A DNA stretch of 64,000 nucleotides. It comes from Cladocopium goreaui (lineage: Eukaryota > Sar > Dinophyceae > Suessiales > Symbiodiniaceae). The position numbers and the translations under genes were made by a program. The DNA lies in assembly GCA_947184155.2 (NCBI GenBank), contig CAMXCT020000468.1, positions 1-64,000 of the forward strand, read 5' to 3'. Below are positions 1 to 64,000 of this stretch, piece by piece (position 1 is the first letter of the stretch; every line of letters starts with the position of its first letter). Below the pieces are notes generated by a model. The model was not told where the DNA came from. It was given only the letters and a program-made list of their open reading frames with translations, and ran no database searches.

Positions 1-3000
1 CGTGTCTTCCCCACACTTGTCTCCCACACTTGTCCCTCCTCCCACTCTGGGTGCCTTGGGCCGCATGAGTTTACACTTGTCTCCCCCTTGTCTCCCACAC
101 TTGTCTCTCACTCTGGGTGCCTTGGGCCGCATGAGTTTACACTTGTCTCCCACTTGTCTCCCGCACTTTTCTCCCACTCTGGGTGCCTTGGGCCGCATGA
201 TTTCACACTTGTCTCCCACTTGTCTCCCACACTTGTCTCCCACTCTGGGTGCCTTGGGCCGCATGAGTTTTCACTTGTTTTCCACTTGTCTCCCACACTT
301 CTCTCCCACTCTGGGTGTCTTGGAGCGCCTGATTTTACACTTGTCTCCCACTTGTCTCCCACACTTGTCTTCCACACTTGTCGCCCACTCTGGGTTCCTT
401 GGGCCGCATGAGTTTACACTTGTCTCCCACTCGCCTCCCGCACGTGTCTCCCACTCTGGATGTCTTGGGGCGCATGAGTTTACACTTGTCTTCCACTTGT
501 CTTCCACACTTGTCTCCCACACTTGTCTCCCACACTTGTCTCCCACACTTGTCTCCCACTCTGGGTTCCTTGGGCCGCATGAGTTTACACTTGTCTCCCC
601 CTTGTCTCCCACTCTGGGTGCCTTGGGTTGCATGAGTTTACACATGTCTCCCCCTTGTCTCCCACGCTTGTCTCTCACTCTGGGTGCCTTGGGTCGCATG
701 AGTTTACACTTGTCTCCCACTTGTCCCCCACTTGTCCCCCACTTGTCTCCCACACTTGTCTCCCACACTTGTCTCCCACACTTGTCTCCCACTCTGGAGT
801 CCTGTGGCCGCATGAGTTTACACTTGTCTCCCACTTGTCTCCCACACTGGGTTCCTTGGGCCGCATGAGTTTACACTTGTCTCCCCCTTGTCTCCCACAC
901 TTGTCTCCCACTCTGGGTTCCTTGGGCCGCATGAGTTTACACTTGTCTCGCCCTTGTCTCCCACACTTGTCTCCCACTCTGGGTGCCATGGGCCGCATGA
1001 TTTTACACTTGTCTCCCACTTGTCCCTCACACTCGGGTGCCTTGGGCCGCATGAGTTTACACTTGTCTTCCACTTGTCTCCCACACTTGTCTCCCACTCT
1101 GGGTGCCTTGGAGTGCCTGATTTTACACTTGTCTCCCACTCGTCTCCCACTCGTCTCCCACACGTGTCTCCCACTCTGGATGTCTTGGGGCGCATGAGTT
1201 TACACTTGTCTCCCACTTGTCTCCCACACTTGTTTCCCACACTTGTCTCCCACTCTAGGTGCCTTGGGCCGCATGAGTTTACACTTGTTTCCCCCTTGTC
1301 TCCCACACTTGTCTCCCACACTTGTCTCCCACACTTGTCTCCCACACTTGTCTCCCACTCTGGGTTCCTTGGGCCGCATGAGTTTACACTTGTCTCCCAC
1401 TTGTCTCCCACACTTGTCTCCCCCTTGTCTCCCACTCTGGGTTCCTTGGGCCGCATGAGTTTACACTTGTCTCCCTCTCCCACTCTGGGTTCCTTGGGCC
1501 GCATGAGTTTACACTTTGTTTCCACTTGTGTCCCTTACTTGTCTCTCACTCTGGGTGTCTTGGAGCGCATGAGTTTACACTTGTCTCCCACACGTGTCTC
1601 CCACACTTGTCTCCCACTCTGGGTTCCTTGGGCCGCATGAGTTTACACTTGTCTCCCCCTTGTCTCCCACACTTGTCTCTCACTCTGGGTGCCTTGGGCC
1701 GCATGAGTTTACACTTGTCTCCCACTTGTCTCCCGCACTTTTCTCCCACTCTGGGTGCCTTGGGCCGCGTGATTTCACACTTGTCTCCCACTTGTCTCCC
1801 ACACTTGTCTCCCACTCTGGGTGCCTTGGGCCGCATGAGTTTTCACTTGTTTTCCACTTGTCTCCCACACTTCTCTCCCACTCTGGGTGTCTTGGAGCGC
1901 CTGATTTTACACTTGTCTCCCACTTGTCTCCCACACTTGTCTTCCACACTTGTCGCCCACTCTGGGTTCCTTGGGCCGCATGAGTTTACACTTGTCTTCC
2001 ACTCGCCTCCCGCACGTGTCTCCCACTCTGGATGTCTTGGGGCGCATGAGTTTACACTTGTCTTCCACTTGTCTTCCACACTTGTCTCCCACACTTGTCT
2101 CCCACACTTGTCTCCCACTCTGGGTTCCTTGGGCCGCATGAGTTTACACTTGTCTCCCCCTTGTCTCCCACTCTGGGTGCCTTGGGTTGCATGAGTTTAC
2201 ACATGTCTCCCCCTTGTCTCCCACGCTTGTCTCTCACTCTGGGTGCCTTGGGTCGCATGAGTTTACACTTGTCTCCCACTTGTCCCCCACTTGTCCCCCA
2301 CTTGTCTCCCACACTTGTCTCCCACACTTGTCTCCCACTCTGGAGTCCTGTGGCCGCATGAGTTTACACTTGTCTCCCCCTTGTCTCCCACACTTGTCTC
2401 CCTGGGCCGCATGAGTTTACACTTGTCTCCCCCTTGTCTCCCACACTTGTCTCCCACTCTGGGTTCCTTGGGCCGCATGAGTTTACACTTGTCTCGCCCT
2501 TGTCTCCCACACTTGTCTCCCACTCTGGGTGCCATGGGCCGCATGATTTTACACTTGTCTCCCACTTGTCCCTCACACTCGGGTGCCTTGGGCCGCATGA
2601 GTTTACACTTGTCTTCCACTTGTCTCCCACACTTGTCTCCCACTCTGGGTGCCTTGGAGTGCCTGATTTTACACTTGTCTCCCACTCGTCTCCCACACGT
2701 GTCTCCCACTCTGGATGTCTTGGGGCGCATGAGTTTACACTTGTCTCCCACTTGTCTCCCACACTTGTTTCCCACACTTGTCTCCCACTCTAGGTGCCTT
2801 GGGCCGCATGAGTTTACACTTGTTTCCCCCTTGTCTCCCACACTTGTCTCCCACACTTGTCTCCCACACTTGTCTCCCACACTTGTCTCCCACTCTGGGT
2901 TCCTTGGGCCGCATGAGTTTACACTTGTCTCCCTCTCCCACTCTGGGTTCCTTGGGCCGCATGAGTTTACACTTTGTTTCCACTTGTGTCCCTTACTTGT

Positions 3001-3810
3001 CTCTCACTCTGGGCGTCTTGGAGCGCATGAGTTTACACTTGTCTCCCACACGTGTCTCCCACACTTGTCTCCCACACTTGTCTCCCACTCTGGGTTCCTT
3101 GGGCCGCATGAGTTTACACTTGTCTCCCCCTTGTCTCCCACACTTGTCTCTCACTCTGGGTGCCTTGGGCCGCATGAGTTTACACTTGTCTCCCGCTTGT
3201 CCCCCACACTTGTCTCCCACACTTGTCTCCCACACTTGTCTCCCACACTTGTCTCCCACTCTGGGTTCCTTTGGCCGCATGAGTTTCACTTGTCTCCCCC
3301 TTGTCTCCCACACTTGTCTCTCACTCTGGGTGCCTTGGGCCGCATGAGTTTACACTTGTCTCCCACTTGTCTCCCGCACTTTTCTCCCACTCTGGGTGCC
3401 TTGGGCCGCATGATTTTACACTTGTCTCCCACTTGTCTCCCACACTTCTCTCCCACTCTGGGTGTCTTGGAGCGCCTGACTTTACACTTGTCTCCCACTT
3501 GTCTCCCACGCTTGTCTTCCACACTTGTCGCCCACTCTGGGTTCCTTGGGCCGCATGAGTTTACACTTGTCTCCCACTCGTCTCCCACACGTGTCTCCCA
3601 CTCTGGATGTCTTGGGGCGCATGGGTTTACACTTGTCTTCCACTTGTCTTCCACACTTGTCTCCCACACTTGTCTCTCACACTTGTCTCCCACACTTGTT
3701 TCCCACACTTGTCTCCCACTCTGGGTTCCTTGGGCCGCATGAGTTTACACTTGTCTCCCACACTTGTCTCCCACACTTGTCTCCCACACTTGTCTCCCAC
3801 TCTGGGTTCC
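1..3810. repeat. Satellite array, block 1
   Basis: This is a tandem array of units of roughly 60-80 bp built from CACTTGTCTCCCACTCTGGG followed by a TGCCTTGGGCCGCATGAG core and a variable number of short CTTGTCTCCCACA sub-units. A higher-order period is visible: the run GCACTTTTCTCCCA occurs at about 163, 1735 and 3376, so 1.57-1.64 kb super-units repeat. Open frames exist in several phases on both strands because the unit lacks stops. They have no ATG-anchored unique sequence, so I do not call them genes. Confidence 0.95.
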
Positions 3811-3933
3811 TTAGGGCGCCTGGGGCAGGGCGGGCAATAAATGCAGGGAAGGATGCCGAAATGATATCCTTCGCCGCAAACTAAAATATAATTGAGATTT
3901 TCTACATCTGTTTGGGGTCAACGCTGGTATAAT
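3811..3933. repeat. Array-end sequence, copy 1
   Basis: A non-satellite stretch directly after the array, starting at TTAGGGCGCCTGGGGCAGGG and ending at GGTATAAT. It recurs almost unchanged at 12346-12468 (offset 8535), again directly after a satellite block. It contains AATAAA. The pairing shows that array plus tail moved or was duplicated as one unit. Confidence 0.9.
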
Positions 3934-4689
3934 GATATGTTATGACTTTTTTTTATCGCTGTATGATAGTGTTTTCAGGTTTCAGGCAATATAAATGTAG
4001 AGTTGAAAAGCCTCTGCGCTGGATGTCCCTGCAAAATGCATATGTTTATCAGCCAGACCTTTTATAACTTACATTTTCTTTTCCCCCATGGCGCCTAAAG
4101 GTGGGTATATGTCGTGTACATGGTGGAAATCATAGTTTTCTTTCAACACGCTGTGTATTTTGAATGTATTTTGAACATGATTTAGATATGATTTAGGTAT
4201 GATTTAGATATGATGCAGGGGAGGTTTCCAAAAGCCTGCAAAAACACATGCAGACTGTGACCTTCTGGTATGCCTTTACCAAATCTAGCAAGCAAATGCA
4301 AAATTTGGGGGGGAGGTGCTAAAAATGTAAGTTACCACGTCCCACATCGAAAGTTACATGTTTAACCCCCCTCCCCCTAGTTTTTTAGGGCCAAAAAAAA
4401 TGTAACTTACAATTTCCCAGACCCCACCCACTTATTGTAAGTTACATTTTTTCTGCCCTATCTACCTATCTACCTATCTACCTATCGATCTATCTACCTA
4501 TCTATCATCTATCTATCTATCCATCCATCTATCTATCTATCCATCCATCTATCTCTCTCTCTCTCTCTCTCTGCCTGTCTGTCTATCTATCTACCTGTCT
4601 ATCTGCAAGCTTGAAAACCAAGCTATTATGCAAGTTTCTTCATTTTTCAAAGTTGACAACATCAAAAACGAAGCAATTCTGCGAGACTT
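3934..4689. other. Spacer between satellite blocks
   Basis: No gene seen. The stretch holds scattered copies of GTAAGTTACATTTT and its complement around 4325-4450, short homopolymers, and a tetranucleotide microsatellite at 4458-4604. It interrupts the satellite, which resumes near 4690. Confidence 0.7.
4458..4604. repeat. TATC/TCTA/TC microsatellite
   Basis: Imperfect tandem CTAT, CTAC, CCAT and CT repeats by direct reading. Simple-sequence DNA with no coding content. Confidence 0.9.
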
Positions 4690-7600
4690 CTTGGGCCGCA
4701 TGAGTTTACACTTGTTCCCCAAACAGGCTTACCTGTATGGGGTTCTTACTCCTTTCAAAGGGTTGCATCCCTGGGCCGCATGATTTTGCCTCTGTCTCCA
4801 GGCTTGCATCCCACTCTGGGTGCCTTGGGCCGCATGAGTTTACACTTGTACTTGTCTCCCCCTTGTCTCCCACTCTGCGTGCCTTGGGCCGCATGGGTTT
4901 ACACTTGTCTCCCCCTTGTCTCCCACTCTGGGTTCCTTGGGCCGCAGGAGTTTAGACTTGTCTCCCCCTTGTCTGGGCCGCATGAGTATACACTTATCTC
5001 CCCTTGTCTCCCACTCTGGGTGCCTTGGGCCGCATGAGCTTACACTTGTCCCCCCCTTGTTTCCCACTTTGGGTGCCTTGTGCACTTGTCTCCCACTTGT
5101 CTCCCACTCTGGGTGCCTTGGGCCGCATGAGTTTACACTTGTCTCCCTCCTGTCTCCCACTCTGGGTGCCTTGGGCCGCATGAGTTTACACTTGCACTTG
5201 TCTTCCATTTGTCTCCCACACTTCTCTCTCACTCTGGGTGCCTTGGGCCGCATGAGTTTACACTTGTCTCCCTCCTGTCTCCCACACTTGTCTCTCACTC
5301 TGGGTGCCTTGGGCCGCATGAGTTTACACTTGTCTCCCTCTTGTCTCCCACTTGTCTCCCGCACTTGTCTCCCACTCTGGGTGCCTTGGGCCGCATGATT
5401 TTACACTTGTCTCCCACTTGTCCCTCACACTCGGGTGCCTTGGGCCGCATGAGTTTACACTTGTCTCCCCCTTGTCTCCCACTCTGGGTGCCTTGGGCCG
5501 CATGAGTTTACACTTGTCTCCCCCTTGTCTTTTACTCTCGGTGCCTTGGGCCGCATGAGTTTACACTTGTCTCCCCCTTATTTCCCACGCTGGGTGCCTT
5601 GTACACTTGTCTCCCCCTTGTCTCCCACTCTGGTTGCCTTGGGCCGCATGAGTTTACACTTGTCTTCCCCTTCTCTCCCACTCTGGGTGCCTTGGGCCGC
5701 ATGAGTTTACACTTGTCTCCCCCTTGTCTCCCACTCTGGGCCTTGGGCCGCATGAGCTTACACTTGTCTCCCCCTTGTCTCCCACTCTGGGTGCCTTGGG
5801 CCGCATGAGTTTACACTTGTCTCCCCCTTGTCTCCCACTCTTGTCTCCCTTCCACTCTGGGTGCCTTGGGCCGCATGAGTTTACACTTGGCTCCCCCTTG
5901 TCTCCCACTCTGGGTGCCTTGGGCCGCATGAGTTTACACTTAAACCCCCCTTGTCTCCCACTCTGGGTGCCTTGTACACTTGTCTCCGCCTTGTTTCCCA
6001 CTCTGGGTGCCTTGGGCCGCATGAGTTTACACTTGTCTTCCCCTTCTCTCCCACTCTGGGTGCCTTGGGCCGCATGAGTTTACACTTGTCTCCCCCTTGT
6101 CTCCCACTCTGGGTGCCTTGGACCGCATGAGTTTACACTTGTCTCCCCCTTGTCTCCCACTCTGGGCCTTGGGCCGCTTGAGTTTACACGTGTCCCCCAC
6201 ATGTCTCCCACACTTGTCTCCCACTCTTGTCTCCCACACTTAGTTTACACTTGTCTTTCCCTTGTCAGCCACTCTGGGTGCCTTGGGCCGTATGATTTTA
6301 CACTTGTCTCCCACTTGTCCCTCACACTTGGGTGCCTTGGGCCGCATGAGTTTACACTTGTTTTCCACTTGTCTCCCATACTTGTCTCCCACTCTGGGTT
6401 CCTTGGGCCGCATGAGTTTACACTTGTCTCCCCCTTGTCTCCCACTCTGGGTGCCTTGGGCCGCATGAGTTTACACTTGTGTCCCCCTTGTCTCCCACTC
6501 TGGGTGCCTCGGGCCGCATGAATTTACACTTGTCTCCCCCTTGTCTCCCACTCTGGGTGCCTTGGGCCGGATGAGTTTACACTTGTCTCCCACTTGTCTC
6601 CCACGCTTGTCTCCCACGCTTGTCTCCCACACTTGTCTCCCACTCTGGGTTCCTTGGGCCGCATGAGTTTACACGTTTCTCCCACACTTGTCTCCCACTC
6701 TGGGTGCCTTGGGCCGCATGGGTTTACACTTGTCTCCCCCTTGTCTCCCACTCTGGGTGCCTTGGGCCGCATGAGTTTACACTTGCCTCCCACATGTCCC
6801 CCACTTGTCGCCAACTTTTCTCACACACTTGTCTCCCACACTTGTCTCCCACTCTGGGTTCCTTGGGCGGCATGGGTTTACACTTGTCTCCCCTTTGTCT
6901 GCCCCTTGTCTCCCACACTTGTCTCCCAAACTTGTCTCCCACATTTGTCTCCCACACTTGTCTCCCACTCTGGGTTCCTTGGGCCGCCTGAGTTTACACT
7001 TGTCTCCCCCTTGTCTCCCATTTGTCTCCCACACTTGTCTCCCACACTTGTCTCCCAATCTGGGTTTCCTTGTGCCGCATGAGTTTACGCTTGTCTCCCC
7101 CTTGTCTCCCACTCTGGGTGCCTTGGGCCGCATGAGTTTACACTTGTCTCCCCCTTGTCTCCCACTCTGGGTACCTTGGGCCGCATGAGTTTACACTTGT
7201 CTCCCCCTTGTCTCCCACTCTGGGTTCCTTGGGCCGCATGAGTTTAGACTTGTCTCCCCCTTGTCTCCCAGACTTGTCTCTCACTCTGGGTGCCTTGGGC
7301 CGCATGAGTTTACACTTGTCTCCCGCTTGTCTCCCACACTTGTCTCCCACACTTGTCTCCCACTCTGGGTTCCTTTGGCCGCATGAGTTTACACTTGTCT
7401 CCCCCTTGTCTCCCACGCTTGTCTCTCACTCTGGGTGCCTTGGGTCGCATGAGTTTACACTTGTCTCCCACTTGTCCCCCACTTGTCTCCCACACTTGTC
7501 TCCCATACTTGTCCCCCACTCTGGAGTCCTTGGGCCACATGAGTTATCACTTGTCTCCCCCTTGTCTCCCACTCTGGGTGCCTTGGGCCGCATGAGTTTA

Positions 7601-10600
7601 CACTTGTCTCCCGCTTGTCTCCCACTCTGGGTTCCTTGGGCCGCATGAGTTTACACCTTTCTCCCACACTTGTCTCCCACTCTGGGTTCCTTGGGCCGCA
7701 TGAGTTTACACTTGTCTCGCCCTTGTCTCCCACACTTGTCTCCCACTCTGGGTGCCTTGGGCCGCATGATGTTACACTTGTCTCCGACTCGTCTCCCACA
7801 CTTGTCTCTCACTCTGGGTGCCTTGGGCCGCATGAGTTTACACTTGTCTCCCACTTGTCTCCCGCACTTGTCTCCCACTCTGTTGGCCTGGGCCGCATGA
7901 GTTTACACTTGTCTCCCAATTGTCCCTCACACTTGGGTGCCTTGGGCCGCATGAGTTTACACGTGTCCCCCACTTGTCTCCCATACTTGTTTCCCACTCT
8001 GGAGTCCTTGGGCCGCATGAGTTATCACTTGTCTCCCCCTTGTCTCCCACTCTGGGTGCCTTTGGCCGCATGAGTTTACACTTGTCTCCCACTTGTCTCC
8101 CACACTTGTCTCCCACACTTGTTTCCCACACTTGTCTCCCACTCTGGCTTCCTTGGGCCGCATGATTTTACACTTGTCTCCCACTTGTCTCCCGCACTTG
8201 TCTCCCACTCTGGGTGCCTTGGGCCGCATGAGTTTTCACTTGTTTTCCACTTGTCTCCCACACTTGTCTCCCACTCTGGGTGTCTTGGGCCGCATGAGTT
8301 TACACTTGTCTCCCACTTGTCTCCCACACTTGTCTTCCACACTTGTCTCCCACTCTGGGTTGGGCCGCATGGGTTTACACTTGTCTCCCACTCGTCTCCC
8401 ACACGTGTCTCCCACTCTGGATGTCTTGGGGCGCATGAGTTTACACTTGTCTTCCACTTGTCTTCCACACGTGTCTCCCACACTTGTCTCACACACTTGT
8501 CTCCCACACTTGTTTCCCACACTTGTCTCCCACTCTGGGTTCCTTGGGCCGCCTGAGTTTACACTTGTCTCCCGCTTGTCTCCCGCTTGTCTCCCACTTG
8601 TCTCCCACACTTGTCTCCCACACTTGTCTCCCACACTTGTCTCCCACTCTGGGTTCCTTGGGCCGCATGAGTTTACACCTTTCTCCCACACTTGTCTCCC
8701 ACTCTGGGTTCCTTGGGCCGCATGGGTTTACACTTGTCTCGACCTTGTCTCCCACACTTGTCTCCCACTCTGGGTGCCTTGGGCCGCATGATTTTACACT
8801 TGTCTCCCACTTGTCTCCCACACTTGTTTCCCACACTTGTCTCCCACTCTGGGTGCCTTGGGCCGCATGAGTTTACACTTGTTTCCCCCTTGTCTCCCAC
8901 ACTTGTCTCCCACACTTGTCTCCCACTCTGGGTGCCTTGGGCCGCATGAGTTTACCCTTTGTTTCCACTTGTGTCCCTTACTTGTCTCTCACTCTGGGTG
9001 TCTTGGAGCGCATGAGTTTACACTTGTCTCCCCCTTGTCTCCCACACTTGTCTCCCACACTTGTCTCCCACACTTGTCTCCCACTCTGGGTGCCTTGGGC
9101 CGCATGAGTTTACACTTGTCTCCCCCTTGTCTCCCACACTTGTCTCTCACTCTGGGTGCCTTGGGCCGCATGAGTTTACACTTGTCTCCCACTTGTCTCC
9201 CGCACTTGTCTCCCACTCTGTTGGCCTGGGCCGCATGAGTTTACACTTGTCTCCCAATTGTCCCTCACACTTGGGTGCCTTGGGCCGCATGAGTTTACAT
9301 GTGTCCCGCACTTGTCTCCCATACTTGTCTCCCACTCTGGAGTCCTTGGGCCGCATGAATTATCACTTGTCTCCCCCTTGTCTCCCACTCTGGGTGCCTT
9401 TGGCCGCCCCAGACTTGTCTCCCACTCTGGGTGTCTTGGGCCGCATGAGTTTACACTTGTCTCCCACTTGTCTTCCACACTTGTCTCCCACTCTGGGTTC
9501 CTTGGGCCGCATGGGTTTACACTTGTCTCCCACTCGTCTCCCACACGTGTCTCCCACTCTGGATGTCTTGGGGCGCATGAGTTTACACTTGTCTTCCACA
9601 CGTGTCTCCCACACTTGTCTCTCACACTTGTCTCTCACACTTGTCTCCCACACTTGTTTCCCACACTTGTCTCCCACTCTGGGTTCCTTGGGCCGCCTGA
9701 GTTTACACTTGTCTCCCACTTGTCTCACACTTGTCTTCCACTTGTCTTCCACACTTGTCTCCCACACTTGTCTCTCACACTTGTTTCCCACACTTGTCTC
9801 CCGCACTTGTCTCCCACTCTGGGTGCCTTGGGCCACATGAGTTTTCACTTGTTTTCCACTTGTCTCCCACACTTGTCTCCCACTCTGGGTGCCTTTGGCC
9901 GCCCCAGACTTGTCTCCCACTCTGGGTGTCTTGGGCCGCATGAGTTTACACTTGTCTCCCACTTGTCTCCCACACTTGTCTTCCACACTTGTCTTCCACA
10001 CTTGTCTCCCACTCTGGGTTGGGCCGCATGGGTTTACACTTGTCTCCCACTCGTCTCCCACACGTGTCTCCCACTCTGGATGTCTTGGGGCGCATGAGTT
10101 TACACTTGTCTTCCACTTGTCTTCCACACGTGTCTCCCACACTTGTCTCTCACACTTGTCTCCCACACTTGTTTCCCACACTTGTCTCCCACTCTGGGTT
10201 CCTTGGGCCGCCTGAGTTTACACTTGTCTCCCGCTTGTCTCCCACTTGTCTCCCACACTTGTCTCCCACTCTGGGTTCCTTGGGCCGCATGAGTTTACAC
10301 CTTTCTCCCACACTTGTCTCCCATTCTGGGTTCCTTGGGCCGCATGAGTTTACACTTGTCTCGCCCTTGTCTCCCACACTTGTCTCCCACTCTGGGTGCC
10401 TTGGGCCGCATGATGTTACAGTTGTCTCCGACTCGTCTCCACACGTGGCTCCCACTCTGGATGTCTTGGGGCGCATGATTTTACACTTGTCTCCCACTTG
10501 TCTCCCACACTTGTTTCCCACACTTGTCTCCCACTCTGGGTGCCTTGGGCCGCATGAGTTTACACTTGTCTTCCACTTGTCTTCCACACGTGTCTCCCAC

Positions 10601-12345
10601 ACTTGTCTCCCACTCTGGGTTCCTTGGGCCGCATGAGTTTACACTTCTCTCCGTCTCCCACTCTGGGTGCCTTGGGCCGCATGAGTTTACCCTTTGTTTC
10701 CACTTGTGTCCCTTACTTGTCTCTCACTCTGGGTGTCTTGGAGCGCATGAGTTTACACTTGTCTCCCACTTGTCTCCCACACTTGTCTCCCACTCTGGGT
10801 TCCTTGGGCCGCATGAGTTTACACTTGTCTCCCCCTTGTCTCCCACACTTGTCTCTCACTCTGGGTGCCTTGGGCCGCATGAGTTTACACTTGTCTCCCA
10901 CTTGTCTCCCGCACTTGTCTCCCACTCTGTTGGCCTGGGCCGCATGAGTTTACACTTGTCTCCCACTTGTGCCTCACACTTGGGTGCCTTGGGCCGCATG
11001 AGTTTACATGTGTCCCCCACTTGTCTCCCATACTTGTCTCCCACTCTAGAGTCCTTGGGCCGCATGAGTTATCACTTGTCTCCCCCTTGTCTCCCACTCT
11101 GGGTGCCTTTGGCCGCATGAGTTTACACTTGTCTCCCACTTGTCTCCCACACTTGTCCCCACACTTGTTTCCCACACTTGTCTCCCACTCTGGGTTCCTT
11201 GGGCCGCATGATTTTACACTTGTCTCCCACTTGTCTCCCGCACTTGTCTCCCACTCTGGGTGCCTTGGGCCGCATGAGTTTTCACTTGTTTTCCACTTGT
11301 CTCCCACACTTGTCTCCCACTCTGGGTGTCTTGGGCCGCATGAGTTTACACTTGTCTCCCACTTGTCTCCCACACTTGTCTTCCACACTTGTCTCCCACT
11401 CTGGGTTCCTTGGGCCGCATGGGTTTACACTTGTCTCCCACTCGTCTCCCACACGTGTCTCCCACTCTGGATGTCTTGGGCCGCATGAGTTTACACTTGT
11501 CTTCCACTTGTCTTCCACACGTGTCTCCGACACTTGTCTCTCACGCTTGTCTCCCACACTTGTTTCCCACACTTGTCTCCCACTCTGGGTTCCTTGGGCC
11601 GCCTGAGTTTACACTTGTCTCCCACTTGTCTTCCACTTGTCTTCCACACTTGTCTCCCACACTTGTCTCTCACACTTGTTTCCCACACTTGTCTCCCGCA
11701 CTTGTCTCCCACTCTGGGTGCCTTGGGCCGCATGAGTTTTCAATTGTTTTCCACTTGTCTCCCACACTTGTCTCCCACTCTGGGTGTCTTGAGCCGCATG
11801 AGCTTACACTTGTCTCCCACTTGTCTCCCACACTTGTCTTCCACACTTGTCTCCCACTCTGGGTTGGGCCGCATGGGTTTACACTTGTCTCCCACTCGTC
11901 TCCCACACGTGTCTTCCACTCTGGATGTCTTGGGGCGCATGAGTTTACACTTGTCTTCCACTTGTCTTCCACACGTGTCTCCCACACTTGTCTCTCACAC
12001 TTGTCTCCCGCACTTGTTTCCCACACTTGTCTCCCACTCTGGGTTCCTTGGGCCGCCTGAGTTTACACTTGTCTCCCACTTGTCTTCCACTTTTCTCTCA
12101 CACTTGTCTCCCACACTTGTCTCTCACACTTGTTTCCCACACTTGTTTCCCACACTTGTCTCCAACTCTGGGTTCCTTGGGCCGCATGAGTTTACACTTG
12201 TCTCCCACTTGTCTCCCACTTGTCTCCCACACTTGTCTCCCACACTTGTCTCCCACTCTGGGTTCCTTGGGCCGCATGAGTTTACACTTGTCTCCCACTT
12301 GTCTCCCACACTTGTCTCCCACACATGTCTCCCACTCTGGGTTCC
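4690..12345. repeat. Satellite array, block 2
   Basis: Same unit family as block 1, restarting at CTTGGGCCGCATGAGTTTAC after a short unique interruption at 4720-4770. Units between about 4.8 and 6.5 kb are shorter and more regular. From about 8.1 kb to the end, 1.5-kb super-units recur (for example the CTGGATGTCTTGGG variants near 8418, 9558, 10074, 11466 and 11911). No stop-delimited unique coding sequence is present. Confidence 0.95.
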
Positions 12346-12468
12346 TTAGGAGGCCTGGGGCAGGGCGGGCAATAAATGCAGGGAAGGATGCCGAAATGAT
12401 ATCCTTTGCCGCAAACTAAAATATAATTGAGATTTTCTACATCTGTTTGGGGTCAACGCTGGTATAAT
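12346..12468. repeat. Array-end sequence, copy 2
   Basis: Near-identical to 3811-3933, differing by a few bases (AGGCC for GCGCC at its start, TTTGCC for TTCGCC inside). Downstream sequence diverges at once after GGTATAAT, which marks the breakpoint. Confidence 0.9.
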
Positions 12469-13212
12469 TATTTTTTGTGCACATTTACACGTCCAAAGGC
12501 GCTTAATTCAATTACAAATGTGTATGGATGAATTTTCTATCTGCAGGGTTGCAAAAATGTATGGACTAAGAATCTTAGACCAAGAACGCCAAACTTCCAT
12601 ACATATATGTTCTATCTGTAAGGTTGCCACTGTATATTTTTCATTGTGCCCTTCAAGGTCCAAAGCTGATGTAATGTAATGACCTCATGCAGAAAGTAAC
12701 GCAAAGCTAGTGAAGCGAAAAGCCTAGACATTGAAGACAAGAAAGTGCCAGGAAGGGACTATAGTTACAGCCACGGGCCATAGCCAATCAACAAGAAACA
12801 CTCAGTCCTTCAGTGCGTGAGCTTTGTAGACGAGATGAAACAAGCAAACTTGAGCCTCTGCGCTTCTGCAACAGGCTGCTGGGCAGGGAAAACACAATCA
12901 TGGTTGATTTTCTCTTTACAAAGCGGAGCAGTCAAAAAGGTTCAATCTCTTCACTTTATAGCCCTCTGCTCAACTCGTGTTCTGCCTGCAATTGGATACA
13001 GCTGCAGAGGCCTGTGCACCTACACTCTTTCTGATTTTTTTTGGCCGGCAGGGGCATTAAAAGTGAGCAAGTCTCAAGCCTGTCGCTCAATACCATCTCT
13101 TTTGGAATTGCTCCTGTAATACACCCACCTCGCATGTCATGACGGCCTCACATTATATAAAATCTTTGGCTTGATTAGACTTTGCCGGGGCGGGCTATTT
13201 TGGACCGCGTCC
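12469..13212. other. 3' flank of caspase-TPR gene copy 1
   Basis: Unique sequence between the satellite block and the stop codon of the minus-strand gene. Short open frames on the plus strand (12813-13119) overlap each other in different phases and show no family resemblance. I see no gene here. Confidence 0.5.
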
Positions 13213-14646
13213 TCACGTGTTGTCAGGTGTAAAGCTATCCACTGGCTGTGAGGGTTCCGACATGCATAGTGTGCCTAGCTCCTCTTCTGTGAGCTTGACC
13301 TGTTCGTCTGGGCGCTTTGCCCTAATCTTTCGGTGCAAAGCCTCCGTGAAACACACCATTGCTGCTGCCACTTTTCTTGAACTCTTTGCGACCAATCCCA
13401 TCTCGTGAAGCGTGTAAGCAAAGCTTAAGTCCCTGTCACTGTCAGAAAAGGTGCCGTCACAAACTGAGTAGTCGTGTGACAGAGCTTCAACGAAATGGCT
13501 CTGTGCAGAATTGATATAATCTTGGGAGTAGCACCATCTGCCTATTTCATAGTGGGTCCATGAGAGCAGGCGCGCCGGCAGAACTTTCATGCGACGATTT
13601 CCCAAGACGTCTTGGACAAAGTGTAGGGCCGCATCCCCACCATGGGTCTCATAAAGCACCCTTCCCAACTCAACAACAGTCTTTACAATTTGATGTGTCT
13701 CAGCATTGGCCACCATCCTCATCTCGAGGGACTTCCGAAGATACTTCTCAGCCTCAGACCACTCCTTTCTTTCGCGTTGCACCACGCCAAGTTGGTGGAG
13801 GATTGCTGCGCATTCCTTTTCGCGGCCTTTCAGAGCTTCTGCTGTCACAAGGGCCTCCTGAAAGATGGTCTCAGCTTCTTGCAATTTATTCATCTTCTGC
13901 TTGACGCAGCCAAGGTCAAACTTGCGCGCGATTTTTTCCACAGGGTCTGAAGTGCTATCAAGCAACCTATGGAAAGCAAGTTCTGCGTTTGGCAGATCAC
14001 CGCGGCTTTGGCACTCCATGGCAAACCGTATGTCTTTAACTTTTTGGCTCACTGTGACCTCACTTTTGGAAACGCAATCGGGGCAAATGCCTCGATCACA
14101 CTGACGACAGTGCCAGAAAGATACTTCGCTGGGGATTCGGTTTCCGCACACATCGCAGGCAAAAGAATCGCGTGGCTCACATATCAACTCTGCAGCGCCA
14201 CACTTCGGGCCAGGACACTGAAACTTTTTAGCCCTGACATTTGAATGCAAGTCCTTCCCACAAATTTCGACGCATACATTTGCCGCCTCTTCAGTGTGGC
14301 TTTCCTCAAGCGCAAGCTCAGACACTTCCTCGAGGACATTCCTTGAAGAGGGCACGGCTGTCGAAGTTTCGCTTCGTCTCTCACTGACCTTGCCAGAAGA
14401 GCCTGGTGCATCTGTCAAAGTTTCGCTTTTTCGCAGTAGTGACGTAGAACCTTTTAGCCCCGGGTCCAGCCCACGAGTATCACGGGAACAAACTTCACGA
14501 AAAATCCAACGCAGGTGGGTTCGTGGGTCTTTCAGGATATCAACGGCCTGGGTGAAGGTTGCAATGGGTTCGGTGAAAAATGCCATTAGGCCTTCTTTCG
14601 CCTGCCGGTAGAGAATCTCCGCCAGGTCAGTTTTTTCTTGCAGCAC
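13213..14646 (-). CDS. Exon 4 of copy 1: zinc finger plus TPR repeats
   Basis: 477 residues. A Ser-rich N-terminal third is followed by a Cys-rich block. Its core CDVCGNRIP...WHCRQC...CPDC has spacing C-x2-C-x12-C-x2-C-x4-C-x2-C, as in ZZ/C1-like zinc fingers, preceded by further Cys residues (ICGKDL, CPGPKCG). From about residue 215 of the exon come TPR-like helical pairs (KQKMNKLQEAETIFQEAL, LHQLGVVQRERKEWSEAEKY), similar to kinesin-light-chain TPRs, which bind proteins. The exon start is set by the acceptor CAG|GTGCTG; there is no ATG, consistent with an internal exon. The stop is at 13213. Copy 2 lacks the zinc-finger block. Confidence 0.8.
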   Translation of the reverse strand: MLQEKTDLAEILYRQAKEGLMAFFTEPIATFTQAVDILKDPRTHLRWIFREVCSRDTRGLDPGLKGSTSLLRKSETLTDAPGSSGKVSERRSETSTAVPSSRNVLEEVSELALEESHTEEAANVCVEICGKDLHSNVRAKKFQCPGPKCGAAELICEPRDSFACDVCGNRIPSEVSFWHCRQCDRGICPDCVSKSEVTVSQKVKDIRFAMECQSRGDLPNAELAFHRLLDSTSDPVEKIARKFDLGCVKQKMNKLQEAETIFQEALVTAEALKGREKECAAILHQLGVVQRERKEWSEAEKYLRKSLEMRMVANAETHQIVKTVVELGRVLYETHGGDAALHFVQDVLGNRRMKVLPARLLSWTHYEIGRWCYSQDYINSAQSHFVEALSHDYSVCDGTFSDSDRDLSFAYTLHEMGLVAKSSRKVAAAMVCFTEALHRKIRAKRPDEQVKLTEEELGTLCMSEPSQPVDSFTPDNT

Positions 14647-17600
14647 CTGCACAGGAAGAGGTTCTCATGTCTCAGTGCTGACCCTGTGATTGTGGTTTGA
14701 ATATGGGTCAAAACCCTAGTGAACACCAAAATTGTTGGTAAATGGATGATTTCGAAATCTGCCAATCTGTACCTGAGCTTTGAAATGACAGGTTGGCAGG
14801 TCTTCCTCTATGGTTCCATCCTTTTCAGTTGGTCTTCTCACGCCTATGGTCCCTCTCGCAGCTGCACCTTCCGCAGCACAAGCTGCAGGAGTTCCGTAGG
14901 ATGGGCGCAATTCTCAGCTCCGAGATCAGCAAGAACCTTGCTTCTTCAAGAAACAGCCACGGAAAAAGCATTGCTATGATGTCTTGGACACATGTTTCTA
15001 GGACTCATAAACTGCAGCACCTCTATGCAAACAAGAAACCTTTGTCCCTTCCTGGCGGTCAGTCAATTTCCACTGCACCACCCGTCTGCAAAGTACAAAG
15101 ACAGCAGCAGCAAATGAGGACTCGTCTCCCCACGTGTCGCTTGCACCCGATGTCGAAATCATTCCCATGCTTCGGGCTGCCCAATCATTCAGCCGCTCCA
15201 GCAACCAGTCTGGAAACATGAGATCGCGCCAGTTTTTTTGAATCACAAAGCGAAGCTTTCCATTTCCCTTAAGCCTTGGACTAAACACTATCACAGAGAG
15301 GCTGATCCACAAAACTAGACGACGGATGGCCCGAGAGCGTAGAGGAGCAGGGTCTTCTCTTGTTAGTATGGAGACACAATTTTACAAACGATATATGAAA
15401 GATGTGTTATAGGCAGTCGAGAAGAGGAGTATCAAGACAAAATAGTGAGAAGTGCAAGACAATAGTTTGCATCGCAAACACTTTTACACACAGAAGCTTT
15501 TACACACAGACGCTTTTACACACAAAAGCTTTTACACACAGAAGCTTTTACACACAGAAGCTTTTACACACAAAAGCTTTCACACAGATGCTTTTACACA
15601 CAGACACTACACACAGACCCTTTTACACACAGGCGCTTGTACACACAAAAGCTTTTGCACACAGAAGCTTTTACACACAGACGCTTTTACACACAAAGCT
15701 TTTACACACAAAGCTTTTACCCACAGAAGCTTTTACAGACAGAAGCTTTTACACACAGACGCTTTTACACAGATGCTTTTACACACAGACACTACACACA
15801 GACACTTTTACACACAGACACTTTTAACAAAGACCCTTTTACACACAGGAGCTTTTACACACAGAAGCGTTTACACGCAGACGCTTTTACACACAAACGC
15901 TTTTACATACAGAAGCTTTTACACATAGACGCTTTGACACACAGACACTTTTTCACACAGACACTTTTACACACAGACACTTTTAACAAAGACCCTTTTA
16001 CACACAGGAGCTTTTACACACAGAAGCGTTTACACCTAGACGCTTTTACACACAAAAACTTTTACACACAGAAGCTTTTACACATAGACGCTTTGACACA
16101 CAGACACTTTTACACACAAACACTTTTACACACAAACATCTGTACGCAGAAATACTTTTACACACAAACGCTTTTACACACAAACATCTTTACACAGAAA
16201 CACTCTTACACACAGTAAGGTGTTTACACACAAAGACTTTTACACACAGAAGCTTTTACACACAAACACTTTTACACAGATACACTTTTACACCCAAACA
16301 CTTTTACACACAAACATCTTTACACAGAAACACTCTTACACACAAACCCGTTTACACAGAAACACTTTTACACACAGAAGCTTTTACACACAGACACTTT
16401 TACACAGATGCACTTTTACACACAAACACTTTTACACAAACATCTTTACGCAGAAACACTTTTACACACAAACCCGTTTACACAGAAACACTTTTACACA
16501 CAGAAGCTTTTACACACAGACACTTTTACACAGATGCACTTTTACACACAAACACTTTTACACACAAACATCTTTAGACAGAAACACTCTTACACACAAA
16601 CCCGTTTACACACAAAGACTTTTACACACAAACATCTTTACACAGAAACACTCTTACACACAGTAAGGTGTTTACACACAAAGACTTTTACACACAGAAG
16701 CTTTTACACACAAACACTTTTACACACAGAAGCTTTTACACACAAACATCTTTACACAGATACACTTTTACACCCAAACACTTTTACACACAAACATCTT
16801 TACACAGAAACACTCTTACACACAAACCCGTTTACACAGAAACACTTTTACACACAGAAGCTTTTACACACAGACACTTTTACACAGATGCACTTTTACA
16901 CACAAACCCTTTTACACACAAACATCTTTACGCAGAAACACTTTTACACACAAACACTTTTACACACAAACATCTTTACACAGAAACACTCTTACACACA
17001 AACCCCTTTACACACAAAGACTTTTACACACAGAAGCTTTTACACACAGACACTTTTACACAGATGCTCCGGCACAAGTAAAATCGCAATTTTACCTCAG
17101 TTTTTGACGATCGACCATCCTTTCGTGCGAAAGGGTTGCTCCAGCACAAGTAAAATCGCAATTTTACCTCAGGTTTTGACGATCGACCCTCATTTCGTGC
17201 GATAAAGGTTGCTCCAGCACAAGTAAAATCGCAATTTTACATCAGTTTTTGCCGATCGACCCTCATTTCGCGCGAAAGGGTTGCTCCAGGACAAGTAAAA
17301 TCGCAATTTTACCTCAGCTTTTGCCGATCGACCCTCATTTCGTGCGAAAGGGTTGCTCCAGCACAAGTAAAATCGCAATTTTACCTCAGTTTTTGTCGCT
17401 CGACCCTTATTTCGTGCGAAATGGTTGCTCCAGCACAAGTAAAATCGCAATTTTACCTCAGTTTTTGCCGATCGACCCTCATTTCGTGCGAAAGGGTTGC
17501 TCCGGCACAAGTAAAATCGCAATTTTACATCAGTTTTTGCCGATCGACCCTCATTTCGTGCGAAAGGGTTGCTCCAGGACAAGTAAAATCGCAATTTTAC

Positions 17601-20183
17601 CTCAGCTTTTGCCGATCGACCCTCATTTCGTGCGAAAGGGTTGCTCCGGGACAAGTAAAATCGCAATTTTACCTCAGTTTTTGTCGATCGATCCTCGTTT
17701 CGTGCGAAAGGGCTCACGTTTCGTGACTCCCCGCCGGCACCACCCTAGAAAGATAAAGAAGGCGAGAGAGAGAAAAGGGAGAGAGAAAGGAGAGAGAGAA
17801 AGGAGAGAGAGAAAGGACAGAGGAAAGAGGAGAGAGAGTGAGAGAGAGAGAAGATGTGAAGATGAGAAGGTGTGAGAGAAGGTGTGAAGATGAGAAGGTG
17901 TGAAGATGAGAAGGTGTGAGAGAAGGTGTGAAGAGGAGCAGATGCGAAGAGGAGCAGATGTGAAGATGAGAAGATGTGAAGATGAGAAGATGTGAAGATG
18001 AGCAGATGTGAAGATGAGCAGATGTGAAGATGAGAAGGTGTGAGAGAAGGTGTGAAGATGAGAAGGTGTGAAGATGAGAAGGTGTGAGAGAAGGTGTGAA
18101 GAGGAGACGGTGTGAAGATGTGAAGATGAGCAGATGTGAAGATGAGAAGGTGTGAGAGAAGGTGTGAAGATGAGAAGGTGTGAAGATGAGAAGGTGTGAG
18201 AGAAGATGTGAAGATGAGAAGATGAGATACAGACCCCCACTATTGGAAGAACCCTGCGCTCAGACGCTCTCGGGAAAAATGGAGGAAAGACCCCAAGAAA
18301 AAATAGGGCTTCAGATGCAGCCAAAAAGCCATGAGAGCCTTTTGGCTTCAATGCTATCCTCAAACAGAATCAATTGGGATGGATGCAGCTGCGCATCCTT
18401 GCTTCTTCCTTGGTTGAGATGTGCCCTGGCAAGCTCTTGCACTTTGAATGTTCGTAGCCACAAGCACCTTGAAGGTTCCAAAAGATTCTCCACTTGGCGA
18501 ACAAGGTGGAGTAATCTTCGAGGGGCAGTATGAATTGGAACACACATCAGCTTTGGAATTGCTTTGCAAATGGCTGATCCAACCTTCTGTTGAAGACTCT
18601 TCAAGAATTCTGACACCTGCAAGGGCCCTTGAGACCTGATGATGATCCACAGACTGCCGGGTGCTAAAAAGGCTCGACATGGAACACCAAGGACACTACT
18701 TGGATCGTTGATCTGCTCAGCCATTTTCTTCAGGCGGGACTCGGGAAGAGTTGCAACTTCCTCGTCCTCCCCCACAATAGGATACCAGTACTTCCACTGT
18801 TTTGGGCCCTCCTCTGTTTGCTGAGTCATTCCCTCACACTCCGCAAACCACGTCTGCAACTCACGAACCAAGCGTATCGCATCAGTGATATAGGTTCCCT
18901 CTGTTGGAGAGTGGTCATAATCATCCTTTACTGTTGCCTTCAAAGCATCCACTAAACAGCCTCGGATGTCCTGCGGCAGAATGTTTGGCTCTTCTGGACC
19001 TGGGGTTGCAGGCTGCTCAAATTTTCTCAGTTTCTCAAGAAAGCACTCCAAATCATCTGGGCATTCTACAATCAGTTCCAATTCGGCCCAGCCCTTGATC
19101 AGTTGCATTTTCTCCTCAAACACACTGGCTATAGCGAGGAGCATCCTCAATGTATCTACCATTTTTTCCTGGTGCTTGTGGAACCACAAGTCCAGAACGA
19201 CTTTGCGAAAAGGCTGCCAAACACGATGATGCTGCCCAAAGTCACCCCGTATCTGCCAAAGCTTGTCTATGGCGAGTTCAGACAAATATTTGCTCAAGAA
19301 ATTTGTTTCTTTGAAGAGTTCCCGGTCCCGTTGCATCTCTGTCATCGGCCACTGTATGTCAGGGAGTCTTGCACGAGGAAAAATCTCGATGTCATTCCCA
19401 ACCTCTGAAGTATGCGGAGTCTGCCTCCAGCAGGACAGCTGCGATACCAGGGCTTTCAGGTTCCGGAAAAGCATGGACAGGGTCGGAACTCTGCATGTCA
19501 AACAATATGCCAGCACTGTTGCAAACAGCCCATTGTCTGCTTGTGGGTGGCCTCTGCTGACACTGTATGCAAAATATTGCATGGGTTCATCCTCCTGATT
19601 TGACATCTCACTTCCAGAAACATTTGAAGCCTCATCGTCTGCGATTTCCATGCATGCATCAACAAAGTGAACAACTTTGCAAGAGCCAAGTCGGCCCCTG
19701 TTCCTTGCGTCTTGAATAGCCTGTTGGACAGAACTCTCCAGATGGAAACTTTGGTTTTCTCCCGTTACCAATCTAGTAGACCACTTTAGGCGTCGAACGA
19801 AGGCATGACCAGCGTAGTAAATCATGAGATGAGAGAGGTTCCTTTCTGCCATCTTCTCCACGGCGCCTGCCAGACCCTCCAAGATCTGGTCACTGGGTCT
19901 GAGTTGCTGCAAAGAACTGAGTGTCGAGTCAAGGTTCAAGGTGATCGTGACAACGTCCGAACACAGGCCTCCAGGACCAGGCAAAATGATGATCAAAACT
20001 TTGCAAAACTGTCTGAACATTGGAGGCCTGGTATGAACAGTTGCCACATTCAATTTGTATCCCTTCTGTAATTCTTACCCGCAGCCACCCCGCGCCTACA
20101 TGCGTTACAACACTGGCAATCAGCTCACCATCTGCGACTGTTCTTGGGATGTCCTTGTCTGCGCAGACAATCACCACGACCAT
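13213..20183 (-). CDS. Caspase-like/TPR protein, copy 1 (four-exon model)
   Basis: Proposed exons: 20183-20079, 20008-18330, 15274-15064 and 14646-13213, together 3429 nt (1142 codons plus stop). Exon 1 starts at ATG 20183. The model rests on alignment with the paralogue at 27536-31670. Intron 1 is GT-AG (70 nt). Intron 2 has a GC donor (TCATG|GC) and an AG|GCTTAA acceptor, and rejoins the frame as SWLKGNGKLRFVI. Exon 3 encodes an NWRDL...RLNDWA segment of unknown fold. Intron 3 ends CAG|GTGCTG, but its donor near 15064 is not canonical and is the weakest joint. The order caspase-like, linker, zinc finger, TPR suggests a signalling or cell-death-type protease with a protein-interaction tail (inference). 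GC donors are a known habit of dinoflagellate introns. The 3055-bp intron 2 is filled with satellites. Confidence 0.75.
15478..17065. repeat. Minisatellite, TTTTACACACAGAAGC-type units
   Basis: Tandem 16-17 bp units (CTTTTACACACAGAAG, CACTTTTACACACAAA and variants). Plus-strand frames read as endless THRSFYTQKLLHTEAF-like peptides and reflect only the repeat. About 16220-16666 and 16668-17081 are themselves a duplicated higher-order segment, both opening at GTGTTTACACACAAAGAC. Confidence 0.95.
17066..17713. repeat. Nine-copy 72-bp tandem repeat
   Basis: Units start at GCTCC (17066, 17138 and so on), giving nine 72-bp copies. Each contains the near-palindrome GTAAAATCGCAATTTTAC and a GATCGACCCTCATTTCG segment. 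Because 72 is a multiple of three, one plus-strand frame (24-residue unit) and a minus-strand frame stay open, but there is no independent start or unique sequence. It lies inside intron 2 of the caspase-TPR gene. Confidence 0.95.
17761..18226. repeat. Purine-rich GAAGATGTGAGA minisatellite
   Basis: Begins with GAGAGA runs, then tandem GTGTGAAGATGAGAAG units of 12-30 bp. One strand is almost pure purine. It could form unusual structures, but no gene is supported. Confidence 0.92.
18330..20008 (-). CDS. Exon 2 of copy 1: caspase-like (peptidase C14) domain
   Basis: The translation begins FCKVLIIILPGPGG, a beta-strand typical of the first strand of the caspase fold. The catalytic dyad pattern is visible: YYAGHA (His about residue 103 of the spliced protein) and HFVDACMEI (Cys about residue 154). 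It is followed by QYFAYSVSRGHPQADNG and LFATVLAYCLTC, matching the post-catalytic segment and the G-x-F-T/A helix of metacaspase-like proteins. The usual GHG is GHA here. The remaining 350 residues (for example CRAFLAPGSLWIIIRSQG) I do not recognise. They are conserved in copy 2, so they are probably a functional module. Substrate and compartment cannot be read from the sequence. Confidence 0.75.
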
Positions 20184-20984
20184 CCACCTCAGCCAAGTCT
20201 TGGCAAACGAAGTGCTGAAGCCAAAGAAACCAAAGAAACATCAGCAGACGCGCAACAACACACTGGCTGAGTGATTGTAGGCCTAGCATGGGACTTCAAA
20301 GCATGCTTGGAATAAAAACGGCTTGCATATCGACACACAACTTGGTAATGCTTGAAAGACTGGCTGGAGATGTTGTTTTGTGGGGCGATCACCCAAAAGG
20401 ATGTCATCTTGCCCACGGTATGTGGGTTCAACCATTCAAAAAACAGAGAGCAATCCGGGCGAAAGGATGCGGCGGCGACCATCTCCTTGAGTTGCTTGAC
20501 GCTACTGTTTGCAACGCTATTTTTGATTGACAATGGAAAGCTACAGTTTCTTCGTGATTGAGTGCTTGCCGGTATATCATCCGCTCATGATTTTAGGAGT
20601 GCAAGACTTGCGACAAGAGGAGCAGCCTTCTTGTTAAATAGGTCTGTTGTTATGTCATTTTACAGCGTGCATAGAGAGATACATAGCGAATAAAGTGTAT
20701 CGACCTGGAACAAGACACAAAGCAAGGGAGAAAACATGTCGTGGGACATCGGATGTTTCAAAATGTCTCAAATGTCTTATTGCTTTTTTAGCTGCATCAC
20801 TGGCCTCATTGTTATGATCAATATAATATAATATTACCCTTCCTCATGCCATCAAATCTGAATGGTTGAGAAAAAGGAGTATCGGTGTTCAGGACGCCAG
20901 TTTCATGCATCCTCGAATGTTTTTTGCGAATGTCACAAATACGTTTGAACCTCAAATTCTGCCTTTAGCCGCATGTCTTTTCGT
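20184..20984. other. 5' flank of copy 1, shared with copy 2
   Basis: Upstream of the ATG of the minus-strand gene. Segments match 31671-32420 upstream of copy 2 (GTGATT(G/T)AGTGCTTGCC, GGAGTATCGGTG(T/C)TC, ATGTCTTTTCG), so the duplication includes promoter-side DNA. The shared sequence stops near 20984, where a repeat block absent from copy 2 begins. No TATA box or other promoter motif could be assigned. Confidence 0.55.
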
Positions 20985-21070
20985 TTTTCCCGAATGCGTA
21001 GCAAGGGTTCCCGTTTCACTCTGGGGGTCTGGGGGTTGAGAGTGTGTTCGCTCGACGTTGCGTCCGCGTC

Positions 21071-21120
21071 CGCAACCGTTCGCAACCGTTCGCAACCGTC
21101 CGCAACCGTTCGCAACCGTT
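21071..21120. repeat. Decamer tandem repeat CGCAACCGTT
   Basis: Five contiguous 10-bp copies, one with a C for T change, by direct reading. Confidence 0.95.
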
Positions 21121-21199
21121 CGTACGAACTCCGTATGGCCGTGCCTATGGGAAGTTTTGCAGAGGTGGTCATTTTTGGAGGTTTCAGACGTGTCGTTGC

Positions 21200-21480
21200 T
21201 TCGTTTCGCGTGGCAGGCGTGGCACTTTGTGACATTCAGACGTGTTTTGCAACGTGTTGAAAATCGTTTTGCGTGGCAGGCGCAATACTTTTGTGACGCT
21301 TTTAGAAGATGTGTTGCAGTTTTCGTGGCAGGCGCAGCACTTTGGACGTGTCCATCGTCATTTTTCGTGGCAGGCGCAGCACTTTAGACGTGTCCTGTTG
21401 CGTGTTTTTTGTAAATCGCATTGGCAGGGCTGCGTCAAGTGGCGACAAGGTGCAAATTCCGTGGCAGGCGTGGCATTTTC
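21200..21480. repeat. Degenerate repeats around a CGTGGCAGGCG core
   Basis: About six copies of CGTGGCAGGCG(T/C)(G/A) spaced 40-60 bp, each followed by a CACTTT..GACGTGT-like segment. They are diverged and non-coding. Confidence 0.8.
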
Positions 21481-21610
21481 TGACATGTGCTGAAAATTGA
21501 CGGAAGTCTCGCACGAAACATTGATTTTGAGGTTGCAAATTTTCAGGTTCTAAGGAAAACTCGTAGGAAAACGTCGATTTTGAAGCTGCAAAGTGTCAAA
21601 ATTGGAGGAA

Positions 21611-21845
21611 GTCTCGTACGAAATGCTCGTTTTGGTGCTCCCACGTGTCTCGTCTCGAGTCTCTGGTTTTCCCGTGGCTTCGCCGTGTCTATGGGGGAAG
21701 CTGCAAAACCTGTCCTTTTGTTATGTTGCCAACTGTGAAAATCGCCGGAAGTCTCGTACGAAATGATCGTTTTGGTGCTCCCACGTGTCTCGTCTCGAGT
21801 CTCTGGTTTTCCTGTGGCTTCGCCGTGTCTATGGGGGAAGCTCCG
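21611..21845. repeat. 140-bp direct repeat, about 1.7 copies
   Basis: GTCTCGTACGAAATG starts at 21611 and again at 21751. The copies match through CTATGGGGGAAGCT with two or three substitutions. The second copy runs straight into the pyrimidine-rich satellite. Confidence 0.92.
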
Positions 21846-23723
21846 CACTCCACACTCTACACTTTACACTCCACACTCCACAATTTACACTTTAGACTCC
21901 ACACTCTACACTTTACACTCCACACTTTACACTTTGCACTTTACACTCCTCACTCCTCACCTGAGACTTTACACTCCACACTCCACACTTTACACTACAC
22001 TCTACACTTTCCACTCCTCGCTCCTCACTCTACACTTTACACTCCACACTCTAAACTTTACACTCCACACTCCACACTTTACACTACACACTCCTTACTT
22101 TACACTCCACACTTCACACTCCACACTTTCCACTCCACACTCCACACTTTACACACCACACTCCACACTTTACACTCCTCACTCCACACTTTACACTCGT
22201 CGCTTTACACTCTACACTCCACACTCTACACTTTACACTCTACACTTTACACTCTACACTCCACACTCCACTCTACACTTTACACTACACTCCACGCTTT
22301 ACATTTCACACTCCACACTCCACACTCTACACACCACACTTTACACTTTCCACTCCACATTTCACACTCCACACTCTACACTTTACACTCCACACTCCAC
22401 ACTTTACACTTTACACTCCTCACTCCACACTCTACACTCCACACACTTTACACTCCACACTCTACACTTTCCACTCCACACTCCGCACTCTACACTCCAC
22501 ACTTTACACGCCACACTCCACACTTTATACTTTACACTCCTCACTCCACACTCCACACTTTACATTCCTCACTTTACACTCCACACTCCACACTCTACAC
22601 ACCACACTCTACACTTTCCACTCCAGACCCCACACACCTTTACGCTCCACACTCCACACTTTACACTCCACACTCCACACTTTACACTCCACACTCCACA
22701 CTTTACACTCCTCACTCCACACTTTACACTCCTCACTCCTCACTCCACACTTTACACTCCACACTTTCCACTCAACACTTCACACTCCACACTTTACACT
22801 CCACACTCCACACTTTACACTCCTCACTCCACACTTTACACTCCACACTTTAACACTCCACACTCCACACTCTACACTTTACACTCTACACTAACACTCT
22901 ACACTCCACACTTTACACTTTACACTCCACGATTTCCACTTTACACTCCTCACTCCACACTTTACACTCCACACTTTACACTCCACACTCCACACTTTAC
23001 ACTCCTCACTCCACACTCCACACTTTACACTCCACACTTTCCACTCCACACTTCACACTCCACACTTTACACTCCACACTCCACACTTTACACTCCTCAC
23101 ACTCCACACTTTACACTCCACACTCCACACTGTAGACTTTACACTCCACACTTTACACTCCACACTCCACACTCTACACTTTACACTCTACACTAAACAC
23201 TCTACACTCCACACTTTACACTTTACACTCCAGGCTTTCCACTTTGCACTCCTCACTCCACACTTTACACTCCACACTCTACACTTTACACTCCACACTC
23301 CACACTCTACACTCCACACTTTACACTCCACACTCCACACTCTACACACCACACTCTACACTTTACACTCCACACTCCACACTCTACACACCACACTCTA
23401 CACTTTCCACGCCACACTCCACACGCTACACTCTACACTCCACACTCTACAATTTACAAACTCCACACTCCGCACTCCACACTTTACACTCCTCACTTTA
23501 CACTCCACACTCCTCACTCCACACTTTACACTCCTCACTTTACACTCCACACTCCACACTTTGCACTTTACACTCCTCACTCCACACTCTACACTCCACA
23601 CTCTACTCTCCACACTCTACACTTTACACTCCATACCCCACACTCCACGCTTTACACTCCGCATTCTACACTTTACACACTCTACACTCCCCACTCTACA
23701 CTTTACATTCCACACTGCGGACT
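21845..23723. repeat. CACTCCACACTTTACA satellite
   Basis: About 1.9 kb of 7-8 bp words (CACTCCA, CACTTTA, CACTCTA) in changing order. Plus-strand frames read HSTLYTPHSTLHTL and similar, and are repeat artefacts. Confidence 0.95.
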
Positions 23724-23860
23724 GGTAACAAGGGAACATGTACAAGACTGTTCAAATAAACTATTGCAGAAAGGTATTGTGCGTGACTGCATAACCATGT
23801 GTATTGACATCTGTACCATTAACATACGTGTGAGCATTCGGGTTCGTGGGCTTCATCTTG

Positions 23861-24711
23861 TTTCAGTGTAGTCAACTCTGCTCTGAACAACTTCAATATT
23901 GTCATGGCTTCTCTATAAGCCAGGAAGCTGCTTGCTTGCAACGCATTTCTCCTGGCGAGCGCATGACCAGAGGGCACCGGCGGCATCACGCACAGCTGTC
24001 AGGAATGTGCCGCTTCTTGCTGGCACGACAGCTGCCATGTTTGCGGTGACAAGGTATGGGAATTGGTATTCAAACAAGTCAGCTCATGACTCTGAGTAGT
24101 ACTAGTCAAACATCATGAAACTTAAGTCCAGCATCAAACAGGTAAGAAAGGTTCTTTGACTAAAGATGCAGCTTGACGCAAAAAAAGTGTTGGATGTTGG
24201 CAGGCTTGGTTTCTTTCCACCTCGCTGTACTAGCCTCATTGGCTGCATCATGCAATAACGGACTTCACAGGATTGCTATCACACTTTGGCAGCAGGTATT
24301 CTGACCTGGTTTTTCTGAGAACTATATATGTGATGAAAATATGTTCTGCCACTTCAACTGGATGTGATCCACTCAAATGAAAGAGAAAGCCAGTGGGGTT
24401 CTCATTCCTCATGGCAAGAGTTCATGTTGATCAAATTGATCTGGAGCACCCGTAGTCGGCACTAAAGGCCTTGCAAGCTTTTGACTGGCCCCCAACAAAG
24501 ACCTGCAGAGAAAGGACTTCCAACTTCAACCTCAAATTGGGGACCAGACTTTTTTCACCTAGAGTGCAATTGACGGATTCTTGCTTTGTTGGTGGGCTCA
24601 CCCAGACCCTGTTAAACTTTGGTAATCTGACCACTTTTCCCGCAACCACCTGCAAGGCCTCTCCCAAATGCAAACTTTCCACCAAACTTCCCTCTCACAA
24701 CCTACCACAAC
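23861..24711. other. Duplicated intergenic DNA (paralogous to 32426-33300)
   Basis: GTAGTCAACTC, GAACAACTTCAAT, GCAACGCATTTCTC and GGCTGCATCATGCAATAACG all recur in order near 32437-32790. No gene recognised. It continues the tandem duplication beyond the caspase-TPR genes. Confidence 0.6.
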
Positions 24712-24900
24712 CTACCAATCCATCATTCTTTTTGTGCAGCCTCTCATATCTTCAAATATTTTCCCCCAACAACCATGCAACCACCAGCCCCCCCACCTCT
24801 CTCCCTCAAGATTCCCAGCAGCTATTGAGCAGCAGCTCTCCTTTTCATCCACAGGAAGGTCCAGGTCAAGTCCTCGTCTCCTCCAGCGGCATGCAAATCC
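24712..24900 (-). pseudogene. Truncated copy of the zinc-finger/UBA gene 3' end
   Basis: The reverse complement matches the last exon part of 33395-34312: a GGDEDL..TFLW.MKRRAA-like stretch is recognisable, then a stop follows at once after MKRRAAAQ. The zinc-finger-encoding 5' part is absent from this site. It marks the outer edge of the tandem duplication. Coding potential looks lost. Confidence 0.55.
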
Positions 24901-25749
24901 ACAATGCGCAATTTGCCAATGATGAGTACCACCTTGTTTGTCGCACAAGACCATCACAACTGCGTGACTACACCAAAATCCGTTGCCAAATTCCGGACCC
25001 TTTTTGTTCGGAGTTCGGGCGGGACCAAAAATGAGCAATTTCAGTTCAATCCTTCTGCTGCGCAACGAGGTGTTTGGAAAATTTCAAGAAGTGCTGTCAC
25101 AAAGCATGCCTTGCCTAGATTACTGGATGGCTTGATTCAACATTTGAGCCAACTGGAGTATTCCAAGTTCAAAACTGCAATATGAACTCTGAAAAAAACT
25201 GCATGGGACATCATAGGACACATAATGTCACACAATTAAAACCACACTCCAAGTGCTTGAAGTTCTGCCCATCCAAAGTTTACGAAAATACCACTCATTA
25301 GCCCAACGGCCCGGTCCTGAATACTTGGAGGTCCCCACATGCATCCTGAGTGACACTTCCTCCAAAGCTTGGGCAATCCGTTCGCAACAGCATGGGAGAA
25401 AATTGAAACAAAACCACCAAGAACAATATCCCCAAACACCAAGACCATCACAAAGGAGCGGGGACATACTTTTTGGTGCTTCAATGACTAATCTAGCCCA
25501 GACTCAGGCTATCAAACCTAAATTGAAGCAAACGGGTTTGCAGGATTGGCCTTCGGCGGCAAAAACGGTTCAACTTCAAAGCGGCCACAAAATGAGCAAA
25601 ATGAAAAAGATGCGAACGGTCCACTGTGCTTCAAGGAACATCCACTGTGTTAACGACTTAAACAAGTCAAGAAACGAATCCCAGCAGGACCATTTTGACC
25701 ACTGAGTGCCCAGACTAGGACACGCGTGGTGCTCCAGCCCTACGTACCT
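24901..25749. other. Unassigned sequence
   Basis: Overlapping short frames on both strands (for example plus 25253-25705), none with family resemblance or conserved counterparts in the window. No gene supported. Confidence 0.4.
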
Positions 25750-27450
25750 TGGCGATGGGTCATTCTTTCTGATCAAAGAGGATAATGGCGTGACCAATAC
25801 AGGGCCTGTGTATACCAAGGCTCCACGCAATGACCTGACAGTCCGCAAAGCTTGGACAACGGAGTTAACGTAGCCTGGCCAAGAATCATCAAGTACTGCA
25901 AGTCGGATTTCAGGATCGGATGGATAGGAACCTCTTCTGGCAATCAAATCGAAATTACTCTTGGTCCCAGGACACCTTGCCTACACTTTTCCCCGCAATG
26001 AAAACATGCAGCTTTGCTCCAAGCGAGCCAGCCCCACATGACGTAGCGAAGGCCTCACCCAGCTGAAGAGAAAACAAACAGCTGGAAAGAAGTGGCCAAA
26101 GTCCATACAGATCCTCATACAGCTTCTAGTGAAAATCACTGATTGAAATAAAATCTAAGCCACCCTGCATTGGGCATGCCGCAAACTAGGGGTCTTGCAG
26201 ACATCCTGAACTGATACTTGAAATATAAAGACTGTTCACTTCAAATTAATTTCGCACAGGTTTTCCTTCATGTAAATCAACGTGGATTGCTTGTGCACAT
26301 GTGAGATGGCTTGGGCTGTTGACTTGGCCCAAAGAGAAGCAACGACATGACAGTCGCAACTGAATCCTGCCGGCAATCTTTCAAAGGGTGGCATTGGCCA
26401 TGCTATTCCTACCAAAGGTGGCTTCTACTTCGAGATGTTCGGTGCCTTCCAGAGCGAATGCTGGGAAGCTGGTTGAAATGAGCATCCTCAGGTTGGCAAG
26501 CTGCATGAATGTTGAGGATAGTCTACGATCCACAGGTATCACAAAGAAACCTTCACAAATCTGCTGTAGCAAACTTACAATAATTGCACATCCTGTTTGA
26601 TTGAAGGCTGAGATCTATTATGTTTCTGCCGTTACAACTATAACTCCGTCCGAACGCAAAACAACATCGTGCCAGGACCTCCCAATCGCATTCAGAATGG
26701 GTGGATCAAAGCTTCCTCGGGCAACATAGAAGTTACGTCAGCTGGAAGGAAAAGAAAGAACGAGGGGACTCATTCAAAGGTTGTTAGATGCTTTGAACAG
26801 ACAATCTGATCTTCTGGTTCAGACTAAGCTGCTTCTGGCAGAGTTCACCCGGGCACGAGGCCTTCGAGGAAGGAACATATGCAACATGTTTGGTCATTTT
26901 CGAGTATCTGATCATTCAAACTTTGAAAGCATCAACTTTTGAAAAGTGACCCTTGAAAAGATTGCTATCGCATAGCCTTGGCCCCGCAACGAGCACAACG
27001 TGGTGAACGTTGGCTAGACGCCCTGCAATGATTTCAAAAGTTCTGACCAGAATCAGGGATGTGTTGGTGGTTCAATTGTTTGTCGTGTTTTGAAACTTGG
27101 GCCGCCACGAATTCAGTTTCCTCCCTCTGCAAAGGCCAAACACTAGGTAAGTGCCTCAGGCACTGGAGCTAATTCCTGCGAGTTTGAGCAAAAATTGAGC
27201 ATGTCATCGGCTGATGCTTGGATTCTGGAGTTGCATTTGTGTGCCAAGTGGTGGACCCACGCCCTTTTCGCTGCCCTATTTGTTGCAATCATATCAAACC
27301 GTTTCCCATGATCTGCGATTTTCAACTTAGAAATTTCCAGACAGGAACTGGCATGCTGTGGTGCAAGAATATTGACTGCAGGTCTGACCGAATTAGTGCA
27401 GATCCTTTTTCCTTTCGCATAGAATGTGTGGTGCAGGTGCATCAACAATA
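25750..27450 (-). CDS. Probable exons of an unrecognised gene (fragmentary)
   Basis: Several minus-strand segments look like separate exons. 27300-27143 reads KRFDMIATNRAAKRAWVHHL, faintly like the end of a PH domain. About 27045-26930 reads RTFEIIAGRLANVHHVVLV. About 26735-26640 reads NFYVARGSFDPPILNAIGRS. 26572-26400 reads GFFVIPVDRRLSSTFMQLAN. About 26350-26257 reads CDCHVVASLWAKSTAQAI. 26066-25996 reads LGEAFATSCGAGSLGAKLHV after TTCAG. 25947-25755 reads IARRGSYPSDPEIRLAVLDD and ends in an AAG|GTACGT donor. Two segments share an ARGS(Y/F)..(D/P)P.I motif. No start or full splice path could be fixed, and I assign no function. Confidence 0.35.
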
Positions 27451-27535
27451 GCTTTGCGTCTGATCGCCTCCCAACCCAATTGAAAATATGTCAGCAGCAT
27501 TTTTTCTGACACAGTTGGTGTCGGCGTCGGTTCTC

Positions 27536-28732
27536 TCAAAGTTTGCCATCAGGTTTGTGGGATGGACTCACTGCCGGACTCAATATCTCCCAATCATCGG
27601 AAATAGAGTTTAGAGATTCCAGCTCTTCTTCGGTGAGTTTGACATCTTGGCAGTTTGCCTTGCGCTTTCGGTACAAAGCCTCCCTGAGACAAATCTCAGC
27701 TGCTGGATTCTTTCCCTCGCTCTTCCAGACTGAGCCCAGTTCATGCAAAGTCGAAGCAAAAGAAACATCATTCTGACCTTCATCAAATGAATATTCCAAG
27801 GCCAGTGATGCCATAAAATATATTTCTGCTGAACCGAGGTCACCAAGCCCTTTCTTCCATATGCCAAGTTCATAGAATGCTTTTGCAAAACACTGCAGGC
27901 CTCGCCCTTCAGCATCCAGCTGATCGTCCCAATTTTGCTGTGCCAGGACTTCCCTAGTGAAGTTTAGTGCTGCATGAGCTGTATTGTGTGCATCATAGGT
28001 CTCATGGAGCACTCTCCCCAGTTCCACAATTGTCGCAACAACCTGATGCATCTCAGCATTGGCCACAAGCTTTGCCTTCACAGACTTCCGAAGCCACGTC
28101 GCAGCCTCAGACAGCCGCTCACGTCTTCGGTTCAGCACGCCAAGTTCGTGCTGGATTGCTGCGCACCCCCCCTCGCAACCTCGGGCTTCTGCTGTCGCAA
28201 GCGCTTCAAGAAAGATGGTCTCAGCTTCTTGTAATTTGTTCATCTTCTGCTTGACGCGGCCGAGCTCAAACTTCAACATGATTTCTTCAACAGGGTCTGA
28301 ATTGCTATCAAGCAACTGCTGGAAACCAAGTTCTATTTCTGTGAGTTCTTGGCTCACTGTGCAAAATGAGCAAACATCCTCCGTGTCGCTGTCCTCAAAC
28401 CCAGTTTCAGGCACTCTCTCGCGGACATTGCTTGAAGAGTTTGGCACTTCTGTCAAGTGTTCGCTTTGTCTCATGCCAACATGGCTGGAAGAACCTTTCA
28501 GGTCAAAGGTGCCTGTCGAAGATGCACTTTGTCGTTTGTGAACTTCACGGAAGATTGGAGCTTGGTGTGGATCAATTGGACCAATTGGATCAAGTAATTC
28601 ACTAAGCTGTCCCTCTGTGAACACTATGCTTTCACCGGACTGTTGCGCAAGTCGTGCAAGTTCCTGCAAGGTGCACCAGGCTTCCAAGGCCTTCGCCCTC
28701 AGCATCTTTCCCACTTCCGTCTCCTTCAGCAC
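27536..28732 (-). CDS. Exon 4 of copy 2: TPR repeats, no zinc finger
   Basis: 398 residues starting VLKETEVGK after the AAG|GTGCTG acceptor. TPR-like helices align with copy 1 (KQKMNKLQEAETIFLEAL, ELGVLNRRRERLSEAATWLR, ASTLHELGSVWKSEGKN). Where copy 1 has about 75 residues of Cys-rich finger, this copy reads VCSFCTVSQ, as if one clean in-frame deletion had joined the first and last Cys pairs. The stop is at 27536. Confidence 0.8.
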   Translation of the reverse strand: MLKETEVGKMLRAKALEAWCTLQELARLAQQSGESIVFTEGQLSELLDPIGPIDPHQAPIFREVHKRQSASSTGTFDLKGSSSHVGMRQSEHLTEVPNSSSNVRERVPETGFEDSDTEDVCSFCTVSQELTEIELGFQQLLDSNSDPVEEIMLKFELGRVKQKMNKLQEAETIFLEALATAEARGCEGGCAAIQHELGVLNRRRERLSEAATWLRKSVKAKLVANAEMHQVVATIVELGRVLHETYDAHNTAHAALNFTREVLAQQNWDDQLDAEGRGLQCFAKAFYELGIWKKGLGDLGSAEIYFMASLALEYSFDEGQNDVSFASTLHELGSVWKSEGKNPAAEICLREALYRKRKANCQDVKLTEEELESLNSISDDWEILSPAVSPSHKPDGKL

Positions 28733-31670
28733 CTTCAACGGAGGAGATTATTCATGTTCACCGTTTCATGTTTAATGTAAAAAGAGGGTCCTTTCAAGTC
28801 CTGAAAGAGGCACGAAACCACAAAGCTTTCGAATCAGCTCCCTTGCAACGCCCAGATAATTCGTTTTTGAAGTTCAATGCTGACATGAGTATCCTGAATG
28901 AGCAGAAATCTGTGAAGGCATTTGAAGAGAGAAAACCAAACAGTAGACTCCAAACAGGTGTTAGGTTCAAAATTTGGGGGGTATGCTTATTCTGAACAAA
29001 TGATATTGCGTTTTGTGATTTCAAAACCAACGCAGGTTTCAAAAGATTCTTCTGGGGATCGTGGCTTCAATTTTTCCCTAGAGCGCCTACAAAAACAAAG
29101 GTATTTTTGGCAAAAAAAGGAGAGAAACACAAGGAAACTCCTACGCACTTCACATCTACATAAATATCTACACATCTCACTGCACGTCTCACACCTGGAC
29201 ATCTCCACACCTTGGATCTATACATTTCACATCTGCAGATCCCACATCTACGCTCTGCAAGAAGGGACATGAAAGCAGACAACTGGAGACAAGCCTGTCA
29301 GAAGGCGGGTGCAGAATCCAGCAGTCAGGACCTGAAAACACACTTTCTTTGGTAAAAAATAATTGTGGGTAGTCTTCATGCCGGTCCCTCACCCAGCACC
29401 TCCTGCAGCACGCCTTGCAAGAGGACCGCAGGGTGAGCACAATCCACAAGACGCGTGTCCAAGCGCCAGTGCATTACCCTTCTGTGGAGCAGAAAGGCGA
29501 CTGCATGAAACGCAGAATGTTCTCCCCAAGTCGGGCTTGAAGACATACCTGTGCTCTTGGAAGCCAACTCATTCAGCCTCTTCAGCACCCTGTCTTGAAA
29601 TGTCAAGTCGCGCCAATTCGTTTCGATCACAAAGCGAAGCTTTCCATTTCCATTGAGCCTCAGACCAACATGAAATCACAAGGGTGAGCTATGCTGACCC
29701 AAAAAAGCTGGAAGATAAACCCTAGCGCGATGAAAAAAACATGCTGCTTGGATGGAGGCTAGGTGCCAGGAGAGCCTTTCTGCTTCAACGCTATCCTCAA
29801 ACACAATGACTTGCAACGGGTTCAGCTGTACATCGCCATTGCTCTGATTAATGTGATTGGCGGCAAGCTTTTGCACATCAAGAGCCCTCAGCCACAAGCA
29901 TCCGGAAGACTCCAGCAGATGCTCCACTTGGTAAACAAGATGGAGCAACCTTCGCGGAACGACATGAAGAGGGACATGCATCAGTTTTAGCACTGCCTTG
30001 CAAAATTCTCTGCCAAGCTGCCGTTGCTGAATCGACTCCCCCAAGCCTTTCAAAAACTCTGACATCGGCAACCGCCCTTCAGATCTGATGATGATCCACA
30101 AACTGCCGGGTGCTAGAAAGACTTTGCATGGAACTTTGAAGACGTTGGACTGCTCATTAATGAATTCAGCTATCGCCCGCAGCTCAGACTCTGGAAGAGG
30201 TGCGACTTCTGCTTGCTCGGCCACGAGTGCATAAGTCCATTTTTTCTTCCCGTCCTTTGTTTCCACTGAAGTTCCTTCCCAATGCTGGAACCAATGCATC
30301 AACTCATACACCAAGTCTCGCGCATCAGTGACAAGCGTGCTAGGTGGCTTCGCCGTATCACACGAATCCTCCTCACAGGCCTCCGCTGGCCGTTGATCGT
30401 AGTCATCCTTTATGTTTTCCCTTAAAGCAACGACTAAGCAGTCTCGAATTTCCTGGGGCACATTCTTTGGTTCTGGAACAGTGTCTCCCCGCACACTCTC
30501 TGCGAGACTTGGGAGCTGTTCAACTTTTTTCAATTCCTTCAAAAACCATTCCAGGTCATCACATGGACATTTCACAAGCAGTTCTAGCTCAAGCCAGCTG
30601 TTCTCTTTGAAAAGGTGTTTCCTCTCCTCAAACACATTGGCTATCTTGCTGAGCGTCTCGAATGTGCTGAGGATGTGTTCTTGGAGCCGGTCTGGATTGC
30701 TTTTGCAGGGTTCATTTCTCGAATTGCGCCTCCACTCCAACAGCTTGTCACTGGTAAGTCTTGCCAAATATCTGCTCAAGAAAAAGGTTGATTCGAAAAG
30801 TCTGCTATTTCGCTGAGCCTCTGTCAATGGCCTCTGGATCTCAACACCTCCAGCACGCGGAAAAAGTTCGATGTCGTTCTCAACGTTTAAAGTATATGGA
30901 ATCTGCCTCCAGAAGGACAGCTGCGATACCAGGTCTTTCAAGTTCCGGAAAAGGGATGACAGGTTCTCAACTCTGCATGTCAGACAATATGCCAGCACTG
31001 TTGCAAACAGCCCATTGTCAGCTTGTGGTTTGCCCATGCTGACACTATATGCAAAGTATTGCATGGGCTCATCTGCCTGATTTGACATCACACTTTCAGA
31101 ATCTGAAAGCTCACCGTCTTCAAATTCCATGCAGCCGTCCACAAAGTAAACTACATTGCATGGGCCAAGCTGGCTATTCTTGTTCTTGGCATCCTGAATG
31201 ACCTTTTGGACAGAACTTTCCAGATGGAAACTTTGGCGCTGTCCTGTGATGACTCGTGTGGAAAAGCTTTTATGCCTACGGTAAGAATGTCCACTGAAAT
31301 ACACGATGACGTCAAGCGACAGCGGAAGGTGTTCATGATTATCCTCTGCCTTTGCCACCTTTTCCTCGACAGCCTTCTTGAGTTGCTGCAAAGGAGTGTC
31401 GGTCTGGTGGTCAAGGTTCAGGGTAATCTTGACTACGTCCGGACACAGGCCTCCAGGACCAGGCAAAATGATGATCAAAACTTTGCAAAACTGTCTGAAC
31501 ATTGGATGACTTGCATGAACAGTTGCCACATTCAATTTGTATCCCTTCTGTAATTCTTACCCGCAGCCACCCCACACTGCGCCTACATGCGTTACAACAC
31601 TGGCAATCAGCTCACCATCTGCGACTGCATTCGGGATGCACTCGTCTTCGCCAACAATCACCACGACCAT
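27536..31670 (-). CDS. Caspase-like/TPR protein, copy 2 (four-exon model)
   Basis: Proposed exons: 31670-31561, 31494-29767, 29658-29460 and 28732-27536, together 3234 nt (1077 codons plus stop). Exon 1 (ATG 31670; VADGELIASVVTHVGA conserved with copy 1) ends in phase 2 at a GTAAG donor. The acceptor TTCAG|ACAG restores the frame. Intron 2 is 108 nt with donor CTCCTG|GC and acceptor GAG|GCTCAATGG, giving SWLNGNGKLRFVI. Intron 3 (727 nt) runs from TTG|GACACG to GAAG|GTGCTG. Domain order equals copy 1 but the zinc finger is missing. Being next to copy 1 on the same strand makes it a tandem duplicate. Function is inferred only from domains. Confidence 0.75.
29767..31494 (-). CDS. Exon 2 of copy 2: caspase-like domain
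   Basis: Same fold markers as copy 1: KVLIIILPGPGG strand, VYFSGHS (His about residue 106) and YFVDGCMEF (Cys about residue 158), then QYFAYSVSMGKPQADNG. The catalytic motifs differ from copy 1 (GHS for GHA, DGC for DAC), but His and Cys are kept. The C-terminal half contains a conserved KVFLAPGSLWIIIRSEG segment and ends at the GC donor after AERLSW. In the unspliced frame it runs on to a stop at 29676. Confidence 0.75.
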
Positions 31671-33394
31671 CCACCTCAGCAAAGGGGCAACAACACTGCC
31701 TGACCTCGGGACACACTGCCTGACTGTTTATACCTCAGGCCTATCATGGGGCTCCGAAGCATGCTTAGGAAAAAACACTTACATATCAATACACATAATA
31801 ATCAAAATACACAACTTGATAATACTTGATAGACTGGCGGGAGTTGTTGCTTCGTGGGTCAATCACCAAGAAGCATAGCGGTATGTAAGTTCCAATATTC
31901 AAAAAACAGAGAATCATCTGGGTGAAAGGATGCCGAGACCATCGAATTGCTCGACAAGCTGCAGTGTTTCTTCGTGATTTAGTGCTTGCCAGTGTACAGG
32001 CAAGTGTGCAAATGCAAGCTGTCAACTACATATTTTATGCGATCACGCAGGCACTTGCGTTTGACCACGGGCTGGTCATGGCAGTCATCCGGACATAGTT
32101 TCAGGGCAAGACTTGCAACAAGAGGAGCGGCCTTCTTGTTAAGTAGGCCAGTTGCTACGTCATTCTACAGCCCGCATAGAGAGATACATATGTGCGAAAG
32201 ACACAAAAGGAATAGGGAGAAAACATCTGGCGAGACATCCGATGTTTCAGATGTCTTATTGCACTCCTGATTCCAACTGTAGTCACAGAATATCACATTC
32301 CTCATGCCATCAGATCTGAATGGTTGAGAAAAAGGAGTATCGGTGCTCGGGCGGCTAGTTTCAAATCCTCGAACGTTTTGGGCAAATATCACAAAAAACG
32401 CCCTTAGCCAAATGTCTTTTCGTTGCTTCAGTGTAGTCAACTCAACTCCGAACAACTTCAATGTTGTCACGGCTTCTCCATAAGCCGAGAAACTGCTTCT
32501 TTGCAACGCATTTCTCGCTTGTGGCTGGCACGACTGCGTCCATGTTTGCAAATGATTGCCGTGACAAGATATGGGAATGTGTTTTGCAAACAAGTCAGCT
32601 CATGTCTGATTTGCCGACACCGAGCAGTGCTCGTCAAACATCATGAAGCCTAAGTCCAACATCAAACACCTCAGAAAGGTTCTTTGGCTAGGTGTTCAAC
32701 TTGATGCAAAAAAGGGTGTTGGATATTGGCAAGCTTGGTTTCTTTCCACCTCACAATACTGAGCCTCATTGGCTGCATCATGCAATAACGAACTACACAG
32801 AACTTCCTACTGCTATCACAATTGGCAGCAGGCAGCAGAATTTTGACACGGTTTCTGTGAGAACTATGTAGTAAAAATATGTTTGCTGCCACTCTGACGT
32901 TTGCCCGCCCTGGAACTGTGGAAGGAATGTGTCTTTCCAAAAAATCTATGCAAGCAATCCTGTATGTAAATGTAAATATATCATAATATATCCATATCCC
33001 ATTCAATATTGTTCGGAAGGGGTGCGGATCTGATCCCTCGTGAAGATAAGTGGTGGGCGTACGTCCAAGTTGGAGCGAACATGTTCTGTCAGTTCAGCTG
33101 GATGTGATCCACTCAAATGAACGAGAAAAGCCATTGGCATTATCCTTCCTCATGTGACGCAAGAGTTGAGATTTATCAAATTAAGTGATGTGGCAACCTC
33201 TTGGTTAAAATCAACAGTAGAACGGAGGGGTAATACCAGAGCTGTGCGCTAGGCACTCTTCGTGCTTCCTTCTGGATTGCATGTTGCTGACAGGATTCTC
33301 TCATTCGCTACCAATTGCCAGCAAGAAGACGTTATTCAACCCGACTCATACTTGGTGATCCCGAAAGGAATCACCGGTTCCCCCTCTGTACAAA
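31671..33394. other. Intergenic, upstream of copy 2
   Basis: Paralogous to 20184-20984 and 23861-24711 without the 2.9-kb repeat insertion. No gene or assignable promoter element seen. Short frames on either strand are not conserved as proteins between the two copies. Confidence 0.5.
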
Positions 33395-34312
33395 CTACCA
33401 AGAAATATCCATCCTCCCAACAACCATGGAAGCACCAGCCGCCCAACTCTCTCCCAAAAAATTCCCAAGCAGCCAATGAGTAGCAGCTCTCCTTTTCATC
33501 TGCCACAGGAAGGTCCGGGCCAAGTCCTCGTCCCCTCCGGCCGCTTCCAACGCCAGCAGACACTCCGCAGGCTCGACCCCTGCGGATGCCAAGCGCTCCA
33601 CGGCATCGTCCAACGCCACGTCGCCCAGGGCCGCGTCGGCGAACAACGGGGTGCCCTCCACGCGCCAGGCGGGGCGGATGGCAGATGGAGCAACATCTGC
33701 AACTTTCTTGGGAGATTCAATTTTTTCAATTGGAACTCCATCTGGATTTGCTGCAACTTCAGCTGATGCTGTGTCAGCTGCAGGTTCAACTGTTGGATCT
33801 TCAGGAAGTTTCTCACTTGTTGCTGCTTCCAGTTCAGTGAACATATCCAGTTCATCATCTTTCGCCGACCGATAAATCACCCTTCCTTCCGGCGCCGGTG
33901 GCAGTGGCAGAAATTCGCGGTCAGGTCCCAGGCCGCCCCAGATCCCATGATCCCAACGGGCGGTGGTGCCTGTGGCGCCTGTGTCGCTTTCCACGGCGGC
34001 CGGTTTGGTCCTGGCGCGCAACGCCGCCGCCGTCATCTGGCGCTTCACCCAGCGTTCCCCGCCACAGGCCGCGCAGTTGTCGGCGGCTTCGGGGTTCAAC
34101 AAGGTGCAGGCGGGACAGGCCCAGCCATCCGCAGGTCGTTTCGGTGCTTCCCGAGGCAGCACCACCACCACCCCAGAGTTGCTGGAGCTCCCAGGGCGTA
34201 GACTGTCACAGGCCAAGCATTTCACGGCTTCCGGAGCGTTCAGCAAGGTACAGGTGGGGCACGGCCAATCAGGGGCCCACGCCAAGTCTTCGTCCAAGTG
34301 AGGCTCTGACAT
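33395..34312 (-). CDS. RanBP2-type double zinc finger, UBA-like protein
   Basis: 305 residues from ATG 34312 (MSEPHLDEDL); the longer frame upstream has no support. Two RanBP2/NZF-type fingers near residues 15-36 and 60-85: WPCPTCTLLN...CLAC and WACPACTLLN...CAAC, both W-x-C-x2-C-x3-N-x6-C-x2-C, a family that binds ubiquitin or single-stranded RNA. An acidic linker follows. Residues about 240-285 (LDDAVERLASAGV, LLALEAAGGDEDLARTFLW) fit a UBA three-helix bundle. A ubiquitin-linked adaptor is likely (inference). The last 20 residues may be unspliced intron. A truncated copy lies at 24712-24900. Confidence 0.7.
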   Translation of the reverse strand: MSEPHLDEDLAWAPDWPCPTCTLLNAPEAVKCLACDSLRPGSSSNSGVVVVLPREAPKRPADGWACPACTLLNPEAADNCAACGGERWVKRQMTAAALRARTKPAAVESDTGATGTTARWDHGIWGGLGPDREFLPLPPAPEGRVIYRSAKDDELDMFTELEAATSEKLPEDPTVEPAADTASAEVAANPDGVPIEKIESPKKVADVAPSAIRPAWRVEGTPLFADAALGDVALDDAVERLASAGVEPAECLLALEAAGGDEDLARTFLWQMKRRAATHWLLGNFLGESWAAGASMVVGRMDISW

Positions 34313-35755
34313 GGCTATGGGTGAAGAAAAGTGGTGGATCAGTGGATCAAGTGGGAAAGTTATTCTGAGGTCATCTTGAACCTGGAACGTTCCTGGCCTT
34401 GGCATATTCTTGACAAACGGTGTCACCTGCGATTTGCACGTTGTTGCACGAATGAAAAACACTTGCAGATGGTTCAATTTGTTCGACCTCTACAGTTATA
34501 TGGGTGTGTCTGAAAATAGAGTACCCCTAAACCCAATGGTTAATGATCATTATCCCTATTAAATGGCTATAATTGGGAATATACCCTATTTTCAAACCCA
34601 TGTGTGTGTGGACGACATTTCGAATGCGCCTGACAATCCAAATCAAAGGATTAAAGCTGGCATTCAAACGCCAGGGTCCGGCACTTGAGCCGATCTCCAG
34701 GTGAGGTGAATAGACATGACAACCCATGTGACTGGTTTCATATCATATAGGCATTGGTCAAAATGTGGTGTCCAACCTGTTGGGCCCAAGGGAGCATACC
34801 TGTTTGCGAATGGATTCAGATGAAGCCTCAAGGTTGAACAACGTGGAGTCTGCACCGCTGGCCACCTTCCTTGGGCAGTATCCCAGCATGACTACGATAT
34901 CCCCAATTGCATCATATCATGCCCATATCGCAGCACAGCTTGCTGTCGCTGACCTATATCACTTGCGACATTGGATGCCCTGAGATCCAATTCTTTCAAA
35001 TTGTCACAGTAGCTGCCAGTATGTTGCAAGACTATGCCAGTTATCGACGCTTGTCTGGTATTGAAAATTGGGATTCGAATCCTAGGTAGCCTGTGGTTCT
35101 GTCATGAAGCAAAGGCGCAAGATGGCGCAAGTACTACACAGTCAGAATGGGAAGAGAATCCTGCAGTGTGCTCTGTGTTTTCAGCCGCTACAACAGCCTT
35201 CATCCGTGAAACATCTTTGTTTGGCCCAGAATTAAGGCCCTACAAGAGAAGCTGTGTGTCTGTTTCACACACAAAATCAGGCTCTTCACCTTCCATCAAC
35301 TCGCCAAATTCGCGCCGTCCTTCAGAAACAGGCCAAATGCACAAAACACGAAATGTCACACGGAAAGCAAAGAACATTTGCACTGATATTGAGTAAAATT
35401 ATCAGTCTCTTCGTTTGGAGTTCAGCAAATCATTGATTCTGTGGTATCTATTCAGCATGAGGAAATAGTCTGGGATGTCCATTCAACATGGCTTTCAATG
35501 GCACTTGGCAGCTTTCAAGACGTTGGCATCCTGTGTCGTTGGACGTCCTCTCGTTTTGGGCACACCTTTGGGTACATGGTTTGAGTTCTACCGTGTAACC
35601 CTCAAAATTAAATCACATTGTTTTGATCTAATCCCATGATATCCCATGTATGTCTATGTGTAAGTATGTGTACATCGATCTAGTCTATGCATCTATACTA
35701 TCTATCCGTTCCGCCACTATCCAATGTTGCTGTGTTTGGGACATCTCGAGGCCCT
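34313..35755. other. Intergenic, with one possible exon
   Basis: Mostly unassigned. On the minus strand, 34920-34804 reads GDIVVMLGYCPRKVASGADS and continues to SESIRKQ, followed by a GTATGC donor. This is plausible as an exon of the downstream zinc-finger gene or of another gene, but no acceptor is clear. Nothing else is supported. Confidence 0.35.
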
Positions 35756-38480
35756 CCTGTCAGCACTGCCGGTGAGAACTTTGCCGCCATCCGGTGACCA
35801 GCACAGGGCGCGGATCGCTGATTGATGACCTGCCGGGCGACCCAAAAACCGATGGTTTCCCCCTGTTGGAAAGTGACTGATGCTTTGGGGTTGCATATTT
35901 TCAGAAACTATCACTTCAAAAAGGTCCCCAACAAAACTATATACTTCTAATTAAAGGCCATTGGAAAGAGAAATCTGATGAAAAATGGATGGCCCAGCTT
36001 TGGCTGGGTCAAGTCAAATTTGGATCTGAATATTTTGGATGCTCAACCCAAACTGCTGATTGGAAACCAAAATTACTGAGCAAACATCTTCAAACAGTTT
36101 TGCAAAGGTCAAAGATTCATCTGAGAAGTTGGAGTTGTAGACCTACCCACCTGTCAATTCGGCCGCAAGGTTCCATTGGTGAAGATCGCCTCTGGTCCAC
36201 ACCTAAAGCAAAGCGGAGAGGACCCCTTCATCTTAGGATTGATACGCAGGAAAACGTTGGCAGAAAAGCCCTAGTTGTGATATGGTCTGAGTAAGAAACC
36301 AGGATTTCCTGAAAGAGTTCCCCTGAATTGTCAAGCTGTCAACTTTGGTTACCAACACGCTGTTTTGACAAAGCTGGGCTGCTGGCTCAGAGAATTGCAT
36401 CAGCCTTAGCCAAAACAACGGGTGACAATAGTTCCGACACCACCTTTTCACACCTCATGGAAAGTCTATGGAAAGAATGTGTTGAGTTGGAACATACTAA
36501 AACTGTGTTGTTTGACGTCGCCAAAACCAGAAATCCACTGCCACTGAGGTGACATGACACCCCAGTGCCTCCCCCGCAGAGCTCCGGGCACCGCTTTGAC
36601 CCCAGCACAGGTGCCCACCCTGGCAACGTGTGCAACGTGGAATCCAATTAAAAAAAAACACTGGGGCCTTCGGGACGGACCGGGGAAAATCCATGAAACT
36701 TTGAACCTCTACCCAAAAAATAACCTATGAACCCTATGGATTCATGGTGATATTCAGTGATATCATGTGATATCCACCATCTTTCTGAGGAATTGAACTC
36801 CATGGGATTTCAGCTGTGTCCATCGCTGAATCTGCCACCTCTGAGCGTCAGACCTGAGCTTCGCAACTTCCTGCCATCCATCACAGTGCCAGATCCGTGT
36901 GGTGGCGCCCGTACCTGAGGATCAACAACCGAAACGGGAAATGGTCATGTCGTCTGGTACCGGGAAATGGTCAGTGATCAAGAAGTAAATCTAGATCCAA
37001 ATATTAATGTAGATTATTTCCAATTCGTTCCCGTATCTATGTTCAAATACGAAAGTCACCTGGGATAATCTTTCCAAGTAGGAATGGATATCTTTAAAAC
37101 ATACTCCATCCCATCAAACAAACTGACTTGGGAAACTGATATCACTGGTATCAATTGCAGAATCAGCTGACCCACATGAGCTATGGCCCCCACTGCCGCT
37201 CGCAAGCTGTGTGCCATCCCAAACCCAGTCCAGAGACCTGGCACTTCGCAGAATCTATCAGAATTTTCCACGATTCGATCTGATTCTCAGAATCTTCCTT
37301 TCCCACGATCCGACACTCGATGGCCTTATAGCTCCAGAGTGTCCAGAAAGTGTCGCAAAGACCTGCAGCTGTGTTATCTGTCAATTACGCCGCTGGTATG
37401 TCGTATCCACACGTTTAATGGCTTTGCATTTATGAATCTCATTGAAATTCCACTTTTTGCAGGTTAAACCTCCTGTTTTTCAAGATCCTTCCCCTCACCC
37501 CAACGCAACAACGTACCTCAAAGGATCGTCGGTCATGCGGAGCCACATGGGATTGCCACAAGACGATGGTGGAGTCGGCCAGTCCGGTGGCAATGACCAC
37601 ACGGTTCTGTGTTCGAACCTGCTTCGGGTAAGGACATGTCAGGAAAGGATATGGAGATGCAGCAAGAGACAATTCTCAAATGTTGAGGTGTAACCAGCAT
37701 TTTCTAAGGTCACCAACATGTCAACCCCCATTGCCATGTAAACCTGCTCGCACCTTGGAGCCGTTGCGGGAAACTACTTGGATCGTCATTTTCCCAACAT
37801 TTTGTGTAGGAACATAAGAAAACATACCAGAAAACAGTGGTTTCTCATTGAGTTTCTCACATCATTTTGGAAATTGGGAACTTTCCGACTCCCCATGTTG
37901 GATTGCAATACAGAGTACGTACCCAGGTTCTGACTGTGCTACCGAATCGCAGTGGCCATTGAGAATGGCGACGTCCTCCCAACACAATGGGTCCATTCGC
38001 GATGCCTCGCCGCAATCAGGGTTTCACACACTCCCATTCTAAGTAAACATCCCATATTTCTCAAAAAGTCAACACCAGAAACATCGAAAGTCTGCTGTGA
38101 TTTCCAGGGCCATTGCTCAAGGTCTGCCGGGCCTTCCATATCCGGGCGGTTTTATCATCGCCGCAGCCGAAAACTCGGAGCGCACCGTCCACAGGAAGAC
38201 CTGTGGAGAGGTGCGGAAGATGTCCGGTGAATATGTCGGTGTGACCTTGGCCGATGCGAAAAAAACAAAACACACTTTGGTCTTCACAAAAACTGACCAT
38301 TTTTTTAATCCTACCAAAACTGCCGCATGTTTGGCACTGGAAACCGACAACTGCAACCCCTTTAAACACCATTTTCCAGAACCCCAAACAGAAACTAAGC
38401 ATAGATCCACGAAGAATGCCACTGTGCCACTGGCCTCCCATTGCCTTTGTGCGGGCCAGAAACGCACGTTGTCATCAACC
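35756..38480 (-). CDS. WD40-repeat protein, multi-exon (partial model)
   Basis: Minus-strand exons that each carry a WD40 blade edge: 38480-38435 (VDDNVRFWPAQRQWE); about 38244-38098 (ALRVFGCGDDKTARIWKA); about 38001-37936 (WEDVAILNGHCDSV, donor TCG|GTAGCA); 37621-37517 (VVIATGLADSTIVLWQ, donor GAG|GTACGT); 36914-36847 (TGATTRIWHCDGWQEVAKL, acceptor CAG, donor AG|GTCTGA); 35829-35756 (GHQSAIRALCWSPDGGKVLT, acceptor GGCAG). WD40 propellers are protein-binding scaffolds, so a specific role cannot be given. Start, stop and some exons were not found. The segment at 36647-36540 may hold another. Confidence 0.55.
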
Positions 38481-38842
38481 TCAGCTAAGATCCGATGCCA
38501 TATGGGTCTGAACATCTGCAACCAGACATGAAAAATGTCTTAAATCTGTTCGCTGCTTGATGTCCACTGGCAGGATTGAGGAATGTAAAAATAGTCCTCG
38601 GTTGCATTGTTGCATGGATTTAGTGAATCACTCAATAGCGAGTTGCAATTGGTTGATATATTCTTCTTTGTTCCTATCCTCCCTTAAATCTTCTCCATGT
38701 AGTACATCATGATTTGGATGTTGATCACTTGTTGGTGTTTCTTTTGTTTGAAAATACACCGCCGGACTGAAAGTTAGAATGCGACTTTGGTGGAAAGGCA
38801 TGGATTTCAAGAAAAAAAACGCGTACCGCGTGAGAAATCCGG

Positions 38843-39003
38843 GACGCATTCTAAGCCTATTTATTTAACCCTGAAACCCCTAATATAAACCTGTTTATTT
38901 AGTCATGAAACCCCTAAAACTCCAAGTTGTTTAACGAATTTTCGACCGTCCCGTGTCTTCCATGTACTGCAAATATGGAAAACATGCATGTAAATTGCAA
39001 AAA
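38843..39003. repeat. Direct repeat, left copy
   Basis: GACGCATTCTAA...CCTATTTATTTA...GAATTTTCGACCGTCC...GTCTTCCATG...GCATGTAAATTGCAAAA. The same ordered blocks lie at 39508-39636. Confidence 0.85.
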
Positions 39004-39507
39004 AAAACTACCGAACACATAACGAAAAATAATAAAAAACATTTTCAAAATAATGAAAAATCACTGAAAAATAATCATTAAAAAAAAAAATAAAACCCAA
39101 GGAAAAATAATGAAAACCATTTTCCAAATAATGAAAAATCAGTGAAAAACATCTTCAAAATAATGAAAAACATCTTCAAAATAATGAAAAATCAATGAAA
39201 CATATATATATATTAAAAAACAATGAACAAGAATGAAAAACATCTTCAAAATAGTGAAAAACCAATGAAAACTAATGGATCTACCCATGACCAAAAAAAA
39301 ATGTCATAATACGGAGGAAAAAATGCAATATCGCCATCCGCCGATCCAAGAACACCTCGTTTACTCACATCTAATATGTGTGTACATGCACATATATACG
39401 TAAAATATACAGCGCATATAAATGTGTGTATAATGCCGTGTTTGAACGTTACCATCCTGTTTAAATTAACATTTAATTATCGTGGGGAATATCGTGGGAA
39501 AATCCCC

Positions 39508-39636
39508 GACGCGCATTCTAAACCTATTTATTTAGTCCTGAAACCCTTAAAATTTTAAAAATGTTTGACGAATTTTCGACCGTCCTGTGTCTTCCATGCA
39601 CTGCAAATATGCAGAATATGCATGTAAATTGCAAAA
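39508..39636. repeat. Direct repeat, right copy
   Basis: Matches 38843-39003 with an internal 30-bp deletion and scattered substitutions. The pair brackets about 500 bp of AT-rich simple DNA. Confidence 0.85.
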
Positions 39637-39691
39637 GCATCCATCCATGAACAATAGAGTGGATGTGCAACACGGCTCGCGAAATCGAAGC

Positions 39692-39957
39692 AGCCACTCA
39701 GCCACTCAGCCACTCTGGCAGAGCGGCTGACGCAGCCACTCACCCACTCAGCCACTCTGAGTGACTGAGTGGCTGAGTGGCTGGTCCAGCCTCTCTGGCT
39801 GAGTGGCTGAGTGGCTGGTCTAGCCACTCTGGCAGAGTGGCAGATTGGCTGAGTGGCTGCTCCAGCCACTCTGCCGCAGCCACTCAGCCATTCTGGCAGA
39901 GGGGCTGACGCAGCCACTCAGCCACTCTGAGTGACTGAGTGGCTGAGTGGCTGGAGA
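39692..39957. repeat. Left array of a GC-rich palindrome
   Basis: Tandem CAGCCACTCAGCCACTC and CCACTCTGGCAGAGTGG words. The latter is its own reverse complement except for the centre base, so the array is palindromic at several scales. The same family forms the array at 43219-43479 on the other side of the AT-rich island. Confidence 0.9.
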
Positions 39958-39979
39958 GCCATTGGAGTGTAAGCAATAT

Positions 39980-40011
39980 TACCCAGACCTAATTTTTCTT
40001 AGGTCTGGGTA
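39980..40011. other. Perfect hairpin inside the left array
   Basis: ACCCAGACCTAA pairs with TTAGGTCTGGGT across a six-base loop TTTTTC (12-bp perfect stem, 13 with the outer T-A). It lies just inside the palindrome array at the edge of the AT-rich island. Confidence 0.85.
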
Positions 40012-40565
40012 GTATCTCAAGTGAGGTTTTATGGTAATTTAGGGCTCCTTCCTTTATTCATCCAGGCACTGGGGAATATATATGGAATCTTAGGCAAACA
40101 GGCAAACATCTGTGTTAAAGGGTTGTGAGAAAGAAGTCATTAGTCATTTGTGTTAAAGGGGTTCGCTCTGTGGGTCTCTGCGGATCATCATGGCGAAAGG
40201 AATGAGACATTTGGTTATAGTTCCAATGTTTTCATATATGTATGTTATTAAAGAAATTATATACATATATAGCTAGACACAAACACACCTAAGGTCATAT
40301 CATCCACCTCCATCATTTCGTCATTTGCCACAGTTCATTTTCACAACAGTTCATATCATTTCATCACAGTATCAACACAAAATAAAACCACATAAATTCA
40401 TACATCATCATCCCACATCATTTCATCATCATCCATCATCACATAAATTCATATCATAAAATGTCATCATCATATTTTATCATAATATATTATTATTAAA
40501 TAATATCATAAATATAAATCATCCACGTCTAACATTCCTATGTTCGTATATGACAAATTATGGGG
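40012..40565. other. AT-rich non-coding DNA of the island
   Basis: Rich in TCATCATCA and CATAAATTCATATCA words. No open frame of note. Confidence 0.5.
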
Positions 40566-40907
40566 TTAAAGTCTTTTAAAGTTTTTTGGTGTAATGGTTT
40601 TCCAGATTTGTTTCAATTTTGCAATTCTGGTTTCATCATCTTTTAAGTATTCCTCCATATATGTTTGTTTTTTCTCTTCTTCCTTTTTGAGTTTTTCCTT
40701 GTTGGAATGTCTGTCGGTTTTAAGATGTTTGGACAATCTGCATTGTTTCACATTCCGTTGGCAAATGTCGCAGAATACTTCCTTTTGATTATATACTTTG
40801 TTACTCTCCTTTTGTTTCTCCAAGCATTCAATACACATTCTATTCATTCCATTGAACTCGTCACCTTTTTTGTTTTTCTTACACTTTGTACACTTTCTAC
40901 TCTCCAT
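40566..40907 (-). CDS. Small zinc-finger protein of the virus-like island
   Basis: 113 residues from ATG 40907. Two Cys pairs near the N-terminus (KCTKCKKNK and CIECLEKQK) form one probable finger. A C2H2-like finger follows (FCDICQRNVKQCRLSKHLK, then DRH) and a Lys/Glu-rich helical tail. Proteins of this layout are frequent in large DNA viruses and Polinton-type elements (family knowledge). Codon use is AT-rich, unlike the genes outside the island. A nucleic-acid-binding role is likely; the specific target is unknown. Confidence 0.6.
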   Translation of the reverse strand: MESRKCTKCKKNKKGDEFNGMNRMCIECLEKQKESNKVYNQKEVFCDICQRNVKQCRLSKHLKTDRHSNKEKLKKEEEKKQTYMEEYLKDDETRIAKLKQIWKTITPKNFKRL

Positions 40908-40969
40908 ACTATTATAAGGTATTATCCTTTCAATTTTAAGTGTATTTCCTTATATCATAAAATTTCATA

Positions 40970-41400
40970 TTATCTGATATGAAAATTTATGGGTTCAAAT
41001 ATAAATTCCTTGTTGTATTCTTTCATACACTTTGTCAAACTTATTCTCGTCAATAATTGTATTTCCAATAAACGGTTCATTGTCTTTGATATACAACAAT
41101 ATTTTCTTAAACAATCTATAAAGGTTTCATGATTAAAGTTATCATCCATACAGTCAGCATCATTAATATTCATTTCTAACGTGCAAAATGCAACAGTAGA
41201 ATATGAATTGTTACAACATGTTTCAATCCTTGTCCATAATCTTGATAATGTCTCATGTCTTTTTCATTTAATATTAAATTCATGTTATCATCTGGAAATT
41301 CATTCACTAAAGTATTATCAACGTATATTTGAATTTGTTCATCAATATCCTCATCGTCACAAGGGTAAATATCAATTTCAATTGAATCAAAATGACTCAT
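40970..41400 (-). pseudogene. Hypothetical protein, broken by a frameshift
   Basis: A frame from ATG 41400 (MSHFDSIEIDIYPCDDEDID) overlaps a second open frame that runs through LSRLWTRIETCCNNS into MNINDADCMDD and ends at 40970. The second frame is open upstream of its own ATG (41173), so the two are probably halves of one gene with an indel near 41240. Acidic N-terminus, no recognised family. Confidence 0.4.
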
Positions 41401-41636
41401 TATATTTGGGCAACTTTTGCAGGCTACATATTCAGAAATTTTATTACCAATACCATCGGTAAAAATATTTTTGGTAATTCATTTTATTGTTGCATATTCA
41501 CTACATTTACAGCTTAAGATTTTTTGTTTGGTATATTCTTCTTGATTGATTTCACGTTCACTACTTGTATCACTGAATGACATTTCGCTAATATATATAT
41601 AATATTCCTTTAAGTAGATTTCCTATAAATGGTAAT

Positions 41637-42553
41637 TTATATGTTCAGCAATTCATGCCTCAATAGTGGTCGATTGTATCCTTCTAATGTATAATATGTT
41701 TGATTCCAATTTTCATCAATGGACTCTACTGTATACTCACCTTTCAAAAAGTGTGAGGTTCTCTCCTTCTCCGTTGTTGCTTTCTTCCTTTTGATTTTTA
41801 CTTTGTCTCCCACAGATAGTTCAGGATAGAACCTCTGTTTCTTTGCTTTCATTGCAATGTTTAATCTTGACTTGAATTCATTGTCTTTATCTCTGGCTTT
41901 ATACGGTGTTTGACCAGTAGCGGAAAGCACATCTTTTTTATTGTAAGTTAACATAATTTCATCTATGTAGCCTATCCATTGTATATGTTTTTTTTTTATT
42001 TTTTTCATCGTTCTCAACTCTTTTGCATAATTTGTCTTTAACAGTTTTTATAAACCGCTCGGCAAAAGCAGGGTGGCCTCTTGTCCTATACAATTCAATG
42101 CCTTCGCTTTCTACATATGCTTGGAATTCACCACTTGCTATAGCTTTCTCGTCGTCGGTGTATATGATTTCAGGTTTCTTGCCCATCTTCTCTATCGCTT
42201 TCTTTGTTCCTTGAATAACACTGCCTGTCTCTTTCCTTCTTACTGGGACTACGATAGCATACTTACTCAAACAATCAATACAGACTAATCCAGCTCTGTA
42301 TCTTTGTCTTACCTTTAATTTTTTGAGAAATAAAGAATATATCAACTTGGTATCTATGATTGTTATGTGGAGCAACAAAGCTGTTATAGCCTCTCGGGTT
42401 CATTTTTATCTCTACACTCTTTTTGAAAAAATATTCAACATCTTTCATAGTAATAGATTTGTTTTTCTCTCTTGCATCCTTCAAAGTAGTGTTTTTGGAA
42501 CCAAACCCTGCTTTATAAAAGTATATGTTTCCTATGATTTCTTGCTTACTCAT
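41637..42553 (-). pseudogene. DDE integrase (retroviral/Polinton type), frameshifted
   Basis: Three consecutive minus-strand frames form one rve-type integrase. Part 1 (42553-42275) has the first catalytic Asp in HRYQVDIFFI. Part 2 (42378-41959) has CIDCLSKYAIVVPVRR, the second Asp in EIIYTDDEKA and the Glu in HPAFAERFIKTVKDKL. Part 3 (42017-41637) carries the C-terminal YPELSVGDKVKIKRKK segment, like a chromo/SH3-type tail. Junctions lie at A-runs (near 42315 and 41995), and each needs a +1 shift. All three acidic residues survive. It resembles integrases of Maverick/Polinton elements and virophage relatives more than those of LTR retroelements: no RT or protease is adjacent, and a zinc-finger ORF and helicase relic are. 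Inactive as written. Confidence 0.7.
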
Positions 42554-42787
42554 ATCAATATTTTATTAAGTTTATTATATTGAAAAAAAACTAATGTGAA
42601 GAAGAATTGCAGTGGCAACAATAAGCCTCGCAATTGTCAATAGAATGGCACAGTCCATTGTCACCTCTCTGCGCCGTTAAAGTTACTTGACAATTTGCCA
42701 CCTCTGGTATCAAGATTAAATTTAACTCCACAGTTTGCACAACAACCCTTGAACATCTTCAAACATGTTCATCAATGTATTCATCAA

Positions 42788-43160
42788 CTATTTCTCTTCC
42801 TCCTTTTCTGTCTTGTCCTTTGTAACCTTCAACCTTGTTTTTAAAATAGTTAACCACCAAATTCTTAAACATATCTTCGTCGGCTTTATCATTTTTGAAA
42901 AATATACATTATTGAAATCTGTTGCTCTGGTTACAGCACACCATAGCCATTCTTTGCTCACCAAATAGTCGTTGTAATAGTTGTTTCCAATCCTGAACTT
43001 GTAGAGTTCATCACCACTCTCTTTCTTTTTGAGTGATTTTAGGTTATGGTTCAAAGTGTATATGTGGCTGTTCTTAATCAATCCGTTGAAGTTATGTAGC
43101 TATGGCAGTTGAAGTTTACAGGGTTATGTTTGTAAATCAAGTTGCTGTCAATGTCATATA
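42788..43160 (-). pseudogene. SF1 helicase C-terminal relic
   Basis: KEWLWCAVTRATDFNNVYFSK matches motif VI of superfamily 1 (PIF1/RecD-like) helicases, where the usual core is Y-x-A-x-T-R. Upstream, a different frame (NLIYKHNPVNFNC) abuts it through a stop. No Walker A or B is present, so this is only the last domain. It fits a replication gene of a DNA virus or Polinton-like element. Confidence 0.45.
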
Positions 43161-43218
43161 CTCTTGCTTGGATATTGAAATGTTTAAAACTTTATCCGTC
43201 CATTTCATTGATTGATGA

Positions 43219-43479
43219 CTCTGCCGCAGCCACTCAGCCACTCAGCCGCTCTGCCAGAGTGGCTGATGCAGCCACTCAGCCACTCTGCCAGAGTGGCTGG
43301 AGCAGCCACTCAGCCACTCTGCCAGAGTCGCTGACGCAGCCACTCAGCCACTCTGCCAGAGTGGCTGGAGCAGCCACTCAGCCACTCAGCCACTCTGCCA
43401 GCTGCCAGAGTGGCTGGAGCAGCCACTCAGCCACTCAGCCACTCTGCCAGAATGGCTGACGCAGCCACTCTGCCAGAAT
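43219..43479. repeat. Right array of the GC-rich palindrome
   Basis: At least six CCACTCTGCCAGAGTGG palindromes separated by CTGGAGCAG or CTGACGCAG links and CCACTCAG runs. It is the counterpart of 39692-39957. Together they bracket a 3.2-kb AT-rich segment carrying the integrase, and may be its terminal repeats. Confidence 0.9.
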
Positions 43480-46400
43480 CCGGGCACGGATCAACCCTCG
43501 AACCACACGCAAATCTGAATCCCCGAGCTTCTTGCCCCGAATCGGATTGAAACTCGTAAAGCTAGGGACTCCTTGGGACTCTGATGGTTTCCATTGGTTT
43601 CCAATACCTGGGACGCCCCAAAACTATGCCATTCGCCGAGGCGCCACTGCAGCGCTCTGGTTTGGGCGCCTGCGGTGCCTGTGGCACCTTGGGCACCGTG
43701 CCACTGAACCAGGACCACATGGCCAGCGTCTTGAGCCACCTGTGGCACCCTGGAGTCGGTGGTTCTTATGTGTTTTAATAGTTTTCTTAGATATCACTAC
43801 AGTATGGTTGATCTGATGTTGATCTGTTTTTTGGAAATTATATAATGATTTTTTACATATGTTTCAATAGTTGTCTGAGATATTATAATGTGGGATAGCC
43901 AATCTCATAAAGGACGCCCAATTTTTTGGGGGTGGCATAAATCATCCCCAAATGGTAGTTGTGGCATTGGGTTTACTGGGTTTACCACATTTGTCAAATT
44001 CAAAATGGAAGAAGCTTGGAACTCAATCGTTAGGTGGGGACCGTTATGGTCCAAGTTGTCGTCAAAACATGTCAAGACTCTAACAATACCAACATGCTGC
44101 ATATCGAGACCACAGCTCACCCCCACCAACGCCACCAACGCCTCAACGCACCGTCCCACGCCCTGCATTGGCAAGCACTCGAAGCTGCAAAGGCTGCAGC
44201 ATTTTGAGTCATTTCAGAGACCCCCAGCAACCATCATTCCTTTTTTGGGATTGCCTAATTAAGTGGAGAAAGAGCGAAAAAGAATTTCTTGTCGTCGGCC
44301 AGGATAGAACATCTTTCAACATGGGTGTGTTTTCAGATCGTCCAACGGTACCCGAAGCATTTTGCCAAGGCAACAAAGTGCTGGAACTCTGGAACTCGTT
44401 GCAACGCCTCTAAGTACAGCCACGCAGCTGGATTTCGCCGCGACGCTCAAGGCAGATTCAATTGGGAACCAGGGTCAAGCTATGTCAAGCTCAGGTACTT
44501 GCGCTAAGGCTTAGGGATACATGTGTATATATATAATATATCAGTTTAGGCATGATTGCAACCGATTCAAACCGTCTGGCAGGATGTCTTCGTATGCATG
44601 TCCTTGTATGTATATATACACAACATGTATAAATGGATGAGGATTTCGGGGATGCGCACGTCCAATTGGGCTGGTAGTTGGTATCCACCAACCGGGCAGC
44701 CCTTGGGGCAGGGGTTTCTGGAAATGTGTCCAATGGTCCCTTCAAAACACAGCTTTGCACAGGTTCCTTGCACATGCGCTTCAGATGTATGCATGCACGT
44801 GTATTACAAATGAAATGCGTATGTTACAAATTACAAATGACATGTGTATATTGCATTAGATTACGAGTATGATGGGCATGTATCTGTATATGTACATATA
44901 TATATATATACAGTATACAGTTATATACAAAATTATATATATATATATGCACACTCACCATAGCAGGAGTCATAAGCTAGCTACTAACCATTTACTGTAC
45001 CATAGATTTTTGTTTACCTTGCGGAACGGCCAAGAGCATAGATTTTTCATCGCGGAACGGCCGCAGCTGGGGCCGCTCGGGAGGATCCAGGAATCACAAG
45101 GTTCGCAATAGAAAATGGCCACGTTTTATAGGTACAGCAAATCATCCACAAATGGGTCATATTCCATCGCTATTTGAAATTACCAGAGGGTGAATGGATA
45201 GTCTTTCCCCTCAATTGATTGGCAGGATCCGGTAGGCCCGGTAGGGTATTCGTCAAGTTTTAAGAGTTGGGGGCGTTGGGGACCCCCAGACTTTGAACTA
45301 GTTATTTGTTTCAACCCAGCCTAAGAATACTAATGATTTGGGATCATCATACCAATTTCCGGGATGGAAGGTGCAAAATATGAATGAAGCACCAACCAGT
45401 AAATGGTTTCAGTATACTGGTTATACATAAACTTTCATAAACCATTACAAACCCATCCTCCCAAGTGTTTTTGAAGTTAAATTGCTTTCAATAGCACTGG
45501 TTATACATGGTTCTACATAAACCATTACAAACCCATCCTCCCAAGTGTGAAGTTAAATCATTGCTTTCAATAGCAGATCCTCCCATCCTGGAACAGGACC
45601 CCATTTTTGCTATCACTCAGCTGCGGACCAGATGTGGATGCCTGCGGTGGCAAGTCTGCGCTCTGTGCCGCGCTCGCGACTTCCAACACTTGTGTGATGA
45701 CAATTCATGAGGGAAACCAGCTGATATGTGGGAATTTGCTGCTGTACGCGTCTGTTGACATGATAATGGAAAGATTCACCCGTGGGTCCAGTGATTGTCA
45801 GTTATATGACCATTCCGCATTGATGTTAAAAACGTTGGTGAAAATAGATGTCCCACTGGGCACCTGGCATGGCTAGGAACAGCCGCTTTCAAACAGTGTG
45901 GCAGCGCGACATTGGCGTTCCCATCCTCGGTCGAACCATAGAGAAATATGTAAGTTGGAATCATCATCTCATTTCCAGGGATGGAAAACATACGTGCATA
46001 CATACCTGTACATGTATGTATAAATAAATGCGTATTTAAAAAAAAAAACTAAGCCTTTGGAACTATGGATAGCACTCCTATGGTACAGAGAGCAAACTCA
46101 TGTTCACATTCCTGTCATGTCCCGGGGTGTGGAGCGGGGGATAACGTTGATCAATAGCAAAACAGTACGAGACTTGCAATTGATATGAGAAGGGATAATG
46201 ACAACAGCGGATGACATGACGAGCGGCTGATGACGCCCACATTTTAAAACACATGCAAACTATGAAAACAGAACCCGGTGGAAGTATTGATAGTTCCAAG
46301 AGGTCACACCACGATATATATATATATATGTAAATTTGTACGCATATATGTATATGCACATATGTACATCTAAGCTACATGTATGTTTTTTTTATACATA

Positions 46401-46724
46401 CATACATACATAACATAACCTTACATTACCTTACCTTACATGACAGTAGATTACATTACATACATTACATACAGTACATACATTACATACACTACACAGA
46501 CTTGCTCAGACGTCTTATCGACTTGTGATGTGGAATGCAACAGTCGTGCAAAAACACCAACAAAACAAATTGACACGATGAGATGAACCAATATATATAT
46601 ATATACCACAGAAGACATTGACAATATAAACCAACAGCGATATACTAGACGTCCCCCCAGCTGCGACTTAAATGCGCCCAGGGGCGGGACAACATGAAAT
46701 ATATAAAGAAGCAGGTACGTTTAC
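43480..46724. other. Intergenic, no gene supported
   Basis: Short frames only. Notable items are an imperfect tandem duplication at about 45415-45575 (ACTGGTTATACAT...AACCCATCCTCCCAAGTGT twice), (TA)n runs near 44898-44950 and 46316-46330, and ACATT/ACATAC simple repeats at 46400-46495. Confidence 0.6.
45415..45575. repeat. Imperfect tandem duplication (about 80-bp unit)
   Basis: Both units contain ACTGGTTATACAT, CATAAACCATTACAAACCCA, CCTCCCAAGTGT and GCTTTCAATAGCA in the same order. Confidence 0.85.
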
Positions 46725-46826
46725 ACAGGTACCCAGAGGGTGTCTTCGTTGGCCACTGACCCCCTAGGAAACCGGTGGCCCCCTGCAAAGAAAGGAAGTC
46801 TTATATCTATACAGATGGTTCACACA
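46725..46826. repeat. Diverged partial copy of the element's terminal repeat
   Basis: GTGTCTTCGTTGGCCACTGA, GCCCCCTGCAAA and ACAGATGGTTCACACACACA align with the last 150 bp of the direct repeat (47242-47361: GCGTCTTCGTTGGCAGTGAT, GCCCCCTGCAAA, TCAGATGTTACACACACACA). It directly abuts the start of the intact repeat, giving a head-to-tail arrangement. Confidence 0.7.
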
Positions 46827-47361
46827 CACACTAGACAAGAATGGATCATTATATGATCCGGCAGGAACTGAATCCTGAAACATGCAGATTAGATACGAAA
46901 CAATGAAATTAACGATGCATCCTACGAATAATAGAAGTTCTCCTGAATGGTTTCCATGGCCAAGATCGTCATCAAAAATAAATAAATCGGCGACGTGGTT
47001 TTGATAAAATAATCCAAATACATCGGCGACATGGTTTCGGCGAATTAATCCAGAGAGTCAAGAATACTGTCGGCGACATGGTTTCGGCGAAAACTGAGGA
47101 AGATTCTGATGCATCTAAACCAAACGTAAATGACCAACAATAATTCCAGATTGCGACAACAGTGCAGCAACATGACAGCTTGTTCAACAGTTCAAACTGA
47201 GTTCTGCAGGTACACACCAGGACGTCTCCCGATGCATCACCAGAGAATGTGGGCGTCTTCGTTGGCAGTGATCCCACAGACTCTGTCACTGCCCCCTGCA
47301 AATGTAAGAAATTAGAACAAAAGAAGTTTTACATCTGTTCAGATGTTACACACACACACAC
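46827..47361 (-). repeat. Terminal direct repeat, 3' copy (pseudo-LTR)
   Basis: Aligns without gaps to 59272-59806 (offset 12445) with one substitution, ending in an (AC)n run that is one unit shorter here. It contains three spaced copies of CGGCGACATGGTTTCGGCGA or variants. It holds no ATG-initiated ORF of significance. A short hairpin CCGC-ATGTA-GCGG follows at 47361-47373. Confidence 0.92.
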
Positions 47362-47466
47362 CGCATGTAGCGGGGTTCGATTTTGGAAGATCATCGCGGT
47401 CGAGGTCGGCAGAACCAATAAATCAAATGAGCCTACACGATGCTATTGTACAGAGCTGCGGTCATT

Positions 47467-48192
47467 TCACTCAGAAGGGAAATTCGCGTCGAGTTGAAGT
47501 ATTTGGATCGCGTCGCGGAAGCTCATGCCTTCAACCGTCCTCCATGTGTCGTTGATTTCTCCAGATGCCATAGCTGCCGTCAAAGTAGCTGAGAGTTGTT
47601 TGGCCAGCTCCTGGATCTTCGTAGTTAGGCGGGGTGCCTCCGTCGGAGAAGTCGTCTCAATGGGAACATTGTGAAAAGGATGGTGCCCATGTACTAGAGG
47701 AATCTCAAAGTGATGGCGCCAATAGTCCGCAGTGCGTAGGGACCACTCCCAATTGCCCGAAAGACCGTAAAAGTAGTGCTCGGGATCACGACATTTGGAG
47801 AGCCCCGACGTGGGGATCTCTTCGATGAATAACTCCCTGGTATTGTTGGAGTGCGTAATGATCTTGAAGTGGATCTGGTGGACCACGCGTGATGAGAAGT
47901 GAGCACGATGGAAGAAGTTGTAGGTAGGACTGGGCTCAGTCGGGAAAGGAACATCAGGAGGTGCAGGGCCTGAGTATGTATCGGTGTGGGACGTAGTTCC
48001 GATGTCGTTGGGTGTAGGGTTGGCTGCCAAAGGTGCCGAGGTGGTCGAGGTCGTAGGGTCAGGGGCAGCAGGATGACATAGTTCAGAAGCCTGGCCGCCT
48101 GACTCTGGTTCAGAGGCTGTGGAAGCGGGTCCACGGTTGGGATTCGAAGGCCAACCCAAGCCAGCCACAGTGGCGTCACGTTTATGCTCCAT
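47467..48192 (-). CDS. Element ORF B2 (module B, second copy)
   Basis: 241 residues from ATG 48192 (MEHKRDATVAGL); the upstream GTG is not needed. A Pro/Thr/Ser-rich N-terminal 95 residues precede a folded part (VHQIHFKIITHSNN, ELFIEEIPTSGL, WSLRTADYWRHHFEIPL). It aligns with ORF B1: VH-I-F-K at the start of the domain, EL-I-E, then LRT-A--WR----(I/V)P. No known family recognised. It is the last ORF before the 3' repeat. Retention of both B copies open suggests the protein matters to the element (inference). Confidence 0.6.
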   Translation of the reverse strand: MEHKRDATVAGLGWPSNPNRGPASTASEPESGGQASELCHPAAPDPTTSTTSAPLAANPTPNDIGTTSHTDTYSGPAPPDVPFPTEPSPTYNFFHRAHFSSRVVHQIHFKIITHSNNTRELFIEEIPTSGLSKCRDPEHYFYGLSGNWEWSLRTADYWRHHFEIPLVHGHHPFHNVPIETTSPTEAPRLTTKIQELAKQLSATLTAAMASGEINDTWRTVEGMSFRDAIQILQLDANFPSE

Positions 48193-48435
48193 GGGTGAAA
48201 CTGTCACAAAATACGTTCAATGCCAAACCCAAAAGCTGAGGACCCATATATATATATGTGCCGAGCGAGAGAATAATAATAGTAATCATCAACGAGAAAA
48301 GCAATGTACGGAACATAAATTGGTGGACCCTGAATCGAGAGGTGAAATCCCAAAGAGTCAGCCGTGTCGATAAAATCTCATGAATGAAAAGAGAAAGAAC
48401 AAGTCGTGCATTTTCCTGTTCAACCGCAAAGCACA

Positions 48436-49029
48436 TCAAGGTAGGATGACTCCAGGGCTAACCTTATGGCATCTCAGACGTAGCACGAAAGGCTGTGAAG
48501 TACCCGGTACGAGCAAGGTGGATTCGATGTAGTTGTACTGCCGGATCCGCCAATCAGGTCGGTATTCTTCCAAAAGCTGCATGACAGTCCAATCATTGGG
48601 AACTTGGAAAGCATCACCTTCCAGATCGCAATAGCGAAACTCCAAATTCGAGGGTTCAAAATGGATGTCACATTGGGTCCTTAATCTTGTTGTGATGGCG
48701 GTACGTAGGTCTCGAATGGGAAGAATGCCTGCTTCGATTGGTTCCAGTTGGCGTGACCAGGTAAAAAGAGCTTCAAGTTCTCCTGCACTAACGTTCTTGA
48801 AATTCGAATTGGCAAGAGCCATGTAAAGATCACGGTCAGGTTCACTACGGTGTGTCAATCCCTGTAAAGGAGAGTAGTCAACTAAAATCAGAACGGGTCT
48901 GTATGGAGGAGGGTCCACATCACCAGGAAGGCCTCGATGTCCAGCAAGCCATGCAGCAGTTCGGGGACCTTGTGGTGTATCAACCCTGGATGTAGCGCGA
49001 TATGGGTGAGGGCGAGAAGAGTGAGCCAT
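48436..49029 (-). CDS. Element ORF A2 (module A, second copy)
   Basis: 197 residues from ATG 49029 (MAHSSRPHPYRATS). After a basic, Pro-rich start comes PPPYRPVLILVDYSPLQ, then RDLRTAITTRLRTQCDIHF, DWTVMQLLEEYRPDWR and a beta-rich end (LLVPGTSQPFVLRLRCHKV). The same landmarks occur in A1 (RPVIFQLDLKPMQ, SDLKTVVTDTLLQRWSIHL, LLDILNWFYPSWK, LQVIPRGHPF). No known family recognised. 244 nt separate it from B2, and B1 lies 150 nt upstream. Confidence 0.6.
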   Translation of the reverse strand: MAHSSRPHPYRATSRVDTPQGPRTAAWLAGHRGLPGDVDPPPYRPVLILVDYSPLQGLTHRSEPDRDLYMALANSNFKNVSAGELEALFTWSRQLEPIEAGILPIRDLRTAITTRLRTQCDIHFEPSNLEFRYCDLEGDAFQVPNDWTVMQLLEEYRPDWRIRQYNYIESTLLVPGTSQPFVLRLRCHKVSPGVILP

Positions 49030-49178
49030 GGCGTCAAGTATCAAGCATGAAGCCCAGGCTGCAACATAGGAATACTATAGAGATCGAAATTAAAAACCAA
49101 AAACATGACAAGGAAGAAGGCGGTGTACACACTAAATGGTCACGAATCGACGTTGAGTCATTTTTTCTTTTTTCTTTT

Positions 49179-49856
49179 TCATTTCGCGAAGTGATGTGGT
49201 GTGTTACACATTGGAGTCAGACATATCCATAGGGCCAGGTTCGTTTGCAGGAAGTGGACAATGTGTATGGTAAGCAGGTGCGGTAGGGGTATTCGAATGT
49301 AAGGTCCGGTGAAGTGTTGCCGATGGTGAGGAAGGTGGTGTAGATCTCCATGGTGGCCAAGATAGAGAAATAGTGGTACCTTGTGAATGGTGTTGAGCCG
49401 AACGTCCCCAGCATGATTGTAAAATGTGAAGCTGACGTTGGTATGTTCGGGATGTGGGAGAACAGGAACAGAAGTTGCCGTAGAGGAGGAGGATGATTGG
49501 ATAGGTACATCATAGTACTGGCGCCAATGGTTAGCCGTAGTGCGCAAGGTGGCACGATCACTGGTGAGGTGCATGTTCTCCAGAAATGTTTCCACTGGTT
49601 TCCACGTTTCAATACCATCTAGTGTCCGTTCCACGATCCAAAGTTCATCAGGACGAGAAGACAAGGGGTAGCTGAGCTTCTTGATAAATATAGAATGAAC
49701 GGTTGTAGAGGTTGGAGTCATTCTGGCTTCCCGAGGAATGTACGATGCCGAAGTAGGATCATCAGGTGGGAGATGTGAATCTGGGCCAGGAATTGATGTA
49801 GGTGAAGAGCGGGTTGACACCAGCCGAAAAGCATCATCAGTCCCGGAGGTCGCCAT
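49179..49856 (-). CDS. Element ORF B1 (module B, first copy)
   Basis: 225 residues from ATG 49856 (MATSGTDDAFRL). A longer frame from ATG 49970 would add a hydrophobic, signal-like stretch (ILYFSLLLFSIW). I reject that start because B2 has none and the stretch lies in the intergenic spacer. The core reads TVHSIFIKKLSYPL, DELWIVERTLDGIE, ATLRTTANHWRQYYDVPI, then FTFYNHAGDVRLNTIH. Function unknown. It pairs with A1 just upstream as A-B. Confidence 0.6.
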   Translation of the reverse strand: MATSGTDDAFRLVSTRSSPTSIPGPDSHLPPDDPTSASYIPREARMTPTSTTVHSIFIKKLSYPLSSRPDELWIVERTLDGIETWKPVETFLENMHLTSDRATLRTTANHWRQYYDVPIQSSSSSTATSVPVLPHPEHTNVSFTFYNHAGDVRLNTIHKVPLFLYLGHHGDLHHLPHHRQHFTGPYIRIPLPHLLTIHIVHFLQTNLALWICLTPMCNTPHHFAK

Positions 49857-50078
49857 GTGCAGAGGCAGTAATATGATATCGAAACGAGCTGAAGCCGAAA
49901 TTCCGTTGAAAGAAGTCCATATTGAAAATAACAACAACGAGAAGTACAATATGGGAACACATGAGAGCATAGGGACTCAAATAAGAGATGGTCAACAGGA
50001 AGACGGAAGATTTCATGATCGGTGCTTTTTTCTTTTCTATAGACGTGAGCGAAGCAGGGTTGTAACTCAAAAGGCTTG

Positions 50079-50724
50079 TCACACGGCAGTCTTCGTGTAT
50101 CGGGTGGCAGTGACGAATGGATGCCCTCGAGGAATCACTTGAAGATGGACGGCGAAGCCCGTGTCTTGCGGATCTGGATGGGGTGTCAGCAACAAAGGTG
50201 AACAGTCACGGGACGTGAAGGCATCTAGATGTTGATGAGTTTTCCATGACGGGTAGAACCAGTTCAAAATGTCCAGAAGAGAATGAGGAAGGTCATCAAG
50301 CATCTGAGCTCCTTGATCCGTGTCGATCATCATGTAAAAGTCCGTCGCCTGTAGGTGTATAGACCATCTCTGTAAAAGCGTGTCCGTTACCACTGTTTTT
50401 AGGTCTGAAACGAAATGACTGCGGGCGTAGTCAGGGTAGATCACCTTGAAGGTCTGGAACAGGCTGTCATATGCTTCAGTGGAGAGGTTGCCCGCGACCT
50501 TGGGGGCCAGGATGTTGTAATATGGGTTTCTGGCTGCCAATTGCTGCATAGGTTTCAGGTCCAATTGGAAAATAACCGGTCGATGGGTTGTAGTAGGCGG
50601 AGGTGCCCGGCCGGGTGGGTGCTGAAAAGGTGAAGAACCCGTAGCGGAAGATGGTGCCCTGGTCGGAGAGCGTGATCGTCGGGTACTGCTGGCAATATCG
50701 GTCCAGGTGGATGCGGAGAGACAT
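50079..50724 (-). CDS. Element ORF A1 (module A, first copy), +1 shift after the start
   Basis: From ATG 50724 the zero frame (MSLRIHLDRYC) ends after 82 residues and shows no likeness to A2. The +1 frame is open from just after the ATG to 50079 and matches A2 throughout: an RS/Pro-rich start (SSTRRSRSPTRAPSS), THRPVIFQLDLKPMQ, SDLKTVVTDTLLQRWSIHL. Dropping one base of the TCTCTCC run next to the ATG would fuse start and body. It is either an inactivating insertion, an assembly error, or a +1 recoding site. Function unknown. Confidence 0.5.
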
Positions 50725-50927
50725 AATAAACGGCTGACAGTGTGTATAAAATGGAGTTTGAAGGTTCAAGTCAATTAACCATGCCGAAAGGGTTAAGACA
50801 GTGAAAAAAGTAGTTCGAGGTGAAGAAATACCTTGACGCCAAGGAAATAGATACACAGGAGGTTGGATATTGAAAATGGTACACGGTGCCGCCGGACGTC
50901 TTTTTCTTGTTTGCACGTCGCAGGTAG

Positions 50928-51560
50928 TCAGCCAAGTCTGTCTTTGATCTTGTTCCACATAGAGCGAACGTCTTCCTCCGATTTGCCCATCTTGGTCGAG
51001 ATCACCCGCCACGAAAATCGAGACTTCTCATCCGCTTTCAAAGTACGAAGTTTCTGTTTGTCTTCAACAGTCCAGATTGACAATGGGCTCGAGGAACGGG
51101 ATCTTGATTTGTCGTGTCGGCGACGACGTTTTGCAGGTACTTTGGGAACTGCTTTGGCCTTTTGTTTGCGGTTCGGAGGTGTTGGAGTGGTGGTTGAGAG
51201 CTTCGAAGGTGCAGGAAGGACTTCAGGTGACGGGGCAGCAACGTGGTGATGTGGTTCAGGAAGGTTGGTTTCCAACAGCTCATCCATAAGTGCCTCTTCC
51301 TCAGCTATGTCCGGTGAAGGGATGTGGGCCGTGTCAATAAAGGCATTGGTCCGGTCCGAGTAGTGCGGTCGTAGCCCATCAGGTTGATTCCATACGTCTG
51401 TGCTGGGAAGAGGTGTGGGTTCAATATTGGGGATGAGAGTAGGTGGAAGTAACGCCATCGCTCGATGTAGTAGGAGGTAAGCATGGTGAACATCATGAAG
51501 AAATTGAAGAAACACCGATTCCTGAATCGGGATTGAAGTTGTAGGAGACGAAGAAGCCAT
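50928..51560 (-). CDS. Element ORF with Myb/SANT-like DNA-binding end
   Basis: 210 residues from ATG 51560 (MASSSPTTSIPIQES), chosen over an upstream TTG. An N-terminal helix (LFLQ-type, HDVHHAYLLLHRAMALL) is followed by an acidic/Pro linker and a basic patch (NRKQKAKAVPKVPAKRRRR). The C-terminal 50 residues read WTVEDKQKLRTLKADE, RFSWRVISTKMGKSEED, VRSMWNKIKDRL, with the three aromatic positions of a Myb/SANT (trihelix-like) helix-turn-helix. It may bind the element's own DNA or chromatin to choose insertion sites (inference). 175 nt separate it from the RT. Confidence 0.6.
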   Translation of the reverse strand: MASSSPTTSIPIQESVFLQFLHDVHHAYLLLHRAMALLPPTLIPNIEPTPLPSTDVWNQPDGLRPHYSDRTNAFIDTAHIPSPDIAEEEALMDELLETNLPEPHHHVAAPSPEVLPAPSKLSTTTPTPPNRKQKAKAVPKVPAKRRRRHDKSRSRSSSPLSIWTVEDKQKLRTLKADEKSRFSWRVISTKMGKSEEDVRSMWNKIKDRLG

Positions 51561-51734
51561 CGCGAAGTGTCGAATAAGGCCCAAGGTATAAATGAAAACG
51601 AGTTTGAGGGTGAGCCAGCTGAAAAATCAATACAACGACAGTTGGTAAAATAAAGTTCTGATAGAAGAGGTGAGACGTCCAGCAGGAAGTGAAACGTGAG
51701 ACGTAAGCAAAAGGTTTCGGGGCTGCAACGGATT

Positions 51735-54414
51735 TTACCACAATGAAGAGGTGTGTAGATATTGACGGATAGGCTTGGCAGCGGCAGCTAAATCGGATTC
51801 GCAAAAGCCTGCTGCTCTGTACAAACGGTGCAATGCGGCAAAACCTCGAGATCGTTCTTGTGCAGGGTGCGAGCATTTGGCGACCAGAAATAATCGTGAG
51901 ACGAAACCCGATAGTTGGACTGCCAGAGGTGATGCGGAGAATGGGGCCATGACCTGGTTGAAGTCGCGCGGAGGGCTGTAGCGAAGTGCGAAAGGTTCGA
52001 ACTCGATGCAAAAGCCCAGGAACTCCTGGTCCGGTTCCGTTTCCAAAATGATGGGGTGGCCGTAGAACTCCGGGTGAAGGAAATTGGCGAAGCAGATTTC
52101 ATAGTCCCACGAAGGATCCGCCAGACACAGTCTATTGTCAACATAGCGAAGGAGGCGAGCTGTAAGATCCATTGTAGTCAGAGTAGTACGGTAGGTTCGG
52201 TACCAGATCTCTTCAGAAAGTGCGACGACCATCATACACAACGCCGGACTCAGCGGGGAGCCCATAGGGGATCTTCAAGGACATAAGGATGATGCGTTCA
52301 ATGTCACGAATGAAAATCTTCCGGGTCACATTGAGTGTACGACACGTGCGGCCTTTGACTACATCGCCTGTGGTATTGCCAGGGGTCGCCTTCACTGAGA
52401 TGATTTCGTCGGGGTCGGTACTCATGAGGGTCGAGAGGAATTGCAGGGTCAGTCGCCAGCTGGCAATGAAGCGGTCAGTGTCAATGCTTGTGAAGAAACC
52501 CGCGAGATCTTGGTTGTGTATGCGCGGAGTAGGGAACGTATCGAAGTCGGTGTCCTTGAGGAGCTTGATGAGGTCGAAGACATCTCCCTTTGCCAGGTTG
52601 TGGGGAAACGCTTGGGGCAATAGGTTGTAGATCAGTTTGGCAATACAGTTCAACATGGGTCGGAAAGGTGCGGTGAAGAAGCTAACAATGGGTCGTCCAG
52701 CTCTGAACTGTTTCTTTCGCTTGGGCAGGACGTAGGCATTCGGTAGATCACGTCCAGCGCCAAGGGCCCATGGGTATGACTTACCAAATTGCTTGTTGAT
52801 CTCGGCGATGGTTTTCTCGATGATGTCACTTGGGCTGTCCTCCAATTTTCGAAACACCAACGGGTCGGCGAAGGTGGTGGTGAGGCACTGGAAGTAAAGT
52901 ACCGGGCAATAGATTCGTAGGGATGTAGCTCGCTTGTCCTCGTTGTGAAAGATGGCGTCGGGAAAGAAGCGTTTGAAGCGTACGATGTCTTTGTGCGTGA
53001 TGTGGTTATGGAGGGCGCGGTAGTGGGAGTGAATAGATTGGTGCCAAAGTTCATCAAGATGTGTTTTTGGTAATGAAGGGAGTGAGTTCCGGGTAGCCCA
53101 TGACCGCAGAGCAAGGCGAAGGGATGTCTGGATTTCTTTGGAGGGTGGGAAAATTTTGTTCTGGAGCGAGCCCGTTGCTATGGATGTGTGCGGGCCTTCA
53201 TCGAAATGTAGGTTGTCGCCCTCCAGGACCAAATGTTGATCAGGTTGGTGGTGATGGCGAGCATGAGGCCGTAGAGCGTCGCAGGCACATTTTGGGGTCT
53301 CGCCGTCAACCCATTTGGTTGCTGCCTCTTTGTGGTTGCACAAGCTGTCCATAACCGACGGGAACTTTGTGAAGACAATCCCGGTGGATGGAGTCTGCAA
53401 GGTGGTGTTGTAGCACTGGGTTCGCTGGACATGAGAAGTGAGCAACTGTCGAAGGTTGCGAGTCCAATTGGGGGCCAGTAGCCATGGTGCACGAAGAGGA
53501 ACCGGTTTTCGAACTCGTTTGGCTTTCCAGAAGGTCAAGGCACGGTCAATGGCATTGATTGCATACGACCTTTGAGGTTCTCCAAGGTTGTTGGCAAGGC
53601 GTCGAATGAAATAGCATCCTTGGGCGCCAGTTTCATTTGATCTGAGTCTCTTCTCCATGTGGAAGCGTCGGATGGAGTTGCTGCCCAAATCCTGAATGAT
53701 CTCCCAAAGTTGTACTCGCCGATGGAAAAGAGGACTATGAAGAGCGCGTCGAAGATGCTGGGGTGTAGATCGCCAACGGAGTTTCCGCCACAAAGAAAAT
53801 GCTCCAAATTGCCGTGAATTGGAAAATTTGGTACGCAAAATGAGTCCCTTTCGGCAATTGAAAAACTGGTAAATGAACGGAGTATTCAATCGAGGTTGCC
53901 ACAGTTGAATTAAGGCTTGTTCCAAAGCCCAAAAGTTGGATTTATTGGTGTAGATCGGGAAAACAGACCACATCCAGAAATTGTCAAATCTGCACCAAAA
54001 CCGTAGGGCAACTTCGGCCAACACGAATTTGTTTTGTTGCACTTGCAAGAATTTCCGATAGCGAGAATGCTCACGGTCCAAAACAAAAGAAGAAGTGGAA
54101 CCCACATAGAACTTTGGTTGGAAATTAGCAATATGGCTGAAGCGTATATACACCGCCTGAGGGTGTTTGAAACATTGGAGGGCGACTGTCAAGTCGTCCC
54201 ACGACGTGCAAAAGAAAATGCTCTGCATCGGAGTGCCTTTCAACAAGGCCTGAAGTTTCGAATTGGCACGTGGATGTAGTAACACATACTGGCCCATCAA
54301 TGCAGTTTGAATCATCCGACAAGCAAAAAAGACATCAACAGAAGGAGACAAAGTGAAAGGGGTCAACAATGCAAGGGTGAGAATACAAGCATGAGCCACG
54401 GCCAAATCTCTCAT
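51735..54414 (-). CDS. Reverse transcriptase with N-terminal GIY-YIG nuclease (+1 junction)
   Basis: Start ATG 54414. Residues about 88-178 are GIY-YIG-like: AVYIRF...KFYVGSTSS (YVGS at 103-106), R114, E165 in WALEQALIQLW, then PRLNTP. A CACDALRPHA...HHHQ cluster may be the zinc-knuckle seen between nuclease and RT in permuted Penelope-like elements. RT follows: LPKRKKQFRAGRPIVSF, motif A NQDLAGFFTSID (634-645), motif B IP/MGSPLSPALC, motif C RYVDNRLCL. The zero frame ends at 52213. Motif B continues in the +1 frame (52265-51735), and skipping T52266 in CCC-T-ATG gives a perfect join and an 892-residue protein. Motif C has YVDN instead of YxDD, so the metal-binding first Asp is kept. The enzyme would nick target DNA and copy the element's RNA there. 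Confidence 0.8.
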
Positions 54415-54459
54415 AATATTGGCTGCTTTTGAGCCTGGTGATTTCAGGTACGAAGCTAG

Positions 54460-55764
54460 TCAGGAGTGCATCAATAACGCCACAGTCATGACCTTAAGGA
54501 CAACCTCGTCAGTCGTAGCCCCTTTGTGCTTGCATGGGTCAATACCCATAGCCACGCTGGCACGTTGGATAGTTTTGGAGGCATCATCGGGTTGGTTTTG
54601 CCACCATTCTTTGACCTTTTCCAAGTTCTTCTCCAAAATGTCCTGTTTGGGCTGGGGCAACTTCAGGTCTTTCAACCATTTCTTGTACTGGGTGTCAGTC
54701 AGCGATGAAGGTTGGTTGTCCACGAGCCATGAGTTAACAGATCCCGGAGAAATCAGCAGGGACGAAGGGTCAAAAGATGTGGAAGCTGCGGGTTGTCCTT
54801 GGAGTGCACGTCCAATCGGTGTCGTGGCCGGTGTAGACCCCTCAGGTGCCATAGAAGGTGACGTGCTGGCGGCCGATTTCATCTTTGCCAATTCCGCTTC
54901 TAGTTCAAGAATGCGTTGTTGGCTAGCCACATCCGCGGATGGTTGAGCAGGAAGCCAAGATTGGAGCAACTGAGCGACGTCTTTGGCCATATTTTGAGTG
55001 GCTTCCTTTTGATTCACACATTGGCCAGCCGAACGAGATCGAAAAGTAGCCAGTTTGTCCAAATCCACATTGCGGGTGCGTAGTTGCGATACCAATTCAG
55101 CAACAAATACTGTAGTGCCTATGTTGTCAAAAGGAAGGACGAAGGTTTCTCGTCCGTATGCAACACGGCGGAGCCAGGTGTTGTGTAAGCCCTGGTACAA
55201 GAACTTCCAGAGTGGGACTTGTAAAGGATCCATACCTTCAATGTCTTTGTAGCTAGAAAATCGACTTTGTCGGATTCTGGAGGGGAAGTCCAAACCATTG
55301 ATCTTGTTGGAGTCGTGGAAGTCGACATCGGGTTTCCATTGGTCAACCGGTGGGATCTCGATCGGCCGACAAGTATAGCCTTCATTGATAGCAGAGCAGG
55401 CGCCTGGGGATGACATAGGTCTCGGCGATCTCGGTGTGAAAGGATGTCGTTGAGGTGCAAAATTGGCGTTGATGGAAGGTTGTTGGGAAAACGTGGGCGG
55501 TGTAGGTGGGAAAGGTGCCGTAGATGGAGTCCATGGTGGGCGTGTTGGGAACGATGCAGATGTAGGTGGCGGAGGCGGTATACCAGCAGGGTTCCAAAGC
55601 GGTCAATGGGTCTGCATTGCGTAGTGCATCGGGCCACGAAACATAGGTACTGTTTGGTGCCAGCCATGTTGATGTCGAGGAGGTGTGCGTGAGCGATCCG
55701 GCTGGGAAGGAGGAATTGCATTCAGGTCAGAGCTATACCGGGAGATCAAATCCTGGGACGCCAT
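54460..55764 (-). CDS. Element ORF3, coiled-coil protein with an in-frame TGA
   Basis: ATG 55764 (MASQDLISRYSSDLN) opens a frame that meets TGA at 55605-55603 (MQTH-TGA-PLWNPAGIPPPP) and then stays open to 54460, 434 codons in all. Sequence on both sides is of one style (Pro/Ser-rich), so the stop looks like a TGG-to-TGA change or a read-through site. The second half has IEGMDPLQVPLWKFLYQ, a predicted coiled coil (ASQQRILELEAELAKMKS) and a C-terminal module (YKKWLKDLKLPQ, VAMGIDPCKHKG). That module also occurs in the decayed element at 62666-62902, so it is a family-wide protein, possibly a nucleocapsid-like partner of the RNA (inference). 46 nt separate it from the RT start. Confidence 0.6.
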
Positions 55765-56114
55765 GATGTAGACGGGAGCCACGAGATGATAGATCAAAAT
55801 AAGCTCGATCAGCCAACTGAAAACTGCGGTAGGGTGAAAAGGTGATACGAAGGTGGCGTACGATCAGAAATGTGTGAAACATGATAAACTGCCCAGGTGT
55901 GTGAAACGTGAGGTGAAAATCGAAGGCAACTCAGAATTCAAATACGATGCGCATGCAGCGATTCACATACCTTTTGATGGAAGAAGTGGCGTCAGTACCG
56001 AATGTCGGGAGAAGCATTGTTACTCCAAAAGAATCGGTCAAGGCCACTAGGCTCACTGGATTGCTGTCGCGGAGTAGTCAACAGTTTGCAAGGTGCTCCT
56101 CAGGGATGAAGTGC

Positions 56115-57137
56115 TTACCAGCGAGATCTGGAGTGGTTGTATGCCGAGGTGCGAGAGCGAGCTTGGCCTTCACGGTGCTGATCTCGAGAGTGGCCTTCGT
56201 GATAGGATGAACGGCGATCTCGACGGTTGTAGGTTGAACTGTCCCAAGAAGGATTGTCATGCCAATGTCGGCGAGCATGATCTGGTGCGGCATGTTCGGT
56301 GGTCTCGCGGTGGCTGGTTGTCACTCGAGAGTCGTCTGGAGGTGGGTCTGAAGGTGCAGGTGTGTCAGCGGTAGGGTCAGGTCGTGTTGGAAGTTCATGA
56401 TCAGCTGGTGTGTTGTCTGATGGTTCATTTGGTGCAACGGCAGTGGGTGGGTTCGTTTCTGCTGCCTGGTGTGTGATCAATCCTGGGAAAACCGAATGAG
56501 TAGAGGCAACATAGCATATTGATGCAGCGCTGGAGTTCATAGCCGTTGCATTGTCTTTGCCCTTGGAGATGCCCTGTAGGTTGCACAAGGGTTGAATTTG
56601 GTCATTTCCTCCAGATAGGGCCCGCATGCATTTGGGAGAGCGACAGATGGCCAATAGGCCAGATGGGTTTTGTCCTTTCCCTATACGGTAGAGCTGGGAT
56701 GTACATAACTTGACAGCATAGCCCGGTAGGTTGTCGATGTCAGGAATCTCAGAGGACATGCCGAAGAACCCGTAACATGGGTATTGAGTCGGATAGCCGG
56801 CTTCGTTTTTTGTCCAAGTTGCCGGGCGAATGCAATCTTCAGCGAGGATCTTGGCAACTGTTTCCCAACTCGTTTTGTGGTAGATCAAATAGGTGCCCGT
56901 GTGCTCGCCACGATAGATCGGTTTCTTGGGCAATCCCGTTGGAACCGTGATGGTCAGCAGGTTCTCTGGCTCGATGTAAAATGCTTTGGTTTGCTTTGCC
57001 AGCTCGATGTCAAGTAATCTGGATTGTGCAAAGGCCCTGGCAATGTTCTTGACGGTGGCTTGACTTGCTTTGATGAAAAATAAGTTGGTTGTTGACGGTG
57101 CGATATGGTTGAGCCAACTAGTTGAACATCTCGTCAA
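56115..57137 (-). CDS. Element ORF2, unrecognised, probably expressed by +1 shift from ORF1
   Basis: The frame opens after a TGA about 50 nt before the ORF1 stop and has no ATG for the first 140 residues, so independent initiation is unlikely. It overlaps ORF1 in the +1 phase. The core reads KPIYRGEHTGTYLIYHKTSW, VAKILAEDCIRPATW, YPCYGFFGMSSEIPD, GLLAICRSPKCM. The YH-TS...IL--.IRP pattern is faintly like ADP-ribosyltransferase folds, but I would not assign it on that. The C-terminus is Pro/Thr-rich, then His/Arg/Ser-rich (SRDQHREGQARSRTSAYNH), suggesting RNA binding. Confidence 0.5.
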   Translation of the reverse strand: MTRCSTSWLNHIAPSTTNLFFIKASQATVKNIARAFAQSRLLDIELAKQTKAFYIEPENLLTITVPTGLPKKPIYRGEHTGTYLIYHKTSWETVAKILAEDCIRPATWTKNEAGYPTQYPCYGFFGMSSEIPDIDNLPGYAVKLCTSQLYRIGKGQNPSGLLAICRSPKCMRALSGGNDQIQPLCNLQGISKGKDNATAMNSSAASICYVASTHSVFPGLITHQAAETNPPTAVAPNEPSDNTPADHELPTRPDPTADTPAPSDPPPDDSRVTTSHRETTEHAAPDHARRHWHDNPSWDSSTYNRRDRRSSYHEGHSRDQHREGQARSRTSAYNHSRSRW

Positions 57138-58740
57138 CGAAGTGATTGAAGAGCTGCATGTTAGACTGGTTCAATGATTGACGTAGGGGTACTGTATAGT
57201 TGGGGTCGAGCTCGGTCAAGCAGCGTACCCTGAGTGGATCATTGGCCGCCTCAACCATTTCGCTGAGGTCGATGTCATTGTTGTCAAACTTTGAGATTGA
57301 AAATGCATCTGTCACCTCTGAGTTTTCGCTGTCACCGTCAGGGACACGAAAGGCAACGGCTCCGAGTGGTGCTGCTGGGTGTGTTGTTGGGTTGGTAGAT
57401 GGTTCAGGTGGTGGTGGTCCAGCGGGAGAAGTGGGTCGAGCTGTGTAGTGGTGGTGGTGGTCGGGATAGTGACTGTTGTTCCATTCGCCCCAGGTGTCAT
57501 CAGCATCCGGTGTGGGGATGAAGGCTGGATTGGATGGACGAGTAGCTGGTCGTAATACGACTTCGCGGCTTCGGGAATGACGACGAGGGGTTCTGGAGCG
57601 TGGTCTAGGGTGAGATCGATGACGGCGAGGAACCACTGGAGAGCGGCGTCTTGGCGGTGATCTTCTTCTGTATGGAGAAGGAGTTCGGCGGTCTTTGTCG
57701 TGTTTCGTTGAAGACCGAAATCGTGGAAGGGGAGAACGAGGTCGAACGGCACGGCGAGGAGAATGTCGACGATGATGTGGTTGTGCAGAAGGTCGACGGG
57801 AGCGTGATCTTGGAGTCCTGGATCGTGGTCTGCGTGTTGGCGATGTTGGAGCATGTAGATGGTGAGGGAGAGAAGTGGCTTGAACAGGGATGATGCGATG
57901 GTCCGGAACTTCAGGTTCGGTGGGTCGTGCTTTCGGTGCAGGTGGAGGCATGGTTGTAGGTAGTGTCGGTGTAGGTAATGGTGTGGGCGGTATGTGGTCC
58001 GGTGCAGGTACATCGTGGTGGAGAAGTAGTTGACGTTGTTCTTGGGCGCGTTGGGAATCCAGAATCATTTGCTGTTGAGCTTGAATAAGACGGACCGATT
58101 CGGCAAGTTGTTGTGTAGTGGAGCCCAGCGCTGCAAGTTCTGGTGAGATGGATGGAGACGGTGCTGTCGTTGGTGCCGGTGGTGTAGCAGGGAGTGAGGC
58201 TTTTGGAGCTGAACGACGTGGTTTGTCAGGTTTCTTGTCGGAGCGAAGCTTTGGGGCGGCCTTAACTGCCGGTGATGGAGGTTCATCGGGAGGAACCATA
58301 GATGCTTCCGTCAATAGTGGAGGGTGAGGGTTGCGAGGTGGGTATGGAGAGCTCTGCAATGGTGTCGGTGGAGTAGTCGATGTAGGCGATGAAGCTGGAG
58401 CAGAATGCCACGCAGTTGGAGCGGTGGGTGCCGTAGGAGTAGTGAAGGCCGGTGGAGCGGTGTGCACCATAGTGGTTTCAGGAGCCATAGGTGTGGGCAT
58501 TGTAGGCACGAGTTGAGGGGCTGGTACCGCATGAGGAGCCGGGGTCAATGATGTAAATGGCAAAGATGGTGTGACTGACGTAGACGGCATGAGTGAAGAG
58601 GACGAAGACCATGTAGGATGTAATGGCGAAGGCTGTCCAAATAAATGCGCGTTGGGCGGTGATTGTGGCCACGTCGATGATGGATTCGTAGGCTGCGGTG
58701 GGGCAGGCCATGACGTCGGAGGAGTAGTCCACGGGTACAT
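57118..58740 (-). CDS. Element ORF1, proline-rich and RS-rich protein
   Basis: 540 residues from ATG 58740 (MYPWTTPPTSWPAPPQ). The first 300 residues are Pro/Thr/Ala-rich and low in complexity, with one helical segment (STTQQLAESVRLIQAQQQM). Residues about 300-410 are an RS domain (SRTPRSRSRRPS, RRRSPPRRRSPVVPRRH). An acidic C-terminal tail follows (DNNDIDLSEMVEAANDPL). It occupies the gag position as the first ORF after the 5' repeat and is probably an RNA-binding or RNP-forming protein (inference). A shorter Pro- then RS-rich frame leads the related element at 62226. Confidence 0.65.
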   Translation of the reverse strand: MYPWTTPPTSWPAPPQPTNPSSTWPQSPPNAHLFGQPSPLHPTWSSSSSLMPSTSVTPSLPFTSLTPAPHAVPAPQLVPTMPTPMAPETTMVHTAPPAFTTPTAPTAPTAWHSAPASSPTSTTPPTPLQSSPYPPRNPHPPLLTEASMVPPDEPPSPAVKAAPKLRSDKKPDKPRRSAPKASLPATPPAPTTAPSPSISPELAALGSTTQQLAESVRLIQAQQQMILDSQRAQEQRQLLLHHDVPAPDHIPPTPLPTPTLPTTMPPPAPKARPTEPEVPDHRIIPVQATSLPHHLHAPTSPTRRPRSRTPRSRSRRPSAQPHHRRHSPRRAVRPRSPLPRFRSSTKHDKDRRTPSPYRRRSPPRRRSPVVPRRHRSHPRPRSRTPRRHSRSREVVLRPATRPSNPAFIPTPDADDTWGEWNNSHYPDHHHHYTARPTSPAGPPPPEPSTNPTTHPAAPLGAVAFRVPDGDSENSEVTDAFSISKFDNNDIDLSEMVEAANDPLRVRCLTELDPNYTVPLRQSLNQSNMQLFNHFVDEMFN

Positions 58741-59271
58741 TGCTCAAGTAAAGAAAACTACAATGGAAAGTCACACGCCAGGATGAACCACAGGATTCAG
58801 CTCCTACACCTACAAATCGTGCGTTGTGCCAATCCAGGCCCGTGTTCCAGTCAGCCACAAGGGCATAAAACGGCATTCAAGTTCCAACGAATTAGATGCA
58901 CAAAATGTTTAACCTCACCAGACAACCATCAAAAGAAAGAAACACCACACCTGAAAGTCGTGTGCCTGCCTGATTCCTGTATCAAATGCTGTAGTCATGG
59001 ATCGTCAAAAGCAGCTGCGAAAAAAGGAGGTTTCTGAAGTTTGGTACGGCATCACAGTTGAAGAGACGCATCGGCGAGTAATCCCTGGGACCACAAGAGC
59101 AGCGGGACAACCTCAAAAGGCTGGAAAACCGCAAGGCTGATTGTTGCCCTTTACTTAGACGAATTAGTAAGTTAAAATGTGTGAATTCAGAATTCAAGAC
59201 TGTCAACACTCACCCTAAAGAGGGTTGCCTCAAATGGCTCCATGGCACCATGTCGGAGCCACCATGGAAAC
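58741..59271 (-). other. Leader between the 5' repeat and ORF1
   Basis: 531 nt with no long minus-strand frame. It probably contains the 5' untranslated region, but no promoter motif could be assigned. Confidence 0.45.
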
Positions 59272-59808
59272 CACACTAGACAAGAATGGATCATTATATG
59301 ATCCGGCAGGAACTGAATCCTGAAACATGCAGATTAGATACGAAACAATGAAATTAACGATGCATCCTACGAATAATAGAAGTTCTCCTGAATGGTTTCC
59401 ATGGCCAAGATCGTCATCAAAAATAAATAAATCGGCGACGTGGTTTTGATAAAATAATCCAAATACATCGGCGACATGGTTTCGGCGAATTAATCCAGAG
59501 AGTCAAGAATACTGTCGGCGACATGGTTTCGGCGAAAACTGAGGAAGATTCTGATGCATCTAAGCCAAACGTAAATGACCAACAATAATTCCAGATTGCG
59601 ACAACAGTGCAGCAACATGACAGCTTGTTCAACAGTTCAAACTGAGTTCTGCAGGTACACACCAGGACGTCTCCCGATGCATCACCAGAGAATGTGGGCG
59701 TCTTCGTTGGCAGTGATCCCACAGACTCTGTCACTGCCCCCTGCAAATGTAAGAAATTAGAACAAAAGAAGTTTTACATCTGTTCAGATGTTACACACAC
59801 ACACACAC
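59272..59808 (-). repeat. Terminal direct repeat, 5' copy (pseudo-LTR)
   Basis: Identical to 46827-47361 except G for A in CATCTAAGCC and one extra AC in the terminal run. It is followed by the hairpin CCCTGC-CGCA-GCAGGG at 59808-59823. Confidence 0.92.
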
Positions 59809-62225
59809 CCTGCCGCAGCAGGGTTGGTGAGATGGAGATGAAAATGAGATGAGAATGAAACTGAATAAAAACTTACCTAACCGGGACGTTAGCCGAAGAT
59901 GCTGCAAGACAGACACTGTATACAGACATTACATACATTACAGATATTACGTACATTAAATACATTACATATATTACCTTTATTCCTTCATTCCTTCATT
60001 CCTACATACATACACTACGTTACGTTACGTTACGTTACATTCCACTACACTATATTACATACATACTATGTACATATACATAAATACACCTGCATGTATC
60101 TAAATAGGTACAGTATCATTTGAAACCATAATGTCGCATGCTTCATCTGGAACTGATCCGGCAAACTCTCAGCTCAAGCCCACCACTGAGGCTGCGTAAT
60201 GATGTTTAGAGGTCAATTAATTTGACTTAGACCCATAGTCAGCTAAGTTGGTTTATAACTCCAATAAGGGTTGATTGGGGGCATATGGCTATAGCTAAAG
60301 GGGATTATAAAGCAACTTACAACTGGGGGCACCATCCTGTACCACTCATGGTGCCTGCAACTGAGTTGCAATCTTGGCGGCTAGAAGGCCTCGCCTTTCA
60401 TGGCAGTCATGTATCCACGAACATCCTGGCAACGTGAGCGAATGATAGGGAATGTCCCGCATCGTGAGCGAACAAAAATCATGCGCACCCCCAAATTGGA
60501 TGATAAATGTTCATGGATTCAAAATGTTCCCCTTTTTGTGGGGATATCTCCCCAGGTCTGTAGGATCCCATCCTGGTGACACTCCCAGTCCAAGGGAGCT
60601 CGAGGACCTTGGCAGATTCTCATGATCCAATGGGTGGATTCTCCATGGCATTGCCAGTGGTGAAATTGATGGCATCGACATGGACGATCTTCTGGTTTTC
60701 TGAATTGGGGAATGCGAAAATTTCTGAAAGGGCCCTGCATTTAGGTCTCAGACACCCACTACAAACCTATGGCAATGCAACTCAAGTCAACTCACAATGT
60801 CAAAAATGAATCTGTTCAAGGGTTTGGGAGAATGTATCCTGTTGATTCACTATGAAATTCGGAATTTGATGGGTGCAAAATGGAAAACATCAGAAAGCCC
60901 CTGACACTGCTGCAAAAAAGAACTTGTGCTGCTGAACTAAGGGTGGTTTCACGCTACCCACCAGTGTCCCGACCAGCGACGCTTCAGAAGGGTTGGTCGG
61001 CTTCCATCATCTGGAGGATCTTGAACTGCAGAGAGGCCCTGTGCAGTGACACTGCTGAGACCCAGATGTGCATATATGATACTATACATATGTATGTTGT
61101 GTGTGTGTAAAATGTGGAGATGTATATATACATACGTACAACTATACTTAAAATACATATGTATCATACATGTGTGTGTGGAATATGTACTTACATACTA
61201 TACCATTGTTCTATACATATGTGTGTTTTAGCTACATTATGTATTATATATATGCGTGTGTGTGTGTGTCAAGCTCTGTACCGAAGAGTTCCTCACTTTT
61301 TGCGGCTGATTTCAACCAACTAGTTTTTTTTAACTGCTTTCTTCCATAAATTATGGATACCGTTGCACCTTAATTCATAGCAGGGGGCACAAGGACCTTT
61401 GGTGAGTCTTGTGCCAATGAAGACACTCACCTCAGGTTGTGAAAACGTACCTGCATGATGCACCTGGATGACATACCCAATATGTTGGGGTCATAGCTGG
61501 TGGTCATATTCGTATCCGTTAGTATTTTATGGGATCAGGCCAACCCAAGAACCTGCATGCCGTCATTCAGTCATTTCATGATCACGTTTGATTGAGCAAT
61601 ATTGGTTTTTCTTTTAAACAACCTGACATTCAAATGTCAACGGATAAGCTTGGCCTTTTTAACTCGGTATGGCCGAGTGATGCCTTCAACCTACCATGAG
61701 GCAATCAGACTTTGCATTCATGACAAGAAACTGTCTTTCATGACTTCGCAAGTGTGTATTTCGGCCGTGGGATCTGTCAAAGTCCGGTCGTGGTCCTGGA
61801 ATTCCAGGCGTCGTATCTCCCCTGGGAGTGCGAGAATCCACAAGTGAATTTGACTCTTGAATTCAGCCACGGTGGCTCATTGCAATGATTGAATGTGTGT
61901 CTCCGACACAAAGCGTGCATTTGAGAGAATAGATCCCGGTATGCTATCCGGCAAAAATAGCTTGAATCCACTGAGTTTGAACTTGAATTTGACCTTTGAC
62001 AACTTTGGAGACTGATAGTCACCAATAAGATGAATTCCCTGAATTCCACACTTGAAGCCTCAGCATTGAATTCCAAACGGATGAATTGTGTTTGTACACA
62101 TGAATGCCTTTTGGTGTACAGTTGAGTAAGCACTAATACGTCACCACTTGCTAGTTGTCTAACTGATCAATCCTTGTACAGTAAAAAGTTGTCATATTAG
62201 ACAACACATTTTCCTTTTTCTAGAT
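59809..62225. other. Intergenic, simple repeats, no gene supported
   Basis: Holds ACATT/TTACG simple repeats at 59930-60060 and TATACATATGTGTG-type repeats at 61060-61270. Short frames on both strands resemble nothing known. Confidence 0.55.
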
Positions 62226-62663
62226 GTGGCCGGCAACGTGGACCCAACTCCACCTCGGCCACCGAAAGCTCCGGCGAAGCCAGCAGCAAGACTGGCACTG
62301 ACATCACATACTACTTCAGCAATTCCGGTAGCAGCCCCAGCCGCAGTTCCAGGAACGGTCACCGTACCTCGTCGGCCGTCAACAATCCAATCTGTGGTGC
62401 CGGTTGGAGCAGATGATGACAAACAAGAAAGACGTACAACATCAAATTGCTCCAGATCTAGAACAAGACGTCGTCATCGAACATCCCATCATCGTCACCA
62501 TCATCGTGATCATTATTCTCCAAGGTCCACTCCGAGATCTCAAAGAGGTAGGTCAGTTGGAACAGCTCGTTCTGTTTCTGAAGTTCACGGTCCACCACCA
62601 GGTCAACGGGACATTCTTTGCAAACTGGGGCTTCTTCACTCCAGCAACTCCTCCACCTTTTGA
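62226..62663 (+). pseudogene. Proline-rich then RS-rich remnant (ORF1-like)
   Basis: The frame has no ATG start (it begins at a GTG). It reads PTPPRPPKAPAKPAARLA, then SRSRTRRRHRTSHHRHHHRD and RSTPRSQRGRS. The composition matches the Pro-rich to RS transition of the ORF1 at 57118-58740, but it is far shorter. TTTTTCTAG just upstream could be a splice acceptor. Confidence 0.4.
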
Positions 62664-62665
62664 AG

Positions 62666-62902
62666 CAGTATCCGCTCAAAGGTACTTCTGACCCGACACT
62701 AAAGAAGTGGCTTCAGCAATTTCCCGTAGAAACGCAACAAGAAGCCACCAAATTCGCCAAAATGTTTTAAGATGCAGCGGTGCCTAAGGCAAAGCTGCAA
62801 GAGGCGGCTGTTCAGTATGGATTACCAATGGAACAAAGTTTGAAGTTCCCCCCTCGAGGTCTTCAGCAGTTGATAGCTATCGCAGCAGCGTTGACAGCTT
62901 GA
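62666..62902 (+). pseudogene. ORF3-like C-terminal module, with internal stop
   Basis: Reads TLKKWLQQFPVETQQEATKF, then TAA at 62768-62770, then QYGLPMEQSLKFPPRG and LQQLIAIAAALTA before the stop. It aligns with the end of ORF3 (YKKWLKDLKLPQ..., VAMGIDPCKHKG..., VALLMHS). Its position just before the RT remnant repeats the gene order of the 13-kb element. Confidence 0.5.
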
Positions 62903-63047
62903 CTAGTCATATCATGGCGAGAGTGGTTACCTTTGAAACTTTTTGAAGTCTTTAACCACCTCCGCCAGTTTTTGAAGTATTGTATACATCATGTTCCCAC
63001 AATCCAGAAGTCAGTTGCGATGTGGGCGTTGAGTCTGCTCCACATTT

Positions 63048-63700
63048 TTGCGCTGTGTTGTTTTCCTTCTCCTCATTTGGAATCACAAAAAAGTGGAGGT
63101 CGACCCACGTGTACAGCGGACTCACTTTTTCACAGCACTTGGTGTTGTATGGCGCCAAATCAGGGGCGCTGGAATAGGAAGTCAGATTTCTCCAACACTT
63201 TCGAACTTGGCCGTGACGCTTATCGAGAGACCGTGGAGCAGTACCTATCAAGAAGTTCTGACTCAACCAAATTTTCATCATCTTGCAATCAGGTACGTCG
63301 ACAGCCGTTTTGTCATTGTACAGAAGCACCATCTTCAGGCTCCAGTGTTCAAAGTGTTTACAGACTTGGACTTTTATGGTAGTCCAGTCAAACTGGAGCT
63401 GGTTGCCGACAATTTTACTTCTCGGCTTTTATGTGGATGTTTCTGAAAGAACAATCATTTCAGCCGGAACCCTCCGATTGCGTTTGAGCGGACTGAAGAG
63501 TCGAGCTCATTTAATTCGCAAATATTCATTTCCGTCCTGTCAAGCACAGAGTTCGTTGCACGCACTATCTCGGTTATATGTACGGAAAGGCTTCGCTTTG
63601 TCAGATATTCACAGTGCGTTGTGGCCGACAAATACCAGCGGCGATAGGCCTTTGTGTGTAGGGTCAACCCCTGTTTCCAAGGGATTTGCGAATTTTTCTG
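63048..63700 (+). pseudogene. Reverse transcriptase core remnant
   Basis: VDPRVQRTHFFTALG and WRQIRGAGIGSQISPTLSN give RT motif B (IGSQISPTLS). IRYVDSRFVIV is motif C with YVDS. LDFYGSPVKLELV corresponds to FYGHPIILETE of the intact element. After a +1 shift near 63438 the frame continues as ISAGTLRLRLSGLKSRAHLI and SSLHALSRLYVRKGFALSDI. No GIY-YIG domain or motif A is present upstream, so it is 5'-truncated. Confidence 0.6.
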
Positions 63701-64000
63701 TTTTTCTGTTTTTCAATTTTTCAGTTTTAAGGCAGGGGGTCGACCCACGTGTACAGCGGACTCACTTTTTCACAGCACTTGGTGTTGTATGGCGCCAAAT
63801 CAGGGGCGCTGGAATAGGAAGTCAGATTTCTCCAACACTTTCGAACTTGGCCGTGACGCTTATCGAGAGACCGTGGAGCAGTACCTATCAAGAAGTTCTG
63901 ACCCAACCAAATTTTCATCATCTTGCAATCAGGTACGTCGACAGCCGTTTTGTCATTGTACAGAAGCACCATCTTCAGGCTCCAGTGTTCAAAGTGTTTA
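63099..64000 (+). repeat. Tandem duplication of the RT core, 640-bp unit
   Basis: GGTCGACCCACGTGTACAGC begins at 63099 and again at 63739. The next 260 bp are identical except for T versus C in GAC(T/C)CAACC. The frame of the first unit's tail is in phase with the second unit, so one uninterrupted frame runs from about 63439 to the window edge. Confidence 0.9.

Follow-up and report, generated by a model that had tools for sequence, protein, structure and literature searches.

Target-primed retroelements mostly hold to one or two ORFs. Among Penelope-like elements (PLEs), those with an N-terminal endonuclease (EN+), Chlamys and Naiad, have been described with one ORF; Craig et al. in 2021 reportedly characterized these permuted PLEs by an N-terminal GIY-YIG domain, a CxC linker, a reverse transcriptase (RT), terminal repeats and simple-repeat insertion sites. 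Terminons, giant Athena-type PLEs of bdelloid rotifers, are described as endonuclease-deficient and telomere-associated; they are up to 40 kb long and encode Rep proteins, lipases and exonucleases (PMC6431247). According to an Ectocarpus paper (PMC12477816), PLEs were unreported in TSAR before that work.

Here we describe a 13-kb unit in a 64,000-nt stretch of Cladocopium goreaui DNA (the window). The 1.17-Gb host genome contains 172 exact copies of the spliced leader versus 0 in a reversed control, identifying a dinoflagellate. The unit resembles Chlamys and Naiad in the order of its N-terminal GIY-YIG, CxC linker and C-terminal RT, and in its pseudo-LTRs (pLTRs), its simple-repeat sites and the failure to find a hammerhead. 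It differs from them in carrying eight co-oriented genes over 13 kb where one ORF is described for them, in its motif C, YVDN, and in its alveolate host. Because eight conserved co-oriented ORFs stand against a single one, the unit, if a member of the N-terminal EN+ PLEs, is a variant of them. With canonical Penelope/Poseidon elements it shares RT plus GIY-YIG, pLTRs and a tandem arrangement (PMC11167929); those elements, in contrast, have a C-terminal endonuclease, a single ORF and a hammerhead ribozyme.

Terminons are the closest analogue, and the seven extra genes set the unit apart from permuted PLEs. Both are large multi-ORF retroelements of PLE type whose accessory ORFs include coiled-coil ones (PMC6431247). 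However, Terminons are endonuclease-deficient and telomeric, whereas GIY-YIG residues and internal (GT)n sites are present here, and their hammerhead motifs and host-like enzymes were not convincingly found. On these grounds the proposal in the first-pass annotation, that the element was built independently and is analogous to Terminons, holds up. We consider it probable that the unit is a dinoflagellate retroelement of Penelope type that carries several genes and an endonuclease, with PLE membership assigned by architecture and motifs. The finding points to a retroelement class, normally limited to a single gene, that has assembled a large and stable set of genes outside rotifers; endonuclease-bearing PLEs would thereby enter alveolates.

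Genes and termini of the element

The unit is bounded by two direct repeats of 535 bp (46827–47361 and 59272–59806), described as near-identical in the first-pass annotation and found to match at 534 of 535 positions. The minus strand holds the large conserved ORFs between them, and every feature described below is assigned to it. The 5′ terminal repeat (59272–59806) starts with (GT)n and a palindrome, CATCTG..CAGATG. Gene 1 comprises a Pro/RS-rich first part (ORF1, 57118–58740) and a second part (ORF2, 56115–57137), which are in different frames at their junction in the window. One open segment spans this junction in seven of the eight other LTR-paired copies (six scored by markers, C1668 by separate reading); in C89 the two sides share a frame and the shift falls ~42 residues into ORF2. 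As ORF1 and ORF2 form one frame in other copies, the element has eight genes, not the nine ORFs counted originally.

Gene 2 (ORF3, 54460–55764; 434 aa elsewhere) has a Pro-rich N-terminus, a conserved core and, by eye, a coiled coil. Gene 3 (51735–54414; 908 aa elsewhere) encodes the N-terminal GIY-YIG, the CxC linker and the RT. Gene 4 (50928–51560; 210 aa) ends in a Myb/SANT-like domain with a Pfam E of 0.003, below the Pfam cut-off. The remaining genes, 5 through 8, are modules B1 (50079–50564; 224 aa elsewhere), A1 (49179–49970; about 250 aa elsewhere), B2 (48436–49029; 197 aa) and A2 (47467–48192; 241 aa). B1 is a paralogue of B2 (BLASTP E 2e-7; hhalign probability 96%); for A1 and A2 such a relationship is only probable (hhalign E 0.006, probability 6%). 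The 3′ terminal repeat (46827–47361) ends with the hairpin GGATCATATAATGATCC and TAGTGTG, followed by flank starting TG. The start of another, diverged terminal repeat lies directly downstream (46740–46826, by eye), a tandem or nested insertion.

The window copy is damaged. Its RT frame is broken near 52213–52274, ORF3 has an in-frame stop after 53 codons (55603–55605), the N-terminus of B1 lies in another frame, and A1 is without a short stretch found in other copies, which alters its C-terminus. The first-pass annotation had placed RT and GIY-YIG in one protein; this stands for intact relatives of 908 aa, the window's own RT frame being broken.

Residues that we take to be the catalytic GIY-YIG positions are conserved among the rows with letters at each site: Y89 in 22/22, Y103 in 21/22, G105 in 23/23, R114 in 23/24, E165 in 24/25 and N177 in 25/27. 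The cysteines of the linker between EN and RT are kept in 31 of 33 rows (C376) and in all 33 (C378). The Pfam GIY-YIG profile barely detects the domain (1 of 35 RT rows, E 0.19), and RVT_1 matches 15 of 35 rows at E ≤ 1 (best 4.1e-5). No close RT match was found in Pfam, NCBIfam or PDB, and no RT relative in viral contigs. Motif C reads YVDN instead of YxDD in 22/22 rows, a departure that makes catalysis by the RT putative.

For the accessory proteins, Pfam, NCBIfam, PHROGs and PDB returned nothing usable: PDB matches had E values of 0.33 or worse for ORF3 and A2, and of 0.08–0.1, over low-complexity sequence, for the ORF2 half. Pfam scans gave no convincing match to Terminon-type enzymes; the exoribonuclease family Rv2179c-like was matched by one of 35 RT rows (E 0.0079), which we take as chance. 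A resemblance of the ORF2 half to ADP-ribosyltransferases, suggested by a motif, was dropped when no support was found.

Nine paired copies have direct terminal repeats of about 530–580 bp, and in four of them another repeat start lies directly downstream (by eye); pLTRs with tandem or nested copies are likewise a feature of N-terminal EN+ PLEs. The repeats are at least 99.8% identical within a copy in five of the nine, which argues for recent movement. Every one of the 11 copies checked begins with (GT)n and ends in TAGTGTG joined to flank beginning TG, in line with the microsatellite insertion bias of N-terminal EN+ PLEs, and the copies sit inside contigs, at internal (GT)n sites. Among the 11 upstream flanks of 40 bases, 8 contain an alternating purine-pyrimidine run of at least 8, versus 11% of 5000 random 40-mers from the window. 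The (GT)n may be target or element sequence, and no empty site was seen. Rfam yielded no match, hammerhead included, at gathering scores in the window and L009–L012 or at E ≤ 1 in window positions 46700–47500. A possible 8-bp target duplication, GTGTGTGC, was noted by eye in C671 and C89 and is indistinguishable from the repeat tract.

Recurrence of the unit and competing explanations

The idea of a multi-gene unit, raised in the initial annotation, is borne out across the genome. Gene content, order and strand agree between the window copy and nine further loci selected by their LTRs; across the nine LTR-paired copies the unit measures 12.4–13.3 kb. RT copies elsewhere also have these neighbours, contrary to the refuting condition set in the first-pass annotation: ORF3, Myb and B1 accompany the RT, in the same order and strand, in all 12 RT-selected loci scored for inner genes only, and the whole set is present with order and strand unchanged in 3/3 RT-selected loci read widely. 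A full-length RT was found at 50 of 50 places scored, out of 1937 candidates. On equal-sized database contigs, matches to RT and ORF3 coincided 11 times (0.15 expected) and matches to RT and A2 five times (0.08 expected), indicating linkage; the A2/ORF3 pairing gave no signal (2 versus 0.65 expected). Two LTR-only places, C4998 and C4666, each contain a pair of repeats and no genes in the stretches read; we interpret them as remnants or short derivatives.

Genes differ by 10–15% on average between copies, and all eight co-diverge (r 0.89–0.99 over nine copies; 0.75–0.98 without the outlier C1852). The ORFs thus diverge jointly as one unit, which speaks against separate host genes, an alternative raised at the outset. 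Median dN/dS values of 0.06–0.23 reveal purifying selection on the genes, with single-pair maxima of 0.47 (B2) and 0.41 (ORF3). Divergence of the 5′ terminal repeat does not follow that of the genes (r 0.17–0.29), suggesting that ends and body may be exchanged.

Direct terminal repeats and a multi-gene layout would also suit a pararetrovirus-like element or LTR retrotransposon of unusual gene content that is primed by a tRNA and uses an integrase-like step. This is very unlikely: for the proteins scanned, Pfam listed no integrase, RNase H or protease family, the RT protein has GIY-YIG residues, the ends run from (GT)n to TAGTGTG, visual inspection ahead of the 3′ repeat showed no polypurine tract, and (GT)n is found at every copy checked. 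A host gene cluster with a chance RT, spread by segmental duplication, is hardly credible. Dinoflagellates do have many duplicated genes, and C870 and C1835 have a downstream flank in common, but the remaining flanks read differ, the unit stops at its repeats, these are near-identical within a copy while genes are 10–15% apart between copies, and all 50 scored places of the 1937 candidates hold a full-length RT.

The unit could instead be a multi-gene retroelement whose RT belongs to a separate, non-PLE class that converged on an N-terminal GIY-YIG, as the YVDN motif and the lack of close matches in Pfam, NCBIfam and PDB would allow. We consider this improbable, since N-terminal GIY-YIG, CxC and RT in this order, terminal repeats and simple-repeat sites jointly match the permuted PLEs.

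Proposed replication cycle and evolutionary depth

The Penelope-type element would be transcribed from its terminal repeat, and host spliced-leader trans-splicing would yield single-gene mRNAs. A search of the window allowing up to 3 mismatches found no spliced leader, and therefore no relic marks this copy. The GIY-YIG/RT protein would bind the hairpin at the 3′ end of the element's RNA and nick a (TG)n tract, with which the TG end of the RNA would pair, priming reverse transcription in place. At the level of guesses, RNA packaging or export might fall to coiled-coil ORF3 and RS-rich gene 1 and anchoring of the complex to chromatin or to the target tract might fall to the Myb protein, while A and B might be structural partners.

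A distant RT lineage, 47% identical, keeps the gene order with one B–A pair versus two. The locus read has six genes, and 40 block-shuffled versions of it gave zero matches at E ≤ 1e-5. Most simply, the six-gene set is older and the window lineage doubled its B–A pair. We tentatively put forward a wider reading, which falls a little short of probable: an ancient, stable order of multi-gene dinoflagellate retroelements, with six core genes kept in order across these RT lineages. It would form a multi-protein ribonucleoprotein, perhaps an ORF3-built particle, have a working YVDN RT, be expressed by spliced-leader trans-splicing and constitute the first gene-rich PLE radiation outside rotifers, without recognisable captured host enzymes.

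An entire gene set is carried as one unit, is under selection and has been duplicated in part, and it reaches high copy number in a protist group noted for very large genomes. It is now testable what keeps the element's genes together, how it selects (TG)n tracts and whether the YVDN RT works.

Relatives of A2 include small contigs of ~0.9–1.8 kb that look like single-gene transcripts.

A recurrent eight-gene unit

The element at window 46827–59806 is enclosed, as the first-pass annotation had described, by near-identical repeats, two direct copies of 535 bp each that agree at 534 of 535 positions. The conserved genes of this copy lie on the minus strand in the order gene 1, ORF3, GIY-YIG/RT, Myb, B1, A1, B2, A2. 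ORF1 and ORF2, which that annotation counted separately, are both parts of gene 1: they form a single open segment in seven of the eight other copies with paired repeats, and in the eighth (C89) their junction likewise falls within one frame. Intact lengths found elsewhere in the genome are 863–871 aa for gene 1 (three copies), 434 aa for ORF3 and 908 aa for GIY-YIG/RT; Myb, B1, A1, B2 and A2 measure 210, 224, about 250, 197 and 241 aa there. The window copy is damaged: gene 1 and the RT gene are frameshifted, ORF3 is interrupted by a stop, B1 changes frame close to its start, and A1 lacks a short stretch. Because its repeats differ at one position only, several of these lesions may be older than its jump, or else be assembly errors.

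We searched the host genome (1,165,616,438 bases in 6202 contigs, including the window contig C468) with the terminal repeat and scored 40 of 2254 first-look candidates. Among the 62 matches listed, many are paired at a spacing of 12–13 kb. Nine of the 13 repeat-bearing places read, counting the window, have the repeat on both sides and match all eight genes; several of the nine contain frameshifts, and one (C1547) has a deletion in gene 1. At C4013 the gene set continues to the edge of the fetched stretch, with the first part of gene 1 beyond it, and the 3.5 kb read at C4495 show B2, A2 and the terminal repeat. C4998 and C4666 have two repeats each, 1.2–1.3 kb apart (L025 848–2588 and L026 2518–4391 of the fetched stretches), and the sequence read there (3.5 and 7 kb) contains no element genes; these pairs may be solo remnants or non-autonomous units of short length.

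Selection of loci by the RT gave the same arrangement. All 50 places scored, out of 1937 candidates, cover residues 1–908, 42 of them without an internal stop. With 1.5 kb flanks, ORF3 precedes and Myb and B1 follow the RT in 12 of 12 loci, and the three loci fetched widely match all eight genes (the RT middle being taken from the RT search), with repeats on both sides in two and on the 3' side only in C2224. RT copies without neighbouring ORFs, which the first-pass annotation would have read as the mark of an accidental unit, were thus not seen among these loci.

Database searches returned 91 relatives of the RT (identity as low as 63%), 161 of A2 and 173 of ORF3, of which all 91, 120 and 120 were listed. 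Among those listed, RT and ORF3 matches share equal-sized contigs in 11 cases versus a mean of 0.15 with jittered sizes, and RT and A2 in five versus 0.08; A2 and ORF3 show no excess. The host genome is that of a dinoflagellate: the 21-base spliced leader has 172 exact copies in it versus none for the reversed control, and one of the RT relatives is labelled Durusdinium trenchii. No such element is described in the listed titles and abstract openings of the open-licence literature on dinoflagellate or Symbiodinium Penelope or GIY-YIG, or likewise on giant retrotransposons, accessory ORFs of Penelope-like elements (PLEs) and PLEs generally, and a term search of the main text of a dinoflagellate genomics review (PMC11453091) does not find the word Penelope.

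Selection, age and a distant lineage

Pairwise divergences of the eight genes across nine copies correlate at r 0.89–0.99, and at 0.75–0.98 with the most divergent copy removed. Divergence of the 5' repeat does not track that of the genes (r 0.17–0.29), so terminal repeats seem to have been exchanged between copies. The genes are under selection: in copies with readable frames, of which some have additional sequence at an end or lack an end, and with some pairs near saturation, median dN/dS is 0.23 for gene 1 (3 copies), 0.06 for ORF3 (7), 0.06 for RT (4), 0.09 for Myb (8), 0.07 for B1 (10), 0.17 for A1 (6), 0.11 for B2 (7) and 0.22 for A2 (9), with pairs across the whole set ranging from 0.03 to 0.47. 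The two repeats within an element, compared without counting gaps, are at least 99.8% identical in five of nine copies and 99.3–99.5% in two; the figure is 97.3% for C1852 and 93.1% for C1835, where the two repeats could belong to different subtypes. The insertions are therefore recent, and the gene set looks old. C870 and C1835 (L017–L020) have a common downstream flank and different upstream flanks, which could be a shared insertion, a duplication or an assembly join.

A second RT, P0063, is 44% identical to the RT P0001. In a genome search with P0063, the 49 places scored of 1887 candidates are 48–50% identical to it, 38 of them without stops; the RT at one of them, C822, agrees with P0001 at 418 of 898 positions (47%) and likewise carries YVDN. 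Gene order at three loci of this lineage is that of the window unit. Gene 1 (27% identity, second part only) is found at both loci having upstream sequence, ORF3 (37%) at two of two and Myb (34%) at two of three, with no match at E ≤ 1e-3 at C605. All three have a single B (26–28%), then a single A (23–30%), followed by a related terminal-repeat start (91–94% over 35–39 bases). The simplest reading is that the B-A pair was doubled in the window lineage; it is also possible that the other lineage lost one pair.

The RT protein, element ends and insertion

An alignment of 35 of the 91 RT relatives conserves the GIY-YIG positions, the CxC pair, motif A (QDLAGFFTSID) and motif B (GSPMGSPLSPALC). 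Motif C reads RYVDN in all 22 rows with letters there. Replacement of xDD by xDN is unusual; RT activity is possible, since GDN occurs in some viral RNA polymerases. Profile searches weakly support the RT/GIY-YIG identity: RVT_1 matches 15 of the 35 rows with E values of 1 or less, the lowest being 4.1e-5, and the GIY-YIG profile matches one row (E 0.19). An exoribonuclease family also matches one row (E 0.0079), and a group II RT profile reaches E 0.001–0.002, far below its cut-off. A PDB sequence search with the RT returned nothing at E ≤ 10.

Eleven copies start with (GT)n followed by a CATCTG..CAGATG-type palindrome, varied in C1852, and all 11 end in TAGTGTG joined to a flank beginning TG. 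A hairpin, GGATCATATAATGATCC, lies immediately ahead of the end (in the window repeat the final 60 bases give –14.2 kcal/mol). The elements prefer particular sites: the upstream 40-base flanks contain an alternating purine-pyrimidine run of at least 8 in 8 of 11 copies versus 11% of 5000 40-mers drawn at random from calm parts of the window. By eye, a further terminal-repeat start directly follows the element in four of nine copies and C2174 sits behind the end of another repeat, so elements insert beside each other's ends. Rfam families, hammerhead included, had no match in the sequence searched.

We propose that GIY-YIG/RT would carry out target-primed reverse transcription within (TG)n, where the RNA would anneal through its TG end. 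A recurring TTTGCAGGGGG in the terminal repeat, noticed by eye, is a candidate trans-splice acceptor; the ORF3 and gene 1 proteins might package the RNA, and the Myb protein might act as a tether to DNA or chromatin. A Poseidon PLE is described as starting internally at an AC-rich stem-loop, a useful parallel (PMC11167929). The short ORF3/RT gap (window 54415–54462) contains CAGGCTCAAAAG, kept in C89 and C870; its likeness to the spliced-leader end GGCTCAAG may be due to chance.

Other features of the window

A long pyrimidine-rich minisatellite at window 1–12400, built of 66-base and 13-base units (CTTGTCTCCCACA type), is strongly strand-skewed, and a 14/21-base repeat array at 21800–23760 reads TLHSTLYTP in frame, with a GC skew of –0.8. 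A minus-strand gene pair is present in two diverged copies about 11.5 kb apart (13213–20074 and 27536–31556; 78% over a 300-base stretch), encoding by eye a TPR-like protein and a larger one that contains a caspase-like stretch. The protein at 33395–34489 contains a zinc-finger-like repeat, CPxCTLLN..CxxC, twice; by eye it is of RanBP2 type. An AT-rich stretch (GC 0.305 at 40–42 kb) lies between inverted repeats at 39759–39851 and 43303–43395, which are made of CAGCCACT units. At 63095–64000, a sequence of at least 266 bases occurs twice, 640 bases apart; the copies are 99% identical, and the second runs out of the window end.
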